From contig JBAIAA010000697.1 of NCBI GenBank assembly GCA_037893245.1, forward strand, positions 620,001 through 684,000: a stretch of DNA of 64,000 nt. The letters are read 5' to 3'. The translations under genes and the position numbers were made by a program. The stretch is from Crossaster papposus (lineage: Eukaryota > Echinodermata > Asteroidea > Velatida > Solasteridae). Below, piece after piece: positions 1 to 64,000 of this stretch (position 1 is the first letter of the stretch; the number at the start of each line of letters is the position of its first letter). The notes under the pieces were generated by a model. It had not been told where the DNA came from, made no database searches, and worked only from the letters and a program-made list of their open reading frames with translations.

Positions 1-69
1 AAATAGATCAGTTGGTAGAACGCCGGTCCGGTATTCCGGAGGTCACAGGTTCGAGTCCTGCCTTGCCAA
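1..69 (+). repeat. tRNA-like pol III box, copy 1
   Basis: This segment has a perfect B box (GGTTCGAGTCC) and an 11/12 match to an A box around TAGATCAGTTGG. A D-arm-like GATC...GAAC and an anticodon-arm-like CCGG/CCGG stem follow in tRNA order. The same box recurs at 1496-1568, 52431-52505 and 63330-63412 on + and at 18461-18537 on -, always at a joint between modules of the composite repeat. The putative anticodon loop lacks the usual U33, so it is a tRNA-derived repeat part rather than a working tRNA gene. Confidence 0.7.
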
Positions 70-1495
70 TTTTGTTGTTCACTTTGAACTTTCTGCAATT
101 AAGTGTATGTATATTAAAATAGAGAACCGCCAGCATAATAGAACTAAAATATATTATATTCTGTAAATAAAAAAATATCGCATAACAAAACACGAAACAC
201 GAAAACACTATAGAAACCCATGTTCATGACACAAAAGGTACGTCATCTAAGACAATATTGCGCAGTAACTTACACTACAGTGGTGCTTTTAAACCATTTG
301 CAGTGTTCTCTAAAGGCGGGGGGTAACACACTCTTTCCTTGAAGTTAGTAAAACAATTTTAAAGTTTGGTATTTGGCGTCACTAAAATACAAATTGCAAT
401 ATCATCATAAATTTATTTAGTTGTACAGTGTGGAGTCTCGTAATAGAACATATATGTTTTCTCTGCTATTTTCTTAACAATTTTCATTTAAAATAACCAA
501 CTCTCGCATTCAATTTCGTCCAGAGAAATACACAACAATATCACACGCTTTTACTAAACAAATTAAGTCATTTGCTATTTAATTGCAATTTGTTGGTCAC
601 TCTAATTAAACTTTGTCTCGCGAATATTCGTCACCACAGTCTAAGCTGTTGCTGTAAGGCAGCATACATCCAGGGGTCAAATTCGTATGATATCAATCAA
701 TTTCAAACTTATGTGAAATAAATTAGTCTGGTGTGTGCACGACTCACGCACATATCCGACTAATTTATTTAACATAAGTTTGACATTTGATCTGTGAATG
801 CTGACTTTCGGCAACAGCTTCAATGACTGTGATCAAAGGGTGAGCAAACGTTAAAATTCAACCACAAATGACTAAACTGGTTTGGTAAAAGCGTTTGATT
901 GTTTTAATAATGTCAAATTCGTTTAGGCTGTTGCAGCATTCACAGATCAAATTCGTCTTGATATTAATCAATAGGCCTTATTATTGAACGTAGAGGGCGC
1001 TGTGCTCACGGTATTTGGGGGTATAATTAAAAGTGATTAGGAGATAATTCACGTCAGTTTAAATATTCTGACAGCTCCAAAATATATTTGTTTCTAATAT
1101 TCAATTGTTAGATACAAGTAAAGTTACTAAAACTACTTCAATAAACGCGATTTTGCATGTGTTAGTACTCAGAAAATGGCGTCTTACAGCGCCCTCATGC
1201 GGCCCAAAATACGGCGGATTTCAAACTTAGGTTAAAAACATTAGTCTGATAATTATGTGTGTGATATATATATATTGTTTTAATTTTAATTGGCAAGGTG
1301 AGTCAATGTCTTTGTTCACTTTGAAATGTATGCAAATTTACATATTTGGTTTACCATGTATATCCCCATTGAGTGATCACCACAATTTCGCTTCCCAGGT
1401 TGTATCTTAAATTTAGGCGTGATCCCTGGTCACATGGTATTCTGGTGTTTATGACTTCTGACTAGCGCCCTCAAAGAAAAGATACTACAACATAG
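70..1495 (+). repeat. Composite repeat, A module (copy 1)
   Basis: AT-rich non-coding sequence of about 1.4 kb. Diverged copies lie at 18540-19325 (-), 50753-52430 (+) and, split by an insertion, at 52506-52730 plus 62351-63329 (+). It contains nested inverted repeats: the 708-785 hairpin, and the pair GATCTGTGAATGCTG near 791 with CAGCATTCACAGATC near 934. Copies differ by point changes and by indels; the 63 kb copy lacks roughly 200 bp that corresponds to 960-1200. No coding potential is seen. Confidence 0.75.
708..785. repeat. Conserved imperfect hairpin in A module
   Basis: AAACTTATGTGAAATAAATT at the left pairs with AATTTATTTAACATAAGTTT at the right, giving about 35 bp imperfect arms and a short GC-richer centre. 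The hairpin persists in the other A copies (about 18868-18946, 51641-51717 and 62759-62838), so it is a structural feature of the repeat. Confidence 0.65.
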
Positions 1496-1568
1496 GGCAA
1501 AATATATCAGTTGGTAGAACGCCGGTCCGGTATTCCGGAGGTCGCAGGTTCGAGTCCCGCCTTGCCAA
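1496..1568 (+). repeat. tRNA-like pol III box, copy 2
   Basis: This is the most complete copy. GGCAA at 1496-1500 can pair with TTGCC at 1562-1566 as an acceptor stem. A D-arm-like segment, a CCGG/CCGG anticodon-arm-like stem and GGTTCGAGTCC follow. It lies 1495 bp after copy 1, so the A module is bracketed by direct repeats of this box plus about 40 bp of downstream sequence. Confidence 0.7.
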
Positions 1569-1607
1569 TTTTGTTTGTTCACTTTGAACTTTCTGCAATT
1601 AAGTGTA

Positions 1608-2324
1608 GGGTAGGTGCAGGTAATATGGGCCCATTAAGCTCATTTGCATAATTTGCATAAAAATAGATAAAATCATTCTAAAGAAACATTGGTTATTGGA
1701 ATCAGTAACAACTACCCTTCCTTTTGATGATATAATTTAAACCATGTTGTATCCATTTATGACAGTTACATTCAAATTATGACGTCATCACCAAAGGTCC
1801 CATCCTGCAGTGCAGGTAATATGGGACGTATGGTAATTTGTATATGATAATATAATTTTCAAATGCAATTTCATTCCGCTCTATCACATCTATCGCGTCC
1901 CATATTACCTGCACCTTGTTGCGCTCCCGGAGCTCATATTAAATGCATAATAAATCCTAAAACAATTATACACAGGACCCCACACCTTCAATACAATCAA
2001 AACACTTCATAAGCATCCTAAATATGTTAAGAATTCAGCTCACCCTCTGGTCAGTTTTTAATATCAGTACATTCCATGAAATATCTATTCTTAGATCAGA
2101 GCAAAAAAATACTGTCAACTTAACATACATTGTCAAATTTTGATTATTTCTTCACCGAGATCTCCGTTCCCGAACAAATTAGCCATGTTGGCAGCGATGG
2201 CAATTAGTTATCGCAACTATTGAGAGCGCTATTTTTTGTCTCTGAAGCTTTATAGTTAAATAGGCGCCGAATTTAATTCATGCGTCCCATATTACCTGCA
2301 GTCCCATATTACCTGCACGTACCC
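1608..2324. mobile_element. 717 bp MITE with TA target duplication
   Basis: The element starts GGGTAGGTGCAGGTAATA and its other end, reverse complemented, reads GGGTACGTGCAGGTAATA. The TIR is 22 bp with one mismatch. TA lies at 1606-1607 and 2325-2326. Unoccupied versions of the target occur in the related repeats near 18415 (-) and 63445 (+), where the host sequence runs through uninterrupted. The core GCAGGTAATATGGG also occurs twice inside the element (near 1811 and, inverted, near 1900) and twice at the right end. The TA duplication fits a non-autonomous Tc1/mariner-type element. No ORF. Confidence 0.8.
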
Positions 2325-3171
2325 TAGGTATATTAAAATGCACGCAAATAACAGAATATGGGTCGAGTGTCGTGTTGCTGTGGAATGATTAATCATTTGT
2401 TTCAAAATGGGATTTTTAATAGAAATGATTGGAGGAAACAATAACCAGGAGCTTACACAATCGCAATGTTTAGCTCCACAATAATGACATGTGAATGATC
2501 TATTCAGAATAGCCGGACATTTTGGACACACTTATTCTATTTCTAAAAATTGACTTTGATGTAATCGTTTAGTATTACTAAGCCTATACTTTGTTTCTAC
2601 AAAATATAAATGTGGAGGGTGTAAGTAGCAAGGCGGGGGTACCTTGAGAGATTGGTGAATTAAAGTATATTGCTGCCACCTTGGATGCTTACACGCGGTC
2701 TTAAACTACTTCAGAGACACCTACCTTCCATATACAAGTGACAAAACCCTTTCCCTGAAATGAAACGACAGATTCCAGGAGCTGGCTCCCAGACTATATC
2801 ACAAGAACGCAACCAACAAATAAAGGTACAGATATAAGTATACACGATTACGCTCAAACTTATAGGTTATTGAAACAAAATTCATTTAAATTCACCAACT
2901 CTCGCATTCAAGTTTGTGCGAAAACTAGTTTAGTCATTTATCATACAATTTCAACATTTGGTCACCCTTTTTAAGCACCGGGTTGAGAATATTCACTTCG
3001 GAAGTGAATGAAGGTATTGCAATGTTTATTCCTTTTTGGGTTAAGCTGACACTTGTCCCCTAGTCAATGTGACACATTTACGGCTAAAACAAAACGACCA
3101 AAACAAAAAGACTCCCAAGTGAATCTGAACCGCAATATTTGGGCCCTCGTTGTCGCTGCTTGATTGATTTA
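2325..3171 (+). repeat. Composite repeat, B module (first part)
   Basis: Follows the tRNA-like box once the MITE is removed. Related copies are at 19371-20086 (+) and 63430-64000 (+, cut by the window end). The module resumes at 6663-6823 and 9803-10080, because a 3.5 kb element and a LINE have been inserted into it; the 20 kb copy shows the uninterrupted order. Confidence 0.7.
2445..2528 (-). other. Repeat-borne Cys-rich ORF fragment
   Basis: Read on the minus strand, this part of the B module encodes a short cysteine-rich stretch beginning CPKCPAILNRSF and continuing TCHYCGAKHCDC, which looks like a zinc ribbon. The two other B copies (near 19380-19465 and 63560-63650) keep all the cysteines while other residues change (for example HYCG to HQCG). 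That pattern hints at past coding constraint, perhaps one exon of a lost transposase. The open frame is only 79 codons and no partner exon was found, so this is a weak call. Confidence 0.3.
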
Positions 3172-3484
3172 GGCCGCAGGATGGTCTCACAAATTCGTTG
3201 ATTTTGTGACCCCCCTCAAGAAGCTATGACATTTTGGGCTTAAAATTCGTGTAAATTCTGTCTTTTATCACCCTAAAACTCGCCAAGCCTAAAACATTCG
3301 CATTATCAAGTAATAGTTAATTTGAGTTGGAAAAATACTCAAGAAATAAAGCCATGATTTTCCCGAACCATGTAAAGATAAATCGATGACTTTTACTGCT
3401 AACCAATCACAACGAGTTTCTCATGCAACGTTGACCAATGTCACGACTTGTTTTAGCGGAGTCGGTGCGATCACGTTGTGCAAG

Positions 3485-5536
3485 ATGGCGTCTTCATCGG
3501 ACGCGAATTTAGCTGAAGATAAAGGCGACGAAAGTTCTTCGTATTGCTGTATGCACACAACTTATTCCAAATCTAAAGTAATACAATTCAGCGTGAATAG
3601 CTAGGCTAAATTCAGAGAGTGTTGTACGCGATGGCAAAGCTTTAAATTGCCCCAAACTGCCACTACGTTGTCGTTCATTGATATAGACCACGCACGAGGG
3701 TATTCGGCATCGGCAAGCCGGGTAAGCTATTAGAGGCCAAGCCGTGCCTCTTGGAAGTGAAGACGCCAGCCACCCCATTGCTCTTTCAAATGCTTTCCAG
3801 GACCGTGGACGTACCCAAAGAAGGTAAGATTTGTTATATTGTGGCTAGGACAGCCATGGAGGAATGGGACAACAATGCAAATATTCGGTTAATTTATTGT
3901 TAATGTTATGTTACAGGCCTTATCATTGTTGTAAGGTTCAATTTCAAGTCAGTGGCCATTTTTTTTAATTTGTATTTATTCTATGCAAAGCGGGGACTGA
4001 TGCTGGGTTCTTAACCCCTGTGTACAACAGTGTCCCTTACTAAATAGTGTCTTTTTTTCTATGGGGAAAGAACTCCGTATTTGGTCACCGCATTTTATTT
4101 CATAAATTAAAACTCCCCAAAAGTTTTTTAAAAGGCTAAAGAAATAAATGTCACCACTTTTTCAAGCCTTTTTAGGAATGTATTATTTATTGTTCATAAA
4201 ATGTGGTGGTGGCCGAGTATGAAACTAATTCCAGTTCTTGGTGTTTTACTGTTACGTTGAGCATTGGGCTAAGTTTGTACCAACAGTTTTAAATTATTAT
4301 TCTTTAGGAGACACAGCGACATGCAATCCGAGGGATCATCTCCACCACTTCTGCAAGTCAAACGGGCTGAAGACAGACACAAAATGACAGACCAGAGAGA
4401 AATAGAACAAGGTAGTAAAATCCCTTATATAAATAAAACAGCACAAAATAGCATTTGGCATCTGCTTTATAATGTAATTTGTATGTAAATTTAAATAGAT
4501 TCAAATATAAATATAGGACTTGAGGAAAGATACACCATTTGCAGATATCAAAAATATTTACTACTGAATTATTAGGAAAATATCTTACTTATTGGAAAGT
4601 AAATAATGATACTAGGCATCCAGCAAAATTATTGCGCTAGATATCCCATAATTGTTCAAACATTTGCATTTTATTACTAAAAATTCAATACCTGTCTTCG
4701 GGTGATTGCGAAAGAAAAGACAACAACTGCCCCAATTTTTGTTACCAATTTCTGATACATTGTAATTCCAACAATTGCCAATGATTTATCCTAACTTTAA
4801 ATTAACTGAGGATTCATAAAAAAAAATGGGGGGGAAATATTAAAATACATGTAGTATAAAATAATAGAAAAGCATGCATACTACTTTGTAGTTAAAGGCA
4901 ACAAAAATGTATTCTTATCCACTTTCATTAGAGGTTTTAGATGAAGTACATGTAAGTTTGTTTTTTTGTGGGAGTAAATAAATGGATAACAAGTTAAAAT
5001 TAGAGCTTGCTGTAGTTTATTTATGTAATATGTTGTTATTTTTCAGCTGCTGAAGAAGAAAACGGCAGACAAACAAGATTGGGAGCCTTTGTTCAAGCTG
5101 GTCCGCGTTCCTTAACTTCTGTTGACCAACACCTGCAACCTCTTCCAGGCAGAAAACATGTCTTGCCTGTTCAGTGCATCATTTGTAAAGATATACTAAC
5201 AAAGAAAAACGCACGCACAAGCGTAAGGTGCAACGGCTAGTTAATTGCGAAACAATGCAGGATGGTAAATTGCTTAAAGCAGCAAATATTAGGCAGGATG
5301 AGCTACTGTTACTTGAAATTCAGGATAGGGATCTACATAGTAGCAATAGAGGTAAAATACCACCGTACATGTTACCAAAGTACACCAAAGTAGCCAGGGA
5401 GTACAAGTCAAAAGCAAATGATGACACTGTGCAGCAAGATTATCAACTGTCATTTCAAGAATGGAGAAGGTCATCCAATTTCATAGCATGTTTTATGGGA
5501 GTATGTAAATTAAAAAACTTGAGAAGATTTACATAA
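3485..5536 (+). pseudogene. Decayed multi-exon Cys/His zinc-finger-like gene
   Basis: Three exon-like segments lie inside the 3.5 kb element. Exon 1 starts at ATG 3485 (MASSSDANLAEDKGDE, then YCCMHTTYSKSKV) and ends at a GTAAG donor at 3824; an in-frame TAG at 3602-3604 is followed by clearly coding-like AKFRECCTRWQSF. Exon 2 (4308-4411) begins after TTTAG and ends before GTAGT. Exon 3 begins at 5047 after TTTTTCAG and joins exon 2 in phase, giving VQCIICKDILTKK, then breaks at TAG 5238. Coding-like sequence resumes in other frames: NCETMQDGKLLKAANIRQDE, then KYHRTCY in a second frame, then YTKVAREYK. The CxxC and HxxxC pairs suggest a zinc-binding module seen in many uncharacterised invertebrate proteins. 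Function is unknown. One stop and at least two frameshifts make it a pseudogene, unless assembly errors are responsible. Confidence 0.55.
4525..4665 (-). repeat. Repeat D (TA-flanked MITE) fragment
   Basis: Inverse of the right half of the repeat D family. It runs from the terminal GATACACCATTTGCAGATAT to CTAGATATCCCATAATTG. Fuller copies are at 31870-32240, 35148-35463, 40735-41120 and 44338-44660. It lies in the intron between exons 2 and 3 of the broken gene. Confidence 0.6.
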
Positions 5537-6655
5537 GTAAAATGGCACTAATTTTCAGTGTCGTAAAAGTGAAAGTCTTGCCCTCAAAAATAATTACTTA
5601 TCGCGACACATAATTTCGTATTTTAATTATCACTCCTTCAATTTCACCTCAGATTAAGATAAGATAATTTTTTTTTACAGGTATATCAATGCAGTTATAA
5701 TATTGTTTACGGAAGCATCATAACAAAATTTTAAAATGAATTTCAGATGTTGAAACAAAGCACTTGCTCACATTGATGGAAGCTGATGTGCTGGTTTACC
5801 TGTAACTCATTTAAGCATAATTATCTACACAAATCTGTTGTAACTTTAAAATATAATTGAATTACAATTACTGCACAGATATAACTTACAAAGCAATAAT
5901 CAATATTGCTGTATCTTTCAGGATAACAATTGGTTGAAGATTGTCAATCACGCGGCATTTAAAAGTATACCATTCTAAAAAGGTTTTTGATGAAGTTCTG
6001 ATATTGTAAAAAAAAATTGCAAAAATAATGATACAAAATTTGTATTTTATCAAAACAAGTGTCTCGTTTATTTTATTGTGAAAATTTGCAATAATGTATA
6101 ATAAATATTTGTCATTGTTCTTATAACTGTTTCTTCTTCTTTTCTTCTGTTCTTGTGTTTTTGGTTTTTTTATTTGTTTTTGGGGGGAGTCCCAAAATCA
6201 AAAGGAAACACAGGCAAGATACAAACATTCGGTTGATAAAATGAAAAGAAACTATGAAAACAAAAACTGAACTGTTGACAACATGACAAAAACTAACAAT
6301 CTTGGTTTAGGAATATTTCTTTAAATAAGGAATACACAGGAAATCGGGAAAACAAATGCAGCAGTCATTTCTGTTCAGACGAGCTCAAATCGCCCCCTGC
6401 CGTTTGTTTGTGTACATTTCAATTCCTCATAGGTTTTGTACACACTTCTGCCGAAGTGACCAACAGAGGGCGCTATTTTCAAGCTTGATATTTTAATTGG
6501 TTAAGCCTAATTAATGTGCAATTTTTTTCTCTGGCGAACCTGATATTCTAATTCAATAGGATCATATTTGTATTTCTTGAAAATATCAGGTAGCTTCTAG
6601 AGGGGGGTCACAATTCTTAAAATGTGAATGCCTATTTCATGTTCATCCCATGGTC
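5537..6655. other. Non-coding tail of the 3.5 kb element
   Basis: AT-rich sequence with homopolymer T and A runs and no supported ORF, ending with the right inverted subterminal repeat at 6591-6611. Confidence 0.5.
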
Positions 6656-6831
6656 TAATTTGTACTACGTTCCTTTTACACCCTTTGTCAAGATTTCAAA
6701 GGAACAAAAAGTATCGATTCTTACTAATGCTTTAAGGTTTGAGATGAATTGAGTCCATGTATTCAGTGTATACGAGCTACTGACTTGGGTATGTGAAAGC
6801 TCTGTCTGGTCTCAGTGTTGCGTAACCAAAT

Positions 6832-9501
6832 TATTCTATTGTCAGAAAAGACAGGAACCGACATGGTGGCGGTGTTGCAATTTACATTCGAGATACCCTA
6901 ATGTTCTCTCGTCGTGAAGATCTCGAAATATATGATGTCGAGTGTATATGGGTTGAAATTAAGTGCAAACAAAGACAGCCTGTGCTTATCAGTTCTATTT
7001 ATAGGCCTCCTTCAAGCTCTGTCGAATTTATGGGAAAACTGAGTGATATCCTTAATAAGGCCTCGTGTGAATGTAAAGAAATTATTACAACTGGGGACTT
7101 TAATTGTGATGTTTCAGAGGAATACGATGGTATGCAATCAAATCCAATTATTTCTTGCTTTAGTTTGTTCCAAATGGCGCAACTCATACATGACCCAACA
7201 CGTGTCACTGAATCTACTAAAACTACCATCGATCTCATTTTTAGTTCCCACCCAGAGCTCATAAAGGACTGTGGTGTTTTACCAGTCCTAATCAGTGATC
7301 ATTATCTTGTTTATGGGCTACACAGTTGGAAAACACCAAAAATGAAAGGTCGTTTAATAAATTTTCGATGTCTAAAAAATATAGACAGTGATGCATTTAC
7401 GGACGATCTCCGTAATGCACCATGGCAAGATGTTTTTGATTGTTATGATGTGGATAATGCATGGTCTATATGGTACTCCATATTTATGAGTATTATTAAC
7501 CTCCATGCGCCAGTCAAAACCAAACGCATTCGGGGTGCCTCAGTACCGTGGCTCGATAGCGAAATTCTTAAACTTATGCGGCAGCGCGATCGTGTACACA
7601 AAATTGCAAAGCACACAGGCTTACAAATTCATTGGGATTCATACAAAAAATTGCGGAACAATGTTACTAATAAAATCCGCAGTAAAAAGAGTAATTATTA
7701 CACATCCGCCATAGAAGAAAATAAAAGCAACTCTTCTATGCTGTGGAAAACTCTGAAGGAGGTACTCCCTAAGAAACAAAAAACTGTACCAAATTCGATT
7801 ACTTCCCCAAATGGGGAAAATATTGACAATATCGCCGACATTGCTGATACATTAAATGAACACTTTTCAACAATCGGCAAGCGTACTGCTGGAAATTACC
7901 CTTTGCGTGAACTTGAAATAGATGACAATACTGACGCCTCTATATTTGATTCTGTTGATGAAGATTGCGTAGTACCTAACATTACAGAAGAGTTTGTTCG
8001 AAAGCAAATATCATCCATGTCGGTTGGGAAAGCAACAGGTCCGGATGGAATTAGTGTTAAAATGATTAAAATTGCTTCACCTTATATCATTAAATCTTTA
8101 ACTCATATTGTTAACCTGTCTATAAGATGTGAGCGATACCCTAAAGATTGGAAACATGCTTTAGTAACACCAATTCACAAGGGAGGAGATAAATGTAGTA
8201 CAGGTAACTATCGTCCAATTTCTATACTGCCAATTATCTCTAAGATTTTAGAAAGATGGGTGCACTCATCGGTATATAGATATCTTGATGAAAACAATCT
8301 GATTCCTAGTTGCCAGTCGGGATTTAGACCCCTGCACTCAACTGAAAGCACCCTACATGACTTAACAAACAAGTGTTTTGCGGCCATGGAGAATGGACAA
8401 GTTACAGGCAGTGTGTTTATAGACCTCAGTAAAGCATTTGATTGTGTTGATCATGAAATCTTACTAAAGAAACTAGAAAGGATGAACATGTCATCCTCTG
8501 TAATAAATTGGTTTAAGTCGTACCTAAGTGAACGTAGTCAGTCTGTGAATATTGGCGGCACCATATCAAAGGTCCTGTCCGTAAACACTGGTGTTCCACA
8601 GGGGTCGATACTAGGTCCACTTTTATTCATTGTTTATACTAGTGACCTTCCATTTTGTATTGCTCCAAACTGCAACTTATTTATGTATGCAGATGACTCC
8701 ACATTAACGTGTAGCTCCTCCAACATTAATATAATAGAAAGTAGCTTAAATACAGCTCTTACTAGTTTTCACAACTGGTGCGGAAGGAACAAGCTAGCTT
8801 TAAATGCCACCAAAACCAAATGCATGCTTATTGGTACTAGGCAGAAAATATCTAATGTTAATTTAAATGTATGCATTGCTGGTAGTCGTATTGAAAATGT
8901 GAAGTCTTATAAATGTTTGGGTGTAATTATTGATGAAGCATTAAGTTGGGCCCCACATGTCGAATACGTAAGAAAAAATGTGGTGTCTAAATTAGGTATA
9001 CTAAGAAGAATCCGTGATTGTATTCCTCAGCACAGCTTGCACACACTATTTGTAAGTCTAGTTATGCCAACATTAGAGTATTGTTGTACTGTGTGGGGAG
9101 GAAGGTACATATCTCACGATAATATGTTAAACAAATGTCTCAAAAGAGCCGCGCGGATAATCCTTAAATGTACCTTCCTCACCCCTTCAGAGGATATGTT
9201 TGCTCGTCTTAATTGGGCCCCTTTTTCAAAAAGAGTCAAGTCAAAAAAGGCTATTCTTGTCTTCAAAAGTATCAACAAAATGACTCCTTTGTACATGACA
9301 AATATTTTCAAACCACTTACAGTAATTCGCGAAACAAGGCAATCAACCCACACGGCACTGAAAGTTCCTTTCGCCAAAAAAGAATGCTACGCCACAAGTT
9401 TCGCTGTGAGTGGTGCAAATATTTGGAATAATCTGCCCGAACAATTGCGAACATTGGACTCATTAAGCACATTTAAATCAGAGCTCCGACATGCCATCTG
9501 A
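6832..9501 (+). CDS. LINE ORF2: endonuclease-reverse transcriptase (5' partial)
   Basis: The frame is open from the 5' junction; the first Met is at 6901, but YSIVRKDRNRHGGGVAIYIR upstream of it belongs to the protein. Numbering from that Met, the APE-type endonuclease shows IYRPPSS (33-39), GDFN (65-68) and SDHY (132-135). The reverse transcriptase follows with FIDLSKAFD (first Asp 508), GVPQGSILGP and catalytic YADD (596-599). A C-terminal region typical of CR1/L2/Jockey-group LINEs ends at TGA 9499-9501. The product nicks target DNA and copies its own RNA at the nick. The N-terminal part of the endonuclease, and any ORF1, are missing, so this copy cannot move by itself. No internal stop or frameshift occurs over about 890 codons. 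Confidence 0.93.
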   Translation, partial: YSIVRKDRNRHGGGVAIYIRDTLMFSRREDLEIYDVECIWVEIKCKQRQPVLISSIYRPPSSSVEFMGKLSDILNKASCECKEIITTGDFNCDVSEEYDGMQSNPIISCFSLFQMAQLIHDPTRVTESTKTTIDLIFSSHPELIKDCGVLPVLISDHYLVYGLHSWKTPKMKGRLINFRCLKNIDSDAFTDDLRNAPWQDVFDCYDVDNAWSIWYSIFMSIINLHAPVKTKRIRGASVPWLDSEILKLMRQRDRVHKIAKHTGLQIHWDSYKKLRNNVTNKIRSKKSNYYTSAIEENKSNSSMLWKTLKEVLPKKQKTVPNSITSPNGENIDNIADIADTLNEHFSTIGKRTAGNYPLRELEIDDNTDASIFDSVDEDCVVPNITEEFVRKQISSMSVGKATGPDGISVKMIKIASPYIIKSLTHIVNLSIRCERYPKDWKHALVTPIHKGGDKCSTGNYRPISILPIISKILERWVHSSVYRYLDENNLIPSCQSGFRPLHSTESTLHDLTNKCFAAMENGQVTGSVFIDLSKAFDCVDHEILLKKLERMNMSSSVINWFKSYLSERSQSVNIGGTISKVLSVNTGVPQGSILGPLLFIVYTSDLPFCIAPNCNLFMYADDSTLTCSSSNINIIESSLNTALTSFHNWCGRNKLALNATKTKCMLIGTRQKISNVNLNVCIAGSRIENVKSYKCLGVIIDEALSWAPHVEYVRKNVVSKLGILRRIRDCIPQHSLHTLFVSLVMPTLEYCCTVWGGRYISHDNMLNKCLKRAARIILKCTFLTPSEDMFARLNWAPFSKRVKSKKAILVFKSINKMTPLYMTNIFKPLTVIRETRQSTHTALKVPFAKKECYATSFAVSGANIWNNLPEQLRTLDSLSTFKSELRHAI

Positions 9502-9802
9502 GTGTTATATTATGCCAATTGCGCTGATCTACGGAGTTAGAACTTGGTTGCCACCATAATGTGGAGCCGGATGGGAATTTCCCCTTCTTATTTTTCACCT
9601 AAAAGGGTTTTTTATTTGGCGGGTTTTCGCCTATCTCGTAAATCAGAATTAGTATTAATGTTTAGAATTCCTGTAATATCCTTGTATTTATAATATGTAC
9701 TGTTATTTTATTTGATGATGTATGCAGGGCCCCAATGAAAACCAGTTTTAAACTGTTTGGGCACACCCTGGGTAAAGAAATGGAATAAATAAATAAAAAT
9801 AA
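9502..9802 (+). other. LINE 3' UTR and tail
   Basis: Non-coding sequence between the ORF2 stop and the target duplication. It ends GGTAAAGAAATGG followed by an AAAT-rich tail, as is common in L2/CR1-like elements of marine animals. Confidence 0.7.
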
Positions 9803-10080
9803 AACCAAACAATGGAATAAAGGTTGGGTTAAATAAGGGCGTTTTTAATGCCCCGTACGTTGGACATCGAAGTCATTTGCTGCCATACGTTCTTGCGCGT
9901 CGGGTGTGTTTCTGCTAACTCCGCCAAAGTGTCTCTTCCAATGATTATGATCCGTACATATTTTTGAGTAGAAATACGTTGGAGATAATGTTGTGTGACC
10001 TTCAAGAACTGACCCGCCAATTTATTTGGATGGTGATTCAAATCAGTATTTTCTGACATATATAGAGACATACACGTAAA
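9803..10080 (+). repeat. B module, resumed after LINE
   Basis: Matches 20252-20520 with a few per cent difference, so it is the downstream half of the target repeat. The minus-strand open frame here (9829-10071) is partly kept in the 20 kb copy but breaks there; I do not call it a gene. Confidence 0.65.
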
Positions 10081-10639
10081 CCCACATATCGTACATTATA
10101 TCTCCGCAGGATAGGACAGCGCCGTTTGAAAACTATGCGTCTGTACCATGTCTCGAACCCTGTCAAACCTGCTGCGTCGCCAACATGAAACATGTTCATT
10201 TGCAAACACCAGCTAATGTAAATACATTTTAGTGAAGAATAATGATCTTAGTTATACAGGGCGTCCCAAAAAAAACTATACACTTTTGAAATGGCTGCCG
10301 AATAAAAATTATCTGGTTCTGGGGGAAAAGTTTTATATGTATGGAAAGCTCATAAACTCAACTTTCATAGGACACCAAAAAGTCCGAAAATTATTTATGC
10401 TTGGGTGAGCACTGCTCACTTTTGTAAAGGGTATGAAAATTAGGTTGCGCAGGATTTACCCTTTCAATTTGTGAGAGGTAAATCCTTTGAAGCTTACGAG
10501 GGTGATATGATACATTCATGATTTGCTTAGTGAATTTCATGGTTTATTAAACCAAATTGTTATGCATGAGTGAACAGGAATTGCATTTGTTATTGTAGCA
10601 TTGTAACTTTCCCTGGTAGACTCAGTGGTGTGTTCATGG

Positions 10640-11092
10640 GAGTCAGGATGGGGTGATGGTACATGTTGTAATTTCCATGTTACAAACTGTTATTTTTTAC
10701 ATCTGTGACTTTGAATAAAAACCTTCACCCCACATTTCAGTTATTGTAAGATTAGTTGAACTTCTCATTGATTTACTTAATAACCAGATGGGGATTATGT
10801 AAATTGATTATTCAAATACGGTTTGTTGAAAAAAGGAATGTCACAGATGTTGGCTACTTATTCTTCAGGTTACCCATTTACCTGAAGAATAAGTAGCCGA
10901 CATCTTGGACATTCCTTTTTTCAACAAACCGTATTTGAATAATCAATTTACATAATCCCTACCTGGGTATTAAGTAAATCAATGAGATGTTCAACTAATC
11001 TTACAATAATTGAAATGTGGGGTGACGGTTTGTATTCAAAGTCACAGATGTAAACAAATAACAGTGTGTAACAGTGTGTAACATGGAAATGA
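10640..11092. repeat. Long hairpin between left TIR and transposase
   Basis: Arms of about 210 bp (near 10663-10870 and 10880-11092) are inverse copies with a few mismatches, centred on GGCTACTTATTCTTCAGG / CCTGAAGAATAAGTAGCC with a loop of about 9 nt. It ends some 80 bp before the transposase start, so transcripts entering from the left would fold into a long double strand. Confidence 0.75.
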
Positions 11093-11170
11093 CACATAAA
11101 TGGATTAAGAATAATTTAAGAGCTGTAAGTTGTTACTCAGTCCTCATTCATCTTGGACTGACAACCAAAG

Positions 11171-12268
11171 ATGGAGAGGCCTCAGTTTTCACCACAGCAG
11201 CGTTCTTTTATGGTAACAGAATACCTTCGCAGTAACAGTGCCACTGCTGTCCTTCGGAGGTTCCGGCAGGTCTTTCCGAATGTAAGATGCCCAACACGCG
11301 CAACAGTCTACTGTAATGTCAGAAAATATCGGGAAACAGGGTCCAGTCATAACCAGAATCAAGGAAGGTCTGGGCGGAGAAGAACTGGAAGATCAGCGGA
11401 CAACATCGCAGCTGTACGCCAAGCTCTTCAAGATCACCAGGATGGTACAATTAGCAGTCGCCGTAATGGAATAGGGATTCCACATACAACCTTCAACAGG
11501 ATTACCCGACTAGACCTGACATTTCATCCCTATCAGATGATCAAGCGGCATGAACTGCTTCATGGTGATCACCAGCGTCGCTTAAGGTTTTGTCAGTGGC
11601 TGCTTCAAAGACCTGCCCGCTTCCTGGATGACTTCCTCATTGGAGATGAGTCTGGCTTCGCCTTGAATGCCCAAGTGAATACCCACAACCTGAGGGCATA
11701 TCGAGAGTAGGGACACCCTCCTGACGAGTTTCACTATGAACGTAGTAATAGCAGATTTAAGGTAACTGTTTGGGCAGGCCTCACAGGGAATGGAAACATC
11801 ATCGGACCAGTTTTCTTCGACAACAATGTCAATGGAGCTGCCTATGTCCAGATGATAGATGAGGAAGTTGTCCCTGCCCTTGACATGATTCCAAGATACC
11901 GCCGTCGTCGAAACGGTCGCTTTCAGCGTGTATGGTGGGCACAAGATGGAGCTCCTTGTCATCGTTCGAGAGCAGTGACAGAGCGTCTCACCCAGCTGTT
12001 CGGTGATCGGGTTGTTTCTTTACATCGAGATGTTGAATGGCCCCCGCGTTCCCCTGACCTTACGCCCCTGGATTTCTTCTTGTGGGGATATCTGAAGGCG
12101 AAAGTATACACTACCCCTCCAGCCAACTTGGACGAGATCAGGGGAAGAATCACCCGCAAGATGGATGACCTCAGGCGAGACAGACCAATGGTCAGGAGAG
12201 CTGTACGGGACATGATGAAGAGAGCAAGACTGTGCATCGAAAGAGAAGGTGGACATGTGGACCATTGA
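11171..12268 (+). pseudogene. IS630/Tc1/mariner-type transposase, DD41D, one internal stop
   Basis: A single frame of 366 codons starts at ATG 11171 and is interrupted only by TAG at 11708-11710. The N-terminal part (MERPQFSPQQRSFMVTEYLR...) is a helix-turn-helix DNA-binding region. Catalytic residues are Asp159 in LIGDESGF, Asp259 in AQDGAPCHRS and Asp301 in SPDLTPLDFFLWGYLK. There are 41 residues between the last two, the spacing reported for the DD41D (visitor/rosa) branch rather than DD34E Tc1 or DD34D mariner. The enzyme would cut at the element's TIRs and insert at TA. The stop falls between the first and second catalytic Asp, so the product as written would be inactive. Length is normal for the superfamily. 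Sequence after the stop stays in frame, which implies recent loss, a polymorphism or a sequencing error. Confidence 0.85.
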
Positions 12269-12419
12269 ACTGGAAGATTTCGATTTTTAGTTTCCATTAT
12301 CAGATATTTTCTCCCCTTTTTTTCTCTTACAAGATGGATGAAACAGTTGTAAAATTGAAATCTGAAAAGAAAGACTGACATGTTTATTTTACAAATTTGT
12401 GAATTTGTGTTAAACTGTA

Positions 12420-13175
12420 CACTGCAAAAACTGTGGTGTTAACATTTTAACACCAATGTTTTTTTAAATCTTTTGGAATGAAAATTGGTGTTAAAATGGA
12501 GTAAAATGATTCTTGAAGTATTAGTTTCAAATCAAATACTGGTGTTACGTAGTTTTGGTGTTAAATTTGACCTAGCGCATGCGTGTGTAAAATAAAGCCC
12601 TCTGATTGGTCGATAAGAAATTATGGGATATGTTAAGATATTTTACCATAATATGTAATTATTTGAACGATTCCATGATTAAATTTTGATTTTTGTGCAA
12701 ACATAGTTAACAATTCGCGTTACATTTTATTCGTTTTTTAAATGTTGACATTATTCATAAAAACTAGCTGTGACTTCGTCGTGGGCAAAAAAAGCGCAAT
12801 ATAAAACTTAACTAACTAACGGCAATGGCTATGTGTGTAGTACGTATTCAGTAGGAATGGGTTATTATTGTATATGGATGTGTAATGTGTAATAAGTCAT
12901 TTGTTGGTAATATTTCATAACGTAATTTGTCTATGCAGTTAATATGTACACAATTATAGTGTTAAAACAGTAAATCTTTTCGCTAGAATGACGAGCAAAT
13001 GACGTGATATCCACGTGAAATGTTGCTATCAGGGTGTACACCAAAATTGGTGTTCAAATAATTTGATTCCCAAACTGGTGTTATTCAACACCCAAATCCC
13101 TGCCCAAAATAAACACCAGGAAATAATCAAATTTGCACCATCGGTGTACAATTTAACACCACAGTTTTTGCAGTG
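12420..13175. mobile_element. 756 bp nested MITE (CACTGCAAAAACTG ends)
   Basis: TIR CACTGCAAAAACTGTGGTGT at 12420 is repeated in inverse at the right end (13156-13175). TA flanks it at 12418-12419 and 13176-13177. Several further GGTGTTAAA/TTTAACACC motifs occur inside near both ends. It sits 3' of the transposase in the larger transposon. The TA target fits a non-autonomous Tc1/mariner-type element. No coding sequence seen. Confidence 0.8.
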
Positions 13176-13221
13176 TACCGTAATTCTTGTGCGAAACTCA
13201 AGTGCTAAAATGACTGAGTTA

Positions 13222-13365
13222 TTGATTAATTACGATTTATTTATTGAATGATTAAATTGATTGAAATACTGAATGGTGATTGAATGCTTGATTGATTAAT
13301 TGATTGACCGATTGACTGATACATTGTTGATTAAGTGATTGATAGCTGAATGTTGATTGTCTAAT
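13222..13365. repeat. Degenerate TTGATTGA microsatellite
   Basis: Imperfect repeats of ATTGATTGA and related words over about 140 bp, within the right arm region of the transposon. Confidence 0.6.
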
Positions 13366-13400
13366 GAATTGTCAAGATATGCACAAGCACACCCAGGCAG

Positions 13401-13447
13401 AGAAAGAGAGAAAGAGAAAGAGAGGGGGGGGGGGGGGGGGGGGGGGG
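13401..13447. repeat. GAAA microsatellite plus G24 tract
   Basis: (GAAA/GAGA)n runs into 24 consecutive G at 13424-13447. Similar long G runs occur at 21026-21042, 21481-21504, 23987-24003 and across 29512-29730; all could form G-quadruplexes and their lengths are likely unreliable. Confidence 0.85.
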
Positions 13448-13636
13448 CATACATGTCATCTTGACCCTTATCCCATCCACCCAACAAAGTCCTACCCTAC
13501 ATTTCACCTCCCCTGCACTATGTACCATCACCCTGTCCTGACTCCCATGAACACATCACTGAGTCTACCATTGAAAGTTACATTGCTATACGCTAATAAC
13601 AAAAGCAATTCCTGTTCACTCATGCATAACATGTTA

Positions 13637-14238
13637 AGGCCCAGTCACACCGGGCTTGCGACCAGGTTACGACCTAGCTGCGACCGAAACATATTGCAAT
13701 CCTGGGCAAATCGTACAAAGAGCGTGCGACTGGTCGCAGAGGTCGTGGGTCATCGCCACAGCAAAATCAGTCGCAGCAAGGTCGATGGTCATGTTCAAAA
13801 CTTCTGACCTGCGATTCCAAATCGTAAGAGGTTGCAGACAGGTCTTACATGGTCGTACCACCAATCGTGCATGCTCGCACCACCAGTCGTGGATGATCGC
13901 GGGTCCCACAGTCGCACGATTAGTCGTGCAACTGGTTGTAGGTATACACGACTGATCGTGCGAGTGGTCGCAGGTATACACGATTGCTCGTACGATCAAT
14001 CATGGGTACCTGGGACTAGTCGCACGATTACCTACGACTGACTTTGCGATTAATCTTCTCCAATCGCTTGTGATCGCACGACCAAGCGTGCCACCAATTG
14101 TACGTACCAGTATTAAGAGCAATCACAGCATACGACCGCTATGAAGATCGTCGCAAAACATTGGCGATTGGTCGTACCTCTGCTAAATCGCACCAATCGC
14201 ATGATCTAGAAATCGTACGATCCGGTGTGACTGGGCCT
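13637..14238. mobile_element. 602 bp nested MITE, PIF/Harbinger-like
   Basis: The TIR starts AGGCCCAGTCACACCGG and the right end is its inverse. TTA flanks both sides (13634-13636 and 14239-14241). A 3 bp TTA duplication and GGCCC-type termini are typical of PIF/Harbinger MITEs. The interior is built from degenerate short words around GTGCGAC, GGTCGCA and ATCGTACGA on both strands. It interrupts the right TIR of the DD41D transposon. Confidence 0.75.
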
Positions 14239-14565
14239 TTAATCCCATAAACCACAAATTTCACTCAGCAAACCCAAACTCATCACAATTGATCATAAAT
14301 TGGTCATATCATCCTCAATTCCGTAAGCTCCAAAGGATTTACCTCTCACAAATTGGAAGGCTAATTCCTGCGCAACCTAATTTTCATACCCTTTACAAAA
14401 GTGAGCAGTGCTCACTTAAGCATGAATAATTTTCGGACTTTTTGGTGTCATATGAAAGTTGAGTTGATGAGCTTTCCATACATATAAAACTGTTCCCCCA
14501 GAACCAGATATTGTTTATTCGGCAGCCATTTCAAAAGTGTATAGTTTTTTTTGGGACGCCCTGTA

Positions 14566-15270
14566 TTTTGATAATGATTTGACCTCTAATGGGGTAGTCC
14601 CTGTACTATATGTCAAAAGAAAGTGTTACTTATATATAGCTATATTACCATTCTACATGTTCTTCAAATTATTACTGTTATTTAATTCTAAGAAGGATCT
14701 ACTGGACTTGATGCCCGACACTTTGTAAGTTCAAAAACCATTCTTGATTTTCGAATGCTATGGAAAGGCACTGAACTTAAAAAAAAAAGGAGTCGAGACC
14801 TCTTAAGAAAGCCGCAAGATCCGCCGAGGATAGTTGACCCTGATCTTTCCAGACTGCGTCGTGCAGGAACTGCACCGTTTGTTTACGCCTGGTTATTGTT
14901 TACAACTCAGTGTAGCGTTTAGGCTTATATTATATGTTTTGTTTTTTGGAAGCCCATCTGCAGTGATCCATATCTGCACCTATTTCTAAGCTCCACGGAT
15001 GCGTAAAGTGGCAGCGACCCCCGCACGGTACCACTGATCTCTATAACTGGATAGGTCGAGCGTACATTGATGGGATAGCGAGCCGTGAAGTAACCGGCGG
15101 CCATGATGGGATATTAACAACATTGCCTTCGTGCATGCAAAAGACGCGTAGACACGTCGAGAGTGAGACAGTGGCAGCAGCGATGGTGGGTACAAATGCA
15201 TTAAAATCCTTTGTAAATAAGTAAATTTATTAAATAAACTCGCAGACCGTGCGATCAGTATCTATCTTTG
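14566..15270. other. No gene found; one short shared repeat
   Basis: AT-rich at first, then more CpG-containing after 14800. CACTGATCTCTATAACTGGA and the next bases (about 15028-15062) recur at 19327-19359 in the filler at the junction of the inverted repeat. The open frame at 14537-14728 runs out of the transposon end and looks spurious. Confidence 0.5.
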
Positions 15271-15277
15271 TAAAAAA

Positions 15278-15852
15278 TGTCAGGACTACGGTTTTAAGAG
15301 AGATTTAGGAAAACATTGTTGGGCGAAAACGATATTTTCGTTTCCACATGAATTCCAGCGGGATTTTTTCATATTGTGGTCCTATCCATCATTTTATCTG
15401 AAAGAAAAACTGGGATATTTCGAAAGAACAGTAGATTTATAGATTCAGTTGGTCTAGGATACCCTTACAATATGATTGAATTCCACAATACAGGTATGTT
15501 CAGACCAATTTTGTACCCATTCCATGAAGACTGTCCCGTTGACTTGCACGTCAAACAGTTCATGGTGGTAATTTGTGTACACATTCGTACACAACCTATT
15601 GTGTCATGAACTATTTGACGTGCATAAATTTAATGTTTTGTAGAATTATCCCAATATCGCAATGATCACAGTTTTTTCTCTCACAATTCTGGAAGTGTAG
15701 AGCCACCTATTAATAATAATAATAGTATTATTAAATGCATGGTGTAGGCCAAGGCTATCATGGTGGAAGGATGTAGACACGTATTTCCAATACTTCAGAA
15801 CAATTTCACTTTCGCCCACAAATTTCTCTTAAAAACGTAGTCCTGATGACAT
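15278..15852. mobile_element. MITE-like element with inverted ends
   Basis: TGTCAGGACTACGGTTTTAA at 15279 and nearby is repeated in inverse at 15826-15850 (TTAAAAACGTAGTCCTGATG), followed inward by GGGCGAAA on both sides. A second hairpin inside (15545-15625) pairs GCACGTCAAACAGTTCATG with CATGAACTATTTGACGTGC. Target duplication not resolved. No gene. Confidence 0.55.
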
Positions 15853-16900
15853 TCCGTACAGTGCTCAAATGAAATTTCACTCTCTGAAGAAATGGGTATG
15901 CCAAATAAATTGAGAATGTTGTGTTTTTAAAATAGCGTAATGTTACAACATTCTTTCCATGGCATTTAATTTATACCTGTATATTTTTTTCTTTGTACAC
16001 TACAGCTAATTGGTTTACCCAAGTCCACTTCTTGCTACTAAGATGTCAGTCTGTACAGCTTATTACGGCTGGACAAGTCATAGGACGAACTGCTCCCATT
16101 ATGACAGAGGGACAACAGATGACAGCGAATGTCAAAACTTATTTTGTTTAACCATCAGTAAATACGGAAGCTTAATTGACCAACTACGTTGTTCAAGATA
16201 AGCTATCTCGGTGTTCCACATCCCTATAGATGTGCTGCAAATATATTGCAGAACTCTGCATCTTGGCATTTCATGTTTCAACAATATAAGTACAGATAAT
16301 AAAACAGTCGCAACAGTCACAAACCTATCTTTGTAACATGGAAATATATTGAACATGTGTTTTATGAAAACTGACAAATCTGGTTAAAATTGTATTGTTA
16401 ATATTCAAAGCAAATTATACAGATGTTAAAATGACATGGATTTACCCAGTCAGTGTTCTCCACAATCACTGGGTAGCGGCCGCCCTGTGTACATGTTACG
16501 CTGTTCTGTCATATTTTTATGCTGCCCTGTTAAAATGTTATGCCGCCCTGTCAAATTTTGCTTTTCAATCATGGTTTTATTTTTCTATCTTACAAAACAA
16601 AAATTGTGGTGTACAAATCTTTAATATTGTGTTCATATCGCACAAATATCTAGAAACACTCACAATTCAAAGTTAAAGCCGTACAAGGGTGTCCTATTAA
16701 AATTTGGCCTGTGAAGAATGCTGCCAAATGTATCTTTGCATAGTATCAACAATTATTATTCTAAAATGACATCGCAAGTTTTGTTTTGGTTTTAAATTCA
16801 TAAACAGTCGGGGGTTAATTGTTTTTTATTTGGTTTTATAACATCAGTAAACAATACATAATAAGCATATTGTTACTATGGCAGTAGTTATATGTAGTGT
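15853..16900. other. No supported feature
   Basis: AT-rich sequence. A possible 3' splice site (CTACAG) at 16006 precedes about 100 bp open in more than one frame, but no recognisable product, partner exon or donor was found. Confidence 0.4.
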
Positions 16901-17512
16901 ATGAATAAGGGAATAAATGTGTGTTCGGTCGGTTTTAATCACTCTGTTTAATACCGCTTGGAGTCTGGGTGCTGATAATTACCCGAGCCGAAGGCGAGGG
17001 TAATTATCAGCACCCAGACTCCAAGCGGTATTAAACAGAGTGATTAATACCGACCGAACACACATTTATTCCCATTCATAAATACCTTTTTTGTAAAATT
17101 CAGCCATAAAAGCCCCGAAAATCACGGAAAATTGTCGCAAGTAAATTTCGGTGTTTCGCCATTCTGTGCGTGTCAAATGACATGTTTCCGCCTCTGTCGC
17201 TCTACACAATACATGCAATAAAGCGTATTTACTAGGAACCAGACTATTACTGCTATTGGCAACCTCGTTTTCATCGTGTCAAGATGTACGCGCCCAACAC
17301 CACCCTACTATTGAAGACGATGTACGGTTGGAAATAAAGTGAGCCCTGGGGACGGGTATAATGCGACATCGCGTGACGTATTTTGCTGCCAGCTAGTTTT
17401 AAACACTTCCAGCCATGTCTTTATCGTCCGTTTAATACCGGCCACGTGACGGGCTCTCGACCAATAGGAATGCCTAAACTGTCCCAGGTATTTATGAATA
17501 AGGGAATAAAAG
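16901..17512. mobile_element. Foldback element, loop family copy 1
   Basis: Left part: a near-perfect palindrome, 16901-17080, from ATGAATAAGGGAATAAATG to CATTTATTCCCATTCAT, with arms of about 80 bp around the tip CCCGAGCCGAAGGCGAGGG (16982-17000). Right part: 17073-17500, bounded by CATAAATACC and GGTATTTATG. A rearranged inverse copy lies at 44662-45195. The right part contains CpG-rich, promoter-like sequence and GGCCACGTGACGGG. No ORF. Confidence 0.7.
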
Positions 17513-17609
17513 CATTAAGCAAAATTGAATCCATTGTGTGACTTATGTCATTATTTACACATGTGATTGATATTTTTAATTGTGATTTATTTCAAGTTTC
17601 TCAAGTTCA

Positions 17610-17662
17610 TAGTTTAAGCCATAGGGCTGTATCTTGATTATACAGCTCTATGGTTTAAGCTC
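17610..17662. repeat. Short hairpin
   Basis: GTTTAAGCCATAGGGCTGTA and its near-inverse ATACAGCTCTATGGTTTAAG form arms of about 22 bp with a short loop. Surrounding sequence to 18280 is AT-rich, and the minus-strand open frame at 17676-18089 has low-complexity composition. Confidence 0.55.
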
Positions 17663-18289
17663 AAAACCACATAATTTATTTTTTCTGTACACTTGTCCAG
17701 CAAGAATTTTTGGGACCCTTTCTAAAAAAATTACTAAACATTAGGTTGATTCCAAATCTGGACACTGCCTTAAAACCCCACGAACAAACCATGATGTGCC
17801 AATTAAATTTTCCTGAAACACACTGAAATTTTTTCAATTTTTTCAACATTTTATCATAAAACTGGCACTTGTTAGTGTCTGGATATAAAATTAAACCAAA
17901 CATTTCAAGAATTTCCTTAATCCCAAAAAACTCGTTTTTCCTTTTCCTATGGTTTGTGCATAAGGTTATGATGTGGAATTCTTTCCCCCCCCAAAAAAAA
18001 AAAATTAAAAAAAATTTAGAAGTTGGAAATTCTTGAAAATACTTGTCCGACATATCCCATAGACTTTGCACTGCATTGCATCGTCTCACACAAATGTCTC
18101 ATATCTTTTCCAAAAAATAGGCCTATTTAACATTGAAACTTGGCGTATACATGTAATTCTTGGGTGTTATTATGTTTAACTTAATTTTCCTGATCAAACT
18201 GGATTGTTTTTTTTATGTTAACTTCGTTTCCTGTGATATTACATTCGTTTTCTCGGTCTTGCGCTATACAAACGTTTGTACGCCTGCAA

Positions 18290-19325
18290 TGTTGTTAATA
18301 TCCCAATATGGCCGCTGAATCATTTCTATTAAAAATCCCATTTTGAAACAAATGATTAATCATTCCACAGCAACACGACACTCGACCCATATTCTGTTAT
18401 TTGCGTGCATTTTAATATACCTACACTTAATTGCAGAAAGTTCAAATTGAACAAAAAAAATTGGCAAGGCGGGACTCGAACCTGCGACCTCCGGAATACC
18501 GGACCGGCGTTCTACCAACTACTGATATATGTTGCCCTATGTTGTAGTATCTTTTCTTTAAGGGCGCTAGTCAGAAGTCAGAAGTCATAAACTGACGTGA
18601 ATTATCTCCTAATCACTTTTAATTATACCCCCAAATACCGTGAGCACAGCGCCATCTACGTTCAATAATAAGGCCTATTGATTAATATCAAGACGAATTT
18701 GATCTGTGAATGCTGCAACAGCCTAAACGAATTTGACATTATTAAAACAATCAAACGCTTTTACCAAACCAGTTTAGTCATTTATGGTTGAATTTTAACG
18801 TTTGCTCACCCTTTGATCAAAGTCATTGAAGCTGTTGCCGAAAGTCAGCATTCACAGATCAAATGTCAAACTTTTGTTAAATAAATTAGTCGGATATGTG
18901 CGTGAGTCGTGCACACACCAGACTAATTTATTTCACATAAGTTTGGAATTGATTGATATCATACGAATTCGATCCCAGGATGTATGTTGCCTTATAGCAA
19001 CAGCTTAGACTGTGGTGACGAATATTCAAGAGACAAAGTTTAATTAGAGTGACCAACAATTGCAATTAAATGGCAAATGACTTAATTTGTTTAGTAAAAG
19101 CGTGTGATTTTTGTGTATTTCTCTGGACGAAATTGAATGCGAGAGTTGGTTATTTTAAATGAAAATTGTTAAGAAAATAGCAGAGAAAACATATATGTTC
19201 TATTACGAGACTCCACACTGTACAACTAAATAAATTTAAGATGATATTGCAATTTATATTTTAGTGACGCCAAATACCAAACTTTATAATTGTTTTACTA
19301 ACTTCAAGGAAAGAGTGTGTTACCC
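18290..19325 (-). repeat. Composite repeat copy 2, inverted part
   Basis: Read on the minus strand this gives A module (19325 to 18540), tRNA-like box (18537 to 18461), then the start of B, the same order as copy 1. It ends abruptly at the A position matching about 330 in copy 1 and, on the other side, at the B position matching about 2425. Confidence 0.7.
18461..18537 (-). repeat. tRNA-like pol III box, copy 3
   Basis: Inverse of the box at 1496-1568, with a perfect B box (GGTTCGAGTCC on the minus strand) and a slightly altered A box. Confidence 0.65.
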
Positions 19326-19370
19326 CCACTGATCTCTATAACTGGATAGGTCGAGCGGCTCTGCACGCAA

Positions 19371-20540
19371 TAACCAGGAGCTTACACAATCGCAATGTTT
19401 AGCTCCACAATAATGACATGTGAATGATCTATTCAGAATAGCCGGACATTTTGGACACACTTATTCTATTTCTAAACATTGACTTTGATGTAATCGTTTA
19501 GTATTACTGAGCCTATACTTTGTTTCTACAAAATATAAATGTGGGGGGTGTAAGTAGCAAGGCGGGGGTACCTTGAGAGATTGGTGAATTAAAGTATCTT
19601 GCTGCCACCTTGGATGCTTACACGCGGTCTTAAACTACTTCAGAGACACCTCCCTTCCATATACAAGTGCCAAACCCTTTTCCCGAAACGAAACGACATA
19701 TTCTAGGAGCTGGCTCCCAGACTATATCAACAGAACGCCACCAACAAATAAAAGTATAGGTATAAGTATGAACGCTAAAACATATATGTTATTGAAACAA
19801 AATGCATTCAAATTCACCAACTCTCGCATTCGTGCCAGAAAAGATTTTGCACGCTTTTAATACCAAACTAGTTTAGTCATTTATCATTCAATTTCAACAT
19901 TTGGTCACCCTTTTTAAGCAGCGGGTTGAGAATATTCACTTCGGAAGTGAATGAAGGTAGTGCAATGTTTATTCCTTTCTGGGTTAAGCTGACACTTTTC
20001 CCCTAGTCAGTGTGACACGTTTACGGCTAAAACAAAACAACCTAAACAAATATTTGAGTTCTCATTGTCACTGCTTGATTGATTTATACTACGTTCCTTT
20101 CACACCCATTGTCAAGATTTCAAAGGAACAAAAAGTATCGATTCTTACTAATGCTTTAAGGTTTGAGATGAATTGAGTCCATTTATTCAGTGGTACGAGC
20201 TACTGACTTGGGTATGTAAAAGCTTTGCCCTGTCTGGTCTCAGTGTTGCGTAACCAAACAAATGGAATACAGGTTGGGTTAAATAGGGGCGTTTTTAATG
20301 CCCAGTCCGTTGGACATCGAAGTCATTTGCTGCCATACGTTCTTGCGCGTCGGGTGTTTCTGCTATTAAACTCCACCAAAGTGTCTCTTCCAGTGATTAT
20401 GATCCGTACACATTTTTGAGTAAAAATACGTTGGAGATAATGTTGTGTGACCCTCAAGAACTGACCCGCCAATTTATTTCGATGGTGATTCAAACCAGTA
20501 TTTTTCGGACATATCCGATGACGATTTTTACTCCGATGAG
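19371..20540 (+). repeat. Composite repeat copy 2, B module with empty sites
   Basis: Picks up the B module in + orientation at the point matching 2439 and runs on through the parts matching 3171/6663 and 6823/9803 without interruption. It therefore preserves the unoccupied targets of the 3.5 kb element (20086/20087) and of the LINE (AACCAAA at 20252-20258). Confidence 0.75.
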
Positions 20541-21000
20541 GATTTATACTAAAAGCGGCGGATTCGAAGGTGAATAAGCTTCCTACATTCACGGATGATT
20601 TGGACCCCTTGTAACAGATCAGGAAATGATGGAAAATAAGAAAAGGTAACAAGAATTGTTTTCCTCTCAAAAGTTGGCGTATATTTCAGCCGTCGGTGTA
20701 TCTGGCAAGGGCAGACCAGAGCTACCAAAAAACAATTCTACTGTCATTTTTGTACAGGATTTTGAATTATGTGTTTAATATTTCATTTACCTATCAATTA
20801 TATCAACAAATTGGTGATTAACACTGAGTATGAAGAAACCCAAGCTAACATTTGACCAACGCGTGTTCAAGACGTGCGTTGCTATTAATATGAAGCAAGA
20901 AATGAGACGGAGGGCCCCCTCCTTTGTGGTGGTAATTGCGCTAGCGGAATTGTGTTGTGGTTTCTTAGGAATGCTTTTAGGTTCTTAGGTGAAGTGGGTA
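20541..21000. other. No supported feature
   Basis: Short stretch between the composite repeat and the duplicated promoter block. The minus-strand open frame overlapping its start (20323-20670) straddles the repeat edge and is not credible. Confidence 0.4.
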
Positions 21001-22624
21001 GGTGGGGGGAGGTGGGGAGGTGGGAGGGGGGGGGGGGGGGGGTGGGGGAGGTAACAATAGTCTAGCGAGTGTATGTGTATGTGTATGGGGGAGTCCCTCG
21101 GTCTCATATCGTGCTGGCTATATTGCTATCAGACGAAAAGATTTATTTATCCTTAACAAAAAAATGACGTCAAGGCGAGTTTGCGCATGCGTGAGCGAAA
21201 CATCACGTTGGCTTTACCCCAGCCTTTTGTTAAACCAGACTCGAACAAATTGTTCTTTATGCTCTGTTAAACGTCTGCCGTTTTGCAACACGCGGGTACG
21301 GCAGGAGTGTATGAGTTAGCGAATATATACAGTGCATGTACGTGTCGTACGTGTATATATCGGCCCTTTTGAAGGGAAATTGCAATTGTATTATCCAATG
21401 GTGCATATACAACCTTGAAGGTAATTTACATTAATTGCTTTTGCTGTAATTTTCAGAAATAGATGTATTTAGGTGGGGTGGGGGGGGGGGGGGGGGGGGG
21501 GGGGTAGTGTGTTGCATCACATAACACTGACTTGTTCGACGTTTTGGGTTCGCGTTGACGCTGAAAAGTTCAGGAAAAACAATCATGTTCTTGTAGTCTG
21601 GTTCCCTGACTCTACATAAGATGGAAGAGAACAATGTAAAGATGATATTATATATGATGAAATTAAATTTTAAAAAAATTCAAAATAGCCGGGAAAACCT
21701 ATACAGGTTGGGTATTTCCCCCTCAGGTGCACGACGTAGGGTATAATGTTGGGTTCAACGAATTCTTCTGACTACACCGTGGGGATCTCATGAATTCGAG
21801 AGGCATAGATTATTTTCTTGCACGCCACCTGACTTGTTGCCTTCATTGCAACATCTTTAATCATTTGGACCCTCTGGGTACGTTTCGTTTTCTAAAAATT
21901 TGTTGTTTACACGTTTGTGTAATTGCCTAGACCTACCTTGATTGCTATTGAGGAGTCTGTGTTTGTTACTAGAAGTCGAGTCCGTTTGTACGCGGTGCCG
22001 CGCTGTTTCATAACAATTTGCGACTAATTACGAACGAGATGGTATTCATTGTTCAGTTTCAAGGTGATATTTTCGTTAGTTTCCAAGACGGTGTTTTCAT
22101 TTAGCTAAAAACTTTAATTACCAGGGAATGTTCATTGGCTGTTACGTTACCCGCTTCCAGCATTAGCTCCGCCCATGTTGTAACCTTGCACTAATTATAA
22201 ATGTTTTCTACTTTCCTCGCGAGCGCAAGCTCGTTCTTGATTGGATGTAGGTTGGCTATGACATCACCTGGTCTGTGGTCTGCGGCTGCTTAGCTGACGT
22301 GGCAAACTACGTACGTTTGAGTACTTGCCGACATACGACGAAAGCAGACGAAGTGTTCAGCATTTCGTCTATAAGATACGGTTTCGAGCTACGATATATT
22401 TAGTCTCTTTCCTGTCAGTCTGGTCGTCGTTCAGTGCTCTACATGCATAGCTGCCTGTTTAAGTCGCGTCGGTGTGACTGTCCCGATCGTTGAAGTCGCT
22501 GGTGAATAAATCCAAAACGATATTTCGATCTTTGTATTAATCGGGCAAAGCTTCGGTTTACGCTTTCCGATTGTTGTCGAGTTATATACGTGCGCATAGT
22601 AGCACTTTAGTTTGCGTTGGCGTG
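21001..22624 (+). repeat. Duplicated promoter/5'UTR block, copy 1 (coding exon lost)
   Basis: Matches 29741-31657 along its length: the G-rich lead-in, GGGGGAGTCCCTCGGTCTCA near 21090, one copy of a ~193 bp unit (from about 21287), and a 500 bp promoter/5'UTR part from about 22110. Shared elements include inverted CCAAT boxes (ATTGG at 22134 and near 22240) and CTCCGCCC. Homology stops at 22624 within GGCGTG, 61 bp before the position of the start codon in copy 2. What follows is a minus-strand LINE fragment. This is the relic 5' end of a tandem paralogue. Confidence 0.75.
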
Positions 22625-22631
22625 TTGATAA

Positions 22632-23975
22632 TTACATTCTAGCGGATTCAGGCATTATGTGCTCAAACTTAGGTGACTTGGAGACAAGTCTGGCGGCTGC
22701 ATTTTGTACCCTTTGTAATTTAGCTATTTGAGTCTTAGGTAAACCATACAATAAACTATTACAGTAGTCCCGACGAGCAGTTACAAATGCATAAATTACA
22801 GTTACCAATGAATCACGGGATAACAATTTACTAATTCTCCTAATATTATGAAGATGAAAGAATGCTGCCGAGCAAACCTTAGAAATATGAGTACTCATCG
22901 ATAATTTTGAGTCAAACCACGACCCTAAGTTCCTTGCATATGAGACAGGGATAATGTCAATGTCCCCCACAGTAACATGACTTATGTTTATTTTAGTTAA
23001 CTGTTGTCTGGTCCCAATGATGAGGAACTCAGTTTTACTATCATTAATCATTAACCGGTCTTGAATCATCCACTGTCTGATATCACGAATGCAGTTCTCC
23101 ATCGCTGTTACCGCTTCAACCTGACTAGTTGTAACACCAGGCTTGAAAGATAGATACAATTGTGTGTCGTCCGCGTAACAGTGGGCATCGGGCAAGTGAT
23201 TCTCCATTATATCAAACATACGGGATGCATATATGACGAATAAGAGTGGTCCCAAACAGGATCCCTGAGGAACACCACTGTCCAGATAAAATATGTCAGA
23301 CAGGGTTCCCTGTATAGACACTCGTTGGCTCCTACCGGACAGGTATGATGTAAACCAATCGTGGGCCTCCGACTTTTGTTTGAAGACGATTCAATAGAAT
23401 GCTATGATCGACCGTATCAAATGCGGCACTCAGGTCTAATAACACAAGCAGGGTAACGTGCTGAGAGTTCATCTTTAACAAAATGTCATTCGTCACCTTT
23501 AAAAGGGCCGTCTCCGTGCTGTGGTACTTCCTATATGATGACTGAAGTAGCGGGTACATCGAATTTCAGGTTAAATGGCCATGAAGTTGATCAGACACCG
23601 CCCGCTCAGTCAATTTTGACACGAACTGAAGATTACTGAAAGGACGATAGTTTGTAGGAATGAGATCAAGGTTTTCCTTCTTCAACAGAGGACATACCAG
23701 AGCTTCCTTCCACTTCTCCGGGAAAACGCCCGATTTGAGGGAAAGATTGATAGTATCAGTAAGCACTGGAAGCAACACATCAATACAGTCAATCACCAAC
23801 TTCGTTGGAATGGGATCCAGGGAACATGATTTGTTCGCAGATTTCATGACGAGCTACTTCACCGAGTTTTGAGTGAGGAGAGTGAAGCTGTCCAGTCGGT
23901 TCTCTTCAGGCAATATTGTAGCTGGGTCAAGTTGATTGGGTGCAGTAGTGGTTGGTGATAAACTATCCAGATTAC
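22632..23975 (-). pseudogene. Old LINE reverse transcriptase fragment
   Basis: In minus order: SCSLDPIPTKLV and NYRPFSNLQFVSKL (23847-23566), then LVLLDLSAAFDTVDH (23559-23332), then GVPQGSCLGPLLF and CYADDTQLYLSF (23321-22632). These are RT blocks of a CR1/L2-type LINE, in three different frames, so at least two frameshifts have occurred. The fragment is cut at both ends: it starts upstream of the RT fingers and stops before the C-terminal domain. It is a different family from the LINE at 6831. The endonuclease fragment at 26994-27945 has the same orientation and order and may be the 5' part of the same insertion. Confidence 0.85.
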
Positions 23976-24040
23976 TGTGGGGGAGTGGGGGGGGGGGGGG
24001 GGGAGGAGGGGGAGGGGGAGAGGGGGAGGGAAGACAACTA
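23976..24040. repeat. G-rich low-complexity tract
   Basis: A run of 17 G (23987-24003) followed by GGAGGGG-type repeats, at the edge of the LINE fragment. Confidence 0.8.
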
Positions 24041-24425
24041 AGGTGGTGGTAATAGTAATACTAGCTAATTATGCATTTCTAGAATGGTAAAGTCAAGCGG
24101 GTTTGTTGTCCTGCATGTAAAATCAGAAAAGTGGACTCAACTCTTGTCAATTTTGTGTGGTCTGTTTCTTGCTTTCTTTTTTTCTGTATTGCTTTTTCTT
24201 GTTCTGTAATGCAGGAGCAATAGCAAAAGAAATGCACAAAAACACGTATACCATTTGTTATCATATATTGTGAACTGATAACAAAATGTTATTTCTTGCA
24301 TTTCTTTCGCTGTTGAAGATGTATTAGTGAATAGTAATTACTGATCAAGTATTTTTCAACAAAAGCAATCATTAATGTCTTTCTTTTGCTGTTGAGTAAA
24401 TAATTTAAAACGACTGTGTCCTTAC

Positions 24426-26327
24426 CACCAGTGACATGCAGTTCATCCAAGGATATGCCCTGCTGGAAAGGCAAGTTTCCCCTCTCCAAGCTGAGAAAAA
24501 GCCGAGAAAGTTTGGTGACCCTCTGCACAGTATCTGGCAACTGGTAGTATTCACGATGGACACGCAAATCATGACCCATGAAGTTTGCAAGTGTTTCAAG
24601 TTGATGTTCCTTCAAGGCAAGAATTTGCGAAGCGGTTGCCACGTGCTTACGGAGTTTTGTAGACCGGATGCTGGCAGCATTGTCAAGGTCCGCCATGTCT
24701 GCGTACACTCTTATACAGTCACATCCTCTTATATGACCTGTACCTCCATAAGAACATCGTGCAAACAAGTAGGTGTTGTCGTGGGCGACTCCAGCTTCAT
24801 TTCTCTTTGCAATCAGAGCACTCAACCACGCCACTGCCTCATTGCTGAGAAGCACACGAACAGTTCGACCCCTCTTGCCAACTATTTCGACAACTCTGAA
24901 CAGCTTGCACAGATGCCGTTCAAGATCAGTCAGCAGGCATTCCCCGTTGACACTAGCTGTTGTGTGCTTCTGAAAGTCTTCTAGTTTCATCTTTGATACC
25001 CCACCCTGCCTTTTGCAGTTGAACATAATAAGGTGGCATAGTGCGACTTCATTCAATCTCTTCCAAGCTGGTCCGATTTGTTCGCCCCGAGCATCCTGGA
25101 CAAGTTCCACTTCCCTGTTGCCAGCTTCATGGAGGAACGCCGACATTTTCACAACATCAGCATTTGTCGGCAGAATTTTAGGTTTTTTGCGCTTTTCTTG
25201 GTACGGTGTTCTGTGTGCATGGGTGGATACACGGTCTCGCCAGGTCAGTACGCACAACTGCAGAAATTCTTCAGCGTGTTGCGCTTTTTGCTTTTGGCCA
25301 GACTCTAGAGCATTTCCTTTAAGTATGAGTGCACACTTCTTGATGGAATGTCCAATCTTTAAAGCTAGAGACGGAACATCATACAACTGCTTGTCTTCAT
25401 TAAAGCCAGCTAGACCATAAACAGCCTTGATGATATCATTCACGTAGTGGGGGTGCACAAATAATTCAAGTGATGCATTTGGCTGGTGTGTATTCTTGCG
25501 GAGTTGTATGACAAGACGACCCAATTCCCGTATCTTGTTTCGGATGTAGCCATGTTGATCTACATCGTGCCCGAGTTTCGCGTATTCCCGCTTGGCTACT
25601 TCCACAATCAAAGTGTCATTCTTGGCCAGCAGAGTCACCTCATCTCTCTTCATCGGAATAAGAACCTGGTTCAACTGGAAAGACACACCGACAGGTGGAG
25701 GCTTTAACAAATCACTCTTGTGAGCAACACGTCTACGCAGAGGAGTCGTGGTACTGCTACCATGCGATTGTGCAGGGAGCGCAGGTTTCAGTGGGCACTG
25801 GTGACGCCACTTCGCACATAATAGCCATAACAATATATGCACGGTCCGTATGCATGTGGAGCTACCTTATGATTAGGCCTATATCCTACAATAAGTGCAC
25901 CCCGGCCTTCCCGGAGGACTTGGCAATTGTGCCTATGATTACCAACATTGCGGATTTTCCACAGAAGTATCTTACGGGCACTTGGGTTGGTCTCAGACGC
26001 AATCTCTACAACTTCGCTCTCTTCTTTGTGACATGACTGGAGATGACGGGGCAACTTAGATTGAGGTACTTCACAGTAAAAGCAGAAGTGTTTCTTGTCC
26101 CAATTCCTGTGCCCACTTTCATTGCTGGTCTCCATGACTGTTATGTGACAGGTCTCAGTAGCCTCGGTTGATGATCTCTGTGACTCGGCACTTGAGGCTT
26201 CATATGGAGGAGGACAAACGGCAGGTCCTGTACCAGAATCAGCCTGTGGGCCATCATCCCAACTGGAACTGCTTTGTGGACTGTCTGAACCATTTAAGTG
26301 CGGACTCGAGAACAGCGGATGGGCCAC
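24426..26327 (-). pseudogene. Zinc-finger tyrosine-recombinase-like gene, frameshifted
   Basis: The exon begins at 26327 right after a good 3' splice site (TTCTATGTCAG on the minus strand). The N-terminal part has a C2H2-like finger, FCFYCEVPQSKLPRHLQSCH, and then GPCIYCYGYY, the start of a second CxxC finger. Near 25815 the frame shifts by one base, and the finger appears to continue as KWRHQCPLKPAL. The C-terminal half has tyrosine-recombinase boxes: FNCKRQGGVSKMKLEDF (first Arg), TKLRKHVATASQ and MGHDLRVHREYYQL (His and nucleophilic Tyr). A likely 5' splice site (GGTG/GTAAGG) ends the exon at 24426. Proteins of this kind are common in cnidarians, echinoderms and fish and are thought to derive from Crypton-like or related recombinase transposons. 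First and last exons were not found. The single frameshift could be decay or an assembly error. Confidence 0.7.
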
Positions 26328-26654
26328 CTGACATAGAAATCAAATCAAAATCACATTTAATTTTAAACAAATAATAATATCTTTGGGTTATCTCTAAAAT
26401 ATACTATCCATTTTAACACCATCACAAGCAACCACCCCACCCACATTCGCCCTTGATGTGCAACTTAACTGACGACATACCGGTAGTTATCCTCTTCATA
26501 AAAAGATATGTAATTCAAATGAGAATTTGTGTCATGTGCATTCATTATATGACTTCTAAGACTGAGCAGTTCACTAATTAAATACTTGTAGTCAGCGTAC
26601 AATACAGGCGTTGTTCATATTAATAATAATAATAATTGTACTTATTATTATTAT

Positions 26655-26940
26655 ACCTCCAAATAGGCACTTGGGGAGACAATCCCATAGAGATGTACAC
26701 AAACTTAAAACAGTCCTAACTTGTTTTGTCCCTTTTGTCCCCTAACCCTTTTGTCTAAGATCTTCAAAATTTGCTATTTAGACCAAAATCTGTCGTTCTA
26801 GGACAAAAAAAACTCCCAAATATCGTTTTTTAGGGTAGGTAGACACTTAGGGAGACACTAAAATGTCTCCCTAAGTGCCCTGTCTCCTTATTTCCTAAAT
26901 ACTTACGCTAATTTGTCTCCCCAAGTGCTATTTGGAAGAA
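26655..26940. mobile_element. 285 bp MITE with GGGGAGACAA inverted ends
   Basis: CTCCAAATAGGCACTTGGGG at the left is repeated in inverse at the right as CCCCAAGTGCTATTTGGAAG. An inner hairpin (GACACTTAGGGAGACA / TGTCTCCCTAAGTG, about 26842-26875) reuses the same words. Left flank is (TTA)n, so the target duplication is unclear. Confidence 0.65.
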
Positions 26941-26993
26941 TTACGCATTTCATTTGTATTCTTCCTAACCTGTCTGTTGTTAATTAATGCATT

Positions 26994-27945
26994 CTATGGT
27001 AATTTTCTCAGATCCAACAAACGCAAGGCATTCAAGTCATTATTGACATCAACATGGATATTGAAGTCTCCGGTAATAAGAAGTGGCTCATAAGATAATA
27101 TGATCGATTCCAAGTAATCGGTAAAATCACTGAAAAATGTGTTCATGGTTACCGGGTGATTTACTGAGTATGGTGGTCTGTATATGACGACCATGCGCAG
27201 TCTGGATGTTTTACACTCCACAATCCATTCTGAAAACTCGAACGATGCCGTTTCAACTCCAGCAACTTTTTTGACGCACATGTTTTCCTTGAATAGTAAT
27301 GCAGTGCCACCTCCCGCTCGACCCTTTCGTGGATGGTCCATTAACTTAAATCCAGGTGGAGTGGCTGCGACTTTGTCCACAACATCTATGTCCTTAAACC
27401 AGGTTTCGGTTAACGTGAAGAGGTCGGCCCCACTCATGACAACGTAATCTACAAAATCAGCCACTTTGTTTCTAATAGATCCTGTGTTCAAACTGCAGAA
27501 TTTCAAAGGGCGTGCTGTATTTACGTGGCCAGAGATCAACACGACCGATTTTAGCGTGCATTTACGGTTTATGGGTAACATTGAAGGGCGATCCAATCGT
27601 TGACTCACATGTACGGGGATCTTCCGGTTGTAATTGCGGCCACGACGACCTGCTCTTGACCCCCTATACCTGAGAATTCCATTTGTTTTGATAGTTTGAA
27701 GTGTTTCCAATGTGAGCAAACATCGAAAATGCACGGATGTTGAAAAGTTCATTCCTGGAATACCCAATAATTGGTTTATTGTCTGTATGCAAATTACTCC
27801 GATTAGCAAGTAACTCGTCACTCTCCCTACCTTCTCTGATATTTGGGCCTGGGTTTAACGAAATATCCATAAATACGGTAATGTCCAGTGGGGGATCATG
27901 ACCAGGTATCAGAAGGCTTTTTTGTCCATGCTTTGTCCATTTCAT
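26994..27945 (-). pseudogene. LINE N-terminal/endonuclease fragment with 2A-like motif
   Basis: Two overlapping minus-strand frames. The first (27945-27664) holds MDISLNPGPNIREG, then GYSRNELFNIR. The second (27821-26994) holds GILRYRGSRAGRRGR, then an APE-type endonuclease: CSLNTGSIRNKVADFV, TLTETWFKD, AGGGTALLFKE, VVIYRPPY and LLITGDFN. The switch between frames near 27680 is a frameshift. The DISLNPGP stretch resembles the 2A consensus DxExNPGP with Ser in place of Glu. 2A-like N-termini are documented for CR1/L2-type LINEs of sea urchin and other marine invertebrates. The fragment ends after the GDFN motif at 26994, before the SDH motif, so it is inactive. Confidence 0.8.
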
Positions 27946-28189
27946 TAAAGGTGATTTTGAAGGGTTAAATCAACCTGGGCATAGCCTCGGAGACAATCCA
28001 ACTCAAGGAGTGGCATTGGAATTTCCACGGAATGAAGTCGGAATTTGCAGCGTGAATTCACAAAATGTTCATTTCTTGTTATCCCAGTGTCCATGTTAAA
28101 TTCTATTGATCTCAGCTGGTTAGAGAATAACATGCAGGGTTACTGTGCAGTCCAGGTAAATGTGGCAGCCATGATGTACCGGTATATAA

Positions 28190-28330
28190 GAGTCCAGGAG
28201 TCCGTCTTGAGTCACAATTTCGGTGACTCGGACTTGACTCGAGTCACGTCGGCAAAGGACTCGGACTCGGACTCGGACTGGGACTCGACTATCATGACTC
28301 GGACTTGCCCCCGAGGACTCGTGACTCGAA
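28190..28330. repeat. GACTCG hexanucleotide repeat
   Basis: Degenerate GACTCG/GGACTC repeats, perfect over four units near 28260. A second stretch of the same words is at 28868-28937. Confidence 0.8.
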
Positions 28331-29470
28331 AGTAACGTGCTTTCACCAAAAATACCTTGTTGTTTTAATATTAAAAACAATTTCGATGATCTGATCGTCA
28401 TGCACATGGAGGAATATTAACGTTTAGCACACGAAATAAGTACACGGTGTTGCAAGTAATAGTGTTCGTGATTATTGTGTAGATATGGCCATGTTCAATA
28501 CGCATAATAACACTGGGATATATTTATGTAAAAGCATTATATATTGTGCACGACACCAACATTAACGCTGGTATTCTGTCAACATTAACACTACAGCCAC
28601 TGCTTTTGCTTGCTGCATATTACCAGGGAAATTGGAATTTGTCTTCGGAATCCGAATGACGGCTTTGGCTGGCTGCGGCTATATCGCTACCTCTTTGTAT
28701 TGTTATAACCTAACATAAAACTGCAGATACAGAACTTTGTTTAAATTAATTGTGTTTTATTTTGTCATTTCCAATTCTTATTTTACGACATTTGGTTTGC
28801 AATCAATAGTGATCCAGTCAAATAAGTGAACTAGTTTAAGTATTCTAACTATTTAATTATTTAAACAAGTGACTCGTGACTCGGACTCGAACCAAGTGAC
28901 TCGTGACTCGGACTCGGACTCGGACCAAGTGACTACACTCTTAAAACTCCGGGTTACAAATTCCGTGGTCATTATTTTTTGACAACTTTCGTGGTCAAAA
29001 AACCCCCGAACTGTTCAACTTTTGTTTTAATAACTACGTTTATTGGGGTCATTTTGCCCACGAAAAATGTGGTGAAATTAATTACGCATTCTGATTGGTT
29101 AAGATTTGTCATGCTACACGTCATTGCGTACTAATACACGGTTCGGCGAAGCGCCGATCATAACTTTATTAAATGAGAATGCTTTTAAAAGTAGGTTCAG
29201 TTAAAAGTTAAGTTTAAATTATTTGTTAAAAAATAAAATGAGTGTTTTTGTTAGAAAGAAATGTTACTTCACATTTTACAAGCAAACTAATGGTAGACCT
29301 ACATAATTGTTCGCGGATGTACATGTAGATGTACACAGCGTGACATGTCGGCAACCGCGCGAATGTTGACACGAAGTGGCCGCCATTGCGATTTTGTTGA
29401 CAACGCGGCGTTATAACGAAGGAGAAATTGCTTGAATATTCGGTTTTTAGGACTATATTGGGAAGTTTGA
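28331..29470. other. No gene; GACTCG repeat and MITE-end-like sequence
   Basis: Apart from the second GACTCG stretch (28868-28937), the sequence TACACTCTTAAAACTCCGGG at 28933 looks like the terminus of a mariner-type MITE, but no matching right end was found. The rest is AT-rich. Confidence 0.4.
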
Positions 29471-29504
29471 AGGTAGGATGTGGTAACAGCAGTGAAGACA
29501 GTCT

Positions 29505-29740
29505 GTGTAGGGGAGGGGGAGGGGAGGGGAGGGGAGGGGGAGGGGGAGGGGGGGAGGGGGAGGGGGAGGGGGAGCGGGGAGGAAGGGGGGATAGGGGGGA
29601 GGGGGAGAGGGGGGGGGCGAGGGAGGGGGAGGGGGGTGGGGGAGAGGGGGGGGGGGCGAGGGAGGGGGAGGGGGGGGGGGGGGGGGGGGGGGGGGGAGAG
29701 GGGGGGGGGCGAGGGAGGGGGGGGGGGGGCGTTAGGTAAC
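29505..29740. repeat. GGGGAG/polyG low-complexity tract
   Basis: About 230 bp of almost pure purine, GGGGAGGGGGAG with G runs of more than 20 bases. It directly precedes promoter copy 2 as a shorter G-rich tract precedes copy 1. Long open frames here on both strands are compositional. Confidence 0.9.
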
Positions 29741-31114
29741 AATATAGAGTGTATAGGTATGGGGGAGTCCCTCGGTCTCATATCGTGCTGGCTATATTGC
29801 TATTAGGCGAAAAGATGACGTCAAGGCGAGTTTGCGCATGCGTGAGCGAAATATTACGTTGGCTTTACCCCAGCCTTGTGTTAATCCCTGAACGGTTTCA
29901 TTATCAACCAGACTCGGAACAAATTGTTCGTTATGCTCTTTAACACGGGTATGGCAGGACTAATTGAGTTAGCGAATGTATACATTACATGTAGTGTTGA
30001 ACGTGTATATACCGGCACTTTTGAAGGACAATTGCAATTGTAATTATCTAATGGTGCATATACAACCTCGAAGGTAATGTACAACAATTGCCTTTGCTGT
30101 AATTTTAAGAAATTGATGTATTTTATTTTTGGCCACACGGCTATGGCAGGACTAATTGAGTTAGCGAATGTATACATTACATGTACGTGTTGAACGTGTA
30201 TATACCGGCACTTTTGAAGGACAATTGCAATTGTAATTATCTAATGGTGCATATACAACCTCGAAGGTAATGTACAACAATTGCCTTTGCTGTAATTTTA
30301 AGAAATTGATGTATTTTATTTTTGGCCACACGGGTACGGCAGTATTAATTGAGTTAGCGAATGTATACAGTACATGTACGTGTTATACGTGTATATACCG
30401 GCCTCATTGAATGACAATTGCAATTATAATATATAAAGGTGCATATACAACCTCGAAGCTAATTTACAACAAATGCTTTTGTTGTAATTTTCAGAAATGG
30501 ATGTATTTAAAAAAAAAAAATTGGGGGACGTTAGTGTGCTGCATCAAATAACACTGACTTGTTTGGAGCTTTGGGTTCGCGTCGACGCTGAAAAAATTAA
30601 GAAAACCAATCATGTTTGTGTAGTCTGGTTTCTTGACTCCACATAAGATAGAACAGAATAATGTATAGACCTTGGGGGAATTGTGAGGTCGGGGAGTCCG
30701 TCTAGCTGGCCCTTCACAGGTGCGTAATCAATTGCAAAGAAAATGTGGAATAACTAAATACAATGTAATTATAAATAATTAGGAGCAGTATTTAAAAAAC
30801 AAAAATCAAGCATTACACAGAATATACAGATTTTATCACCCAAATCAAGGTGGCCAGGATTGACAGACTGACAATGTCAGCACACCAGGAGCCATGATTT
30901 TACATGATGTTTGAGACTGTCATTCCCTAACAGTTCAGTAAAGTACTTCGTGATAATTTAGGCATTTTTAAAATGTATTGTCGTCAAATGTTGCATATTT
31001 GGACTTTTTAAATTTGTTTTAATGTGATATTTTTATTTTTTTAATTTTTTTTGTAAAAGCGTGTGAAACTGAAGAAATTAAATGTGAGAGTTGCCATTAT
31101 TATGAAATTGAACA
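29741..31114 (+). repeat. Duplicated upstream block, copy 2, with 193 bp tandem repeats
   Basis: Homologous to 21060-22110. Within it a unit of about 193-195 bp starting CACGGGTATGGCAGG is present three times (29943, 30136 and 30329, ending near 30525); copy 1 has it once. So the unit expanded after or independently of the block duplication. Confidence 0.7.
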
Positions 31115-31718
31115 ACAAATGTTTCAAAATAGCCGGGAAACTGTAATTCCTGCTCATTGGTTGTTACGTTACCCGCTTCCAGGATAAGCCCCGCCCATGC
31201 TGTAATCTTGCACCAAACCAAAACGTTTCTACTCTCTTTGCAAGCTCAAGCTCGTTTCTGATTGGCTGTAGGTTGGCTATGACCTTGTCTGTGGTCTGCG
31301 GCGGCTCGGCTGACGTGGCAAATTATGTACGTTTGAGTACTTGCCGATATACGATGAACGCTAACAGAGTGTTGCGCATTTCTTCAATAAGATACGGTTT
31401 CGAGCTACGATATTATTTAGTCTCCTATCCGTCTGATAGTCGTTCAGTGCTCTACATGCGTAGCTGCATATTAAAGTCGCGTTGTGTCGCGTTGTGTGTG
31501 CCTATCGGTCGTTGAAGTCGCCGGTGAATAATTCCAAAACGAATTCTCGATCTTTGCATTAATCGGGCAAAGCTTCGGTTTAGTTTCAAGTTAAGCCTCC
31601 CGATTGTTGTCGAGTTATACACGTGCGTATAGTAGCACTTTCATTGGCGTTGGCGTGGAAGTCGTTGGTAAATACACCCCAGTGGATTGGCGTTCATAAA
31701 TCACCTGAATCTTGGAGA
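31115..31718 (+). promoter_or_regulatory. Promoter and 5'UTR of the discoidin gene
   Basis: CpG-containing sequence directly upstream of the start codon and shared with 22110-22624. Visible elements are inverted CCAAT boxes (ATTGG at 31156 and 31261) and an Sp1-like GCCCCGCCC (31188-31196). The transcription start is not determined; CATATTAAAG near 31466 is a weak TATA candidate. The last 61 bp of the 5'UTR are absent from the upstream copy. Confidence 0.55.
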
Positions 31719-31764
31719 ATGGACGGAGCAGCAGCTTTGGTTCTGATGCTGTCAGGAATGGCAG
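31719..31764 (+). CDS. Discoidin gene exon 1 (signal peptide start)
   Basis: ATG 31719-31721 opens [15 protein letters not shown] and ends in phase 1 at a strong donor, GCAG/GTAAGA. It sits at the 3' end of the promoter block. The hydrophobic run continues only when joined to exon 2. Confidence 0.65.
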
Positions 31765-33566
31765 GTAAGATTTAATATCTGTCACCTGTGGTATTTCCTC
31801 TAGACAAGCTATTATATACATCCTACTCATTTTGTTGTCTGTTAACTGTTTCAAAAATCAATTGAAAGATATGATACACCATTGGTAATTGCTTGAATTA
31901 TCAGGAATGGGTGTTTTTTGGATTCTATTTTAGAGTAAATATCCTTTACAATCATGAATGCCGAAGAAGAAAAAACAAATAGAAAAACGGCGTTTGTCCA
32001 GCGTCGGGTAGGCCTATAGTTCTTGTTCTTTCCTTTTTTTTTCTCCCGATTGCCGTCTGGCGATCGTGATTTTAGTTTAAATCAAATTCAATTTTTCCGA
32101 ACAATTACAAGATATCTAGCGCAATCATTTTGCTGGATGCCTGGAATCATTATTTACTTTCAAGTAAGTAAGATTTTTCCTAATAATTAGGTTGTAAAAT
32201 TGTTCGATATCTGCAAATGGTGTACCCTAGCTTTTAAGGACTTTACTGCCCAAAAAGTGGATAATTTACCCAAAGATGAATGATCGCATTGTTAACATGG
32301 TGCAAGTCACGAGACCTGGGCCGATATTTACAAAAGCCTGCTAAGCCTAGTTGGCTGCTAAAATGGCCCCTAGTTGACAACTGAGCCTAGTTGGAAGCTA
32401 AGAGATATTCATAAGACTTTGCTAAGCTTAGTTTATTGCTAAGTGGGCTGCTATACGTTAGAGTTGATCTGGGGTGTCTACAAGTCACTAGTTGGCAACT
32501 AAATCGTTCGGTACGGGACCTTTTGACATTGGATGACATGGTTCATGGATTTAAATCTGAGTTTTAAGAGCCTATTTTCTTTTAGATCTCCCAATGTTAT
32601 ATTGGTTGTGGGTAATCTAGCCCTATGCTGGGTAAGAAAATTTCCCAAGCATCATTGTTCTTGCGATTGGTGTTGACATCTTTGTGCTTACTCTCAAAAA
32701 CGTTTTTCAATTCATCAAACCTGTCCGCTATAAAGAAGTTTTGTTTTTCATCACTCTAATTAGCTTTATACGTTTCTTCCCTTTACCATGTTTACCTTCC
32801 AAATCGCCATGCTTGTGTAGATTTCAATGTATACATATAGGCCTCATGTGTCAGATTTACTGCTGTTCCTAAAGGTCATCTGACCCATCCAAACCATCAC
32901 CCTACCCTTTTGACATGCAAATTCGCATTTTCCTTTTTTTGGTTTGAGGAACTGCCTATATATTGTCCTAGCTGAGTGCTTAACATATCTAGCTGCCAAC
33001 TAGCTGGAAAGTTTCTTAGCAAAGTTTTATGAATAGATAATTAGTTGGTAACCACGGAGAAGAAAACGACGGATTTAGCGGGCTGCTAAGGCTTAGTTGG
33101 CTGCTAGGTTAGCAGGCTTTTATGAATATCGGCCCTGGTTTCGGTCTCAAGGCCGTCTCGAGATTAGTTTTTGAGGTCTCGGCCTTGGTCTCGGTCTCGT
33201 ACTAACAAAGTCTCGGGGTCTCGGAGTGCTTGGACCCGGACCCGGTCGCCTCGGTCTCGGCTCCGGTCGCCTTGTGGTCTTGGTCTCGGTCGCCTCGGTC
33301 TCGGTCGCCACGCGGTCTCGACCCCGGTCGCCTTGGCCTCCGTCTCGGTCGCCTCGTGGTCTCGGTCTCGGTTGCCTCCGTCTCGGTCGCCACGCGGTCT
33401 TGGCCCCGGTCGACTCGACCTCGGTCTCGGTCGCCTTTTGGTCTCCGTCGCCTCGGTCTCAGTCGCCACGCGGTCTTGGTCAAACTGCCTTGGTATCGGT
33501 CTCGGTCGCTTTGCTGTCTCGGTCTCGGTCTCGGTCGCCTCTCGGTCTTGGTATCGGTCGCCTCGA

Positions 33567-33599
<33 letters not shown>

Positions 33600-33628
33600 A
33601 GGTCTCGGTCTAGGTCTCGGCCCAAGTC

Positions 33629-33680
<52 letters not shown>

Positions 33681-34157
33681 AGGTCTCGGTCTAGGTCCCG
33701 GCCCCGGTCGCTTCGGCCTCGGTTTCGGTCGCCTCTCGGTCTCGGTCTCGGTCTTGGCCCCGGTCGCCTCGGCCCCGGTCGCCTCGGCCCCGGTCGCCTC
33801 GGCCCCGGTCGCCTCGGCCCCGGTCGCCTCGGCCCCGGTCGCCTCGGCCCCGGTCGCCTCGGCCCCGGTCGCCTCGGCCCCGGTCGCCTCGGCCCCGGTC
33901 GCCTCGGCCCCGGTCGCCTCGGCCCCGGTCGCCTCGGCCCCGGTCGCCTCGGCCCCGGTCGCCTCGGCCCCGGTCGCCTCGGCCCCGGTCGCCTCGGCCC
34001 CGGTCGCCTCGGCCCCGGTCGCCTCGGTCTCGGTCGCCTCGGTCTCGGTCGCCTCGGTCTCGGTCTCGGTCGCCTCTCGGTCTCGGTATCGGTCGCCTCG
34101 GTCTCGGTCTCGGTCTCGGTCTAGGTCTAGTTCTCGGTCTAGGTCTCGGCCACAGTC

Positions 34158-34191
<34 letters not shown>

Positions 34192-34496
34192 AGGTCTCGG
34201 TCTAGGTCCCGGCCCCGGTCGCCTCGGCCTCGGTTTCGGTCGCCTCTCGGTCTCGGTCTCGGTCTCGGCCCCGGTCGCCTCGGCCCCGGTCGCCTCGGCC
34301 CCGGTCGCCTCGGCGCCGGTCGCCTCGGCCTCGGTCTCGGTCGCCTCTCGGTTTCGGTCTCGGTCTCGGTCTCGGTCGCCTCGGTCTCGGTCTCGGCCCC
34401 GGTCGCCTCGGCCTCGGTCTCGGTCTCGGTCTCGGTCGCCTCGGTCTCGGCTTCGGTCGCCTCGGTCGCCTCGGCCTCGGTCTCGGTCGCCTCGGC

Positions 34497-34540
<44 letters not shown>

Positions 34541-36021
34541 AGGTCTCGGTCTCGGTCTCGGTCGCCTCGGCCTCGGTCTCGGTCGCCTCTCGGTCTCGGT
34601 CTCGGTCTCGGTCCCGGTCCCCTCGGTTTTGGACATCAGGGTCTCTACTACAACACTGATTATTATCTGCCTACCCCGTTTGGTTGTTATTGCCCAACGG
34701 CAATGTGCAATGATATTTACTACTTTGTAGGGAAATATTCTTACTCAACAATTAGTTTTGCCGTTATCCGTCTATATAGGTTATTACAAATATTTACCAC
34801 TTATTGAGAAAATGTTTTTCACTCAACATTTGGTTATTGTGCCCGTTATTGCATAAATGTATAGGATTTGCTTTCTTCTGTAGATTCGTTAAGAATCTGC
34901 TTGCAATTATGTCTGCATTCAATAGGGGACTTTAAACAATAAAGAACAAACCGGTTCCATATATTACCAAACGCCCCCGATTGTCATTCGTGTACAAAAC
35001 ATATGGGAGGTGTTCCGAAAATAATGTAAAGTACAAACAAAAAAGACTGGGATAAATTCACACAGTCGTGTTTTACATAACGACTGAGGATTCAATATTG
35101 TGTTTTCCTTTGTTTATGTACTGTAACTACCCAATTCACTTATCGTATATGTTAACGGTAGGATACACCATTGGTAATTGGTTGAATTATCAGGAATAGG
35201 TGGATTTGGGGAGTTGTATTTTATAGTCAATATCGTTTTACTATAGTAAATATCGTCTGAAGTTTGACAATCATGGATTCTGAGACAATCAAGAAAAACG
35301 GCGTTCGTTTTCAACCGGCGTCGGGCAGTGGTTCCTATGTTGTACTTGGTGTTTTTTGCGCGATCGCCATCCGGCGATCGTAATTTTTGTTAAATAAAAT
35401 TCATTTTTGTTCGAAACAATTACAGAATATCTAGCGCAATATTTGTGCTGGATGCCTACAATCCCTACCCGGACCCGGTCGCCTCGGTCTCGGCTCCGGT
35501 CGCCTTGTGATCTTGGTCTCGGTCGCCTCGGTCTCGGTCGCCACGCGGTCTCGGTCTCGGTCGCCTCGCGGTTTCGCTCGCCTCGGTTTTGGTTTCGGTC
35601 GCCTTGCGGTCTTGGTCTCGGTCGCCTTGGTCTCGGTCGCCACGCGGTGTCGGCCACGGTCGCCTTGGCCTCCGTCTCGGTCGCCTCGTGGTCTCGGTCT
35701 CGGTTGCCTCCGTCTCGGTTGCCACGCGGTCCTGGCCCGGTCGACTCTACCTCGGTTTCGGTCGCCTCTTGGTCTCCGTCGCCTCGGTCTCAGTCGCCTC
35801 GCGGTCTTGGCCCAATTGCCTTGGTATCGGTCTCGGTCGCTTCGCTGTCTCGGTCTCGGTCTCGGTCGCCTCTCGGTCTCGGTCTCGGTCGCCTCGGTCT
35901 CGGTCTCAGTCTCGGTCTAGGTCTCGGTCTAGGTCTCGGCCCCGGTCGCCTCGGCCTCGGTCTCGGTCGCATCTCGGTCTCGGTCTCGGTCTCGGTCGCC
36001 TGGGTCTTGGTTTCGGTCTCC

Positions 36022-36077
<56 letters not shown>

Positions 36078-36223
36078 CCCGGTCTCGGTCGCCTCTCAGT
36101 CTCGGTCTCGGTCTCGGTCTCGGTCGCCTCGGTCGCCTCAGCCTCGGTCTTGGTCTCGGTCTCGGTCTCGGTCTAGGTCTCGGTCTAGGTCTCGGCCCCG
36201 GTCGCCTCGGCCTCGGTCTCGGT

Positions 36224-36259
<36 letters not shown>

Positions 36260-39200
36260 GCCTCGGTCTTGGTCTCGGTCTCGGTCGCCTCGGTCGCCTC
36301 GGTCTCGGTCTCGGTCCCCTCGGTTTTGGACATCAGGGTCTCTACTACAACACTGATTATTATCTGCCTACCCCGTTTGGTTGTTATTGCCCAACGGCAA
36401 TGTGCAATGATGTTTACTACTTTGTAGGGAAATATTCTTACTCAACAATTAGTTTTGCCGTTATCCGTCTATTTAGGTTAGTAAAGATATTTACCACTTA
36501 TTGAGAAAATGTTTTTCACCCAACATTTGGTTATTGTGCCCGTTATTGCATAAATGTATAGGATTTGTTTTTCTTCTGCAGATTCGTTAAGAATCTGCTT
36601 GCAATTATTTCTGCATTCAATAGGGGACTTTAAACAATAAAGAACAAAAACGGTTCCATATACATGTATTACCAAACGCCCCCGATTGCCATTCGTGTAC
36701 AAAACATATGGGAGGTGTTCTGAAAATAATGTAAAGTACAAACAAAAAAGACTGGGATAAATACACACAGTCGTGTTTTACATAACGACTGAGGATTCAA
36801 TATTGTGTTTTCCTTTGTTTATGTACTGTAACTACCCAATTTAGTCAGGTGGCTTAGCGACAATTTTCAGGATTAACGTTACCGGCCGGACAAAAGTACC
36901 AAATTTGGCATAGAGTTTCTTTTCGACCTATCTATTGATTTTATCCGTGGAACCCACTTAATCGGTTCCGATTTTCCAAGATGGCGGCCAAAATCCAAGA
37001 TGGCCGCCAGAAACAAAGGAAATGTCATATATCTGGCTGTAAAAATCGGAGATGAACAAATGAGGTGTCAATTCAGGTGTTTCCGGGGTCACTGAAACAG
37101 ATGCTGGTTATGGCATGTTGCTCGGGTCACCCATTTCCAAGATGGCTGCCAAATTTCAAAATGGCCGCCAAAAAAAAGGAAATTACGTATTTCTGACTGT
37201 GAAAATCGGAAATGAACAAATGAGGTGTGAATTCAGGGGTTTCTTGGGTCACTGAAACAGATGCTGGTCATGGCATTTTGCTCGGGTCACCCATTTCCAA
37301 GATGGTGGCCAATATAACAAAAAATACACATTGTCACTGTTAAGTACATACTGGTAGTATTCAGGAATTGTATCTACAATTGTTCAATACAATGTATTGT
37401 AACGGAACTGGGTAGGGCCTATATGCCGACTCGTATGCACGTCTAGTTAATCTAAAAATATATTGCTCATGTAGGATCACGCTTTCATACTGCGTGATAC
37501 ATGGCGCAGAGGCCAATCATCAACGCACGGCTGCATGATCAGCGTTAAGCAACCAATTACCGGTTCACGTAGCTTTTGCCTGGTAACTGCATAGATAATT
37601 AGCGCGTGGTGACCAATCGCCGTAGCGCATTTTCGCGACTTCTGGGGCCTTTTGCGCCGTTTCTAGTCAGTTCGGTGGATGGCGTCAATACTAGAAGAAG
37701 TACCTGAAGTACCCAAAGAATTACTGTGGGCACAATTGCGACAGTTGAGGTTGACTCGGTAGTGGTGCCGGGTGAGAGTCGTTGGTGTGAGGTTTAAGGA
37801 GGCTTGCCAAGTTACCTGCATGATATAATACGACCGTAGTAAGATCAACCTCGCTGAGGAATATCATGAGGAGGTGAAGGCATGCCTGATAGAATTTCAG
37901 GATGTATTTTCTTCTAAAGCACCACATCAGTACGGGCGATGCGATGCCTAACAAGGAGAGGCTTCGGCGCAATCCCTTGTGTAATCAGGAGGAGATATAG
38001 AGGCAGGTTGGAGATTTGAAGAAGCGAGGGTTTATCGAGCCATCCTATAGTCCCTGGGCTGCAAATGTTGTGTTAGTCCGGAAGAAGGACGGAACTAAGC
38101 GATTTTGTGTCGACTATCGGGGTCTGAATAAGGTAACAATCAAAGATGCTTACCCTGTCCCTCGTATCGACGAGACACTAGATGCGTTGGTGGGTGCACA
38201 GTGGTTTTCCACTCTCGATTTAGCGTCCGGTTATTAGCAGGTCGACCTCGATGAGGATGCCAACCAGAAGTTAACCTTTGTAGTGCGGAACGGTTTATAC
38301 AGCTGGCGCTGCATGCCCTTTGGTCTGTGCAACGCCTCTGCGACATTTGAAAAATTGATGAAGAGGGTGATGACAGGTCTTCAGTGGGACATCCTGCTGA
38401 TATACCTGGACGATGTCATTGTGTTTGGCAAGACTGTAAAAGAGGAGATTGAACGACTGTAAGTCGTCTTCTCCAGGTTGAGGCGAGCTGGTTTGAAGTT
38501 GAAGCCTGGTAAGTGCTTCTTGTTTCAGATATCAGTGGGCTATTTGGGACATATTGTGTCGCCTGAAGGTGTGGCTACCGACCTTGAGAGGGTTCGGGCC
38601 GTGGCCAATTGGCCAACACCTAAGTGTGTTTAGGAAGTTTGAAGCTTTTTAGGCCTCGCTTCATATTACCGGATGTTTTTCAGGGGATTTGCAGAGGTTG
38701 CTTCACCGTTGCATGCGCTGACTGAAAAGTCGCGTGAGTTCAAGTGGACAGATGCCTTCCAACAGGCATTTGTTGAGTTAAAGTGGAGTTAAAGTGGGGA
38801 TGGGATTGGGGCAGTTTTGTCTCAGATCCATGATGGGGAAGAGAAGGTTATCGGCTTTGCGAGCTGTAAACTCAGCAAGGCAGAGAGGAACTACTGTGTT
38901 ACCCGGAGAGAACTTCTGGCGGGAGTTGTCTACCTCAGGAAGTTTAGACAGTTCCTGTATGGTCAGAAGGTGCTACTCTGAACCGACCATGCTGCTCTTA
39001 TAGGTGAATGCTTAATTTTAAGGACCCCGAGGATCAGCTTGCCAGGTGGCTGGAAGTGATCAGCGAGTACGATTTGACAATTCAACACAGACCTGGGCGG
39101 AAGCATGGAAATGCTGATGGGTTGTCCCGGAAGGCCTGCGAACAGTGTGGTCGTGCTGACGCTGATGAAGCGTCAGAGACCGTTGAGGCTTCGAATAAGG

Positions 39201-42200
39201 CCAAGGTGACAACGATCAGTGAGGTTGACGATGGTCGCCATGTGGTTGACTCTGACATGCCGATCCTAGAGGCGAGGGTGAGGGGCATCTTTGCTCAACC
39301 ACACTTGCCTAAGGATGCAGTCAGAGAGGGTCAACTTGATGACAGAAGTATTGGTTGGGTGATTAGGTCCTCTTGGAATCAGTGGAAGGTGCAGGATGGT
39401 GTCCTAGAAATTAGGAGTCCGGCGATGGGAAGTCCGTGAGGTTGCGACTGGCACTTCCTGATAAATTTAGAGAGGTCGTACTTCAGGAGCTGCATGGTGG
39501 CCGGACGAGTGGCCAGACGAGTGGGCATTTAGGGGTCAATAAGACTTTGGTCAAGGTCAAGTTGCGATACTATTGGCTCGGAATGACCGCGGATGTGAGG
39601 TCATTTATCAGACTAGATGTTGCGAGCTGTGTGGGAGGAGGACATCTCCTGCGAAGCAAAGAGTTTCCCCGCTCAAACAGTATTTGGTGGTCGAGCTCAT
39701 GGAGAAAGTGGCGGTGGATTTGCTGGGGCCACTCCCTCGGTGTGACACTTTAGGAAACCTGCAAGGAGGTATCCTGAGAGGAAGCATAGGCTTCCCGTCA
39801 GATATAGGGATTAGGTTAGCCATCACCAAGGAACACTTATTTGGACGGCAAGCTGGTGCAGGAAGAAGCGCCAGTTTTGACTGCCAGTTTTGTCGGAGTT
39901 AATCCGTCACATCCTACACCACATTAACATATCCATACCACTTTATAAGATTCAGCTTTGCTGAATCTAAAAATAATTTACACCTCTATATAATAATGCT
40001 AGTTCTTATATAGCGCTTTTAGACTCCCACAATGTGGGTGTATCAAAGCGCTTTATATACAAATTTCTGTCATATATCTTAAATGTAGTATTGGCGGCCA
40101 TCTTAGAAATGGGTGACCTGAGCAAAATGTCATGGCCAGCATCTATTTCAGTGACCCCAGAAACCCCTGAATTGACACCTCATTTGTTCATTTTCGATTT
40201 TCACATTCAGATATACGTAATTTTCTTTTTTTTGGCGGCCATTTTGAAATTTGGCCGCCATATTAGAAATGGGTGACCCGAGCAACATGCCATGACCAGC
40301 ATCGGTTTCAGTGACCCCGAAACACCTGAATTGACACCTCATTTGTTCATTTCCAATTTTCACACTCAGAAATACGTAATTTCCTTTTTTTTGGCGGCCA
40401 TTTTGAAATTTGGCCGCCATCTTGGAAATGGGTTACCCGAGCTACATGCCATGACCAGCATCTGTTTCACTGACCCCGGCAACACCTGAATTGACACCTC
40501 ATTTGTTCATCTCCGATTTTTAAAGCCAGATATATGACATTTTCTTTGTTTCTGGCGGCCATCTTGGATTTTGGCCGCCATCTTGGAAAATCGGAACCGA
40601 TCAAGTGGGTTCCACGGATAAAATCAATAGATAGGTCGAAAAGAAACTCCATGCCAAATTTGGTACTTTTGTCCGGCCGGTAACGTTAAATTTGCTAAGC
40701 CACCTGACTAATTCACTTATCGTACATTTTAACGGTAGGATACACCATTGGTAATTGGTTGAATTATCAGGAATAGGTGGATTTGGGGGGTTGTATTTTA
40801 TAGTCAATATCGTTTTACTATAGTAAATATCGTCTGAAGTTTGACAATCATGGATTCTGAGACAATCAAGAAAAACGGCGTTCGTTTTCAACCGGCGTCG
40901 GGCAGTGGTTCCTATGTTGTACTTGGTGTTTTTTTTGCGCGATCACCGTCCGGCGATCGTAATTTTTGTTAAATAAAATTCATTTTTGTTCGGAACAATT
41001 ACAGGATATCTAGCGCAATATTTGTGCTGGATGCCTACAATCACTATTTACTTTCAATTAAAGATATTTCTTAATAATTCGGTAGTTAATATTTTCGATA
41101 TCTGCAAATGGTATATCCTACAGAGGACAACATTCAACAACAAAAAAACATTCACAATCCGGCACTAGGGTGGCCCTGAATTTGAACGATGACAAACATG
41201 TTATCGTATATATCTAAGCATATATCTGAGATGTGGAAGATTTTATTGTAGATTTCTGCACAGATTTATGTGATGGTGAATATTTTCTGGGTAGATTTTT
41301 GAAAAGTCGCATATTTTTATTTTAGATTTCAAGTTCTGCGCAAATTTCTTAGTAGGCAAATGTGTGCGATGTCGCAGGGCCAGGGATGGGCACTACATGT
41401 ACATTTTCATTGCACATTTAATTCTGCGCAGCTATGTCGCACTCACGTACAGCAGATTTATATGCACATTTATGTGCACATTTCTGCCGCGATGTCAGCA
41501 CATACGACGTTTTGAAAGTTGAAGTACGACATTTTGAACGTTTTTAATGTTATAGTGTTCTAAAACGGACAGGCAACGTCGTGGTTCAACTTTCAAAACG
41601 TCTTGGTTCAACTTTCAAAACGTCGTACTTCAACTTTCAATTAACGTCGTGGTTCAACTTTCGCGCGCTTTTACCTGGCTCAAGGTAGCCGCGCAATCGG
41701 CCGGATATCTGTCCGCGGATTTAGTCATGCATTCACCAAAAGCCGACAAATATATAATACATGCTGCAAAAGGTGATGCATTTTCTAAAAGGTTTATGTC
41801 ATTTTATTTAAATACTTTTTCAAAATAACCGGTAAATAATAATAATTTTTTAAACCATTTCAAATCATACAACATAAGCTAAACATGTTTAACCTCTCCT
41901 GTAATTCTGATAACAAATTACAGTTAAATTAGCTGCTTAATGGAAGTAATTCTACTTCGAGTTATTTGTCAAACCCTTTATAGAAATTTCAAACAATACG
42001 GCAACAGTGTGTTTTTTACAAATTCAAGACCTGCTTTTATCATTGCTGCACTTTCTTTTCCTTTTGCCACATGAATTGCAATTGTACATTTCTGTAAAGC
42101 ACACCTGCAAGGACAATCTTTCCGTGCCCCACTCTTTCTATCTGGCAAGTGTTCTTTCAAGCACGAGTGGCAGTGCGGAGTTTCCAAGATTCTTTTATAT

Positions 42201-45200
42201 GCTAATGTTAACATATAACCGTTGTTCATTGTTTACATTTTATGTAGTTTTGATAATATCTGCTTATTTGCACTCGACCTTAGACACTTACATTTGACCC
42301 AAGTGTGCTATATATCGCAAAGAATTATGGGGCGATATTTGGTGAAAAAAAAAATATGGACACGGTCTGAAACCGTCTTTTACCTAACGATCTAAGCTGA
42401 CAAACTACTAGGATCCATCTAATGATGCAGAACTTAGTTGAAGGGCTGTTGTGTTATTAAATAAAGTAACAGTTATCGTTCTCATAAAATCTGGCGTGGT
42501 GAAATTAATTGTTGAAATTGTTGATTGACGAAACTGATTCACCGAGAACATTGCAAATAAGCCCAACCAAGTGCGAGTGCACTAATTACTGTTCGGCTGA
42601 AGCCTATACCAAAATTAAGTGTGCCCAGAAACAGGATCTCGTAGATCATGAAATCCAAATATGAGGTTTGAATAACATGTGATGTACACTTTGTTTTAAA
42701 GAGGCAGATATACTCGCAGCTGAAAAACGCATTACAATGCTGCATTGAAAAGGGGATTTATATTCAACGGGCTAATTAGGCACTAATTAGTGTTCGGCTG
42801 AAGCCTATACCGACATTAAGTTTGCCCAGTAACATTATCTTGTAGATTATGAAATAAAAGTATGAGTTTTTGATAACATGTGAGGTATATTTTGTTTTAA
42901 ATGTTTCATTCTCATTTCCAAATCTATAAAAATAACTCGAAGTAGGATTACTTAGTTCATTAGGCAGCTAATTTAACTGTAATTTGTCATCAAAATTACA
43001 GGAAAGGTTAAACAAGTGTGGCTAATATGCTGTATGATTTGAAAGGGTTTGAAAAAGGTATTGTTATATTTACAGTTTATTTCGAAAAATTCTTTAAATA
43101 AATTGACATAGGCCTAAACCTTTTTAGAAAATGCATCACCTTTTGCAGCATGTATTAAATATTTGTCGCCTTTTGGTGAATGCGGACTGAATCCGCGCGG
43201 AGAGATCCGGTTGAATACACGGCTACCTTGAGCCAGGTAAAAGCGCACGACGTTTTGAAAGTTAAAGTACGATGTTTTGAATGTTGAACCACGACGTTTT
43301 AAAAGTTGAAGTACGAAGTTTGCCTGTCCGTTTTAGAACATAGGTGCATGCCCATCCGTGCGACATCGCACAAATCTGCGTACTGAGAAATCTTCGCTGA
43401 ACTTGAAATCTAATATTAAAAGGGGCCTTTCCAAAAACATGCGCCATCACATAAATATGTGCAGAAATCTACAATCAAATCCATCTCAGATATATGCTTA
43501 GATATATGCGATAACATGTTTGTCAACGTTCAAATTCGCGATATCGCAGAATCTGCAATGTGTGATGTCCTTTCAGGGCCACCCTAGTGCCGGATTGGAA
43601 AAGCATCCGATTTGCGAATATGTTCGGTTTGCAAAAAGCATCCGAGTTTATAAAAAGCATTCAAACTAAAAACGCATTCGAAGTAAAAAAGCATTCGAGA
43701 TTACAAAAAGCATCCGAACTAGAAAAGCATCCGAATTAAAAAAACATCTGAATTAAAAAAGCATCCGAGTTTGCAAAAAGCATCCGAATTAAGAATACAT
43801 CCGAATTAGGAAAGCATCCGAATTGTAAAAATACGTCCGATCTTTTTGACACTAATTCTGCTTCATACGTGAACCACATAACGATCGAGGATCCCATATT
43901 GTGTTTTCCTTTATTCCTATGTTATACCCTAACCCCATTACCTTAGCGCTTGCCCCGACGATCGAGGACCGAATTCGGACATTCATACCGTCGATCGAGG
44001 ATCCTTTATTCCTTTTGTTCTCTTTTGTGCTTCGACCCTCGATCGTTATGTGGTACCAGAGCACGACTGTGTGTGTGTGCTTGCAATTATTTCTGCATTC
44101 AATAGGGGACTGTAAACAATAAAGAACACAACGGTTCCATATATTACCAAACGCCCCCGATGGCCATTCGTGTACAAAACATATGGGAGGTGTTCTGAAA
44201 ATAATGTAAACTACAAACAAAAAAGACTGGGATATTTTCACACAGTCGTGTTTTACATAACGACTGAGGATTCAATATTGTGTTTTCCTTTGTTTATGTA
44301 CTGTAACTTAACCCAATTCACTTATCGTACATTTTAACGGTAGGATACACCATTGGTAATTGGTTGAATTATCAGGAATAGGTGGATATTGGGGGTTGTA
44401 CTTTAAAGTCAATATCGTTTTACTATAATAAATATTGTCTGAAGTTTGACAATCATGGATTCTGAGACAATCTAGAAAAACGGCGTTCGTTTTCAACCGG
44501 CGTCGGGCAGTGGTTCCTATGTTGTACTTGTGGGGTTTTTGCGCGATCGCCGTCCGGCGATCGTAATTTTGGTTAAATAAAATTCATTTTTGTTCAGAAC
44601 AATTACAGGATATCTAGCGCATTATTTGTGCTGGATGCCTACAATCACTATTTACTTTCAATTCATAAATACCTGGGACAGTTTAGGCATTCCTATTGGT
44701 CGAGAGCCCGTCACGTGGCCGGTATTAAACGGACGATAAAGACATGGCTGGAAGTGTTTAAACCCAGCTGGAAACAACATTCCGTCCCCAGGACTCACTT
44801 TATTTCCAACCCTGAACCGTACCTCGTCTCCAATAATAAGAGCGGGTAGTGTTGGGCGCGTGCAGCCCGACACCTTGGGAACGAGGTTGCCAATGGCAGC
44901 AATAGTCTGGTTTACAGTAAATACGCTTTATTGCATGTATTGTGTAGAGAGCGACAGAGGCGGAAACATGTCATTTGACACAGACAGAATGGCGAAACAC
45001 CGAAATTTACTCGCGACAATTTTCCTGGATTTTCGGGGCTTTTTGGGCTGAATTTTACAAAAAAGGTATTTATGAATGGAAATAAATGTGTGTTCGGTTC
45101 GGCTCGGGTAATTATCAGCACCCAGACTCCAAGCGGTATTAAACAGAGTGATTAAAACCTCTCGAACACACATTTATTCCCTTAATAAATACCTAGGAGA

Positions 45201-48200
45201 GTTGATGGCTTCTGATTGGTCGAGACACGATCAGGTTGTAATATCATTAGCCTCTGTCATGAAATGACGAAAATCAACCGAAGAGGGCGTTTAGCGGAAA
45301 TTTGTCAATATGGCTTCCGTGCTCTCGCTTAAGACTAACGTAATTAGCTATACCATGGAGGAAAGACAACAGATACTTAGTGAATTGCGGGGAAATACTT
45401 TTAAAAAAATGGCCAATCATAAAACTAGATTTGCTTTCCTGCACTTGAAAAGACCCGCCGTGTATTTATGCTTCTTAGAACTGAAACCGGTTAGGCCCAA
45501 CATTTTAACAATGTTTTTTTTTCAGTGGCACTGAACTGAAGCTTTATGAATGCCATAATGCAATACAGTAAAACAAATCTGGGGCCAATTCGTACAAGCA
45601 ATATTCTTTTTGCATTTTTTTTGTTGACATCAAATATAAACTTTGGGGCTTTATACACAAGCACTTTGTTTACATAATTACTATATGAACGTTAAACCTC
45701 AACTTAACTCATGAATAATTCATACTTTGTGTTTGACGTACTACCCATGAAAACGCATACATATGGTGGCCCTGAAGGGACTCCGCAGATCGCGAATATT
45801 GACGTCAAATTTGACGTCAATATTCGCGACTTCTGGTGAAAGTCGCCGTGAATATCGACGTCAAATTTGACGTCAATATTCGCGACTTTTTTGGAAAGTC
45901 GTGAATATTGACGTCAAATTTGACGTCGATATTTGCGATCTGCGGAGTCCCTTCAGGGCCACCATGTATGCGTTTTCATGGGTAGTACGTCATCACTTTT
46001 CGCTGGTTTACAAGTCCGCTGGTACTATATCGTGGATTTCATTGTGGTTTTCAGTGGATCTTTGCCGGGAACCAGTACAGGGCGGGAAATTTCAAAATCG
46101 AAGAATCGAGGTCTAATTTTGTCGGTCAAATTGCAACAAAATTATTTAGAGAAAAACATGACCGTAACAATAGTGTTACCTGAAACACAACATAAACAAG
46201 GTCCGATAATAAATTTAATGTGTGAGTTTTCGTTGTAGTCCATCTTTAAAAACCAACCAGTTTTAAATACTGTCACATTAAATGTAGACGCCTGTGAAAT
46301 CTAGTATCTTTCACCCTTTTATTGACTGAAACCTTACATGAATAAATGGCATTTACTATTAAAAGAAGTTCGTAAATATTAAACTTGAATTTTCCAAGAA
46401 TTATTCAATTACGCCACGACTAAGGGAACACTCGGTCGACTGTGTGCCAAATTTCTGGACGCCACCGTTTTATGTTTTTTTTTACTAAGTTTACACCTTA
46501 ATTGTTAACAGACGGTAAATAGCAAGCATTAATAACATTAACATGGTAAAGGTACAATGAATTTTCAGTTTGTCAACGAAAAAAAGATTGGCAACATTGC
46601 ATGAGGAAAGCCGGCCCAACATAACTGTTTATAAACAATGTAAACGCCGAGCTTAGCGACGTCGAAGTACAGCTATATACGCACGTACGTATAGCGCAGC
46701 ACACTTTCACCAACTGACCATTTTTTCAGTCCATGTTTCTTTCTCTTTCGTAATTTTACGGTTTTGGATGACAGTCAGCCTTATGCCTATGGTTTATTCT
46801 TTCGAAATAGCCACAGCATTTAGAGCTCCGTCGTAAGCCATACAATTCTGACATCGACGACACACGTGGTTGTGTTGTTAAGCGCCGCCATTTTGACAAT
46901 TTTCCGCGCGTTGACCTTTTAGAAAGGTCATGACAGAGTCTAATGGGCTTTCAAGAAGAAGCGAATAAATGTCCCCTAAACCAGCATTGATCAAGCATCA
47001 TGTAAGCCAATGATTGGCCGAATGCAACAGTTCTACAGTAACTTGTAACAAGGACGCGTCAAAAATTGATACTGCGCGCTATAAAATGTACGCGTAGAAC
47101 ATTTGTATATATATACGCGCAGCATTTTTCAAAATGCGCGTGTCGTCTGTTAACGCTAGCGCGTTGCTATGCACGGTGGGCATCAGTGGTCAGCTAGTCT
47201 GGTCTCAAGGTATGGGTTATAATAACAACACATATTGAAGAAACAGGGTACCGTGCATAAGTTAAAACATGGCCCCTAAACATTATTATTAATTTCTGGT
47301 AATGAAACCAAGGATCCTTCAAAAGTGCTCAAGGCACTGTAGCTGGTAAGCCCGAAGAAACCTGTAGACAGAGGCTGTGTCAGCCAGGAACACCGGGGCA
47401 AACCCTTTCTCTTAGCGATAAGTGTTCTGGGTTCTTTTACGTGCATTATACAATTTTATAATGTTATAATGGGAGATATATATACACACATTATAAATTA
47501 TACAACACACGGGACCTACAACTTTACGTCCCATCTGAAGGACGAAGCAATAGTGGTTTAATTGCCTTGCTTAAGGACACACGTGTCCACACCGAGACTC
47601 GAACTCACGCTCTGCGGAACAGAAAACCAAGCTCTTAACCGCTCGGCCACGACACTCCACACCAAAACGCTAGAAATATTGCCGGAAGGAAAGTCACGAA
47701 ATTTTGAGAATTTTTACCATTTGCCTCGTTAAAAAGGTATGTATTAAAGGTAATAACAGTGCGAAGACCCGGTTATTACTGCGTGATTATAACCGGGTTG
47801 GGGGATGACCGCAGATAATGGACCTCGCCTTCGACTCGATCCATTACCTGCGGTCATCCCCCAACCCGGTCATTATCACACAGTAATAACCGGGTCTTCG
47901 TCGCACTGTTATTACCTATATAAACATACGGAGACTACATTGTGTCTACATGGGGAGATTATTTGGAAGTTTTGTTTATGTTTCATTAAATCCAAAGTGT
48001 TCTTGACTGGTGTTGCGAGCGAGCAGAGGACGTGTTACTTCGGTCCCCCACCAGAACCTGATCCTGATACTCCAGATCACTGGATGAAGCAAGTCATGCA
48101 AGAGATACGGAAGCGTTGCCGGGGAAACAGTGAACCTAAACCACCCGGTAAGTCACCTTACTAATGCTATCTCCCGTCACATCGAATGCGCAGCATACTG

Positions 48201-50660
48201 TAATAATCGGCTTTCAAAACAAAACAAAAAACAAAACAAAAACCACCAATGTTCGTGCATGGTCTCATTCCCAAAAATATTCTCCCAAATGTTAAATATT
48301 ACTTAAAGCCAAGTGTTTGTTGGCGGTTTGTTTGTTTGCCTATTTATTTATTATTTGTGTATGTATGTTATTTATTATTATTTGTATATAACAATATCGG
48401 TATATTTTGACATAAACATCAATAACACATTGGTTTGTTTTCTCGTTTGTTACCAACAGAGTGTTCGAGTCCGCAGCCTCTCGGCATGGAGGACGGGGCA
48501 ATCCAAGATGATCGCATCACAGCGTCCCGTAGTTACCCTCAGTGGCCTCCACACCTGGCACGCCTCAACCTGAGCCCCGGCACATGGCTAGCATTCAGGT
48601 TGGCATTAAAGTGAAATACCACGCCTGATACGTATCTTTATTACAATGCCACAAAACGCGCCTAAAATGGTTTAATAGTCATCAAAACGCCGACTCAGAT
48701 TTGTTTTCGTATTTTTTATTTGGTCTGTTTTGTTTTTATTCTAAACAAAATCTAGCCCAATCCCGATGCGCGCTCAATTATTGCACACTATTATACAGTT
48801 TCAATAATTGTGTTTTAGTTTCAAATCCATTTAAGCAATCGATTAAATCGCGTTGTTGTGTTATAATGTCATCAGTCTCGCATTACACATATAAACATTT
48901 GAATATGAGATGTAATTATAATAAGTACATGTAGTTTGCAGTACTAGCATCATGAACATGTGGCATTTCGTTTTTGTGAGTTGTGGTTCTGAAAGGAATT
49001 GGAGGGAACTCGACATTTTGAATAGTACGCTCTGCCCGTCCTCAGGAAACTAAGGGATTCCAACGGAGAAGCGGGGTTATATTAAGCCTGGAAGCGATGA
49101 AGCGTACGAAGGATGTAACTGAGGGGTACTCATGCAGAACGCTTGATGATCACTGAGGCGTGTCAGTGTGAAGGAACGGACAGAAATGGAAAGTTGCCAA
49201 GGGTATAGGCGATCCATAGGCTGGAGAACTACGTGTCCTAGAGTACATGGGACCCATCAGACTGGGAGGTGGTGGTGGGTAGGGCGCCAAATGTTGCTTC
49301 GCCGTTTGAATCCCTCAGTCTCCATACGAAGGGCAGGGCATTCTGTCCGAGACGTTGATATCCCTCTGTTTCTTGTTAGAACCACACAACTCACTATACA
49401 GAATTTCCACATGGTGCTACCGCAAACTACTTATCTTGTTGCTATTTTGCAATGCAAACTTTCAAACTTCTGGTCCTTGTTTAGAACCACACAATTACCA
49501 CATGGTGTTACATGTACACGTTGTTATATGTATCAGCTGATATAACAACAATGGCGATTTACAGGCGATTTGTTTTCAAGCCACATACGTATCCCATACG
49601 CGTATCTAATGGTTCCTATTCATCCCTTCACTCTGTGCACATAGCTCCAATGGTTCCTGGATAGAGGTGGACCTCGTTGAGAGTACAGTGTTGACAGGAG
49701 TAATCACACAGGGACTGGATACGCGTTGGTATGTGAAGCGGTACACGGTGGCGTATCAGAAGCAGCCCTCATCTGAATATGAACACGTAACAGATGGAAA
49801 CGGAAACATTAAGGTGAACGTTAATCTTAACTTAACAGGCTTTGCAGGTATTTACAGGACATTGGGCCGATTTTACGAAACGCCAAGACGGGTCTTAGAA
49901 AAAAAATGTAACTCGTCCTAACTCGCGACTAAAGTTAGGACGCTTTAAACACGTCATAACTTCCATAGCAACGCGGCTTAACTCGTCTTAACTTAAGATC
50001 GGTCCGAGGGTCGTCTTATCTCACGTGCGTTAATCTATATTATTGTCTAGAAACCATCGCATTATCTTCTCGTTTTAGACAAAATGTCGGCCTAGAGTTA
50101 TAGTTTCAAAGAAAACAAAATATTACCAACAGTTTGTTTTCTTCAGTCGCGTGTATCGTAAAAAAACCATATATTTATACGCCAGCAACTAGTCGACTCT
50201 GTTGTATAGAACGTGCAGAGCTACCGTACGTGGTTATATTACGCTGACTAGTTTGCGCGTTTCTTTTCAACGACTGTTTACTCTAGCGGTAAAAAACAAA
50301 CACGAAACAGCTATCAAATTGATAGTTGCAATATGTCTTCATAAGATTGGTTTATTAAAATCGATCTTAGGACAAGTCTTCGTACAGAATAGATAACTAT
50401 TGTGCATGTGCTGCGGCGATACGTTTCTGGTAATCAATTTGTAATTGTTAAAAGTCTCCTCCTCGCCGAATGACTATTGATATCGCTAAATGTAAACGTT
50501 TTGGTTTCAGGAATTCGTCAGTAACACTGATGGCAACACCCCGGTCACCAACCTGTTCGATGAGAGTGTGGGGGCGAAGAAGGTGCGCATTCAGCCTACT
50601 GCCTGGGCTAATGGTGGTGTTGGTTTGCGGTTCGAGTTGCTTGGATGTCGAATCGATTAG
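31719..50660 (+). CDS. Secreted F5/8-type C (discoidin) domain protein, 5 exons
   Basis: Join: 31719-31764, 47998-48147, 48460-48598, 49645-49813, 50511-50660. All introns are GT-AG, phases match at each joint, and the total is 654 nt (217 aa plus TAG). Exon 1 plus the start of exon 2 give a signal peptide ([15 protein letters not shown], then VFLTGVAS, cleavage likely before EQRTC). A ~40-residue linker follows with two Cys and a [11 protein letters not shown] stretch. Exons 3-5 form one complete discoidin domain, from [17 protein letters not shown] through [11 protein letters not shown] and [11 protein letters not shown] to VRIQPTAW and a final LLGC. The first and last Cys of the domain are the expected disulfide pair. 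Such domains bind sugars, lipids or cell surfaces outside the cell, so an extracellular lectin-like or adhesion role is likely; the ligand is unknown. The weakest step is the link of exon 1 across 16.2 kb. It rests on phase, splice sites and the signal peptide it completes. Confidence 0.75.
31870..32240 (+). mobile_element. Repeat D MITE, diverged copy
   Basis: Runs from GATACACCATTGGTAATTG to GCAAATGGTGTACCCTAG. Terminal inverted repeat of about 13-15 bp (GGATACACCATT). Diverged from the other + copies, so older. Confidence 0.65.
32316..33137. mobile_element. 820 bp element with GGGCCGATATT ends
   Basis: GGGCCGATATTTACAAAAGC at the left is matched in inverse by GCTTTTATGAATATCGGCCC at the right. 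Subterminal CTAAGCCTAGTTGGCTGCTA words recur in both arms. Non-autonomous DNA element; target duplication not resolved. The GGTCTC array starts immediately after it. Confidence 0.7.
33138..34625. repeat. GGTCTC hexamer array with 18 perfect 15-mers
   Basis: About 1.5 kb of GGTCTC, GGTCGCCTC and related words. From 33756 to 34025 the 15-mer GGCCCCGGTCGCCTC is repeated 18 times without a single difference; a shorter set of it recurs near 34264-34325. Because 6 and 15 are multiples of three, every frame stays open, giving false ORFs (RDRDRD, SVSVSV, GPGRL). Confidence 0.95.
34626..35135 (+). repeat. Repeat E, copy 1
   Basis: Follows the GGTCTC array after GGTTTTGGACATCAGGGTCT. Near-identical to 36323-36841; a partial copy is at 44080-44335. 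Ends CTACCCAATTCACTTATCG, which is the empty site for the 3.9 kb element in copy 2. Confidence 0.8.
35148..35463 (+). mobile_element. Repeat D MITE, right end cut by array
   Basis: Begins TAGGATACACCATTGGTAAT and stops after GATGCCTACAATC, where the second GGTCTC array begins. Very close to the copies at 40735 and 44338. Confidence 0.75.
35464..36322. repeat. GGTCTC hexamer array, second
   Basis: About 860 bp of the same hexamer and GGTCGCCTC words as the first array and with the same right flank (repeat E), so array plus E form a duplicated unit. The long open frames here are compositional. Confidence 0.95.
36323..36841 (+). repeat. Repeat E, copy 2
   Basis: Near-identical to 34626-35135 up to CTACCCAATT, then interrupted by the 3.9 kb element. 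The continuing part resumes at 40711. Confidence 0.8.
37396..37984 (+). other. Possible Gypsy 5' LTR/leader region
   Basis: TGTAACGGAACTGG at 37396 looks like the start of a Gypsy LTR and precedes the pol fragment by about 600 bp. No second LTR copy was found, so the LTR edges are not proven. Confidence 0.3.
37985..39905 (+). pseudogene. Degenerate Ty3/Gypsy pol (RT, RNase H, integrase)
   Basis: Ordered pieces of one polyprotein with stops and frameshifts. Reverse transcriptase: [20 protein letters not shown] (38016-38237, ending at a stop in the [10 protein letters not shown] block), then the YLDDV catalytic block near 38402. RNase H region: about 38650-39000. [16 protein letters not shown] marks the RNase H end near 39090. 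An integrase zinc-binding-like stretch with [17 protein letters not shown] lies near 39525-39575, and the start of the integrase core near 39700. At least five breaks are visible. No gag, no 3' LTR. It lies inside the 3.9 kb TIR element. It is a dead copy. Confidence 0.85.
39906..40084. other. Spacer with partial MITE hairpin
   Basis: TATATAGCGCTTTTAGACTC pairs inversely with TCAAAGCGCTTTATATAC around CCCACAATGTGGG (about 40010-40065). A shorter stem, GATTCAGC/GCTGAATC, is at 39950. Confidence 0.5.
40735..41120 (+). mobile_element. Repeat D MITE, complete copy with TA
   Basis: The best full-length copy. GGATACACCATT begins after CGGTA and the right end AATGGTATATCC is followed by TA. Ends are inverted over about 12-15 bp. 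No ORF. The TA target suggests a Tc1/mariner-type MITE of about 380 bp. Confidence 0.75.
41153..43602. mobile_element. 2.45 kb giant foldback element
   Basis: CAATCCGGCACTAGGGTGGC at 41153 is repeated in inverse at the right end (GCCACCCTAGTGCCGGATTG). The imperfect arms extend about 600-800 bp inward. Each arm has a cluster of 20-24 bp words of the type ACGTCGTGGTTCAACTTTC and their inverses (41506-41670 and 43248-43330). The centre, 41960-42950, has no supported gene. Confidence 0.75.
43605..43842. repeat. Degenerate ~20 bp tandem repeat
   Basis: About a dozen copies of AAAAAGCATCCGAATTA-like units next to the right end of the foldback. Confidence 0.8.
44080..44335 (+). repeat. Repeat E, partial copy 3
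   Basis: Matches the last 250 bp of repeat E (GCTTGCAATTATTTCTGCAT onward) and leads directly into repeat D, as in the other two E-D pairs. The sequence just before it (43850-44075) has an imperfect inverted pair around CGATCGAGGATCC. Confidence 0.75.
44338..44661 (+). mobile_element. Repeat D MITE, interrupted at right
   Basis: Starts TAGGATACACCATTGGTAAT and runs to ACTATTTACTTTCAATT, where the foldback-family element begins. Confidence 0.75.
44662..45195. mobile_element. Foldback element, loop family copy 2 (one arm lost)
   Basis: Inverse of 17083-17500 followed by a collapsed version of the palindrome. GTGTGTTCGGTTCGGCTCGG at 45088 joins the outer end of one arm directly to the loop, so most of that arm is deleted. 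Ends ATTCCCTTAATAAATACCTA. Confidence 0.65.
45310..45534 (+). other. Small ORF beside a foldback terminus, unrecognised
   Basis: 75 codons beginning [20 protein letters not shown] and continuing [13 protein letters not shown], preceded by ATTGGTCGAGA-type sequence like the end of the adjacent foldback element. The first half looks protein-like and the second half does not. It might be a captured first exon. Lies in intron 1. Confidence 0.2.
45734..45992. mobile_element. 259 bp palindromic MITE with TGACGTCA cluster
   Basis: TGACGTACTACCCATGAAAA and its inverse bound the element, and the arms continue through GGTGGCCCTGAAGGGACTCC. The centre has three copies of a palindromic unit around GACGTCAAATTTGACGTC. 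These contain four perfect TGACGTCA sites and two with one mismatch. Confidence 0.75.
47310..47660 (-). mobile_element. tRNA-derived SINE
   Basis: On the minus strand the head has an A box (GGCCGAGCGGTTAAGAG, about 47650-47632) and a B box (GAGTTCGAGTCTC, 47606-47594), as in Ser/Leu-type tRNAs. The body follows with CGTCCTTCAGATGGGACGT and CTGACACAGCCTCTG. Closely similar SINEs are, from memory, abundant in marine deuterostomes and some molluscs. Confidence 0.7.
47748..47916. repeat. 169 bp near-perfect palindrome sharing the foldback loop
   Basis: AGGTAATAACAGTGCGAAGA pairs with the inverse at 47897-47916; arms are about 75 bp. The tip 47820-47842, read on the minus strand, contains CGAGTCGAAGGCGAGG. 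That is almost the loop of the unrelated stem at 16901-17080. It ends 81 bp before exon 2 of the discoidin gene. Confidence 0.75.
47998..48147 (+). CDS. Discoidin gene exon 2 (signal peptide end and linker)
   Basis: Acceptor AATCCAAAG/TG, donor CCCG/GTAAGT. Encodes [16 protein letters not shown], then the Pro/Asp-rich linker and [14 protein letters not shown]. Enters and leaves in phase 1. Confidence 0.75.
48460..48598 (+). CDS. Discoidin gene exon 3 (domain start)
   Basis: Acceptor TTACCAACAG, donor TTCAG/GTTGGC. Encodes [19 protein letters not shown] and the next N-terminal strands of the F5/8C fold, ending LSPGTWLAF. Leaves in phase 2. Confidence 0.85.
48599..49644 (+). other. Intron 3 of the discoidin gene
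   Basis: AT-rich. ATTTCCACATGGTGCTACC near 49407 and TTACCACATGGTGTTACAT near 49495 share a short motif preceded by AGAACCACACAA, an imperfect local duplication. No mobile element recognised. Confidence 0.5.
49645..49813 (+). CDS. Discoidin gene exon 4 (domain middle)
   Basis: Acceptor GTGCACATAG, donor TTAAG/GTGAAC. Encodes [20 protein letters not shown] and [11 protein letters not shown], the best-conserved core of the domain. Ends on a codon boundary. Confidence 0.88.
49814..50510 (+). other. Intron 4 of the discoidin gene with possible MITE
   Basis: GGGCCGATTTTACGAAACGC near 49863 and the later CTTAGGACAAGTCTTCGTAC near 50367 suggest diverged inverted ends of a small DNA element. Otherwise no feature. 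Confidence 0.35.
50511..50660 (+). CDS. Discoidin gene exon 5 (domain end, stop)
   Basis: Acceptor TTGGTTTCAG, stop TAG at 50658-50660. Encodes [29 protein letters not shown] and GLRFELLGC, then RID and stop. The protein therefore ends directly after the domain. Confidence 0.88.
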   Translation, partial: EFVSNTDGNTPVTNLFDESVGAKKVRIQPTAWANGGVGLRFELLGCRID

Positions 50661-50825
50661 TTCTGCTAAAGCTTATAAGCGCTGTTCGTATTCGCGGCAA
50701 AACAATGAAAAAAAACAAAAAAAACGGAAAATTGACAGTTGACCAAACAAATGAGAACCGCCAGCATAATAGACCTAAACAATAACACTGACAATATATT
50801 ATATTCTGTAAATAAACAATATCGC
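50661..50825 (+). terminator. 3'UTR running into repeat A; candidate poly(A) signal
   Basis: The composite repeat starts at about 50753, 93 bp after the stop codon. The first AATAAA is at 50812-50817, inside the repeat, so the gene may now use a repeat-derived polyadenylation signal. Confidence 0.4.
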
Positions 50826-50998
50826 AAAAAAACCTAATTGTTCTAGAATGTGTTATTTTTTGATGAAAATATCATTGTTTTGTATTCACCTTAGGTATTT
50901 TGGTATAAATGTCTATATTTATCTTAATTAGTCTATATCGGCGAGTGGAGGATGAGATAACTAAACTTTTACGACCGTGGAAATTCGAAAATCGAAGA

Positions 50999-51057
50999 TT
51001 ATTATTATTATTATTATTATTATTATTTTTTTTTTAATTTTTTTTTTTTTTTTGGGG
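50999..51057. repeat. (ATT)n and poly-T microsatellite
   Basis: About nine ATT units followed by a long T run and GGGGGG, within the A module. Confidence 0.9.
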
Positions 51058-52430
51058 GGTGGAAGACACACATAGCACTATAGGAACACATGTTCATGAC
51101 ACAAAAGGTATGTCATCTAAGGCAATATTGCGCAGTAACTTACACTACAGTGGTGCATTTAAACCATTTGCAGTGTTCTTTTTAATACAGGTGAAGGATG
51201 GACACTTATATTTTTATTCTTACCACCGAAATCTGGGGGGTGATCCAAAAGCGGTGGGTAAAAATACTCTTCTCTGGAAGTTAGTAAAACAATGTTAAAG
51301 TCTGGTATTTGGCGTCACTAAAATACAAATTGGAATATCATCATACAATTTTTAATAAGTTGTACAGTGCAGAGTCTCGTAATAGAACATATATGTTTTC
51401 TCTGGTATTTTAAACACTTTTCATTCTAAATCACCAACTCTCGCATTCAATTTCGTCCGGAGAAATACAACAATATCACACTCTTTTACTAAACAAATTA
51501 AGTAATTTGCAATTTAATTGCAAATTGTTGGTCACTCTATTTAAACATTGTTTGCCAATACTCGTCACCATAGTCTAAGCTGTTGCTGTAAGGCAACATA
51601 CATCCAGGGGTCAAATTCGTATGATATCAATCGATTTCAAACTCATGTGAAATAAATTAGTCTGGTGTGTGCTTGACTCACGCACATATCCGACTAATTT
51701 ATTTAACATAAGTTTGAAATTAATCTGTGAACAGCTTTAATGAATGTGATCAAAGGGTGAGCAAACGTTGAAATTGAACCATAAATGACTAAATTGGTGT
51801 GGTAAAAGCGTATGATTGTTTTAATAAGGTCAAATTCGTGTTGCCAAAGGGCAGCATTCACAGATCAAATTCGTCTTGATATTAATCAATAGGCCGTATT
51901 ATTGAACGTAGAGGGCGCTGGGCTCACGGTATTTGGGGGTATAATTAAAAGTGATGAGGAGAAAATTCACGTCAGTTTAAATATTCTTACAGCTCCAAAA
52001 TATTTTTTTTTCTAATATTCAATTTTTAGATAAAAGTAAAGTTACTACAACTACTTCAATAAACGCGATTTTGCATGTGTTAATACTCAGAAAATGGCGT
52101 CTTACAGCGCCCTCATGCGACCAAAAATACGGCAGATTTCAAACTTAGGTTAAAAGCATTAGTCTGATAATTATGTGTGTGATATATAGATATTGTTTTA
52201 ATTTTAATTGGCAAGGTGGGTCAATGTCTTTGTTCACTTTGAAATGTATGCAAATTTAACTAGTTGGTTTCCCATGTGTATCCCCATTGAGTGATCCATA
52301 AAATGTCGCTTCCCAGGTTGTATCTTAAAATTAGGCGTGATCCCTGGTAACACGGTATTCTGGTGTTTATGACTTCTGACTAGCGCCCTCAAAGAAAAGA
52401 TACTAACAATTTGAAAGACCGCTAAACACA

Positions 52431-52505
52431 GGGCAAAATAGATCAGTTGGTAGAACGCCGGTCCGGTATTCCAGAGGTCGCAGGGTCGAGACCCGCCTTG
52501 CCAAT
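52431..52505 (+). repeat. tRNA-like pol III box, copy 4
   Basis: Same box as at 1496, with a mutated B box (GGGTCGAGACC). Confidence 0.65.
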
Positions 52506-52799
52506 TTGTTTTGTTCACTTTAAACTTTCTGCAATTAATTGTGTGTATATTAAAATAGAGAACCGCCAGCATAAAAGAACTAAAATATATTATATTCTGT
52601 AAATAACAAAATATCGCATAACAAAACACGAAACACGAAAACACAATAAAAACCCATGTTCATGACACAAAAGGTACGTCATCTAAGACAATATTGCGCA
52701 GTAACTTACACTACAGTGGTGCTTTTAAACTATTTGCATCGCGGCGACGTTGCGGGCGGAGGATCCACACTCACTTGGTAAATCTTTGCACTACGAGCA

Positions 52800-55700
52800 T
52801 GACGTATTATTGCTTGCGCTGGAGTTTTGGGTGCCCACCCATAAATCGGCTGGTTGACCAGTCAATTATTAAGTCGGATTGCCATAACGGGTGCCGGAAA
52901 GGAAGAGCTCGATTCTAAATGGTTGGAAATTGGGCCAGGTTTGCGATTCTGATGGAGGTATAGAGCCTGGATTGGTGTTCGTTTTAGGAAACGAGGTAGG
53001 AGATATCTAAATTCTTGCCGGTGGTCCAATATGGCACTGGTAAGGAGGTACAATTTTATAGGGCAGCCAGGTCATTTTGTCAATGTGAAATTTTATAATG
53101 GTTATTAGGCTGCGAAAGTGTCGTAATAAGAATTTTAGCAAGTTCGAAATTCGTTCTTTTAATACCATTTTGTGTGTTTTCACATATACCATGTTATGTA
53201 GGAATTCCTCTATGCGTGTACGTACGTTGGTGCAGTGACAGGGTCATCAGTGCAACGGGCGTGGCACATTGAGTAGGGTACGCAGTCTTTGTATTGTACA
53301 AAGCTATTGTACAAAGCTATTGTGCTTTAGCACGCGCTCAAGCATGCACGGCGCGGCACGAAGGTGGCATCGCATTCCTGCGGGATTTTCATGAAGGCGT
53401 GGGTATTGTCAAAAGGTATGTGGATATGGATAATTTATTTATTTATTACCAGTAGGCCTGTATCGGACCGGGTTTTATCATGGTTCATAATAGTAGCACT
53501 CATTAGTAATGCAAAATACCGGTCCAGTTATCAGAGTATGATAATATGCCTAATGTAAGGATGGTCTAAAACGAAGAGGATGTAAGGTGGCTTTCAAAAT
53601 GCAAAGCACATGTACATTTTATTTGTATTCCCTTAGCGTCGCCGTGATTGAATTTGTTGTAGCTTTCGCGCAGTATGGTACGGCTAGGCTGCGCATGTTC
53701 GGCGTTCCTAAAAAATCTGAGATTTAAGGAAGTAAGGCCTATGGCAGTTTAAGCCAGCAGTCTCAGTAAACCCTTCCGGGTTATGAGTATAGGGTCAAAT
53801 GGTTGTTATCCTTAGTTTGTTTCACAGTTATTAATTTGTTCTTTACAAAATATGATTTACGTTCATCTTCGTGACAATTGTGCATAAACAAAAAGAAAAT
53901 TTAATCCCCAATCGGGCTGATCGAAATAATTAATTTGGTAAACTTTTAGGTAGATTTTCAGAGAATAGCTGTGGAAAGGCCTATATCAAATAAATTTTAT
54001 AGCTCTTAGACCACTGTAGCGCCAGCTTATGCAATTAGGTTAGTGAATCACCATGGGCACTAGGGGATGTTTCATATCAGATGCGACAGGTGAGTCTGTA
54101 GGTATAGCCAAGTGAGTACCAGATGTGGGGTTGTTTTTCCAGACTTTGTCTAAATTCAGATCGAGTTGTGAGAGAAACTTGTAGTCCTATAAAAGGACAT
54201 GTCAGACCTTTTCGGAGTTAAAATATTATCACTGGTGACTGCAGTGGCAATACGCCATAAGCATACGTGTAACTGTAAGTGCTGGTAGTAAGCGGTAGGC
54301 CTAACAAGGTTATATAGATGGATTTATCCCTCTGTGATTTGACGGATGCAGCACCGTTTATGTATCTCACGTTTCCTTTTGATTTAATCCCATATGCACA
54401 GGACATGTGACGGCTATGGTGTGGCAGGGGTCATAGTGAAACAGAAGCTTCATCATCAGAGGCACTAACAAGATGGAGGAGGTCCTTGGAGCGATAGAGG
54501 GGTCAAGCTTTGCCCTGGGTCCCCCAAGGTTTCAGAGTGAATATAGGCCTAAAAAGGAGCATTTATAGTTAGCCCCTGAAATTGTTTTATGTTTGGCACA
54601 GCCCAGGCGATCAGACCTTGATTGGTATGGGAAAGTGTATTTGGAACATTTGGACGGTGGTCTGTGCGTTGGGTTTGGCCAAGAGGTGGATGTTGGTCGG
54701 GGATTGGACGCAAGGGTGGAGTGTCCTAGGTAGTGTTGGTGGAAAGGGCAGTGGGCATGTACATTTATACGATGGGAAAATGTACAGTAAACGCAACTGT
54801 ATAGGCCTAAACAGATTATATCAATTTATTTTCAGTTGTGGTTCCACTTGCAGGATTTGGTTGCTCTAGATGACTATAGTCTTGGCAGAGTGTAACAATG
54901 AGCAACATAAGGTACAGGTCAGGCTCAAGTATAGTTTCTTGGCAGGGTCGGGCCCCGAGGTTTGCAAATACTACCTGTAAAACGGTGTCTGGGAAAGGCC
55001 TATAGTTGGCAAATGCCTAAAAATTATAATAAGGAATGTAACGCTTGGTTCACAAATAAATCTGTAAACGTGATGCCTGTGAAAATTATGCTCGGCTGGG
55101 AGAATGTCTGATCGGCAAAATGTTTAACCAAGTATCCGCGAAATCTATGGGGGTGTAGCCCGGCGGGTGAACCTATGTTGTGGGAACGATTTCCTATTCA
55201 CAAATTGTATGTGCATGTCAGCCAATTTTCGGTGTCGGGCGATTTATATCACATTGTGGTAAAATCCTTAGAAGAGTATGACTGAAAGTAGACAATTTAT
55301 GCTGTCTAATAAACGCGAGCATCGCAGCAATTGACAACTGAGCGTCACAATCGAAAAGGATTTTAGATCATTCGTTCGAGTACGTGCTGCGCCTATGGAA
55401 AATAGTTTTGTAATGCTTGGAGAAAACAAAGGCAGGCCCCGCATACAGATGTTTTTTGCTAAAAGGAAGTCTTCGGGAAAACTATTCATCTTCTATAACA
55501 AATATTTATTTCGATTACCTATTTTCTGGCTGTTGAACCTTTGCTAGGCAAAATGTAGCGTGAGTTACCTTTACGAAAGTTGCCACCGCGGTATGTTTGG
55601 GTCCAAAACAGAAAATGGATTTTCAAATCATCTTAATAAAAGGATTATATTGCGGCATAACACTTTTATAAATTAAATTTTGTAAAGTACTAAATTGAGT

Positions 55701-56640
55701 TGGTTTTAGCTAAACAAAATTGAAAACGAGGTTACCGGTGATAAGCATTTACATAAATAATGGGGTCCAGTGTGAACGAAGTAGTTCATTTTTTATTATT
55801 AAAGGTTTAAGGTCAAGTGTTGATCATAAAACCACTTTACATCAGGAACCCACGAGTGCCAAGAATATAATGTATACATGTAAACTGTCGATAGAAAGCG
55901 CTCAGAATGTAACATGCGCGCGATGGCGCAGGGCCGTTGCAGAGGGGCGCGCCCTCTGAATTTGATCTATTCTCTCTATAACTCAGGAATTATGTACTTT
56001 CAGTCGATCTGGTCAGCTGGAATGTCAATTGGTGGGCTAGGTTTAGACTGAGCTCTAACTTTACTATGAAGGCGGCAATACAAGGTACTTTATAGTGACG
56101 AGTCTGAGCCGCTATGGAGTGGTAGGGAAATCCCTGGCTACAGGGCGCTACATGTGCTAGGGGAAAACCCCGTTTACACGGCGGGAGGCGTTTATGCATT
56201 ATGGGGTGTGTAGTCATGCGTGAGTTCGTTTTGATTGAAATAGGGGACTTATAACATTAGAGGGCTATAGGGTCCCCTATTTCGAAAAGGGGCCTTCCGA
56301 ATCATTTAAAGCACAAACAAAAGAGGGATAATAGGAGGTCCATCAATTTGTTTCGTATATTACGTTATGAAGACACTCCATGGGAGGTTCGTGGGCTGAG
56401 GAAAATCTCTCTGAACTAAAACTTAGAAAGGTCTGTCGACCTAAATGGTCCATGTATACACGCGTTTGTTTAGGGTGTAAGTGGACGACACGAAGGTGAT
56501 TTGGGGTTATGGTTAGAATCGAGGACGTCCTCGTTTGAGTTTCGTGTACAAAACCAACGAGAGCCGTTCGAAAAAGTTATAGTGCAAACAAAGGAAATCA
56601 TCGAGAGGAACAAACTAAACTCCTCGACGGATTTAATAGA
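52800..56640. other. Interior of the 9.3 kb insertion, left part: no gene found
   Basis: Open frames are short (under 100 codons), with no recognisable motif. GTACAAAGCTATT is duplicated head to tail near 53300. Confidence 0.45.
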
Positions 56641-56838
56641 CAGACGTGTTGGTATGTGTACATGTATAGTGTATGTATATATTTGCATATGTGTGTGTAT
56701 ATGTATGGGTATGGGTATGGATATGGATATGGATATATAGATGCATAGAAATATGGATAGATGTATATGGATGTGTATGGATATATTATATGGATATAGG
56801 GATATATAGGAATATGTATGGGTATAGATGGATGGAAA
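56640..56838. repeat. GTATAT/ATATGG low-complexity stretch
   Basis: Degenerate GTATGG/ATATGG hexamers leading into the 12 bp array. Confidence 0.7.
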
Positions 56839-57198
56839 GGCAAGGAAAAAGGCAAGGAAAAAGGCAAGGAAAAAGGCAAGGAAAAAGGCCAAGGAAAAAG
56901 GCCAAGGAAAAAGGCCAAGGAAAAAGCCAAGGAAAAAGGCAAGGAAAAAGGCAAGGAAAAAGGCAAGGAAAAAGGCAAGGAAAAAGGCAAGGAAAAAGGC
57001 AAGGAAAAAGGCAAGGAAAAAGGCAAGGAAAAAGGCAAGGAAAAAGGCAAGGAAAAAGGCAAGGAAAAAGGCAAGGAAAAAGGCAAGGAAAAAGGCAAGG
57101 AAAAAGGCAAGGAAAAAGGCAAGGAAAAAGGCAAGGAAAAAGGCAAGGAAAAAGGCAAGGAAAAAGGCAAGGAAAAAGGCAAGGAAAAAGGCAAGGAA
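56839..57198. repeat. 12 bp tandem array GGCAAGGAAAAA
   Basis: About 30 nearly perfect copies; a few near 56886-56935 are 13 bp (GGCCAAGGAAAAA). The purine-rich strand gives KGKEKG or ARKKAR frames and the other strand FLAFFL frames, none credible as proteins. Confidence 0.95.
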
Positions 57199-57248
57199 GG
57201 GAAAAGTGGAAAGGAAGGGGAAAAGGCAAAAGGAAAAGGGGAAAGGAA

Positions 57249-57358
57249 AGGAAACTGAGAAAGGAAACTGAGAAAGGAAACTGAGAAAGGAAACTGAGAA
57301 AGGAAACTGAGAAAGGAAACTGAGAAAGGAAACTGAGAAAGGAAACTGAGAAAGGAAA
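57249..57358. repeat. 13 bp tandem array GGAAACTGAGAAA
   Basis: About 8.5 perfect copies directly downstream of the 12 bp array. Confidence 0.95.
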
Positions 57359-60300
57359 CGGGAAAAGGAAAAGGAAAAGGAAGGTGGAAAACCCGATTGG
57401 TAGACATAATGGGGGAAAACCCCCGAGATGATGTGGGGAGAGCCCCAGGTATTGATGTGGGGAAAGGCCCAGATTGGGATATGCATTTGTAAAGAGGAAA
57501 ATAGCCCCAGTGAATTAAGGAGGGAGGTAAAGGGATATATTTTTGTCTTTATATTTGTATTAGTTATTCGGCCACGAATGGCAACATTCGAATGAATATG
57601 CCGGTACAGAGAGTAGGATAATGTAATAAAGTGATGTAGCAGCACAAACAGGGGCAAAGCAAAGGGTTATGAATATTAGACGGCAATGGGAAGTCAAGGT
57701 GTTGCAATAGAAGACAAAACGGAAACGAGACAATACCGACATAATAGTCAGGAAAGGTGAAAGGAATAATGAAACGGGGATTTACGGTATTTATGGTAAA
57801 TTGAATCTAAAACTTTTAAGATTTGATGCTTGTAGAGATTGCTCAATAAAACAGATGCATGACAATGGGGGGAAACAGCCCCAGTTATAATGGCACGGGA
57901 TTTGTTTGTGTGTTCTATATTCCCCTTAAATTTGAGCTAAATAGGCCGATTCTGTAGACCACGCTCCCCGGAAGGTCGACAACTCGCAGGGTATTATTTT
58001 GACGTCTGATCAATTGGTTGCTATGCTGTCCGGTTAGATTTTCGCCTTCCGCTTGTGGGAAAAATACGATATGCCCATTTGGTTTTAGTAATGGTCGAGT
58101 GTTAAATGAAACACTTTAAGGTTTTAGTTACCTGCTTCTATACAATCACGCTAAGGTTAAATTGCACTGTGCTAGTAATTGAACATGTACATGTACACGT
58201 CACGCTACAAGTACTTGACGGGCGCGGTCCACTCTATACATTTTGATGTCCACGGTGTTTTGTACATTTTGAGAAATAAAACAAACAAATGGGGAGATGA
58301 ACCCCGGTTATAAGAATGAGATAATAAAACATCTCGCGAAAATGAGACAAATAATAATAATCTGGAATGAGTACCGTAAATAAAGGGAGCAAGCCGCAAA
58401 ATTAGGCAGAGCGGATTATCAGGAGATAAATATCTCTATACAAATATGGCAGCAAATAGCATCGGGAAGAAACGCATGCGTGAAAATGTATTTATACAAA
58501 ATTAGAGAATGGAGTCCCTATGTATCGACAATTTTGTTTTCTCCGTTGTTTTTACGATTTGACCATGATGTTGTGTCCAGTTTTGCCCTGCTTTTGTAGA
58601 AAAGGGCCACTGTCGGCCAATCATCAAGAATGATTTAAATCGTGAATTACATACTTTGGTGCCGATATGCATTAGTAGATAAAATATTTTCAATTGTTAG
58701 CTGAGCTGACCGTTTCGCATAAGAATGTTTTGCAGGAAGGACTCTGGTACATCGAAGTGAGGGAATGCAGTAGCAAGCACTGACCTTGTTCGGCACGCAA
58801 GACGACGGGCGTGTAGTTTGATGATAACGCGCTTACGAGGGACGAGGGAAGGATGCAAGTCAGGATTAGAACTTCGGCAGCTCAATTGGGTATTCTTCAA
58901 GACAATGGCCTCGTCTGGCGCACTAATTGAAGAGGTAGCGATGGAGAAGGGACATCCAGAAAGATACTGGAGATTGTGAGTATTGTTTGAAATGAAGCAA
59001 CACGGAGATGCTGCCTGTGTCCCGTGAGGGCTGGTAAGTAATAGCTCAGACTCTTTTTCGATTGCTCTTTTTGCCGTCGAGACTTGGTGTTCCCCAAGTT
59101 CATGTATGCTGCATTTTATGTTTCTCTTACAGGCTGTGCAACAGGATAGGGAATGCGAAAATAACATACTTTATTCACGATTGAGAACGCGAATAATTGG
59201 AGAACTACATTTCGGAGAAGGATGCATACGGGGATCTTCTGGCGTGATTTGGTCGGCGTATGGCACTATTTTTGCCGCTTCTTTCGGACATCCGTATCGG
59301 TGAAGAATATAAAGAGGTTTAATCGGCTTAGGCTACATACACAAAATTGATTGTTTCTCATCAGCGGCCGGGCCAATTTTTCGTGCCGGGTGGATATTTT
59401 TTTATATTTTATAAACAAAATATAAATGTACCGGACGCCTGAAAATTCCGAGATTTTTATTTTTTTATTTTTTTTATATGCTGTAAAAACACTCTGTTGA
59501 AAGCAATAACAGTTAAAACTCACGCGGGCCAAGTGAATGTTTTTAGTGGCCATATATGTTCCAGCAGAAGCAAGCCGGAAAAATCGACGGCGGACAGGAG
59601 ATCGGAGAAGCCGAGTATAATAGTAGTGAGAACGGTGTCTGTGGGCCTCTTTCATTAAAAAAACCTGGGGTGCTCAAAATTATATGGGAAAATAAATCGA
59701 CTTAACTATATTTTTGTGTTTCTACCAACATTATTTGAGCTTTTATTCTATATGAAATGTGTGCATTGGTCAGTTTTGGAAAGTAAATCAACGAAAACAA
59801 TTTGTAATTTAGATAAAGAATGCAATGTCCCAACGAAGTTGTTGTCAACTAGCGCTTTCACCCCCGCACGCGGTGGCGCCCATACTATAACTGGGCGCTG
59901 GAAAACACCTGACGAGCTTCATAGATTTCTGTGTAGAAAAACGCACGGCATTCTGGGTAGCGTACATGCTCTGCCGCGCAGCTGAGCCACGGAAGTAGTA
60001 ACCTACGTTCGCAGGTCGCAACAAAAATTATCCAATCAGAGCTAAATGCACATCAGCGCTTACCACCAACGCCCGGTTCATCAACATGTACATGTACTTT
60101 ATGTACATGTATGTATATGCGGAAGGCACGAACGAAACCAGCGCGCCTGTAGTTGTTTAGTCAGATACCGGTTTCAAAGATTCGGCGACATTTTTATTCT
60201 ATAAAATATAAAATATAAAATGCCCTGACGGACCATTTTTTCAAAAAGGTTCTGATGAGAAACAATTCATTTTTTTTATGTAGCCTTAGGGCAGTTCGTC

Positions 60301-61770
60301 ACAAAAAAAAAAAAAAATAAATAAATAAAATAAAATTAAATAAAACAAATTAAATTAAATACAAATACAAATAAAATATAACGAAATAATTAAATAAATC
60401 GCAGGCGGAAATAAAAGGAATACCACGCCACAACTGGGGATATACAGATTAGTTGAATACAAACAACCGTTTGAGGTCTTGGCAGCGGAGCGTCTACCAC
60501 AAAATATAGCCAGGAAGGATTGTGATACACGTAGTCCCATGTGGCCGGTGTATTTCGAAGTTTGAGCGACAATGCACATTCTTTTAAGTCATATCTCTTC
60601 TGCTGCAGTAAGTTCAATGGAAGCCAGGTGTGGAAGTCCAAGTTTCGTGGAGATCATGTCACGTCAACATCAGGGAAATAAAATGTCTACACGTTTATTC
60701 CAGCTCCCTGGCTTGGTCTACACAATGGTTCAACCGCTTCAGACGGAGAGTCCAGGAGTATGAATTTCGAAATGATAAAATATTTATAAAAGATAGCAGA
60801 AGAGCCTCGACGGACGACTGGGCAGGAAAGGCAAATGGTTTCCTTAGGTTTATGCGACGGAGGATATACGTTCTCATTTTAGGGGGTTGTGTTGTTTGTT
60901 TTGTTGTTGTTTGTTTGTTTTTTGACAGGTTCACATACACGAGGCCACGCCAGCATGAGGAGTTATGTTCAGCGGCAGGCAAATAAACGGGGTATACAGT
61001 AAGACGTTTCTTGGTTAAACAGACGATCGGAGATAGGGGAGGTAGTCGGCGCAGCCGGAAGTGAAATTGATACACTCGTATTCGGTTGAGGTTGGATTAT
61101 AGGATGCTTTAGGCAAATCCACACAAGTCCAGTTTATATGTACAAGGTATCATTTCACATTTGAGGGAATTCGGATGGCGCGGGTCGACTCGGATGAGGA
61201 TGTCCTTTGATTTAAAGCAACCAGGAGGTATAGTGGACAGCTGCCAAATTTCGCCGATGGATGGGCTCGGTGAGAGAACAGTTTTCCTCGAATAAATTGC
61301 TGACGGGCAGGGCGAGAGGTCGTTATAGGCAGCTCAAGATTCAGCATGCATTGTAAGAATAGTCAAGATGCTATAATCCATCTAAGCAACTTGTTGGGAT
61401 AGTGCCTTCACTAACAGGCCAAGTGCAGAAGCGACATCGGGTGGCAAAGCGAAATTAAGAATTGGTTGGCTACAGCAGATATGAGTACAATAGCAAAAGG
61501 TACAATGCAAAAAAGGTAAGGCAGCTGGAAACGGCTCTCTGAGGAATAATGTAAGGTGCTGAGCTTCTTGCGGTAGTGTGCAAACAAGGATGGTACCTAC
61601 AAAGCATGGGCTTGGCCTCATTTGAGGGTCTGCGGCAAGCGGCTAGAGGAGCCTGTCGGCAGGGAACAACACCTCAAGATCCTTAACTGGTAGACAATTA
61701 ATAGATGCAGAAATTATTGGTGGCATATGCTGTGTATCCCGAGGAGAATCACGGGTAAGATTAGGGGTGA
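57359..61770. other. Interior of the 9.3 kb insertion, right part: no gene found
   Basis: Contains an A-rich AAATAAAT microsatellite (60303-60400) and a GTACATGTAC-rich patch (60085-60120). The longest open frame, 58697-59167 on minus (156 codons), lacks any motif I recognise. Confidence 0.45.
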
Positions 61771-61774
61771 GGCG

Positions 61775-61942
61775 TGGGATGAGATGTGGGATGAGATGTG
61801 GGATGAGATGTGGGATGAGATGTGGGATGAGATGTGGGATGAGCTATGGGATGAGCTATGGGATGAGATATGGGATGAGATATGGGATGAGATATGGGAT
61901 GAGATATGGGATGAGATATGGGATGAGATATGGGATGAGATA
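61775..61942. repeat. 12 bp tandem array GTGGGATGAGAT
   Basis: About 14 copies in three successive variants (GATGTGG, GCTATGG, GATATGG), so the array grew in blocks. Translates as WDEMWDEM, which is compositional. Confidence 0.92.
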
Positions 61943-62078
61943 AGGGTTGGGTGTAGATGAAGAGAGCATAGGGGAATGGATTGGGAGTCTAAGTTCGGAG
62001 CGAAGAATCCTTCCCCCCATTTCTAAGATCAAATGTGGACTCTGGAGTCCGAACAAAGCAGCGATGCAAATACTTTAC

Positions 62079-62344
62079 TATTTGCATCGCGGCGACGTTG
62101 CGGGCGGAGGATCCACACTCACTTGGTAAATCTGGTCACTACGAGAGAGGACGGTATAAGGCGAAGAAGCCTTTGGTTTGTTTGCTCCAAGGACAGGTAA
62201 GGTCTCAAACATCTTTCCCACCCACCCGCCCTATACTGTAGAAGGTACTGCTGTTCGGATTCTAGTCTCTACGCTCGAATCCTTCCCCCCATTTCTAAGA
62301 TCAAATGTGGACTCTGGAGTCCGAACAAAGCAGCGATGCAAATA
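62079..62344. mobile_element. 266 bp derivative with 6 bp TSD CTTTAC
   Basis: Same left end (TATTTGCATCGCGGCGACGT) and right end (AGCAGCGATGCAAATA) as the 9.3 kb block. CTTTAC lies at 62073-62078 and 62345-62350. It looks like an internally deleted relative inserted into the target duplication of the larger one. Confidence 0.7.
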
Positions 62345-62350
62345 CTTTAC

Positions 62351-64000
62351 AATTTTCAGTGTTCTCTAAAAGCGGAGGTAACACACTCTTTCCTTGAAGT
62401 TAGTAAAACAATTTTAAAGTTTGGTATTTGGCGTCACTAAAATACATATTGCAATATCATTATAAATGTATTTAGTTGTACAGTGTGGAGTCTCTTAATA
62501 AAACATATATGTTTTCTCTGCTATTTTCTTAACAATTTTCATTCAAAATAACCAACTCTCGCATTCAATTTCGTCCAGAGAAATACAACAAAATAGCACG
62601 CTTTTACTAAAAAAATTAAGTCATATGCCATTTAATTGCAAATTTTTGACCACTCTATTTAAATATTGTCTCGCCAATATTCGTCACCACAGTCTATATA
62701 AGCTGTTGCTGTAAGGAAACATACATCCAGGGATCAAATTCGTATGATATCAATCAATTTCAAACTTATATTAAATTAATTAGTCTGGTGTGTGCTTGAC
62801 TCACGCACATATCAGACTAATTTATTTAACATAAGTTTGAAATTTGATCTGTGAATGCTGCCTTTCGGCAACAGCTTCAATGAATGTGATCAAAGGGTGA
62901 GCAAACGTTGAAATTGAACCACAAACGACTAAATTGGTGTGGTAAAAGCGTTTGATTGTTTTAATAATGTCAAATTCGTTTAGGCTGTTGCCGAAGGGCT
63001 GCATTCACAGATCAAATTTGTCTTGATTTCAATCAATTTTAAACTTATGTTAAATTTATTAGTCTGGTAATTATGTGCGTGATATATATATATTGTTTTA
63101 GTTTTAATTGGCAAGGTGGGTCAATGTCTTTGTTCACTTTGAAATGTATGCAAATTTACCTATTTGGTTTACCATGTATATCCCCATTGAGTGATCACCA
63201 CAATGTGGCTTCCCAGGTTGTATCTTAAAATTAGGCGTGATCCCTGGTAGCAAGGTATTCTGGTGTTTATGACTTCTGACTAGCGCCCTCCAACAAAGAT
63301 ACTAACAATTCGGAAGACCGCTAAACATAGGGCAAAACAGATCAGTTGGTAGAACGCCGGTCCGGTATTCCGGAGGTCGCAGGTTCGAGTCCCGTCTTGC
63401 CAATTTCTTTGTTCACTTTGAACTTTCTGCAATTAAGTGTAAGTATATTAAAATGCACGCAAATAACAGAATATGGGTCGAGTGTCGTGTTGCTGTGTAA
63501 TAATTAATCATGTGTTTCAAAATGGGATTTTAAATAGAAATGATTGGAGGAAACAATAACCAGGTGCTTACACAATCGCAGTGTTTAGCCCCACATTGAT
63601 GACATGTGAATGATCTATTCAGAATAGCCGGACATTTTGGGCACACTTATTTTCTATTTCTTAAAATTGACGTTATTTGTACTCAGCCTATACTTTGGTT
63701 TCTACAAAATATAAATGTGGGGGATGTGAGTAGCAAGGCGGGGGCACCTTGAGAGATTGATGAATTAAAGTATCTTGCTGCCACCTTGGATGCTTACACG
63801 CGGTCTTAAACTACTTCAGAGACACCTCCCTTCCATATACAAGTGCCAAACCCTTTCCCCGAAATGAAACGACAGATTCCAGATGCTGGCTCCTAGACTA
63901 TATCAAAAGAACGCCACCAATAAATAAAGGTATAGATATAAGTATAAACGACTACGCTAAAACATAATAGGTTATTGAAACAAAATTCATTTAAATTCAC
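62351..64000 (+). repeat. Composite repeat copy 3, right part
   Basis: Resumes the A module at AATTTTCAGTGTTCTCTAAA, continues to the tRNA-like box (63330-63412), then the B module to the window end. Lacks about 200 bp present at 960-1200 in copy 1. Confidence 0.75.
63330..63412 (+). repeat. tRNA-like pol III box, copy 5
   Basis: GGCAA...GGTTCGAGTCC...TTGCC with both pol III boxes intact. The B module follows directly, giving the MITE-free joint used to define the insertion at 1608. Confidence 0.7.

Follow-up and report, generated by a model that had tools for sequence, protein, structure and literature searches.

A predicted discoidin gene with a very long first intron in Crossaster papposus and its probable place in a large family with variable loops

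A short reading frame whose first exon lies some 16 kb away from all the others raises several questions at once: whether the pieces belong to a single gene, whether the long interval is a deposit of mobile DNA, and what kind of protein such a gene would make. Here these questions are taken up for a window of 64,000 nucleotides from Crossaster papposus, by which we mean the whole stretch of DNA analysed (C697:620001-684000, where C697 abbreviates contig JBAIAA010000697.1 and other contigs are named likewise). The searched genome was the assembly of 1.02 Gb in 1,841 contigs, and positions given without a contig are those of the window.

The gene is read from the + strand. A promoter and 5' leader (31400-31718), kept between family copies, precede exon 1 (31719-31764), which provides the start codon and the first part of a likely signal peptide and ends in a phase 1 donor. 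Beyond intron 1 (31765-47997; 16,233 bp), exon 2 (47998-48147) supplies the end of the likely signal peptide and an N-terminal segment with two cysteines, exon 3 (48460-48598) opens the discoidin domain, exon 4 (49645-49813) holds its middle part, and exon 5 (50511-50660) closes it and carries the stop codon. Joined, these exons make 654 nt, which translate to 217 amino acids and a stop; the borders of all four introns are GT/AG, and exons 2-5 lie within 2,663 bp. The original prediction of five GT-AG exons in an exact 218-codon frame, with an intron 1 of about 16.2 kb and the remaining exons inside 2.7 kb, is thus borne out by measurement. Its proposal that exon 2 completes a signal peptide also stands as a likely one, since a hydrophobic stretch crosses the exon 1/exon 2 junction (11-residue hydropathy up to 2.45). 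The Pfam comparison suggested for the discoidin domain was run and gave a full-length match to F5_F8_type_C (residues 85-211 against profile positions 2-127 of 127, E 4.6e-19), which at 69.2 bits against a curated cut-off of 28.2 places the protein in the F5/8 type C family.

Could exon 1 nevertheless be foreign to the gene, with transcription beginning near 47998 and intron 1 being no intron at all? The frame of exon 2 is indeed open upstream as far as 47793, but among 11 copies examined no conserved in-frame ATG is found within 40 codons upstream of exon 2: two copies have an in-frame ATG at the far end of this stretch and two others a stop. Exon 1 with its donor (51 nt, up to 3 mismatches) recurs at 138 sites in the genome, against none for the reversed control; this is a count of sites and not of loci per haploid genome, and since the assembly may hold both haplotypes, the copies per haploid genome may be fewer. 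A same-strand exon 1 lies within 20 kb upstream at 45 of the 77 listed exon 2 sites, but also within 20 kb downstream at 26 of the 77, as clustered genes would give, so that proximity alone is weak evidence. The join of exon 1 to exon 2, moreover, carries on the hydrophobic leader. Taken together, these observations make a foreign exon 1 very improbable. As exon 1 with its donor and exons 2-3 are conserved across copies, a chance join is excluded, and the predicted gene of the window is, as judged from sequence, a genuine five-exon discoidin gene with a very long first intron.

Searches with other parts of the gene uncovered further copies. A 451-nt stretch of promoter and exon 1 (31400-31850) gave 475 candidates, of which the best 40 were scored, with long matches 86-100% identical. 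Forty copies, the window included, were chosen by similarity in the end of exon 2 and intron 2 and not by exon 3 (best 40 of 135). In all 40, exons 2-3 are open and free of stops, and their splice sites are conserved; exon 2 is always 150 nt, and exon 3 is 130, 136, 139 or 142 nt, all in frame. In 19 copies examined, all exons with an end-to-end alignment match those of the window in length and have intact splice dinucleotides; other exons were left out of this check. In one exon 4 copy, C164_990, the frame stops at the loop. The gene therefore has many clustered copies with open frames (138 exon 1 sites; 40 of 40 open). Other matches to the discoidin profile PF00754 are grouped on further contigs, for example C113, C121 and C561 (154 matches; best 150 of 1,106 candidates).

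The distance between exon 1 and exon 2 could be followed through the family by pairing 112 exon 1 and 77 exon 2 sites among the matches listed, a pair being an exon 1 with an exon 2 downstream on the same strand, at most 40 kb away, and no other listed exon 1 between them. The 49 pairs found among these matches have start-to-start distances of 6,561 to 35,804 bp (median 11,842), of which the two greatest (34.8 and 35.8 kb) could be spurious, as the pairing covers the listed sites. Since all 49 are at least 6.5 kb apart, a long intron 1 appears to be a family-wide trait. On C632, exon 1 copies themselves occur in pairs 2.6-2.8 kb apart (1196626/1199470, 1496658/1499303, 1581408/1584052 and 1649091/1651737) and are possible alternative first exons.

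These pairs also bear on how intron 1 is to be understood, as this gene in particular had been described as split by an intron made almost wholly of mobile DNA, with two GGTCTC arrays and giant foldbacks among at least ten separate elements. As a long first intron is seen in every pair found, a special status of this gene is not supported. The arrays and the foldbacks are present, but the arrays are not separate elements. On the + strand, array 1 (33175-34627, edges approximate), whose listed genome matches are at family loci, is followed by spacer 1 (34628-35467), array 2 (35467-36324), which is the second unit of an array-plus-spacer duplication, and spacer 2 (36325-41143), which is broken by a foldback element; a third spacer-like unit (44078-44663) is 94% identical to spacer 2. 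Spacers 1 and 2 are 95.9% identical over 854 bp, which rules out two independent insertions of arrays and, with the third unit, indicates that array and spacer multiplied in place. Moreover, parts of the intron are kept even in C608:1083 kb, the most diverged copy compared, at 77-96% identity by block. With the arrays and their spacers, the latter of about 0.85 kb, duplicated internally and the listed array matches confined to family loci, "almost wholly mobile" is an overstatement.

A 28-mer of the array matched 104 sites in the genome (control 0), and the 100 listed of these fall into 45 runs (merged by hand), all near family exons and on the strand of the gene: 38 runs follow a same-strand exon 1 of the list by no more than 20 kb, and the remaining 7 precede an exon 2 or exon 4 of the list by no more than 8 kb. 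Such confinement would suit an array that serves splicing, timing or a recombination that keeps promoters and exon 1 alike. Duplication alone, however, would confine the array to one strand, and the GGTCTC array is missing from C362:911 kb and C164:3205 kb, in both of which every exon is open. A function of this kind for intron 1 is improbable, and the intron is most likely passive.

Where mobile DNA has entered the intron could be followed by comparing it with five paralogous introns (C697:850 kb, C362:495 kb, C362:911 kb, C164:3205 kb and C608:1083 kb), the first of which is 98.2-99.1% identical to the window in aligned blocks. The foldback element at 36842-40709 (3,868 bp, with arms of about 480 bp, a target duplication of 3-4 bp and a retroelement integrase fragment inside, matching the integrase zinc-binding profile Integrase_H2C2) is absent, with a 4-nt overlap at the junction, from C362:495 kb, C362:911 kb and C164:3205 kb, the junction letters having been displayed for C362:495 kb and C164:3205 kb. 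It is present in C697:850 kb, and C608:1083 kb does not align at the site. The empty sites in three copies prove that this foldback is an insertion, and it is the sole element of the window copy so proven, the count of at least ten not being confirmed; one of its ends has 259 candidates in the genome, the best 40 of which match at 98-100% on many contigs. Near-identical copies with and without this 3.87 kb foldback show how recent duplicates come to differ in the DNA that a long intron common to them has acquired or lost. For a second large palindrome, a candidate foldback element (41178-43537), a clean empty site was not found among the paralogous introns compared; the difference at 41144-44652 was rejected as one, as 136 bp of other sequence occupies the position. 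A short palindromic, MITE-like element (45745-45985; 1,032 genome candidates, best 40 scored) is common elsewhere in the genome and is shared by six family copies, and is therefore older. An insertion of 201 bp into other copies at 45703 was considered and set aside: as four of the five other introns carry the segment (the fifth does not align) and no target duplication was seen, its loss from the window copy is likelier. Elsewhere, C362:495 kb has an extra 280 bp of its own at 47752, with a 5-nt overlap, and in the 3' flank 101 bp (50735-50835) are missing from C697:850 kb, also with a 5-nt overlap, and present in C362:495 kb.

Outside the gene, the window holds an 891-codon open frame with endonuclease and reverse transcriptase domains, that is, a LINE-type retroelement (6826-9498, + strand), and a transposase in pieces (11162-12265, + strand), which we take to be mariner-like and which is seen as two frames, one bearing a helix-turn-helix domain and the other a DDE match that falls short of the curated cut-off. 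It also holds a G-run array (29510-29729) and two near-perfect 12-mer arrays (56836-57198 and 61775-61946; 98% and 97% matches). In the assembly at large, the 5.3 Mb contig C8 carries COX1 frames without stops in the standard code and is probably a bacterial chromosome. In the mitochondrial COX1, AAA is read as Asn, ATA as Ile, AGA as Ser and TGA as Trp at positions whose conserved residues call for them, which agrees with an echinoderm; the flatworm code does not differ at these codons.

It is in the discoidin domain that the copies differ most tellingly. Three stretches on the + strand stand out: hypervariable stretch 1 in exon 3 (48528-48557), which aligns with the loop of factor VIII C2 containing M2199-F2200; hypervariable stretch 2, also in exon 3 (48570-48596), around an invariant Trp and beside Q2213-R2215 of C2; and variable stretch 3 in exon 4 (49715-49732), at the C2 hairpin that holds L2251-L2252. 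In the exon 3 alignment, 17 of 47 columns are invariant in all 40 copies and seven have 8 to 12 states (gap counted), and the copies display 32 distinct loop combinations and 16 framework versions. Stretch 3 has 17 distinct forms among 24 copies, counted from 25 exon 4 peptides with C164_990 left out for the stop at its loop. Twenty exon 4 copies were high matches of a protein search whose query included the loop, so that its variety is, if anything, understated.

Set against the introns, the concentration of change at these loops is seen in close relatives. When fixed windows of 25 nt were scanned in 35 close pairs (intron 2 below 3%, out of 780), which overlap in the copies they share, exon 3 had two peaks, of 18.6% and 12.2%, with 3.0% in the ARLN window between them, as against 0.6-2.8% in intron 2 and 2.2-5.3% in intron 3. 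Non-overlapping pairs were then formed from nearest copies by intron 2, each copy used once and intron 2 at most 5%, with no full phylogenetic correction. In 16 such pairs the loops differ at 152 of 840 sites (18.1%), compared with 73/4919 (1.5%) in intron 2, 132/1984 (6.7%) in intron 3, 40/2400 (1.7%) in exon 2 and 21/1296 in the exon 3 framework. In the 13 pairs of equal exon 3 length the loops differ at 74/684 sites (10.8%) and the introns at 49/3992 (1.2%) and 48/1618 (3.0%). Because the columns counted as loops were chosen once the variable sites were known, a fault from which the fixed windows are free, the p-values for loops against introns (odds ratio 7.2, p 3.7e-57 for the 16 pairs; p 2.3e-28 for the 13) are optimistic, as are those for dN/dS given below. 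When all 780 pairs are taken, the beginning of intron 3 (20.0%) is about as divergent as the whole of exon 3 (19.0%), with intron 2 at 7.1%, and the 127 pairs with intron 2 at 0.5-5% give 13.8%, 15.3% and 3.7%, respectively. As read from these alignments, variation is concentrated at the loops above the flanking introns in close pairs only.

Overall, the gene of the window is one member of a large clustered discoidin family that probably forms a germline-encoded, diversified recognition repertoire of secreted proteins. A near-invariant promoter and exon 1 begin the likely signal peptide, and a long intron 1, in every pair found, separates them from a compact body of four exons. The discoidin framework is near constant, with hypervariable loops at positions that match the binding loops of other discoidin domains, and diversifying selection on the loops, together with exchange between copies, would yield a germline repertoire of secreted binding proteins. 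Intron 1 would have grown alongside by internal duplication of its arrays and by transposon insertion.

Need selection for diversity be invoked at all? The variable loops could be a neutral by-product of relaxed constraint or of gene conversion in short tracts from diverged paralogs, and several of the measurements lean this way. In 20 pairs the dN/dS of the loops is 1.20, not significantly above 1 (binomial p 0.41), so that positive selection was not established by this comparison; the same analysis gives 0.39 for the exon 3 framework and 0.35 for exon 2. Overlapping pairs give 2.25 for the whole of exon 3 (45 pairs, 10 copies), a value set aside as a test on account of that overlap, 0.18 for exon 2 (105 pairs, 15 copies), 0.83 for exon 4 (28 pairs, 8 copies) and 0.61 for exon 5 (21 pairs, 7 copies). 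Between the window and C362:922 kb, with introns 2 and 3 about 98-99% identical, exon 3 has 11.5 non-synonymous and 0.5 synonymous changes. Synonymous change is itself raised in the loops (pS 0.217 against 0.057 in exon 2), and cassette exchange or local hypermutation may therefore explain part of their divergence. Exon 2 types and exon 3 lengths are also found in mixed combinations: AVASEYR with 136, 139 and 142 nt (3, 3 and 2 copies), ASEQ types with 136 and 139 nt (10 and 17) and GVASEY with 130 and 136 nt (1 and 4), which points to recombination unless length changes recurred. These mixed combinations and the similar divergence of the intron 3 start and exon 3 over all pairs would equally suit a neutral origin. 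Neutral loops, though, would be expected to diverge like introns, and in close pairs they exceed them, also where exon 3 is of equal length; the invariant ARLN sits between the two peaks; and the ratio of non-synonymous to synonymous change differs between loops and exon 2 (Fisher p 8.1e-5). On balance, a neutral origin seems unlikely, and selection for diversity would be what drives the variation of the loops.

What such loops might recognise is a separate matter, as a constant framework, variable binding loops and clustered copies would be expected no less of a family diversified for gamete binding, adhesion or mucus, its loops tracking a changing partner in the animal itself. Gamete proteins are usually few, and a hundred copies would be unlike them. 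In favour of such a role, PMC12472103 mentions discoidin domains in connection with non-permanent marine adhesives and then turns to sea urchin adhesive proteins. We regard this alternative as rather unlikely, though it deserves more weight than a neutral origin. In the recognition repertoire that we favour, the proteins would be secreted, their loops would bind targets as those of other discoidin domains do, and the targets would be microbial or other non-self surfaces, an immune role being the most likely. We put forward more tentatively that a single secreted discoidin domain may serve as an antibody-like scaffold, with three loops on one face that resemble CDRs, about a hundred germline copies varied by selection and cassette exchange, and one homogenised promoter and leader exon. 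If true, the repertoire would be a natural library with which to study what discoidin loops can bind, and how their diversity comes about without somatic rearrangement.

By sequence, the best solved relatives of the protein are the C domains of factors VIII and V and the neuropilins (factor VIII E 9.1e-39 over two C domains, 1.3-1.9e-17 per domain), and the F5/8 type C domain is what it has in common with the factor V/VIII C domains, the neuropilin b domains and retinoschisin. The Arg of the closing LR.E.LGC motif of factor VIII is kept; we take it to be R2320, counting from the residues named below. Factor V/VIII, neuropilin and retinoschisin are each encoded by one gene and have several domains or loops that do not vary, whereas the family described here has a single domain, a likely signal peptide, 138 exon 1 sites and hypervariable loops. 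In the alignment, each of stretches 1-3 lies at or next to a membrane-binding hairpin of factor VIII C2; at the hairpin of stretch 3, factor VIII carries an insertion of three residues that holds L2251-L2252. M2199-F2200, Q2213-R2215 and L2251-L2252 are membrane-binding or lie below the membrane surface according to PMC9643838, and residue numbers were carried over by counting from those named there.

In the open-licence PMC literature, as judged by listings and the beginnings of abstracts, no paper was recognised as reporting such a discoidin family, and the terms "coagulation factor" and "type C" were not found in the portion consulted of one genome paper (PMC13228809). The SpTransformer (185/333) genes, a clustered immune gene family of sea urchins, offer a parallel in that they likewise combine clustering and a conserved exon 1 with a variable second part and segmental duplications (PMC8634487). 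Each consists of two exons separated by a single intron, the second exon holding repeats (PMC5491942), and the sequenced genome has 17 of them. In contrast, the genes of the present family are built of five exons and encode a discoidin domain, their intron 1 measuring at least 6.5 kb, and membership among the two-exon repeat genes was accordingly rejected. FREPs, VCBPs and other variable lectins of invertebrates are germline multigene repertoires with a conserved scaffold and a variable binding region, to which the present family can be likened from their general description; FREPs and VCBPs use immunoglobulin or fibrinogen scaffolds, unlike the discoidin family. To our knowledge, large germline recognition repertoires of invertebrates are known on few scaffolds.
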